The position numbers were made by a program, and so were the translations under genes. Under the pieces are notes generated by a model. That model was given only the letters and a program-made list of their open reading frames with translations. It made no database searches and was not told the origin of the DNA. 23,821 bases of DNA from IMG/VR virus record IMGVR_UViG_3300025647_000274, positions 1-23,821 of that record, one strand, 5' to 3'. Below are positions 1 to 23,821 of the stretch, in pieces (the first letter of the stretch is position 1; each line of letters starts with the position of its first letter). The DNA is from a virus.

Positions 1-42
1 CACTCATAAGATAAAATATTAAAAAAATCTACAATTTATATA

Positions 43-2466
43 TTACTTAGGTTCGAAAGAACCTAATTTGAAATCGCCGCTAATTATATCGTTACCAGCT
101 GATTCAAAATTTTGAGCCATACCGCCTTGCTGGCGTTGCTCTATGAGTTTGCTTTGTTGGCTAGCTTGGATTTTAGTTCTATCGTCCTTCCTATCCTCTT
201 TATAGCTCTCTCTGTTTTTAAACACTTCTGACTCCATTTGCTTGAGCTTCATGTTTATCTCAAACTCATATTGCATTAGTTCTTTCTTGGCTTGCTTTTC
301 CTGCTCAAGTCTTTGTGCCGCCAGTTGACTCTTTAATTGTTCCAACTGAGCTTTACTTTGAGTTTCAACCTGAACCTTCTGTGCTTCCGCTTGAATAGTA
401 GCTTGCTGTGCCTGAGCATTCGCCATAGCTTGAGCTTGCATATTTTGCTGAGCCATAGCTTGATCCCGCTGCAACTTGCGTTTTCTTCTAACCTTAAGCA
501 ATTGATTCGCTAACTTTATATTCTTTATATCTCTAATGTCTATAGCGTCTTCTAGATCTATTGTTTGTTGAGCAAGTGCCATTTGAATATTATTTTCTAG
601 CAGTTGCTTTTCTTCTTCATCTGGAGCTATATCTATAAAGATACCAAAGTCATACAAATGTAGAGAGGCGATTTCCTCTAAAGTAGCCACGTTGTGAGCA
701 CCAATCATCTGTATGAATGCTTCTCTAGTTGGCGAGTATTCAAGTACATCCGATACTCTAAGTGATATTTTCTCAGCTATATCAACCGTTAAGAATAAAC
801 CAGCCTGCAAAATGTGTCTAGTAGCCGTATTCGAATTTGCTGCGGCGAGTTTCTGTACTCCAACCAAAGCGTCTTTAGCTGGCGTTGATGCGTCTCTAGC
901 TTCGTTTAGACCTGTTACATCTCTTATCATCTGTAGATAATAGTTGTAAGTACTGATTAGCTGAGGTATTTTGTTACCGCCTGAACCGCTCGTTATTTCT
1001 TGAATAGGAACTTTACCAGGGTTCATATCACCCTCTGAAGTAAAGGATCTACCGATAACAGAACCCGTCTGAAAGAACATGTTTAATGCTTCCTGTGGGT
1101 TATAGTTTGTTCCATTACCTAGATCAACCTCGGCCAAACCGTCAGCGTCTAAGTATATACCGTCTGGAACCATTCTAGAGAGAACCTGCTGTAGTTTCAA
1201 GTGCGTAAGCTGAATCATATCAGCAAAACCAGTTATTCTAGAAACTAAAGACTCTATTCTACCCTTATACATTCTAGGGGCAACAATGCTGTAATTCATG
1301 CGAACCTTAGTGAAATCACTCTTAGGTCTAAGCATGTTCTTAGCCATTTCCCACTTCAATACTTTCTCAGTGCCAAGTACAAAAACACCTTCATACAACA
1401 CCTCTAGCGATCTAGATATTTTAGAAAACTGTTCCGCTAACTCTGCTGGAGGATTGAACTGATCATCCTTGATGATTATCTTACTAGCTCCAGTCGACGT
1501 CTCTTTTATCTTGTATACTTCGTTTGCGTAGGTCTTGAAGTTGAAGTAGAGAAGCTGCACGGTATTCACGTCTTTCTCATTATTCTCCCACGCTCCTCTA
1601 CTATAAGCTCTAGTGTTTTGAACGCCTTGACCCATTATTTCTTCAAGATCCTCGTCACTAAGGTCAGGGAATTGCTTTTTCAACTCATTTACTGGAACCG
1701 TTTTAACCTCTCCAACGTAGTATATATCTTCGAAGTAAGGTGATTCAGTAAAAGAATAAACGAGATCGGCAGGATCAACGTACTCCACTTTGATACCCTC
1801 GCTCTTAGTGAACGTATCTTTAACACAGCCGATACCAAGAACAGTGAGATCATAATTAAAGCGCTTCTTGATGTTTTCGTATTTATTACCTTCTAGTATA
1901 ACGCTTATAGCCTGCTCTTCGGCTAGTTCTACACCCTGCTTGTAATTTAACTGCATGTGCACTTCTAGCTCGTCTTTATCGCCTGGTAATTCCTCTTTAT
2001 TGTTTTCAAATAAGTTTACACCAAATGCTTCCGCTGCGAATTCATTGAGATCTTTAGTGGCCATGTCTCTCAAAATTGATTCCATATACTTGGTTCTCTT
2101 GGAAACACCATTTGGATCTTGAGAGAAAGCTTTTATATCAAACATTCTTTCCGAAATACCATTGACGACTATATCCACAAACTTTGGTATAATCGGCACT
2201 GGTTTCCAGTCTAGGTTTAGGTAAGATAAATCACCGTTTATCGCTAACTCGTCTTTATACTTTTGTATTGGTTGTTCACCTCTAGCATAAAGCCTCAAGC
2301 TGTGAAATACGTTTTGGTTGTTGTAAAACCTATTCACGCCGGAATCTCTGCGAAACCACTCGTGCTCGATAGCTTTAGCGACTTTTAAACCGTACTCTGC
2401 CGATGCTTTTTCAATGTCACTAGCTACTTGGCTAGGAAAGTAATTTTTTGCAACTGATTCAGCCAT
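43..2466 (-). CDS. Phage portal protein
   Basis: This 807-residue protein is probably the portal, the dodecameric ring at one capsid vertex through which DNA is packaged and the tail attaches. It follows the large terminase gene directly, with 2 bases between them, which is a classic portal position. The N-terminal third carries the block WKPVPIIPKFVDIVVNG (around residues 87-103), which I recognise from portal-like proteins of marine and Bacteroidetes phages. The last 150 or so residues (from about 655) are rich in Gln, Ala, Lys and Glu and look like a long coiled coil. The protein ends in a short tail with the sequence SGDFKLGSFEPK. The ATG has no Shine-Dalgarno sequence and an A/T-rich leader. 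Downstream, positions 1-42 are AT-rich, and an ATG on the minus strand at 7-5 may start the next gene. The portal call rests on size, position and the N-terminal block, since no catalytic motif exists to test. Confidence 0.85.
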   Translation of the reverse strand: MAESVAKNYFPSQVASDIEKASAEYGLKVAKAIEHEWFRRDSGVNRFYNNQNVFHSLRLYARGEQPIQKYKDELAINGDLSYLNLDWKPVPIIPKFVDIVVNGISERMFDIKAFSQDPNGVSKRTKYMESILRDMATKDLNEFAAEAFGVNLFENNKEELPGDKDELEVHMQLNYKQGVELAEEQAISVILEGNKYENIKKRFNYDLTVLGIGCVKDTFTKSEGIKVEYVDPADLVYSFTESPYFEDIYYVGEVKTVPVNELKKQFPDLSDEDLEEIMGQGVQNTRAYSRGAWENNEKDVNTVQLLYFNFKTYANEVYKIKETSTGASKIIIKDDQFNPPAELAEQFSKISRSLEVLYEGVFVLGTEKVLKWEMAKNMLRPKSDFTKVRMNYSIVAPRMYKGRIESLVSRITGFADMIQLTHLKLQQVLSRMVPDGIYLDADGLAEVDLGNGTNYNPQEALNMFFQTGSVIGRSFTSEGDMNPGKVPIQEITSGSGGNKIPQLISTYNYYLQMIRDVTGLNEARDASTPAKDALVGVQKLAAANSNTATRHILQAGLFLTVDIAEKISLRVSDVLEYSPTREAFIQMIGAHNVATLEEIASLHLYDFGIFIDIAPDEEEKQLLENNIQMALAQQTIDLEDAIDIRDIKNIKLANQLLKVRRKRKLQRDQAMAQQNMQAQAMANAQAQQATIQAEAQKVQVETQSKAQLEQLKSQLAAQRLEQEKQAKKELMQYEFEINMKLKQMESEVFKNRESYKEDRKDDRTKIQASQQSKLIEQRQQGGMAQNFESAGNDIISGDFKLGSFEPK

Positions 2467-2468
2467 GG

Positions 2469-4685
2469 TTAATACTTAATAATTTCTGAAGAATAGCCAT
2501 TGTTGGAATATCTAGCTATACCTAAATTTAGTTTTTCTTTTTCAACTTTCTGGGTTGGAGCGTATAAATGTCTATTACAAGCCATTATAGCGAGTCCAGA
2601 ACTAATAGAAGCATCGTGCTTCGTTCTTTTATTTATATCGAATTTAGCCCAATCATTGAGCGTGTCGTTGAAATACATAGTGCCAAATGTATCATTAGCA
2701 GGGTTGTAACCAACGTGATTCTCTATATACATTTCTATAGCCGCCGCGTGTGCTTGTTTTATATCCTCACTTGTGTTTGGTATACCACCTATCTCACGCT
2801 CTGTTATAGAAAGTTGATTAAATTTCTTATCAGGTCTGTTCATCGAGAAACCCCTGTAACCTCTTCTTCTTATATGGTATAAAAGCCTTGGCTTAGCATT
2901 TTCCGCCAAAACAGGCATACCATAAAATACTAAGGCCATTAAAACATCTTCAAAGAATATCTCAGCTGTTTGAGGTCTAGAGACATATTCAAGAAAAAAT
3001 GTAGAAGGGGGCGCGTCCTCCATAGAGAACTTTGTCAACCCGTGCAGAGCTCCTTTCGATCCTTTTCCATCGACCGTTCCAGAGATGTCATACGAGTCGC
3101 ATCCAAACGCCCCAATGTGTTCATTTCCCGGATACTTTATCCCATTCTTTAGAATTACATTGTTTTGCAGATTTTTAGGTGGAAACCATGAAATTTTAAA
3201 TCTGCCATTTCTATCTGGATTGAAAACAACCTCCGTATCCTTAATTCCATTACGCCATTGGAAGTTTCCGACGTTTATGACGTTTGACGATTTAAGACCT
3301 TCATTGTGATCTATTTGATCATATATTTTAACGAGATTAAACAAGCTGTTTTTCATCTCATCCCTAAAGGCGTGTTCTTCAGTTCTTGGAAATTGTCTAT
3401 AGAATTCGTTTAGACCATCTTGGTCGTGTTTTAAACCTTCTACTTCGTTTTCCCAGTGCTGTATTACGCCTTCATATATGTAATCTCCATACGGACCTTC
3501 AACTTCCTCGGTTGGTGTGTCAAACACTGGATGACCATATTTATCTATGAAACCCTCGTAGTTCCACTCCATTGGTATAAACAGAGAATAAAGTCCAGAT
3601 CTAGTTTGACCATTTTTGTTTCTCTGTGTAACATCTGAATCGTAATAAAGCTTTTTGAAATTATCACCACCTTTATCCAACGCGTTTGAAGTAGAACCCA
3701 TCATGCATTTTCCTATGATTCTACTACCGAGTCTCAAACAAGTCTTTGTAACACGCCAGTTGTTTAAGATGTTGTCAGGTTTTTCCCACTTTCCACTTTC
3801 GTCATGTACTAGTAATCTAAGTTTCTCACCGTCATACGAGTTATCACCTGTGTTCTTCCAGTCTATAGTGGTGTCAAGACCTTCAAGTTCTTCTCGAGTT
3901 TCAGAGCTAGATATAGATCTTCTAGTTAGTTTAGAAGCAGGAACCCTATACGCTAATTCTGTTTTAGGTCTATCCATACCATCTTGGATAGGTTTAAAAA
4001 AGAATGGGTAGTTAACAGATATTGGCACAACCTTATCTGTAAACATTTTTTTAGCGTCAGAACCCGTTTTAGAAAGTATACCAAATCTAGCATCACTAGA
4101 TATAGTAGCCATATTAACCGTTTCACCAGAAGCCATAAAAGAAAAACCACTACGTCTATTCTTTAAGTAGCACATTCCATATGCTCTACTGTCAGCTTTT
4201 ACGGCTTCCCAGAAAATAAAAAACAACCTATTTGCCTCTCTAAAATCAGGGTTACCAACGTCTATTTTAGACCACTGCAGGTACATGTAATGTGTGCCAG
4301 TTATGTATGTTGGTATACCCTTGTTTTCAAACCAAAATCCATTTTCACGCCTGTTGAACTCTTCGTCTATATAGTCTTCCCACTTGGCTTTAAAACTGTC
4401 ATCCGTGTTTCTCCAGTCAAATATCGTCTTTATAGAACTTAGTTGTTTTGGATATTCAGATACTTCCCAAGTTCCAGAATCGAATTTTACTGGTTTTTCA
4501 ACCTTTGGTAAAGCTATCTTTAGGTTTTGTATTTCGTATACCTCACCTATTTGACCAGATTTGCTTATAACAACAACGTCGTGTTCTTTGTTGTAACCAT
4601 ACTTCCAACTCTTAGACTTGTTTAGTCTAGCTATAGTGTTGAGCTTTATTGGCTCTACTATTTTATATAGAGTTTGTTCGTACAT
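2469..4685 (-). CDS. terL: Terminase large subunit
   Basis: The large terminase subunit is the ATP-driven motor and endonuclease that packages DNA through the portal. The 738 residues show both expected halves. In the ATPase, a variant Walker A (KNRRSGFS, 175-182) is followed by Walker B LRLLVHDE (289-296), with the catalytic Glu after the Asp. The block QFPRTEEHAF (431-440) matches the conserved stretch before the nuclease domain. In the RNase H-like nuclease, the first acidic site is GCDSYD (Asp530) and a late site is KHDASISSG (Asp691). The Walker A departs from the textbook GKS/T form, with Phe where Lys is usual, as happens in several phage terminases. The upstream small gene ends in a TAATG overlap with this start. 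The portal gene follows after 2 bases. Confidence 0.93.
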   Translation of the reverse strand: MYEQTLYKIVEPIKLNTIARLNKSKSWKYGYNKEHDVVVISKSGQIGEVYEIQNLKIALPKVEKPVKFDSGTWEVSEYPKQLSSIKTIFDWRNTDDSFKAKWEDYIDEEFNRRENGFWFENKGIPTYITGTHYMYLQWSKIDVGNPDFREANRLFFIFWEAVKADSRAYGMCYLKNRRSGFSFMASGETVNMATISSDARFGILSKTGSDAKKMFTDKVVPISVNYPFFFKPIQDGMDRPKTELAYRVPASKLTRRSISSSETREELEGLDTTIDWKNTGDNSYDGEKLRLLVHDESGKWEKPDNILNNWRVTKTCLRLGSRIIGKCMMGSTSNALDKGGDNFKKLYYDSDVTQRNKNGQTRSGLYSLFIPMEWNYEGFIDKYGHPVFDTPTEEVEGPYGDYIYEGVIQHWENEVEGLKHDQDGLNEFYRQFPRTEEHAFRDEMKNSLFNLVKIYDQIDHNEGLKSSNVINVGNFQWRNGIKDTEVVFNPDRNGRFKISWFPPKNLQNNVILKNGIKYPGNEHIGAFGCDSYDISGTVDGKGSKGALHGLTKFSMEDAPPSTFFLEYVSRPQTAEIFFEDVLMALVFYGMPVLAENAKPRLLYHIRRRGYRGFSMNRPDKKFNQLSITEREIGGIPNTSEDIKQAHAAAIEMYIENHVGYNPANDTFGTMYFNDTLNDWAKFDINKRTKHDASISSGLAIMACNRHLYAPTQKVEKEKLNLGIARYSNNGYSSEIIKY

Positions 4686-4963
4686 TACTTAGATCTTCTT
4701 TCAGCGAAACCTTTAAAGGCTTGTTTTTCTTCCCTTTCTATAGGCTTATCTTCAAGCCTAGCTTCTTCCTCCTGTATCCTAGATAGTATTTCAAAAGCAT
4801 CGAAAATAGCTAATTTCTTGGTTGCTGCGGCGTTCTTTAACCTATCGGCAGAAACGTCATCATCCGTATTAGTGATGATTTTCTCTTCAGCCACTTTTAT
4901 AAGCTCCTCAACTGCCTTGTGCCCAGCTTGGATTATATTCCTTTTCGTTTCCTGTACGCTCAT
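4685..4963 (-). CDS. Small helical protein, possible terminase small subunit
   Basis: This is a 92-residue, highly charged and probably all-helical protein. It contains DRLKNAAATKKLAIFDAFEI around its middle, followed by a Glu/Arg-rich helix. It lies directly upstream of the large terminase with a TAATG overlap, which is where a small terminase is usually encoded. Small terminases bind the packaging site and load the large subunit. Size and position are the main evidence. I see no clear helix-turn-helix, so the function is a suggestion. I chose the ATG at 4963 (MSVQETK) over a TTG four codons earlier, because ATG is stronger and the leader just before it is A/T-rich. The gene overlaps the end of the GroES-like gene by 56 bases. 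Confidence 0.75.
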   Translation of the reverse strand: MSVQETKRNIIQAGHKAVEELIKVAEEKIITNTDDDVSADRLKNAAATKKLAIFDAFEILSRIQEEEARLEDKPIEREEKQAFKGFAERRSK

Positions 4964-5516
4964 ATTTAATAGCAATATCTGAAGACGGAACTCTATACAT
5001 TCTATTTCCGTCTATAATAAATTCATACTCACTCCTAGGCGTGAATCCAACAACGTCCTCCTTGCTTAGTCCTTTACTAATAAGTAGATCATCCAAATGT
5101 TTTAAAACACCCATCAGCGGTTGTTCTTCGTTTGGCGTCCATTTTTCATTAAATGACTTTATTGGCTTCACAAAGCAGAAACCATCTAGTGGCTTCCAAT
5201 CTCCATCACGCTTAAACATGTACACTTGATCTGGAGCAACTATATATGCATCATCACTGAAGTATGCCGCACTATTTTTTTCGTTACCTCTAACGTCGTA
5301 AAAGCGTCTAAACACGTTATGATGCACTATCACTTCATCACCTGGTTTAACACCTGCACAACCAAGTTCTGGTATACCAATGACTATACCAACTCTATTT
5401 ACATACTTATGATCTTGAAGATCAGTGCTAAGTAATAATTCCGAATCACCAATCTTCTTAACGTTCGTTTTTCTAGACTCTTTTGGTCTTATTACGAAGT
5501 TAAATATTGATCTCAT
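4908..5516 (-). CDS. Double-domain GroES-like (co-chaperonin fold) protein
   Basis: This 202-residue protein appears to hold two consecutive GroES-like domains. In domain 1 (about 1-103), FVIRP is followed by GDSELLL, where GroES has its mobile loop. Then come RVGIVIGIP, VKPGDEVIVHHN and a closing DDAYIVAPDQVYMF, in the same order as GroES. In domain 2 (about 109-186), LDGFCFVKPI leads to MGVLKHLD, SKEDVVGF, EYEFIIDG and YRVPSSDIAIKY, matching the GroES C-terminal pattern ending in SDI. Domain 2 has a reduced loop. It is distinct from the ordinary GroES at 18649-18903. GroES caps GroEL, and phage versions such as T4 gp31 adapt the host or phage chaperonin to capsid proteins. Its place just before the terminase genes suggests a role in head-protein folding, which is inferred. 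The fold assignment rests on motif order only. The start overlaps the previous stop as TAATG. Confidence 0.72.
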   Translation of the reverse strand: MRSIFNFVIRPKESRKTNVKKIGDSELLLSTDLQDHKYVNRVGIVIGIPELGCAGVKPGDEVIVHHNVFRRFYDVRGNEKNSAAYFSDDAYIVAPDQVYMFKRDGDWKPLDGFCFVKPIKSFNEKWTPNEEQPLMGVLKHLDDLLISKGLSKEDVVGFTPRSEYEFIIDGNRMYRVPSSDIAIKYERTGNEKEYNPSWAQGS

Positions 5517-5746
5517 TAGTATTCTAGATTGTATTCTATGGCTATGCCCATATTTTTATTAAACTCCTTCCAAGGTATAATTTCATCACTCTTTTGAATG
5601 AAGATAGTAAACTTGTCTGGATCCTCTGTTATATCACATATACAATGACCACCATATACTTCTTGGCCAACAGAGTAATGCATCGCATCAACTTTATAGT
5701 CTCTACCGATGGTTATTTTTCTTATTAGTCTAGTTTGATTTTTCAT
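5516..5746 (-). CDS. Hypothetical protein, 76 residues
   Basis: I do not recognise this small protein. It begins with a basic segment (MKNQTRLIRKITIGRDYKVD). It continues with short predicted strands containing YSVGQEVYGGHCICDI and KFTIFIQKSDEIIPWKEF. There is no membrane segment. The alternation of strands and turns suggests a small beta domain that binds another protein, but nothing identifies a partner. The start overlaps the end of the coiled-coil gene by 17 bases, and its stop overlaps the start of the GroES-like gene as TAATG. It therefore belongs to the same transcriptional run as the packaging genes. The tight coupling on both sides is the main reason to accept it as real. Confidence 0.7.
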   Translation of the reverse strand: MKNQTRLIRKITIGRDYKVDAMHYSVGQEVYGGHCICDITEDPDKFTIFIQKSDEIIPWKEFNKNMGIAIEYNLEY

Positions 5747-5981
5747 CTAAAATGTATTCACCGGTTTCTAAATCCAGCGAACCATGACCATACTTTTCAA
5801 CAAGCTCACCCATGACGCCGCGAAGCTCATCGGTGGTTTCCTTAAGTTGGTCCATGTGCTCGTCAATTCTTTCCTGTAGTGAGTATTTAGCAATGTATAA
5901 ACCGCCAATTTCGCTTTTCAACTTATTTTGACGAGATCTAACAGAGTCTAAAATCTCTCTTTGTTTCTTTGTTATTTTCAT
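5730..5981 (-). CDS. Small coiled-coil protein
   Basis: This is an 83-residue protein of unknown function. Residues 1 to about 63 form a charged helix rich in Lys, Glu, Arg and Leu (KQREILDSVRSRQNKLKSEI, then QERIDEHMDQLKETTDELRG), typical of a coiled coil. A short C-terminal segment with GSLDLETGEYIL looks like a beta hairpin. The design suggests an oligomeric structural or assembly factor. Position would allow a scaffold or packaging accessory, but nothing is diagnostic. The start overlaps the kdsA stop as ATGA, and the gene overlaps the next one by 17 bases, so it is translationally coupled on both sides. Confidence 0.72.
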   Translation of the reverse strand: MKITKKQREILDSVRSRQNKLKSEIGGLYIAKYSLQERIDEHMDQLKETTDELRGVMGELVEKYGHGSLDLETGEYILDEKSN

Positions 5982-6793
5982 TTTAAAGCTGATTTTATTT
6001 TATTTAACTTGATTAACAAATCTTCCAACTTGCTTAGTTCCAGCATGTTTGCTCCATCACTAAGTGCTTCAGATGGATTCGGGTGTGTCTCTATAAAAAG
6101 ACCATCAGCTCCAGCGGCTACACTTGCTTTGGCCATAGTCTCTATTAGGTGTGGTAGACCACCAGTTACACCAGATGACGTGTTAGGTTGTTGCAGCGAG
6201 TGTGTCGCGTCGTAAACTAGAGGAGCGTAATTCTTCATTACTGGGAAACCTCTAAAGTCAACCACGAGATCAGAGGGACCAAACGTCATGCCTCTTTCCG
6301 TTATAAGCACGTTCTCATTGCCAGTTGACATGACTTTCTGAACAGCAAATTTCATTGCTTCTGGTGAAACAAATTGTCCTTTTTTTATATTGACTATCTT
6401 CCCAGATTCACCAGCGGCTAATAGTAAATCAGTTTGCCTGCACAAAAACGCCGGTATTTGAAGTACGTCTACAAAGTCAGAAGCCATTTCAACTTCTTCA
6501 ACTGAGTGAACGTCCGTCATGGTTGGAACACCTAGCGTGTAGCGGACCTCGTCTATAGCGTTTAAAGCTTCAAAGTTGCCGATACCGGTGAACGAGTCTA
6601 TTCTAGATCTATTAGCCTTTTTGTAACTAGCTTTAAAAACATAAGGAATATTATGCTTTTTACATATGCTAGAAACAACCCTGGCGATCTCTAGTGGCAT
6701 TTCTTTATTCTCCACTACACATGGTCCAGCAAATAAAAATAAACCGTCCCCAGACGTTATATTATCATAGATTGTATTTGACTCTATGTTCAT
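5978..6793 (-). CDS. kdsA: KdsA, 3-deoxy-D-manno-octulosonate 8-phosphate synthase
   Basis: KdsA condenses phosphoenolpyruvate with D-arabinose 5-phosphate to give Kdo-8-phosphate, the first committed step towards Kdo in the lipopolysaccharide and capsule of Gram-negative bacteria. The 271-residue TIM barrel is complete (E. coli KdsA has 284 residues). Visible motifs are FAGPCVVEN (21-29), YVFKASYKKANRS, IPAFLCRQTDLL, VNIKKGQF, ITERGMTFG, YDATHSLQ and IETHPNPSEALSDG. Cys25 in the AGPC motif, with the later His, Glu and Asp, matches the metal-dependent class. The E. coli type has Asn at this position. Its partner kdsB lies 14.5 kb away at 21299-21994. No Kdo-8-P phosphatase (kdsC) is seen, so the host would have to supply that step. 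The gene follows the methyltransferase after 1 base and ends in an ATGA overlap with the coiled-coil gene. Confidence 0.96.
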   Translation of the reverse strand: MNIESNTIYDNITSGDGLFLFAGPCVVENKEMPLEIARVVSSICKKHNIPYVFKASYKKANRSRIDSFTGIGNFEALNAIDEVRYTLGVPTMTDVHSVEEVEMASDFVDVLQIPAFLCRQTDLLLAAGESGKIVNIKKGQFVSPEAMKFAVQKVMSTGNENVLITERGMTFGPSDLVVDFRGFPVMKNYAPLVYDATHSLQQPNTSSGVTGGLPHLIETMAKASVAAGADGLFIETHPNPSEALSDGANMLELSKLEDLLIKLNKIKSALK

Positions 6794-6794
6794 T

Positions 6795-7379
6795 TTAAAC
6801 CCAGGTTTTGTTGTTCAGTAGGACTGGTATGTCTTTGTTTCTGCAAGACTTTATTTTTTCCGCCCACCAATCTAACTTTTTAACAGTACAGTGAGCGTTT
6901 TCACCGTTTGGTAATGTAGCTACAGCTGGCGCTAAACCAACCTTTATCAGAACAAGCTTAGATGCCTTTGAGAATATTCGATTCAAAACGTAATCTAAAT
7001 CTTCTTCGTGAATATGCTCTAATACGTCGTAGCAAAGAACAGCGTCGTAAACTCCATCTGGTAAAACGTTATATTTCTCAACAGCTGGGTCATATAAACC
7101 AATTTCAACATTAAGGTATTCATGTAGCAATCCTTTTTCGTATTGTACTCCAGATGCGCACCCATAATCAAGCATGGAAACACATTTGTATTTATCAAGA
7201 GCTTCTTTAATATGCTCCTTGGATCTATAAGTCGGGCTTATATTTACCAAACCAGTGTAACCCTGCTCCTCATGCATGATCTTATATTGATCAATGTATT
7301 CTTGGTATTTTTTAGATGGTCCCGCCGACTGTTTTCCTTTCAATATCGTCGTGATCCAATTCAGTCCAGTAAATTTCAT
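6795..7379 (-). CDS. Class I SAM-dependent methyltransferase
   Basis: This is a 194-residue methyltransferase with a Rossmann fold. The SAM-binding motif I is MLDYGCASG (69-77). The acidic residue after strand 2 is in GLYDPAV (94-100). The post-motif block YDAVLCYDVLEHIHEEDLDY (111-130) is typical of small-molecule and sugar methyltransferases of the Methyltransf_11/23 type. The substrate cannot be read from sequence. The neighbours (cupin, transferase-like protein and kdsA) make a sugar or sugar nucleotide plausible, which is inference. The first ATG gives a 68-base overlap with the cupin gene in another frame. The next Met is at residue 35, just before the core fold, so a shorter start is possible but less likely. 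Confidence 0.87.
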   Translation of the reverse strand: MKFTGLNWITTILKGKQSAGPSKKYQEYIDQYKIMHEEQGYTGLVNISPTYRSKEHIKEALDKYKCVSMLDYGCASGVQYEKGLLHEYLNVEIGLYDPAVEKYNVLPDGVYDAVLCYDVLEHIHEEDLDYVLNRIFSKASKLVLIKVGLAPAVATLPNGENAHCTVKKLDWWAEKIKSCRNKDIPVLLNNKTWV

Positions 7380-7656
7380 AGCAAACGCAATCTGTTAGTG
7401 CTTCAAAAGAGTGGTATAAACCGGGTTTAACTATAGTTAGTTCACCCTTATTGACGATGGTCTCGTCTGTTAGCTCGTAAGCCTTTTGCTCAACCTTAAT
7501 CTTTAGAGTGCCAGACTCCATGTAAAAAGCGTTGAACTTGTTGTTGTGCTTATGTGTAGAACAAAAACCACCTTTGTTGATTTCTATTCTATGGATCTCG
7601 AAATTGTGCTTCTGAAATATGTCTTCAGTGAAGCCCCAAACTTTACCCTGCTTCAT
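7312..7656 (-). CDS. Cupin-fold protein, probably sugar-related
   Basis: This 114-residue protein consists of a single cupin barrel. Cupin motif 1 is seen as GFCSTHKHNNKFN (30-42), with His35 and His37 in place. Motif 2 is GELTIVKPGLYHS (71-83), with His82. The usual metal-ligand Glu of motif 1 is Asn42 here, so metal binding may be altered. Small cupins next to sugar-nucleotide genes are often isomerases, epimerases or polysaccharide-biosynthesis accessory proteins, and that is the best guess for its role. The stop of the transferase-like gene overlaps its start as TAATG. Its own end overlaps the methyltransferase start by 68 bases. The leader is strongly A-rich without a Shine-Dalgarno sequence. 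Confidence 0.85.
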   Translation of the reverse strand: MKQGKVWGFTEDIFQKHNFEIHRIEINKGGFCSTHKHNNKFNAFYMESGTLKIKVEQKAYELTDETIVNKGELTIVKPGLYHSFEALTDCVCYEIYWTELDHDDIERKTVGGTI

Positions 7657-8561
7657 TATTTCTTTTTTCTTACTTCAATAAACCAATCCTTGTATTTTTC
7701 TCTCTTAGTGGTCATGTACTCCAAATAAGAGTCAAGTTTCTCTTTCCAGTTTTCTTCTATTTGCGGGCAAATAATACCTGACTTAGGACTGGATAAAGTC
7801 TTGTTGATCCAAGGTTCTGGATTATCTCTATGCTCAAACAGAAATTTATTGACGTGGTAAAAAGACCCTCGCTCAACGTTATTATAAACGTCGATTGGTT
7901 CAATCTCTTTTCCAAGACACGCTGCGTACATAGCTGATTCACTAATGTGAGTAGTGTAAACCTTATCAGCTTTCTGCATGAAGTGATACATGTCTATATC
8001 CCTAGGCAATATCAACTCCTCTCCGAATTGATCTTTTATCTCACCTATTACAGTGTGAGTCGTGATCGGGTGGGGTTTAAAATATACGTTGTCGCCGTGT
8101 AGCTTTTTGATGTGGATCAACTTATTCAAACAAGTGTTTGACTTTAATTTGTTTGACCCAGGTAACACTACTAGATTATCAACCTCTCTGTACCTTGAGA
8201 AATCAGTACCTCTATCCTGGTACTTATTAGACATGTTCTTCTCAATGTTTGATCTAAAATAAGAAGCGAAGTCAATAACTTTAGATTCATCTATATCTTT
8301 ATCATCATACGCATCCATAATCTGCGTAAGTCTAAAGTCCAGATTGAGAGGGTGTATCATAAAACAAGTAGCGTATTCTGTATACGCAAATGTTCTAAAA
8401 TACGGTATCTCCTGAGCTAACACATCGTAGCTAGTCTCTATGTTATACTTCTTAACTTGACGCAAGAAGTATCTTTCAACATCGCGAAGAGGGTCTAGGG
8501 CCTTACTTTTCTTTAGAGACCCTATCCTCTGCTTAGCGACGTTCTCGTTAAACATTTCCAT
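7656..8561 (-). CDS. Capsule-synthesis/glycosyltransferase-like protein
   Basis: This is a 301-residue soluble protein. Its second half resembles GT-B-type capsule and Kdo-transferase proteins of the KpsC/KpsS type. VVLPGSNKLKSN (131-142) is followed by NVYFKPHPIT (158-167), a His-Pro motif typical of these enzymes. Then come ELILPRDIDMYHFMQKADKV and THISESAMYAACLGKEIEPI (204-223), which match the C-terminal donor-binding half, including the ISE-type turn. The family is judged from motifs alone. With kdsA and kdsB in the same genome, CMP-Kdo or a related sugar is a tempting donor, but this is inference. It is the first gene after the giant fibre gene and starts a sugar-related run (cupin, methyltransferase, kdsA). 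The gap upstream holds a candidate promoter at 8589-8613. Confidence 0.68.
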   Translation of the reverse strand: MEMFNENVAKQRIGSLKKSKALDPLRDVERYFLRQVKKYNIETSYDVLAQEIPYFRTFAYTEYATCFMIHPLNLDFRLTQIMDAYDDKDIDESKVIDFASYFRSNIEKNMSNKYQDRGTDFSRYREVDNLVVLPGSNKLKSNTCLNKLIHIKKLHGDNVYFKPHPITTHTVIGEIKDQFGEELILPRDIDMYHFMQKADKVYTTHISESAMYAACLGKEIEPIDVYNNVERGSFYHVNKFLFEHRDNPEPWINKTLSSPKSGIICPQIEENWKEKLDSYLEYMTTKREKYKDWFIEVRKKK

Positions 8562-8588
8562 TGGATATTTTATTTAAGTTAAATGTTA

Positions 8589-8613
8589 TTCAAATATATG
8601 CTTATTTTCTTAA
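8589..8613 (-). promoter_or_regulatory. Candidate promoter before the sugar-gene run
   Basis: On the minus strand the site reads TTAAGAA, 8 bases, then TATATTTGAA. The second part fits the Bacteroidetes -7 consensus TAnnTTTG. The same two blocks, 7 bases apart, occur at 20625-20648. The site overlaps the stop codon of the giant fibre gene and lies 28 bases before the transferase-like start, in one of the few true gaps in this region. No TTG -33 box is seen at the usual distance, so a phage-specific factor may be needed. Confidence 0.45.
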
Positions 8614-11600
8614 TAATAGAACGTTGTCTCCCAAGTAGTTGTCGTACTAAACGTGGTAGACCAAGTTGTCGTCCAAGAAGTAAGTGTTATAGTTTGAGTT
8701 TGGAAAGTCGTTGTAGTAGATGTAGATGTTTGCCAAGTGGTGGTTGTCTGTACACTTGTCTCCCAGGTAGTTACAGTGTTCACACTTGTTGAAGTACTAG
8801 TTGTCCATCTTGTAACAGTAACAACGCTTGTTGTCCACGTGGTTGTTGTGCTTTTAGAAGTCTGCCAAGTGGTTGTAGTACTTTTAGATGTTTCCCACGT
8901 CGTAACCCAAGTAGTGGTGGTAGATGCGCTAGTAGCGTATGTAGTCCTTGTACTTGTTGACGTTGTCCACTTTGTAGTTGTCTCTCTAGACGTGTTCCAC
9001 GTTGTTATCCAGCTAGTCGTCGTAGACGTACTTGTGTTATACGTTGTCGTTGTAGATGTTGACGTGTTAAAACTGGTCGTCGTACTATGACTAGTGTTAT
9101 ATGTCGTGGTTGTTGACTTAGACGTTGACGTTGATACTGTCCAAGTAGTTATCGTAATAGTAGACGTTGTCCAACTGGTTATAGTCTCTTTAGACGTTGA
9201 CCAAGTTGTAGTTGTTGACTTACTTGTTGAAACGCTTGTCTGCCAAGTTGTAGTTGTGCTTTGGCTTGTACTCCACGTGGTCACCGTTGAGTGAGATGTT
9301 TCGTATGTCGTTGTCGTTTCCTTCTCGGTTGATCTACTTGTGTTGTACTTTGTTGTAGTACTATGACTCGTATTGTAGGTCGTAGTTGTCGTTGTACTTG
9401 TATTATACGTAGTAGTCGTAGACTTAGACGTGCTATGGCTAGTTACCCAAGTAGTAGTTGTACTCATACTAGTACTCCACGTGGTAACGGTTACAGTCGT
9501 TGTAGAATACGTGGTTGTAGTACTATGAGAAGTACTATGACTAGTTTGCCACGTTGTTGTAGTAGACTTGCTAGTATTATAAGACGTAACTGTCGTTGTA
9601 CTTGTATTATACGTAGTGGTCGTTGATCTACTAGTGCCATGGCTTGTCTGCCAGGTTGTAGTTGTGCTCTGACTGGTGCTCCAAATAGTCACCGTTATGG
9701 TTGAGGTGGAGTATGTTGTAGTGGTGCTATGAGAAGTACTGTGACTCGTCTGCCACGTAGTTGTCGTAGAGTGGCTAGTACTATACGTTGTGGTAGTAGA
9801 GTGGTTAGTACTGTATGTCGTTGTTGTACTCCTAGACGTTCCATGACTTGTCTGCCAAGTTGTGGTCGTACTCTGGCTTGTATTCCACGTAGTAATAGTA
9901 ATAGTAGACGTTGAATAAGTTGTCGTCGTGCTATGACTTGTTGAATGGCTTGTTTGCCACGTCGTAGTTGTGCTCTTACTGGTATTATACGTTGTTGTAG
10001 TAGACTTACTGGTGTTATATGTTGTTGTAGTACTATGGCTTGTACCATGGCTCGTTTGCCAAGTGGTAGTTGTGCTTTTACTTGTGTTCCATGTCGTCAC
10101 AGTAATAGTAGACGTTGATCTACTAGTATTGTACGTTGTCGTTGTACTCTTGCTGGTATTATAAGTCGTGGTCGTAGTATGACTAGTACTATACGTAGTT
10201 GTAGTGGATTTAGATGTTCCGTGACTAGTCTGCCATGTTGTTGTGGTGCTCTGACTCGTGTTCCACGTCGTTACAGTTATAGTGCTAGTACTATATGTTG
10301 TAGTTGTAGTATGACTAGTAGAATGGCTTGTTTGCCATGTTGTTGTAGTGCTCTTAGATGTATTGTAAGTAGTCGTAGTACTCTTACTTGTGTTGTAAGA
10401 CGTTGTCGTTGACTTAGAAGTTCCATGGCTAGTTTGCCAAGTTGTCGTGGTACTTTGGCTAGTATTCCAGGTTGTAACAGTTATAGTCGATGTTGATCTA
10501 CTTGTATTGTAAGTCGTTGTTGTACTCTTGCTAGTATTGTACGTCGTAGTGGTTGACTTACTAGTGCTGTACGTTGTGGTTGTACTTTTAGTTGTACTCT
10601 TAGATGTGTTGTACGTAGTAGTGGTAGACTTACTTGTATTGTATGTTGTTGTAGTAGATTTACTAGTATTATAAGTTGTAGTCCATGTTGTAGTCGTACT
10701 CTTACTAGTGTTCCAAACCGTTACGGTTATAGTAGACGTAGAATACGTAGTAGTCGTTGTCTTAGATGTGCTATGACTGGTCTGCCACGTGGTCGTTGTT
10801 GAATGACTCGTGTTGTAAGTAGTGGTTGTAGACTTACTAGTTGAGTATCTAGTCGTTGTGGAATGACTAGTGTTCCAAGTTGTTCTCGTTCTAGTAGACG
10901 TAGATGCTGAGTACGTCGTGGCAACAGTAGTATTCCATGTCGTAGTAGTAGACTTGTTCGTAGATACGCTAGTATTGAAGTAAGTGGTAAATGACGTTGT
11001 CCAAGTCGTTGTGTACGTGGTATTCCAAGCTGTGGTCGTACTAGTTTCACCACCAGAATACTCACCGCACAAATCTAATTGTACTATATCTCTATATGCT
11101 CCACGTATCGAAACAGAACCCTTTCTTGCACAATCAACAAAGAATTCTGGCTCAGCAAGTTCGAACTCCACGTATCTTCCATCACAATCTGTGTAGCTTA
11201 GTATAACCGGTTCTCTATCTAAGATTATGTAGTATGAGTAACATTCGCCACCTGGTAAGCTAGTAGTTGTTGATATACTGGTTGCTCTAGACGTTGATCT
11301 ACTCGTCGACTTACTTGTTGCTCTACTGGTTTGCCAAGTTGTAGTCCAAGTTGTTGTTGTGGACTTAGATGTTGATCTCAACGTGTTTACAACCCAAGTT
11401 GTAGTCCAAGTTGTTATCGTATCTATGGCTGTTGGATAAGTTGTTGTAGTGCTATGGCTAGTATCCCAAGTTGTCGTTGTTGATCTACTAGTACTGTAAG
11501 TTGTTGTAGTAGATCTACTCGTATTGTAATATGTCGTCCATGTAGTAGTCGTAGTGTGACTCGTGTTCCACGTAGTTGTAGTCTTAGTAGCAGTCTCCCA

Positions 11601-13715
11601 GGTGGTCGTCGTAGACCTGTTTGTGCTATGGCTTGTCGCGTACGTTGTTGTGGTTGAGTGACTAGTACTAAACGTTGTTGTAGTACTATGAGATGTTGAC
11701 CAGGTTGTAGTATATGTCGTAGTCGTACTGTGACTAGTATTGTATGTCGTAGTCGTTGAATGGCTAGTACTCCAAGTAGTGGTAGTAGAATGACTAGTGC
11801 TCCACGTCGTGGTCCAAGTGGTTGTTGTTTTGGTTGCTGTCTCCCAAGTAGTTGTCGTGGATCTGTTTGTGTTATAGTAAGTTGTCCACGAGGTCGTCGT
11901 GCTGTGCGATGTTACCCAAGTAGTAGTCGTTGAGTGACTAGTACTCCACGTTGTCGTCGTACTCCTAGTAGTATTGTAATACGTTGTATACGTGGTTGTA
12001 GTTGAGTGACTAGTGTTCCAAGTAGTTGTGGTCTTAGTAGCCGTCTCCCACGTTGTTGTAGTACTTCTATTCGTATTGTAATACGTAGTCCAAGAAGTGG
12101 TTGTAGAATGGTTTGTGTTATACGTTGTGGTAGTGGTATGCGAAGTCGACCAAGTGGTGGTTGTACTGTGGCTAGTCTGCCACGTTGTAGTCCAAGTGGT
12201 TGTAGTTTTTGTCGCCGTTTCCCACGTTGTTGTAGTGCTTCTACTTGTATTGTAATAAGTAGTATACGACGTGGTAGTACTATGACTCGTGCTAAAAGTT
12301 GTGGTTGTTGAATGACTAGTGCTCCAAGTCGTCGTTGTGGACTTAGATGTGTTATAATACGTGGTATAGGTGGTGGTAGTACTATGGCTAGTATTCCAAG
12401 TCGTTTTAGTCTTAGTAGCAGTTTCCCAAGTCGTGGTAGTGCTTCTAGTTGTATTATAGTACGTTGTCCAAGACGTCGTCGTCGTGTGGTTCGTACTGTA
12501 TGTGGTAGTAGTACTGTGACTGGTATTATACGTTGTTGTTGTAGATTTAGTCGTATTATACGTAGTAGTATAAGTTGTTGTTGTACTATGACTAGTGTTC
12601 CACGTGGTTGTAGTTTTTGTAGCTGTTTCCCAGGTGGTTGTTGTAGATCTACTCGTGTTATAATACGTTGTCCACGAAGTGGTAGTGCTGTGAGATGTCT
12701 GCCAGGTGGTAGTAGTACTATGACTTGTCTCCCACGTGGTAGTAGTTGACTTTGACGTATTGTAGTATGTTGTATACGTTGTAGTAGTTGAATGACTAGT
12801 GTTAAACGTATAAACAGTTTTTGTAGCTGTTTCCCAGGTAGTCGTGGTTGATCTACTAGTATTATAACTAGTTGTCCATGTAGTGGTTGTTGAATGAGAC
12901 GTGCTAAACGTGGTTGTCGTGCTATGGCTAGTACTGTATGTGGTAGTCGTGCTGTGACTCGTTTGCCATGTAGTCGTAAATGTAGTGGTTGTACTATGGC
13001 TAGTACTATACGTAGTATTTGTTTTTGTAGCAGTCTCCCAAGTAGTTGTGGTACTTGTAGATGTGTTAAAGTAGCTAATCCACGAGGTCGTTGTGCTAGT
13101 TGATGTATTCCAAGACGTCGTTGTGGTTATGCTTGTCGTCCAAGAAGTCGTGGTTTTTGTGGCGGTTTCCCAATATGTCACCCACGTTGTTGTCGTACTA
13201 TGACTAGTGTGGTATGTAGTTGTAGTTGACTTACTAGTAACCCAAGTAGTTGTAGTACTATGAGATGTCTCCCAGGTAGTCGTTGTAGACCTAGACGTCG
13301 ATGTTGATGTGTCGAATTTTGTTATGGTAATAGTAGACGTTTGCCACTCCGTTGTAGTGGTTGTACTCGTCTCCCACGTTGTTGTTGTAGACTTAGAAGT
13401 CGACGTAGATGTATTAAACGCCGTAGTTGTTGACGTAGATGTATTAAACGTGGTTGTAGTGGAAGTGCTTGTCGACCAAGAGGTTGTTGTTTCTGCTTCG
13501 GTGTCCCAATAAGTTATCCAAGCAGTTTTAGTCTTAGTAGCCGTTTCGAAAACAGTTGTTGTGCTAGTAGACGTATTCCAAGTGGTTGTAGTTGATTTTT
13601 GGGTATCCCAAACCGTTACAGTGTTAGAACTAGTATTCTTAGAAGTATTTCTAGATGTGTTTGTAGAAGTTGACGTGTTCCACTTGTATATTTCCCAAAA
13701 ACCAAAACCAGGCAT
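8610..13715 (-). CDS. Giant Thr/Ser-rich repeat protein, putative tail fibre or adhesin
   Basis: This 1701-residue protein is built almost wholly of a roughly 10-residue repeat, aromatic-x-T-S-(H/K/R)-S-T-T-T-T. By eye, about half of all residues are Thr. A Trp, Tyr or Phe marks each unit. Short spacers such as YTTY break the period. The first 12 residues (MPGFGFWEIYKW) are not repetitive. A unique four-cysteine island lies near residues 819-890. No signal peptide or membrane segment is seen. The alternating Thr and aromatic pattern suggests stacked beta strands, as in a solenoid or fibrous stalk. The gene lies directly after three tail-fibre-type genes, so a long fibre or host-surface adhesin is the likely role, but this is inferred. 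The frame is open for 5.1 kb despite huge synonymous variation, which shows it is under selection. The nearby GroEL/GroES could help fold it, and nearby sugar genes could modify it. Both ideas are untested. Confidence 0.82.
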   Translation of the reverse strand: MPGFGFWEIYKWNTSTSTNTSRNTSKNTSSNTVTVWDTQKSTTTTWNTSTSTTTVFETATKTKTAWITYWDTEAETTTSWSTSTSTTTTFNTSTSTTTAFNTSTSTSKSTTTTWETSTTTTTEWQTSTITITKFDTSTSTSRSTTTTWETSHSTTTTWVTSKSTTTTYHTSHSTTTTWVTYWETATKTTTSWTTSITTTTSWNTSTSTTTSWISYFNTSTSTTTTWETATKTNTTYSTSHSTTTTFTTTWQTSHSTTTTYSTSHSTTTTFSTSHSTTTTWTTSYNTSRSTTTTWETATKTVYTFNTSHSTTTTYTTYYNTSKSTTTTWETSHSTTTTWQTSHSTTTSWTTYYNTSRSTTTTWETATKTTTTWNTSHSTTTTYTTTYNTTKSTTTTYNTSHSTTTTYSTNHTTTTSWTTYYNTTRSTTTTWETATKTKTTWNTSHSTTTTYTTYYNTSKSTTTTWSTSHSTTTTFSTSHSTTTSYTTYYNTSRSTTTTWETATKTTTTWTTTWQTSHSTTTTWSTSHTTTTTYNTNHSTTTSWTTYYNTNRSTTTTWETATKTTTTWNTSHSTTTTYTTYYNTTRSTTTTWSTSHSTTTTWVTSHSTTTSWTTYYNTNRSTTTTWETATKTTTTWTTTWSTSHSTTTTWSTSHSTTTTYNTSHSTTTTYTTTWSTSHSTTTTFSTSHSTTTTYATSHSTNRSTTTTWETATKTTTTWNTSHTTTTTWTTYYNTSRSTTTTYSTSRSTTTTWDTSHSTTTTYPTAIDTITTWTTTWVVNTLRSTSKSTTTTWTTTWQTSRATSKSTSRSTSRATSISTTTSLPGGECYSYYIILDREPVILSYTDCDGRYVEFELAEPEFFVDCARKGSVSIRGAYRDIVQLDLCGEYSGGETSTTTAWNTTYTTTWTTSFTTYFNTSVSTNKSTTTTWNTTVATTYSASTSTRTRTTWNTSHSTTTRYSTSKSTTTTYNTSHSTTTTWQTSHSTSKTTTTTYSTSTITVTVWNTSKSTTTTWTTTYNTSKSTTTTYNTSKSTTTTYNTSKSTTKSTTTTYSTSKSTTTTYNTSKSTTTTYNTSRSTSTITVTTWNTSQSTTTTWQTSHGTSKSTTTSYNTSKSTTTTYNTSKSTTTTWQTSHSTSHTTTTTYSTSTITVTTWNTSQSTTTTWQTSHGTSKSTTTTYSTSHTTTTTYNTSKSTTTTYNTSRSTSTITVTTWNTSKSTTTTWQTSHGTSHSTTTTYNTSKSTTTTYNTSKSTTTTWQTSHSTSHSTTTTYSTSTITITTWNTSQSTTTTWQTSHGTSRSTTTTYSTNHSTTTTYSTSHSTTTTWQTSHSTSHSTTTTYSTSTITVTIWSTSQSTTTTWQTSHGTSRSTTTTYNTSTTTVTSYNTSKSTTTTWQTSHSTSHSTTTTYSTTTVTVTTWSTSMSTTTTWVTSHSTSKSTTTTYNTSTTTTTTYNTSHSTTTKYNTSRSTEKETTTTYETSHSTVTTWSTSQSTTTTWQTSVSTSKSTTTTWSTSKETITSWTTSTITITTWTVSTSTSKSTTTTYNTSHSTTTSFNTSTSTTTTYNTSTSTTTSWITTWNTSRETTTKWTTSTSTRTTYATSASTTTTWVTTWETSKSTTTTWQTSKSTTTTWTTSVVTVTRWTTSTSTSVNTVTTWETSVQTTTTWQTSTSTTTTFQTQTITLTSWTTTWSTTFSTTTTWETTFYY
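8625..11042 (-). repeat. C-terminal repeat array of the giant fibre
   Basis: This coding repeat has a period near 30 bases (10 residues). It shows a higher-order unit marked by STITVTTWNTSQS-like segments, about eight of them, alternating with TTTTYNTSKS and TTTTWQTSHGTS units. Identical peptide units use different Thr codons. For example, three TTTT blocks between about 10563 and 10680 each use a different codon set. The array ends at the C-terminal sequence ending in TTFYY. Confidence 0.85.
11045..11262 (-). other. Four-cysteine domain within the giant fibre
   Basis: About 72 residues interrupt the repeats, starting near LPGGECYSYYIIL. They contain four Cys, in GECYS, TDCDGRY, VDCARKG and LDLCGEY, and I see no other Cys in the protein. 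The middle reads as alternating beta strands with a CDG turn. The style matches small Cys-containing domains in fibre proteins of Bacteroidetes phages, from general recall only. It could be a disulfide-locked or metal-binding node, a trimerisation point or a receptor-binding tip. Confidence 0.7.
11265..13680 (-). repeat. N-terminal repeat array of the giant fibre
   Basis: This has the same basic 10-residue unit as the other array but a different higher-order pattern. WTTYYNTSRSTTTT is followed by WETATKTTTTW and then several TSHSTTTT units, and this recurs about ten times. The ETATKT signature is confined to this array. The plus strand here is markedly G/T-rich because Thr codons (ACN) read as NGT on the opposite strand. 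That gives long false open frames on the plus strand. Confidence 0.85.
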
Positions 13716-13724
13716 AGCTTTGTA

Positions 13725-14252
13725 TTAACCGAAGTTACCAATATAATTTACTAACACAGTGTCTCTATCGACAACGAAGTACGACATGATTGAAACGTCG
13801 CCAGCATCTGTTTGCCAAGCTATAGAATCTCCATTTGGTGTTTTTAAATTAGAAGGTAACGCTTCTGGTGCTGTAACATCTCTGTTAACAATAATGAAAG
13901 TGCCAGATTGACCAACGTTACCTGCTTGGACAATAACATTAAGTGCCCAAGATCCAGCTGGAGACAACAAAAAATTGTGGCCTTCGGTTAAATCTATGAT
14001 GAAAGAACCATTAGGTTCTTGATTCTTAGATACTGGAGTAAAATAATCTACCGTTGTATAAAGAGACGCTAAACTAGGAATACGAGCGACATCAAACGTG
14101 CCGCTCGTTATTTTAGATGCTGACAAGTTCGGTATACGTGCCGTAGCGAATGTTCCGCTATTTATTTTAGCGGCGTCTAGACTAGGGATGTCTGAGGCCT
14201 CAAGATTGTGAGACCCCAGAACATCAATGTCACCTATGAACTTTATTGCCAT
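13725..14252 (-). CDS. Short tail-fibre-type protein
   Basis: This 175-residue protein begins MAIKFIGDIDVLGSHNLEAS, a start shared in style with the next fibre gene upstream (MAIKYLSSLDLSGLEL). Residues 25-60 or so carry a tandem repeat, AAKINSGTFATARIPNL then ASKITSGTFDVARIPSL, typical of fibrous beta-repeat stalks. The rest is a beta-rich domain with VIVQAGNVGQSGTFIIVN, resembling small C-terminal head domains of fibres. It lies between another fibre-type gene and the giant repeat gene, with a 9-base gap before the latter. The start has an AGGA-like element (AGGATAAG just before ATG), one of the few Shine-Dalgarno-like leaders here. Its role is probably a minor fibre or fibre-tip protein. 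The exact place in the virion is unknown. Confidence 0.78.
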   Translation of the reverse strand: MAIKFIGDIDVLGSHNLEASDIPSLDAAKINSGTFATARIPNLSASKITSGTFDVARIPSLASLYTTVDYFTPVSKNQEPNGSFIIDLTEGHNFLLSPAGSWALNVIVQAGNVGQSGTFIIVNRDVTAPEALPSNLKTPNGDSIAWQTDAGDVSIMSYFVVDRDTVLVNYIGNFG

Positions 14253-14271
14253 CTTATCCTAATTTTTACTA

Positions 14272-15342
14272 TTAGGCTCTCGTACCGATAATAAGTAGAT
14301 CGTATTGTACGTCAGCCACGGTTGTGAATGTGATTTCTCTTGTAGCTCTATTGTGAACAACGTCAGTATGAACAAGTATAGCTCTGTCACCATCGAGTTC
14401 GTATAGAGTCACAGAAAGAGGAAGAGTGTTATTCCAATCAGCAACGTTGTAAACGAAAGGTTCAGCGGTACCAACTATAACTCTACTAGCGTGGTACACA
14501 TCCGTGTACATCGCCAAGGTATTGTTAGACGTAGTGTAAGCCGCGGACAGTCCATATAGAGACGCACCGGCAATCAAACCACCAGCTAAGTCTTCGATTT
14601 CATTATTTGTTCTCTGTACGGCGTTAATCGTTATAACGTCAGAAGCTTGAGATACGGTTACGTTATTACCAGCCTTAATTACGACATCATCGTTAACGCC
14701 GCCGCCAGCAAGTCTAATCTTAACTTGAGAAGAGTCAGCTCCAGCAACAGTTGAGATCGCGTAAGTATAGTTGTTGTACTCAGATGGTACTGGGATAACG
14801 TTCACTGAAGAGTCAGGAAGCGTGAATACCCATCTACTATCTGGACCCTCCTCTCGCAAGAACAGAGATAAGTTTCCACCTTCGCTACCGCCTCTGTTAA
14901 CCTCTATACCAGCGTCCTCTCTAGCTTGTTCGTCAACCTTAACGTTAGAGTTCAACAAGATAATGTTGTCCTGAATAGCAACAGTTTCTGGAGCTGTCAT
15001 GACATAATCACCCTTGATAGTGAGGTCACCATCAATGATCATTCCCGTTGTGCTTAACACACCGTTTATACTCTGATCTCCAGATGTTCTTATAACAGAG
15101 TTATCAACACTAACTGTTACTCCATCAGCGGCGACACTGATACCATCTCCAGCAATCAAACTGGATCCAACTTCATTCCAATTTGTACCATCGAAAACGT
15201 TTAACTTACCGTCGGTGGTGTTGAAATAAACATGACCTGCAGCTAAACCTGCGGGCTCGTTAACGGTGCTGAAGTTTTCAATCCTCAGCTTTTTTAGCTC
15301 TAAACCTGAAAGGTCTAGACTAGATAGATACTTAATAGCCAT
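14272..15342 (-). CDS. Tail-fibre protein
   Basis: This 356-residue structural protein has the features of phage tail fibres. The N-terminus, with MAIKYLSSLDLSGLELKKL, is probably the attachment end. A collar-like segment follows, with HVYFNTTDGKLNVFDGTNWN (about residues 38-57), a pattern seen in very many tail-fibre and tail-collar proteins. Next come GDGISVAADGVTVSVDN and GDLTIKGDYVMTAPETVAIQ, beta-rich stalk motifs shared with marine phage structural proteins. The C-terminal third is a separate beta domain that may contact the receptor. It is the second of three fibre-type genes and follows the 236-residue gene after 13 bases. No enzymatic motif is seen. The fibre call is firm, but the receptor is unknown. 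Confidence 0.82.
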   Translation of the reverse strand: MAIKYLSSLDLSGLELKKLRIENFSTVNEPAGLAAGHVYFNTTDGKLNVFDGTNWNEVGSSLIAGDGISVAADGVTVSVDNSVIRTSGDQSINGVLSTTGMIIDGDLTIKGDYVMTAPETVAIQDNIILLNSNVKVDEQAREDAGIEVNRGGSEGGNLSLFLREEGPDSRWVFTLPDSSVNVIPVPSEYNNYTYAISTVAGADSSQVKIRLAGGGVNDDVVIKAGNNVTVSQASDVITINAVQRTNNEIEDLAGGLIAGASLYGLSAAYTTSNNTLAMYTDVYHASRVIVGTAEPFVYNVADWNNTLPLSVTLYELDGDRAILVHTDVVHNRATREITFTTVADVQYDLLIIGTRA

Positions 15343-15355
15343 CTTTTAAGGGTTT

Positions 15356-16066
15356 TTAGTTTAAAATAGCTGTGCCCGCAAATGGCTCAGCGAAGGTTAT
15401 AGTTAAAGAATCTACACTGTTATGTGTAACTTGTGCTTCTACCTGTTCGTTGGTATCGTATGATAGTATCGTAACGGATGGGTTTTTACCAAGATTGTGG
15501 TTTATGACCCATTGTGACGAAGCGTTGTGAAACTGAGATCCAGTTGAATATGTTTTATCTGAATCATTTGGGTTTACAGCTAAACCGTAAATAGTTGTAT
15601 CAACTAGAGTACCAGCACCCTCTACATATTCCAATGTTAAAACAACAAAGTCACGTAATTCGGCATGGTCCTCTATAGATAATACTTTATAGTTTACAAA
15701 AGACTCTTGATCGTTAAATGAAAACAACCAAAGTTTATTACCAACGGCGTAATTAAAAAGCGCCTTGTGGCGCTGAAGAGCGAAGTTGTAGATACTTACG
15801 CCTAGTTTGGTTATGTTAGACATGTTTAGGTCACCAGATCCCTCCGGTAAGAACATCGAGCCATATGTTAAATATGTTGGATCTTGCTCTACCGTAAATC
15901 TTAGACTTGTTTGTCTATTTATACCTATAGACGCCGTATTGTTTAGAAACGAAGCTATGGCACTTGGCGGAAAGTTCTTGGTAGCACCAGTAGAACCATC
16001 CGTACCTAAAAGTTTATCATCGTTCTGTATCGATGTCTCTAATGCGTAAGTACTTATTCTTGCCAT
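15356..16066 (-). CDS. Tail-fibre/tail-tip structural protein
   Basis: This 236-residue protein starts MARISTYALETSIQNDDKLL and continues with GTDGSTGATKNF, a fibre or baseplate-type N-terminus. The C-terminal 60 residues form a familiar phage domain: FHNASSQWVINHNLGKNPSV, then DTNEQVEAQVTHNS and TFAEPFAGTAILN. This ending occurs in many tail-tip and fibre proteins, where it probably ends the stalk in a small beta sandwich. It is the first of three fibre genes and follows the 89-residue basic protein gene after 17 bases. The leader is A-rich (GTAAAAAACA before ATG) and has no Shine-Dalgarno sequence. The structural call is good, but the precise position in the tail is unknown. Confidence 0.78.
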   Translation of the reverse strand: MARISTYALETSIQNDDKLLGTDGSTGATKNFPPSAIASFLNNTASIGINRQTSLRFTVEQDPTYLTYGSMFLPEGSGDLNMSNITKLGVSIYNFALQRHKALFNYAVGNKLWLFSFNDQESFVNYKVLSIEDHAELRDFVVLTLEYVEGAGTLVDTTIYGLAVNPNDSDKTYSTGSQFHNASSQWVINHNLGKNPSVTILSYDTNEQVEAQVTHNSVDSLTITFAEPFAGTAILN

Positions 16067-16083
16067 TGTTTTTTACTTGCTTT

Positions 16084-16353
16084 TTAGCAATTCCATCTAC
16101 GACGTGCGGCCAAACCTCTTTCACCTGTCCATCCCTTCGATCTAGCGCAAAACGACTTTCTTCTCGCGGCTCTTTCTCCTGTTGGGTTCTTTTCTGTTAC
16201 GGCTGTTTTCAGCTTACTACCGGGATTTTCTCTTCTGTATTGAGCCACGCCCTTTTCGGTCATACCAGCACCTTCTTCTGTAGTGCGAAATGTTCTTCCT
16301 TTACCCTTTGTTGTTTTCTTCATCAAGAAGGGCGAGTTCTGAGTATATGCCAT
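16084..16353 (-). CDS. Small basic conserved phage protein, 89 residues
   Basis: I recognise the conserved block GMTEKGVAQYRRENPGSKL, followed by RRKSFCARSKGW and the closing AARRRWNC. It recurs in many marine phages without an assigned function. The protein is very basic and has two Cys, in SFCARS and at the C-terminus, so binding to nucleic acid or a virion surface is possible. I chose the ATG at 16353 (MAYTQNS). It lies one base after the stop of the 38-residue gene and has AAGGAAATAAG just before it. A longer in-frame start at 16410 would sit inside that gene in another frame. The N-terminal NSPFLMKK resembles the linear motif in the 471-residue neighbour. Confidence 0.82.
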   Translation of the reverse strand: MAYTQNSPFLMKKTTKGKGRTFRTTEEGAGMTEKGVAQYRRENPGSKLKTAVTEKNPTGERAARRKSFCARSKGWTGERGLAARRRWNC

Positions 16354-16354
16354 C

Positions 16355-16471
16355 TTATTTCCTTGTAGCTCTCTTTGTAACAGGGACACAGTTTGGTACT
16401 TTTTTGCCACCTTTTTTCTTCATACCAATGGCTTCGTACCCTGTCCAGCACGGGTTAGACTTCTTAGCCAT
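16355..16471 (-). CDS. 38-residue basic two-cysteine protein
   Basis: This short frame reads MAKKSNPCWTGYEAIGMKKK, then GGKKVPNCVPVTKRATRK and TAA. The pattern NPCWxGYxxxGxKKKxGxxVPNCVP is familiar from many marine phage genomes. Its function is unknown, and the Cys pair could bind a metal or form a disulfide. Its ATG overlaps the stop of the 471-residue gene by one base (TAATG). Its TAA is one base before the ATG of the 89-residue gene, so it is coupled on both sides. The perfect fit between neighbours and the conserved pattern make it a real gene despite its size. Confidence 0.85.
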   Translation of the reverse strand: MAKKSNPCWTGYEAIGMKKKGGKKVPNCVPVTKRATRK

Positions 16472-17886
16472 TACTTATTGTATCCTTTCATTTTGAACGG
16501 TCCAGAAGCAGCCTTTGTTATAGGTTTTCCTGCTGTAGACGATTTGAAGTCACCAACCATTTTGGCTTGCGCTTGTACCTTTTCAGCACCCCACATTTTA
16601 GCAGGACTGTCGCTATACATCATTCTTGGGTTGTGCTTGTACTTCATCTGTAGAGGCGTTTCCTCCTGGTCTATAGCCTCCATATTGCCTCTTGACTGGT
16701 ATCTACCCGAAGTCGGTGTTGGCGCAGCTTGATTTCTCAATCTAGAAGCACCCTGCGTTAACGCTTTTGAGATCATATTAGAAGATCCTTCTGAACCGAG
16801 TATTGGTTTTTCAGAGAAATCAGGTTCACTGTAGCTTGACACAACCTCTACTTCACCTAGTTGACCACCATCGTAAGTCTGCTCTTGTGGCATCTGCTTC
16901 TTAATTTCCATTTTTGGTTCAGAAACAGTTGGCACTTGAGCTGTTTTCGCTGGTAATTCAATCTTTTGTTCTGGTGTGTTGCCAAACATTGTAGAGGACT
17001 CAGCTCTAGAATCAGAAGAACTAGAAGACGTTGTTGTATTACCATAGTCGCCGTGTCTATTGACATTCCACTGTTCTTCTGGTTTAGCTTCTCTATAGTT
17101 GTCGTTAGGGTCGTAAGAACCAGTTTGAGCTCTATTCTTTCTAGAATCCTGTGGGTTGTAAGAAGCGTTTCTTCCAGTGACGTTTCCAGATTCATCAGTG
17201 GTGAATCTAGTTTGATCCACACCGAAGATATCAGCTTGGTTTAGATCATATCTTTTAGAAGCATTAGCATCTGCCTTACCAGCTTCGGTTAACGCATATC
17301 CTTTTCCTCTACCAATCCCACCTGTTTTCTCAACAAGACCCTGAGACTCTAAGTATTTCATATCAGCGCGCGCTTGCTTACGGTTTGATCTACGCTGACT
17401 TTCTTGTGTTCTGTTTATATTTTTTTGCTGCCAGTTCCAACGAGTGTCTGTCTCCATTCCTTTGTTGCCCTCGACAGCTGGTCTCATTACGGGAGTTTTT
17501 GTTTCACTCTCGCTTGATTGAGTGCTGCTTGAATTGCTGGATTCAGCTTTAGCGGCTGGAAATTGATCTACATAAGAGCTTGATATATAACCCTTAGACC
17601 TTAGTTCTTCACCTGTAGCATTTGGAAATCTTTTCTTCAAGCCGGCTATGTACTTTCCAGCATCGGCTGCTTTCGCACCGCCGCTAGACGCGGTTGGAAC
17701 GTTTGATGCTGGTTGACCAGCGTTTCTAACTAGATCTCCAGCTGACTTAGTTCTGTCAACCTTAAATACATTACCACTAGCGTCTGTTTCATACGTGGTG
17801 CTAGAGCTAGTTGAAGATGATTTCTTCTCCTCTCCGTATTTCAACGGCGATTTAGAGGCCTTGCTTGTGATAGGTGTGCTTTTCAT
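16471..17886 (-). CDS. Large disordered protein with SPxK-type linear motifs
   Basis: This 471-residue protein is rich in Ser, Lys, Gln, Thr and Asn and probably mostly disordered. It begins MKSTPITSKASKSPLKYGEE and ends with KHNPRMMYSDSPAKMWG (about 417-433), then GKPITKAASGPFKMKGYNK. These share a recurring motif, PITxKAS followed by SP(L/F/A)K(M/Y). One ordered stretch stands out at about 171-204: QARADMKYLESQGLVEKTGG followed by GRGKGYALTEAGK. It looks like a small winged helix. Such proteins can be virion-internal or assembly proteins that bind capsid or DNA through short motifs, which is inferred. The start overlaps the metallopeptidase stop as ATGA. I do not recognise a named family. 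Confidence 0.75.
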   Translation of the reverse strand: MKSTPITSKASKSPLKYGEEKKSSSTSSSTTYETDASGNVFKVDRTKSAGDLVRNAGQPASNVPTASSGGAKAADAGKYIAGLKKRFPNATGEELRSKGYISSSYVDQFPAAKAESSNSSSTQSSESETKTPVMRPAVEGNKGMETDTRWNWQQKNINRTQESQRRSNRKQARADMKYLESQGLVEKTGGIGRGKGYALTEAGKADANASKRYDLNQADIFGVDQTRFTTDESGNVTGRNASYNPQDSRKNRAQTGSYDPNDNYREAKPEEQWNVNRHGDYGNTTTSSSSSDSRAESSTMFGNTPEQKIELPAKTAQVPTVSEPKMEIKKQMPQEQTYDGGQLGEVEVVSSYSEPDFSEKPILGSEGSSNMISKALTQGASRLRNQAAPTPTSGRYQSRGNMEAIDQEETPLQMKYKHNPRMMYSDSPAKMWGAEKVQAQAKMVGDFKSSTAGKPITKAASGPFKMKGYNK

Positions 17887-18215
17887 TTTTTAGTTCGATT
17901 ATACGCTTCTTTTTCCCATGGTAAAGATTTAGCGCCTTCGTTCATTTTTTCTCTACTGTAGATTTTACCTCTCCAATAAACGTTCTGGGTATCATAAGAA
18001 AGATCACCTCGAGACATTTGCTCAAGGTGAACCTTTTCGTGTTTTACAGCTTCCCTAACTTTTGCTGGAGACGCTTTTTGATCGACGTATATTGTTCCAT
18101 CTATATTCGCCTCAGCGACAATACCATCTTGCAACTCTGTCTTTATAACTATTGGGTTATCCAACTGTTGACGCTTATGATAGTTTGACGCTTTGTGCGT
18201 TATAGGTTTCATCAT
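17883..18215 (-). CDS. Small HExxH zinc metallopeptidase-like protein
   Basis: This 110-residue protein has the zinc-peptidase motif HEKVH (59-63), with His59 and His63 as ligands and Glu60 as the catalytic base. A third ligand may be a Glu in LPWEKEAY (98-105), after a conserved-looking VYWRGKIYSREKMNEGAK. This is a minimal gluzincin core. Small proteins of this type occur in phage genomes, where they may act in virion maturation or cell-wall entry, but the substrate here is unknown. The N-terminus MMKPITHKASNYH resembles the start of the downstream 471-residue protein (MKSTPITSKASKSP), suggesting a shared docking or sorting tag. Both ends overlap neighbours as ATGA. Confidence 0.78.
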   Translation of the reverse strand: MMKPITHKASNYHKRQQLDNPIVIKTELQDGIVAEANIDGTIYVDQKASPAKVREAVKHEKVHLEQMSRGDLSYDTQNVYWRGKIYSREKMNEGAKSLPWEKEAYNRTKK

Positions 18216-18652
18216 CTATCCGGATCTTTTATCATGTCATCCACCGCTTTGTTTGTGACTTTAGCGGTGTAAGTTTTGTTTTTGAAATGAACGCTCGAGC
18301 TTCCTGTAGGTATATCCTCTTCACCAAGCAATATCCTATATATTCTAAGGATCATGTGCTTTGTTTTGTGCGAGGTTGTGTAGATCGCGTACGCTTGCGT
18401 AGTTCTGTTTCTTTCTCTCCAAACGTCGATCCAACCTTGATTTCTAAGTCTCTCCCATCTATGTTTATCCCATGAATAAGCGTAGATACCATCGATGAAA
18501 TCTTTTCTAGAAAACCTGCCCAAGCAGTCTAAGTATATGAGTAACTCTAAATCAGCATCTTTTAATTCATACTGATGGCATGCCCACCTTCTAACCAATC
18601 TGTAATATTTCAGGATTTTAAAATCCCTAAGGTCGTGCGAACTGAGCCTCAT
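18212..18652 (-). CDS. Putative winged-helix protein
   Basis: This 146-residue protein has a plausible winged-helix layout. The helix in LKDADLELLIYLDCLGRFSR is followed by KDFIDGIYAYSWDKHRWERL and then RNQGWIDVWRERN, with TTQAYAIYTTS as a wing. After that comes a helix with KHMILRIYRILLGEEDIPTG. The pattern is like MarR-type regulators (helix, recognition helix, GWI strand, wing). DNA binding is likely but not proven, and it could be a regulator or a structural DNA-binding protein. ATGA overlaps join it to groES upstream and to the metallopeptidase downstream. No operator is visible. Confidence 0.7.
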   Translation of the reverse strand: MRLSSHDLRDFKILKYYRLVRRWACHQYELKDADLELLIYLDCLGRFSRKDFIDGIYAYSWDKHRWERLRNQGWIDVWRERNRTTQAYAIYTTSHKTKHMILRIYRILLGEEDIPTGSSSVHFKNKTYTAKVTNKAVDDMIKDPDR

Positions 18653-18903
18653 TCTACTATTACAATATCACTGGTTTTTATGACTTGATAAACATTACCA
18701 TCAAACGTTATTTCATGCCCGGCGTGACGATCGTAGTATACTATATCACCCTCACTTATGAAATTAGCTTGATCACCAGCAGATTGAACTTTTCCTCTTA
18801 GGTACCTTTTTTCAGAGAGTTTATCGGTGAGCTCCAACCCACCGACATTAACATTCTCTTGTTTTAGCTTTTCTATGATTACGTAGAAGTTTACAGCTCT
18901 CAT
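18649..18903 (-). CDS. groS: GroES co-chaperonin (Cpn10)
   Basis: GroES forms the heptameric lid of the GroEL folding chamber. The 84 residues (E. coli GroES has 97) keep the family order: VNFYVIIEKLKQ, the mobile loop NVNVGGLELTD with the hydrophobic tip LEL, then RGKVQSAG, EGDIVYYDRHAGHEITFDGN and the ending SDIVIVE. The length difference lies in loops. It is coupled to the end of groEL by an ATGA overlap, so the order is groEL then groES, opposite to the common bacterial operon. It would work with the GroEL encoded just upstream, forming a phage-owned chaperonin system. A second, double GroES-like protein is encoded at 4908-5516. Confidence 0.95.
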   Translation of the reverse strand: MRAVNFYVIIEKLKQENVNVGGLELTDKLSEKRYLRGKVQSAGDQANFISEGDIVYYDRHAGHEITFDGNVYQVIKTSDIVIVE

Positions 18904-20462
18904 TGTAGTCTAATATTTGATATAACAGCGTCAGCTGAGATTATTGTTGATGCAACGGACACCGCGTTTTTAAGTGCTGTTTTTGTAACTAGTAGTGGGT
19001 CAATGATACCGTTTTTTATCATGTTTACCTGTTTGCCAGTAACGACATCCATACCGTAACCTTTTTTGAATACAGGATTCATGATAAACATATCGGCGTT
19101 GCTCATAATCGTGTTAAATGGCGCTTTAATTGCCTCTAGAAGCACTTTCTCACCAACGGTGGACTTGTCGCTAATAAATTTATTTGAAGCCCCTAGAAGC
19201 GCTATTCCACCACCAGGTACAATACCTTCTTGTATTGCTGCTTTTACCGCGTAGATAGCATCTTCAACCCTATCCTTTTTTTCCTTTAATTCTATCTTAG
19301 AATTGGCACCAACTCGGACAATACCAACCTTACCGCTTAGCATTGCTACACGCTGTTCGATCTTTTTCTTGAAAAACGGATTATTTTCCTTTTTTAGTTT
19401 AGCTTCCGCTTGTTCTAGTCTCTCCGACACCTCGCTTGACACGCTTGAAACTGTAATAACGGTGTTCTTGCTATCGGTCACAGCTTTGTCAACCTCGCCA
19501 AGTACGTCTGGTGTAAGTGTTTCAACGTCGTCACCGAGTTCCTCTGATATAACCTTAGCACCTGTTATGGCAGCTAAATCCTCTAGTGTGTCTCTTCTTG
19601 TTGGGCCAAAACCAGGTGGGTCTATAATGTTGATCTTAATATTGCCCTTTACCTTGTTCATCAATAAAGCCTGCAATGGCTGCTGCTCTACCTCAGCAAC
19701 GATCAGTATAGATCTCTTTTGCTTTATAACGTGTTCTAGGATATTTTGTATCCTACGGATATTAGGTATTGGCGAGTCAACAATAAGTACGTAGGGATTG
19801 TCTAGAACAGCTCTCTCTTTATCCTGGTCTGTTATTAGGTATGGGCTTTTTAAAGTAGAGTCAAACTGTACACCATCTACGATGTCAACATACGTTTGTT
19901 CAGTGTCTGACTCTTCCATTAGTACAACGCCGTTCTTACCGACGGCCTCGAAAGCGTCTGATATAACTTTAGCTAAGGCCTTATCACTGTTTGTTGATAT
20001 GTTGGCGACTGAATTTAGCATGTCACCACTAACATCAACTTTAATAGTGTCTAGATACTTAATTACCTTATCAGCAGCCTTCTCTATATCGCCTTTTAAC
20101 TCTCTAAGTGTTACCTCATCAATAACCTCGTAAGCTCCTTTTAAAATAGCGTGTGAGAGAACGGTGGCTGTAGTAGTACCGTCACCAGCTTCCTTAACCG
20201 TGTTTTTAGCTGCTTCTTTAATCAACGTGGCGCCAATACTTTCTAGCGGATCCTGCAAAACCACGCTTTCCGCGACGGTGACACCGTCTTTCGTGATAAC
20301 GGGTCTACCCATCGCGTCTTCATAGATAACACACCTTCCACTAGCGCCAAGTGTAGATGAAACGGCCGCCGCTAGTTTTTCAACGCCGTTTAACATTTTT
20401 TCTCTAGCTGTAGCGCCAAAGTTTATGTCTTTGACGATTTCGCTCGGATTATTAAATTCCAT
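18900..20462 (-). CDS. groL: GroEL chaperonin (Cpn60)
   Basis: GroEL is the ATP-driven double-ring chaperonin that folds proteins in a closed chamber. The 520 residues are near full length (E. coli GroEL has 548). ATPase residues are intact: KDGVTVAES (Asp59), AGDGTTTATV (93 onward, Asp94) and RVEDAIYAVKAAIQEG (Asp401), followed by VPGGG. In the apical domain, FDSTLKSPYLIT replaces the E. coli FDRGYLSPYFIN. The positions of E. coli Tyr199 and Phe204 are therefore Leu, which may change substrate binding. The C-terminus ends with SADAVISNIRLQ and lacks the flexible Gly-Gly-Met tail. Likely clients are capsid, portal or the giant fibre, which is inferred. Phage GroELs are known, for example in Pseudomonas phage EL, so a viral gene here is plausible. 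The leader is AT-rich, with no Shine-Dalgarno sequence. Confidence 0.97.
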   Translation of the reverse strand: MEFNNPSEIVKDINFGATAREKMLNGVEKLAAAVSSTLGASGRCVIYEDAMGRPVITKDGVTVAESVVLQDPLESIGATLIKEAAKNTVKEAGDGTTTATVLSHAILKGAYEVIDEVTLRELKGDIEKAADKVIKYLDTIKVDVSGDMLNSVANISTNSDKALAKVISDAFEAVGKNGVVLMEESDTEQTYVDIVDGVQFDSTLKSPYLITDQDKERAVLDNPYVLIVDSPIPNIRRIQNILEHVIKQKRSILIVAEVEQQPLQALLMNKVKGNIKINIIDPPGFGPTRRDTLEDLAAITGAKVISEELGDDVETLTPDVLGEVDKAVTDSKNTVITVSSVSSEVSERLEQAEAKLKKENNPFFKKKIEQRVAMLSGKVGIVRVGANSKIELKEKKDRVEDAIYAVKAAIQEGIVPGGGIALLGASNKFISDKSTVGEKVLLEAIKAPFNTIMSNADMFIMNPVFKKGYGMDVVTGKQVNMIKNGIIDPLLVTKTALKNAVSVASTIISADAVISNIRLQ

Positions 20463-20487
20463 ACTATATTTATTTAGATATAATTTT

Positions 20488-20622
20488 TTACTTTCCCTGT
20501 CCTTTATATTTTTTTGAATATAATTTAGACGTTTTTAAGTTGCTTGTTTTGCTTTTTGCGTGTACGCCTGGTCTCGGTTTCGGAACTCTTTTCTGAAAAA
20601 CCGAAGTAGTTTGCTTTGCCAT
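20488..20622 (-). CDS. 44-residue basic phage protein
   Basis: This short frame reads MAKQTTSVFQKRVPKPRPGV, then HAKSKTSNLKTSKLYSKKYK, GQGK and TAA. It is strongly basic, with a PRPGVHAKxKTSxxKxSKxYxKxYxGQG pattern that I recognise from small proteins in many marine phages. The function is unknown, and binding to DNA or RNA, or packing within the virion, is possible from charge. It fills most of the gap between the amidase and groEL. The site at 20625-20648 puts a candidate promoter directly before it, so it would lead the groEL-groES transcript. Between its stop and groEL lie 25 AT-rich bases with nothing recognisable. Confidence 0.8.
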   Translation of the reverse strand: MAKQTTSVFQKRVPKPRPGVHAKSKTSNLKTSKLYSKKYKGQGK

Positions 20623-20624
20623 AG

Positions 20625-20648
20625 TTCAAATATACTAAATATTCTTAA
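20625..20648 (-). promoter_or_regulatory. Candidate promoter before the chaperonin run
   Basis: On the minus strand, TTAAGAA, 7 bases, then TATATTTGAA. The same two blocks with 8-base spacing occur at 8589-8613. TATATTTG fits the Bacteroidetes -7 consensus TAnnTTTG. It overlaps the amidase stop codon and lies just 2 bases before the ATG of the 44-residue gene, so a transcript from it would be almost leaderless for that gene. No -33 TTG is seen. Confidence 0.45.
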
Positions 20649-21309
20649 GCATTTGGATCATTTCTGGTTGTGGAAATATGTCTATCTTGTCTCCTCTCAC
20701 TGAGTTATGTGTGTATAAGCCTGGTTTACCCGACAGCGCTTCTTTTGACACGTTCCACATCAACTCGTGGTTATATTCTATAGGTATACCGTAAATTTCG
20801 TTCCAGTACTTTAAAAGATTTTCCACACTCCTTATCTGCTCATCAGAATACCTGTGGAAGAATCTATGTCCTTTGTACTTTTCTTCAAGCGTGCACACCT
20901 CTTCCTTGGGCACTTGCCTGTTAACATAATTAAAAAACTTACCGTCTTTTTCGGTTAATTGTCCCCAAGCGCATATTTCAACACCTATAGAGTACTTGTC
21001 TAATTGTAGGTAAGGTAATTTATATGCTTTAAAAATCTCTTTTTTAACACCTAAGTGGTACGCCCAATACTTACTGCTAAACCCCTGCGATATAACGCCG
21101 TCGCCTTCTTTTGCGCCAGTGTTAGATATACAGACGCATGTAGCTATACGACCTCTAGAGTCAGCCATCCAATTACGGAAAGTGCTTACGCCAGACGCGG
21201 ACCCGGCCGTGTGGTGAAGGTATATTTGCTTTTTTTCAGTAACCTCCTTAACGTATTCGCTATCGATAAGTGGTACCTGTTTTATATTTTTTAAAAAACT
21301 AGCTTGCAT
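20635..21309 (-). CDS. N-acetylmuramoyl-L-alanine amidase (endolysin)
   Basis: This is a 224-residue Amidase_2/PGRP-type enzyme that cuts the bond between N-acetylmuramic acid and L-alanine in peptidoglycan. The zinc ligand region is YLHHTAGSA (30-38). The second part of the site is GLYTHNSVRGDKIDIFPQ, giving His201, Lys208 and Asp210, the same pattern as His122, Lys128 and Cys130 of T7 lysozyme. YSIGVEICAWG is the conserved core strand. No signal peptide is seen, so release would need the holin-like protein at 22024-22293. I chose the ATG at 21309 because an A-rich leader (TTAATAAAA) precedes it and the overlap with kdsB is only 11 bases. An alternative ATG at 21333 adds 8 residues. Confidence 0.9.
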   Translation of the reverse strand: MQASFLKNIKQVPLIDSEYVKEVTEKKQIYLHHTAGSASGVSTFRNWMADSRGRIATCVCISNTGAKEGDGVISQGFSSKYWAYHLGVKKEIFKAYKLPYLQLDKYSIGVEICAWGQLTEKDGKFFNYVNRQVPKEEVCTLEEKYKGHRFFHRYSDEQIRSVENLLKYWNEIYGIPIEYNHELMWNVSKEALSGKPGLYTHNSVRGDKIDIFPQPEMIQMLKNI

Positions 21310-21994
21310 TTTTATTAAGTATTTGTCTAACATACTCTAGATCCTCAGGTGAATCAACACCGACACTTTCTACGTCAACTTCTGAAAAGTGTATCTTATA
21401 GCCATTGTCCATCCACTTGACTTGTTCTAAACTTCTAGGTATTTGATTTTCAGCGTTTTGCAGTTTTCCGATTTCTACAAGCGTATCATACTCAAAAGCG
21501 TACATGCCAAGATGTCTGAAATCGGTTTTTTCCTTCATGCAATTACACCTGCTGAACTCAATACATTGATCACCGTCAGTGACAACACGCACTATGTTTT
21601 TAGTATCGGCGCTAACTCTTGTTGCTAGTGTTGCTATTTTAACGCCGTCCTCTTGTATTTTACGCTCTAATACCTCTACATCTAAGTGTGAAACTAATGG
21701 TTCATCGCCTTGTACGTTTATCACATAATCAGGTTCGTACGATAGCAGGTCTAGTGAACCAGCTATTCGCTGAGTCCCGTCACTAAAGTACTCACTCTTA
21801 TAAATAACATTAGCGCCCCTCTCGAAAGCAGTGAGCGCTATGTCAATGTGATCTGTAGCTATATACGTGTCGTAGTATGGAGAAAGCGCGTCGTATGCGT
21901 GCATCACCATTGGTTTGCCATTAAGGTCTGCTAGTGGTTTTCCAGGAAATCTAGTGCTCGCGAAGCGAGCCGGAATTATTACGACAGTTTTCAA
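21299..21994 (-). CDS. kdsB: KdsB, CMP-Kdo synthetase (3-deoxy-manno-octulosonate cytidylyltransferase)
   Basis: KdsB activates Kdo with CTP to CMP-Kdo, the donor for Kdo transferases. The 231 residues (E. coli KdsB has 248) are complete. The nucleotide-binding IPARFASTRFPGKPL (7-21) is followed by SDGTQRIAG (71-79), VINVQGDEPL (91-100, Asp97), FRHLGMYAF, EQVKWMDNGYKI and VDSPEDLEYV. These are the conserved sites of the family. It lies within the lysis group, between the holin-like gene and the amidase, with an 11-base overlap into the latter. The first pathway enzyme, KdsA, is far away at 5978-6793. The product could feed host lipopolysaccharide or capsule change, or a virion glycan, and the sequence cannot decide. 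Confidence 0.96.
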   Translation of the reverse strand: MKTVVIIPARFASTRFPGKPLADLNGKPMVMHAYDALSPYYDTYIATDHIDIALTAFERGANVIYKSEYFSDGTQRIAGSLDLLSYEPDYVINVQGDEPLVSHLDVEVLERKIQEDGVKIATLATRVSADTKNIVRVVTDGDQCIEFSRCNCMKEKTDFRHLGMYAFEYDTLVEIGKLQNAENQIPRSLEQVKWMDNGYKIHFSEVDVESVGVDSPEDLEYVRQILNKNAS

Positions 21995-22023
21995 TATGAT
22001 TTTATTAACGATGCTTAGCTAAG

Positions 22024-22293
22024 CTATTGCTTTTTTGCAAACTTCTCAACCGCTGTTCCGAAAAACATTGCGATTGTAACATACTCAACGGCTTCAACTA
22101 GCTCCTTACTCGGCGCTATGTCAACAGGGCTAAACGAATTACCTATCATCGTGCCAAACAGTACTAATGCGCCCAAGATGCCTATCACCCTCTTACTGCT
22201 TACCTCGTCACCTACGCCGGCGACTAGTTTCTTCATGAACTCTTTCATTTTTACTTTGCTTTTGAGTTTGCTTATTTTGCGAACAGTTACCAT
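22024..22293 (-). CDS. Holin-like small membrane protein
   Basis: This protein of up to 89 residues has two likely membrane helices, VIGILGALVLFGTMIGNSF (about 37-55) and ELVEAVEYVTIAMFFGTAVE (about 64-83). They are joined by a short loop (SPVDIAPSK), with a basic N-terminus and a basic C-terminal tail. Two short helices, small size and position close to amidase and spanin fit a class II holin, which opens the inner membrane and releases the endolysin. The pattern EVSSKRVIGILGALVLF is familiar from Bacteroidetes phage holin-like proteins. An alternative start at 22248 (MKEFMKKL), with an A-rich leader, would drop the first 15 residues. Confidence 0.78.
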   Translation of the reverse strand: MVTVRKISKLKSKVKMKEFMKKLVAGVGDEVSSKRVIGILGALVLFGTMIGNSFSPVDIAPSKELVEAVEYVTIAMFFGTAVEKFAKKQ

Positions 22294-22335
22294 TTTGGCA
22301 ACTACACTCTACCGGAGCAACTATACAGTACTTTA

Positions 22336-23034
22336 TCAAAGTTCTAGCTCTTTTAGTAGTTCTTTTATTATAATGCCGCAGTATGTCCTAGCGCCAAATT
22401 CAGTCGTGTGCGACTTGTCCTTTGGTGAGTAAAATTCTTTAGCCGCTTCCTCTCCTATGCCTTCTAGATATTTAGAGAGTATATCGTTAATGTCTATAAA
22501 ACCAACGCCAGTTTCCTTGGCCACGTTGTTCATTATTTTGGCATACTCGACAGAGAATGTTCTCTTATGCTTTCCGTTTTCCCAGGTGTTTCTTGGTACC
22601 TGACTTAAAAAGTATAATTCTACGCCTTTCTCTTTTGCTTTAGCGGCGAGCCTTCTTAAATATTCACCATAGGTGAACACTTCGTATTCAACTTTGTAAT
22701 GCTCATCGTAGATTATTTCAGATCTTTTATCATCACCAAACAGTGATCCTCTAGCGCCAAAGTCTTTCCTTGATAGCGGAGATCTTTCTAACGTGCCAAA
22801 GCAGGCTAGTAGCACATCGCCAGGTTCTAGATTAGACATTGATAGGTCAAGCCAATCCGGTCTTCTATTAAAGAAATCCCTTATGCCCCAACCTATTACA
22901 CATTTGTCGTAGCTTATATACTTACTACTGTCTAAGTACTCGTTAGCGAACTGTGCCCAACCTACTGTTCTGTAATCATCTTGTATCAATTCACGGCCAG
23001 AGGTGGAGTCACCAATAACAGTTATTCTTCTCAT
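22336..23034 (-). CDS. SGNH/GDSL hydrolase, rhamnogalacturonan acetylesterase-like
   Basis: This 232-residue protein follows the SGNH hydrolase layout. Block I is ITVIGDSTSG (4-13), with Ser10 as probable nucleophile. VGWAQFANEYL follows, as in rhamnogalacturonan acetylesterases. Block II is likely VIGWGIRDFF. Block V is KDKSHTTEFGA, giving the Asp206-x-x-His209 pair and the typical GA ending. The Asn of block III (usually GHND-like) is replaced by GTLERS, which may weaken the oxyanion hole or change the substrate. Members of this family remove acetyl groups from polysaccharides. In a phage this may deacetylate a capsule or O-antigen to aid infection or release. The start overlaps the spanin stop as TAATG. 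No signal peptide is visible. Confidence 0.8.
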   Translation of the reverse strand: MRRITVIGDSTSGRELIQDDYRTVGWAQFANEYLDSSKYISYDKCVIGWGIRDFFNRRPDWLDLSMSNLEPGDVLLACFGTLERSPLSRKDFGARGSLFGDDKRSEIIYDEHYKVEYEVFTYGEYLRRLAAKAKEKGVELYFLSQVPRNTWENGKHKRTFSVEYAKIMNNVAKETGVGFIDINDILSKYLEGIGEEAAKEFYSPKDKSHTTEFGARTYCGIIIKELLKELEL

Positions 23035-23468
23035 TAAAACCTAAGTCTCTTTGATATAGATAAAAAAGCTATTAAAGCTATAAGTGTTATTACTAGTATG
23101 TAGAACGATGCTTCGTATACTTTGTGGTACCATTTTTCGCGCTCTTTGTAGACCACTGTCTCTACTGGTACCTCTATTGTTTTATATATAGTGTCGGCCT
23201 CACAGCCTCCATCTATTATTAGGGTGTCGAAGGAGCGCATAATCTTCACTCGGAATTTGTCCTTCACGACTTCGACTGTATCTATCTTTGATAGCGTGAC
23301 CGTATCCCTTACAACAATCGGCTCTGTCACAACCGTGTCCACTACAGTTATAACCTTCTGCTTGACTATCGTCGGATCCTTCTTTATAGCTGTCTTCAGA
23401 TGCCACTGCGCCGAGCACGATGACATTAGCAGTATAAGCGGTATTAGCCATTTATTACCCACATTCAT
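23034..23468 (-). CDS. Putative u-spanin: lipoprotein with C-terminal membrane helix
   Basis: This is a 144-residue protein with a lipoprotein-type signal (MNVGNKWLIPLILLMSSC, Cys18 as likely lipidation site). A beta-rich periplasmic part carries a DTV-rich pattern (ITVVDTVVTEPIVVRDTV and later SFDTLIID, CEADTIYKT). A C-terminal membrane helix follows, SFYILVITLIALIAFLSI (about 121-138), with a basic tail. An N-terminal lipid anchor plus a C-terminal inner-membrane helix is the plan of one-piece spanins such as T1 gp11. These fuse the outer and inner membranes at the end of lysis. The position near the holin and amidase agrees. I chose ATG 23468, one base after the upstream stop, because it starts the signal peptide. 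A longer frame to 23579 would overlap the upstream gene by 110 bases. Confidence 0.78.
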   Translation of the reverse strand: MNVGNKWLIPLILLMSSCSAQWHLKTAIKKDPTIVKQKVITVVDTVVTEPIVVRDTVTLSKIDTVEVVKDKFRVKIMRSFDTLIIDGGCEADTIYKTIEVPVETVVYKEREKWYHKVYEASFYILVITLIALIAFLSISKRLRF

Positions 23469-23469
23469 A

Positions 23470-23821
23470 TTATTGTATAACCGAAACGCAGAACTGAGAA
23501 CCGCTGAGTATGGTAACGTCACCACTTGAACTAGGTACCTCAGCAGTAAACACATAGTTACCAGACGGATCAAGTTCAAAATTAAGGAAGAAACTAGCTA
23601 CGTGGTCACCTGATCTACCAAAATCAAACTGCGTCTGGCCCATTAGTTGTCCAGTATCGGCGTATAATCTAAGTATAACAGTGTCATTGTTAGAGCTAGC
23701 GCGCATAAATGCAGCGACTTCCACTCTAGCTAACAAGGGCTCGCTAACCCTAAAATTCGGTAGCGCCGGTATAAGCAAGCTTTGGTTCTTTATGATGCTT
23801 TCGCCACCTTTCAACGAAGAA
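23470..23821 (-). CDS. Probable structural protein, C-terminal part (5' end outside window)
   Basis: The frame is open up to the window edge with no ATG at a credible place, only a TTG at 23814. The gene therefore very likely starts beyond 23821. The visible 117 residues are beta-rich: SLLIPALPNFRVSEPLLARV, VILRLYADTGQLMGQTQFDF, FFLNFELDPSGNYVFTAEV and the ending GSQFCVSVIQ. This looks like a jelly-roll or beta-sandwich domain from a tail or fibre protein, but I do not recognise the family. The spanin start follows its stop after 1 base, so it belongs to the same run. Confidence 0.65.
   Translation of the reverse strand, partial: SSLKGGESIIKNQSLLIPALPNFRVSEPLLARVEVAAFMRASSNNDTVILRLYADTGQLMGQTQFDFGRSGDHVASFFLNFELDPSGNYVFTAEVPSSSGDVTILSGSQFCVSVIQ

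Follow-up and report, generated by a model that had tools for sequence, protein, structure and literature searches.

What kind of protein is encoded by a marine virus gene in which almost half of 1701 residues are threonine, and what might it do for the virus? The window considered here is the whole 23,821-nt stretch of IMG/VR record IMGVR_UViG_3300025647_000274 (positions 1-23,821). The repeat-bearing frame had been delimited exactly by a first-pass annotation, and it is followed by the gene of an enzyme that proved to be its regular companion:

8610-13715, minus strand: Thr/Ser alternating repeat protein, 1701 aa, one open frame from ATG to TAA; proposed tail-fibre shaft and glycan acceptor.
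7656-8561, minus strand: predicted GT-B glycosyltransferase, 301 aa, near-obligate neighbour of the repeat gene, with an invariant KxHP motif (KPHP here) and a near-invariant S-E pair.

Our preferred answer, to which we assign a probability of roughly 55%, is that the repeat protein is an oligomeric tail-fibre shaft to which an enzyme of the phage itself attaches sugar, probably Kdo or a similar one activated by CMP. The identity of the sugar and the oligomer are the weakest steps of this mechanism.

The repeat protein contains 791 Thr (46.5%, close to the half previously judged by eye), 311 Ser, 93 Trp, 84 Tyr and 21 Phe, and Ser and Thr together make up 65% of it. The decapeptide TTTT[WYF]xTSxS occurs in 47 exact copies, or 77 in a relaxed form, and an initial estimate of well over 100 copies holds for degenerate units only. 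Successive aromatic residues are exactly 10 residues apart in 108 cases, 14 apart in 22 and 4 apart in 17, while odd spacings (1, 3) are due to aromatics in pairs, for example YY, which leave the phase unshifted. The units share 81% protein identity, and the third bases of their shared Thr codons match in 29% of cases, no more than codon use predicts (28%), indicating that the repeat is old and has been held at the protein level. A recent tandem DNA duplication was rejected as its origin because synonymous sites are saturated. Searches of Pfam, PHROG profiles and PDB sequences (phmmer for the PDB) found no match, known tail-fibre families included, which agrees with the earlier suggestion that the fold may be undescribed. 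A tblastn search of cultured phages with this protein and two short relatives as queries also gave no match, for which the low-complexity filter is probably responsible.

The protein also alternates with a period of two residues. Within residues 1-819, and again within 891-1701, Ser and Asn occupy one parity of the chain and aromatic and basic residues the other. Counts across the two parities are 138/2 for Ser and 1/51 for Trp in the first segment, and 0/166 and 41/0 in the second, corresponding to Ser parities of 0.97 and 1.00, compared with at most 0.36 among 2000 shuffles. The phase changes only once in the protein, at a segment that is not part of the repeat:

11046-11258, minus strand: non-repeat insert, residues 820-890, 71 aa, predicted all-beta, with four Cys.

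Alternation is kept throughout the wider family described below: the phase seldom changes, and an ORF of 2302 residues goes without a single change. When 71,440 family positions were sorted by phase, face A was 61% Thr, 20% aromatic, 14% basic and about 1% acidic, and face B was 35% Thr, 31% Ser, 14% Asn and 6% Ala; the phase was set by Ser and the aromatics, so part of their separation is built in. Lys, Arg, His, Asn, Ala, Gly and Asp played no part in setting it and are still split 93-98%, with K/R/H 95-98% on one face and N/A/G/D 93-98% on the other. Such strict, unbroken alternation points to an extended beta chain without turns and not to a solenoid. Insertions and deletions keep parity, as expected if all segments are extended beta chain and turns are absent. 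If fully extended, the 1630 repeat residues would reach about 540 nm (calculated at 3.3 Angstrom per residue), and a wound fibre would be much shorter. The small-residue face may be the packed interface of an oligomer.

These features bear directly on the fold originally proposed for the protein, a stack of beta strands in the style of a solenoid or TxT-type antifreeze protein, for which structure prediction of the repeats had been suggested as a check. A monomeric stack of this kind would account for the regular 10-residue period and for a Thr-rich, beta-branched composition, but the freely mixed aromatic spacings of 4, 10 and 14 are unfit for a constant coil length, the phase runs unbroken for 800-2300 residues with no slip at presumed turns, and phmmer found no PDB sequence that resembles the protein. 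An AlphaFold2 monomer model of residues 741-970 (about 15 repeats, two sequences aligned) contained no solenoid, with pLDDT of 22-31 in the repeats and about 81 in the insert. The model argues against a self-standing solenoid, although disorder and an obligate oligomer look alike in a monomer prediction, and we consider a solenoid very improbable. The TxT-type antifreeze reading was rejected on the aromatic and basic content, the fibre-gene neighbourhood and the glycosyltransferase partner.

The very low monomer pLDDT is also what would be expected if the virion carried an unfolded brush of mucin-like glycoprotein, to which the neighbouring enzyme adds sugar and in which the alternation reflects a local requirement for sugar acceptors. 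Both the adjacent glycosyltransferase and the 65% Ser+Thr content suit this reading, as does the precedent of the serine-rich repeat adhesins of Gram-positive bacteria, which combine alternating Ser repeats with dedicated, adjacent accessory glycosyltransferases. The phage protein resembles these adhesins in its long alternating Ser/Thr repeat and dedicated adjacent enzyme, and differs from them in its phage tail-fibre setting, the dominance of Thr, the placement of aromatic and basic residues on one face, and the single enzyme of CMP-sugar type. However, a disordered acceptor has no need to separate aromatic and basic residues from Asn and Ala, Pro and Gly are almost absent, and relatives carry the S74 trimer chaperone, so that the brush seems to us rather unlikely. 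The oligomeric fibre that we favour would share repeated beta segments and a likely trimeric state with the triple-stranded beta-helix of T4 gp5 and related phage fibre shafts (PMC4576200). Relative to those shafts, the repeat protein lacks the Gly-corner octapeptide, mixes spacings of 4, 10 and 14, and keeps its strict two-residue phase unbroken.

A place on the virion is suggested by the neighbouring genes. The three genes that the first-pass annotation described as fibre-type are directly upstream on the same strand:

13725-14252, minus strand: small fibre-type protein whose gene immediately precedes the repeat gene, weak matches to tail-protein PHROGs.
14272-15342, minus strand: fibre-type virion protein, matching phrog_6002 (virion structural) at 2.6e-8.
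15356-16066, minus strand: possible fibre-tip type protein, matching unannotated PHROGs at best 8e-11, with the tip label taken from that annotation.

Across the family, the genes immediately before the repeat account for 73 non-redundant proteins, and their matches are mainly to PHROGs for tail fibres and distal long tail fibres. The original idea of a long fibre or adhesin thus gains support from tail-fibre genes that precede the repeat in many unrelated contigs, and from the C-termini of relatives, four of which end in Peptidase_S74 (PF13884), a fibre intramolecular chaperone, above the curated cut-off; a Pfam search did not find this domain in the window protein. Family C-termini are often SFYA-like tails, and the window protein ends in TTFYY. 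Its other end is a short hydrophobic segment:

13680-13715, minus strand: N-terminal hydrophobic cap MPGFGFWEIYKW, conserved in two relatives and present in variant form across the family.

One of these two relatives, a 57% identical protein that shares the cap, also has a counterpart of the insert (42% identity over 48 residues), and a search of the PDB with the insert gave no significant match. Central globular inserts occur in other family members, including short versions of about 220 aa with a central globular domain. Some members end in intein/Hint-like modules.

The short versions, together with the position of the repeat gene directly after a (distal) tail-fibre gene in many contigs, could instead mean that the protein is a tip adhesin or a fibre-assembly factor, like the gene 38 products encoded after the distal fibre genes of T4-type phages, and not a shaft. 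Lengths of up to 2302 aa and S74 C-termini better suit a shaft with its own tip, and we judge the tip or assembly role to be unlikely.

The association of the repeat with the enzyme was examined across IMG/VR. A degenerate pattern for two successive units retrieved at least 120 stretches and gave 121 loci with repeat ORFs; the repeat is present in at least 121 IMG/VR stretches, with ORFs of up to 2302 aa, and two contigs carry identical copies of the window protein. Neighbours were clustered after removal of out-of-frame ORFs lying over repeats. Among the 121 repeat loci listed, 79 have the enzyme, always downstream on the same strand and within 400 nt in 77. Another 29 reach the end of the stretch within 500 bp, leaving 13 exceptions. 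Some of these have the order repeat, methyltransferase, repeat, enzyme, which is complete in L132, and another, L097, is the same contig as L285, where the enzyme is present. The reverse search used the enzyme alone, with a narrower alignment (A2) for the contig scan, the multi-subfamily alignment (A1) being too diverse. In 72 of 75 evaluable loci a Ser/Thr-rich ORF ends 11-124 nt upstream of the enzyme. The contigs of L112 and L131, where a single gene separates the repeat gene from the enzyme, are among the three exceptions (L230-L232).

Phages related to the window by their terminase served for comparison. None of 1093 ORFs in 898 kb from 80 such stretches was Thr/Ser-rich, and the enzyme occurred in one of the 80 (L044) and in none of the 24 with more than 6 kb upstream. 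All 14 full control records lacked it. A search of 84,980 bacterial and archaeal genomes turned up a single relative of the enzyme; it lies in a MAG contig from Flavobacteriales in which the repeat is present as well. The repeat family is uncatalogued, and repeat and glycosyltransferase together are an uncatalogued two-gene module, a larger observation than the single protein originally noted. That this family is almost always found beside one glycosyltransferase suggests that these phages probably make their own long tail fibres and coat them with sugar. The enzyme, which is the main functional clue at this locus, had gone unmentioned in the first-pass annotation, as had the cap and the 71-residue domain.

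The enzyme matches PHROG 26179, whose function is unannotated, at 3.6e-34 over residues 6-293, as do all 48 members of its alignment (48/48); to this unannotated group (PHROG 26179 / 30602) the present work adds a fold class and a partner. An AlphaFold2 model built from 48 sequences (pLDDT 94.9, pTM 0.91) has a GT-B fold, and a Foldseek comparison with the PDB returned only five matches at E<=1e-3, all of them Kdo transferases (KrkA, KpsC, WbbB), at low global similarity (TM 0.28-0.47). K162, H164 and P165 are invariant in the 48 sequences and correspond to (K/R)XHP, the motif with which sialyl- and Kdo transferases bind CMP (PMC12887879). D46, Y60-T61, K113-Y114, G135, S207-E208 and G262 are invariant or nearly so, and D46 and E51 are candidates for the base. 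The likeness to KrkA (GT140), KpsC (GT107) and WbbB (GT99) therefore consists of the fold, the motif and their standing as the sole significant PDB fold matches; unlike them, the enzyme has low global TM, is phage-encoded beside a fibre, and does not conserve the QXXXD nucleophile motif, which appears in 11/48 sequences at scattered positions, the conserved segment being PGSN. For lack of a conserved QXXXD we do not place the enzyme in GT99, GT107 or GT140, and this, with the low TM, means that the donor could be another CMP-sugar. A search of PDB sequences with the enzyme profile returned only noise, Pfam gave nothing above cut-off (isolated weak matches included polysialyltransferase and Capsule_synth), and a search of the window for PF05159 found none. 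The enzyme probably works like a CMP-sugar transferase, judging from the model and motif, and is perhaps inverting.

Genes for Kdo synthesis are present in the same window, with KdsA belonging to one run of genes with the repeat gene, enzyme, cupin and methyltransferase:

7312-7656, minus strand: cupin protein, 114 aa; related cupins occur in 8 family loci.
6795-7379, minus strand: SAM-methyltransferase-like protein; a homologue is fused to KdsA in five family loci.
5978-6793, minus strand: KdsA, 3-deoxy-8-phosphooctulonate synthase (NF003543, 354.7 bits against a cut-off of 242; TIGR01362, 345.8 against 314).
21299-21994, minus strand: KdsB-like CMP-Kdo synthetase (3-deoxy-manno-octulosonate cytidylyltransferase, 181.9 bits, slightly below the cut-off of 193; PF02348).

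The KdsB-like protein also falls below the cut-off of a second curated model (126 against 155.2), and KdsB is still by far its best family. In the five loci with the fusion, the fused KdsA-methyltransferase comes after the repeat-enzyme pair. Among 27 long module-bearing records there are 4 with KdsA and 4 with KdsB, compared with 0 of either among 14 terminase relatives without the module, an excess that is suggestive but falls short of significance. Nearly all Gram-negative hosts supply CMP-Kdo themselves, and most carriers of the module would therefore need no Kdo genes of their own. Kdo is our best guess for the donor sugar, at about even odds.

The customary interpretation of viral kdsB and LPS genes is modification of host LPS (PMC9529941). 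Applied here, it would have the glycosyltransferase and Kdo genes alter host lipopolysaccharide so as to keep other phages out, and would make their adjacency to the repeat gene a coincidence. This is improbable in view of the near-obligate adjacency seen in both search directions and in unrelated phages, and of the absence of Kdo synthesis genes from most module carriers. We suggest instead that some viral Kdo genes serve the phage's own fibre.

In the mechanism that we propose, the repeat protein would form the shaft or distal extension of a tail fibre, in which several chains, probably three, run alongside one another as long beta strands without turns, with the small-residue face (Ser/Thr/Asn/Ala) inward and the Thr/aromatic/basic face outward. 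The downstream enzyme would be a dedicated CMP-sugar-dependent glycosyltransferase that acts in the host cytoplasm ahead of fibre assembly, attaching a sugar (probably Kdo) to hydroxyl groups of Ser and Thr in the fibre, and KdsA and the KdsB-like protein of the window may raise the supply of donor. An acidic sugar on a basic fibre would be expected to alter adsorption, stability and interaction with the host surface. More tentatively, it is possible that the module represents a new fibre architecture, with parallel, turn-free strands of hundreds to more than 2000 residues per chain and an acidic, Kdo-type decoration added by a dedicated phage enzyme in unrelated aquatic phages. These proposals give a testable function to a widespread unannotated family (PHROG 26179 and the uncatalogued repeat family), and an unusual fibre fold with so simple a sequence code could be engineered as a material.

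The module is not tied to one phage group. The terminase of the window shares 46-63% identity with its counterparts in Flavobacterium elemo phages and an uncultured podovirus, with Cellulophaga phages among the other matches, and the repeat was not found in the elemo and MW202828 stretches examined, which makes the module an accessory one in this lineage. Elsewhere it occurs in podovirus-like contigs and next to T4-like gene sets that include ribonucleotide reductase, and so has moved between phage groups. The enzyme is present in the cultured phages F86, D479 and DLP_6 with no adjacent repeat gene, and its short neighbour in Cr30 shows no alternation. Enzymes 21-26% identical to that of the window, each with a Ser/Thr-rich gene just upstream, are encoded by KVP40 and its relatives, by Vibrio phage 6E35.1a, and by the Caulobacter phages Lullwater, Quill and BL198; the paired protein is KVP40.0254 in KVP40 and gp41 in Lullwater. 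Alternation in the paired genes is clear in KVP40 and 6E35.1a and weaker in the Caulobacter podoviruses. Since cultured phages such as KVP40 and Lullwater carry diverged versions of the module, the idea is directly testable.

Intein- or Hint-like modules were found at the ends of repeat proteins in two other loci (L091:5267-5956 and L164:6493-7587), which suggests self-processing of the fibre tip in these proteins. A variant gene order, in which a repeat protein is followed by a methyltransferase of ~350 aa, a second repeat protein and then the glycosyltransferase, was seen in L132:3-5651, and the same order occurs in L172 and L097. On contigs L109, L116, L122, L186 and L195, the repeat-enzyme pair adjoins a fusion gene whose product combines KdsA with a protein distantly related to the methyltransferase of the window (L109:6245-7648 in the first of these); also found on these contigs were a GT29-like sialyltransferase, a GT-A-like protein and a radical SAM protein.

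The window also encodes an SGNH/GDSL-type hydrolase (22336-23034; score under the Pfam cut-off), possibly a sugar deacetylase, and an N-acetylmuramoyl-alanine-amidase-like gene (20635-21333) that overlaps the KdsB-like gene (21299-21994) by 35 nt. GroEL (18900-20462) and a GroES-like co-chaperonin (4908-5516; phrog_13932) are encoded by the phage in the window, and the elemo phages of Flavobacterium show the same. Related podoviruses carry 11-kb giant structural genes (L001:741-12320; L296:34983-46067), annotated as reticulocyte-binding or DUF3293 structural proteins.
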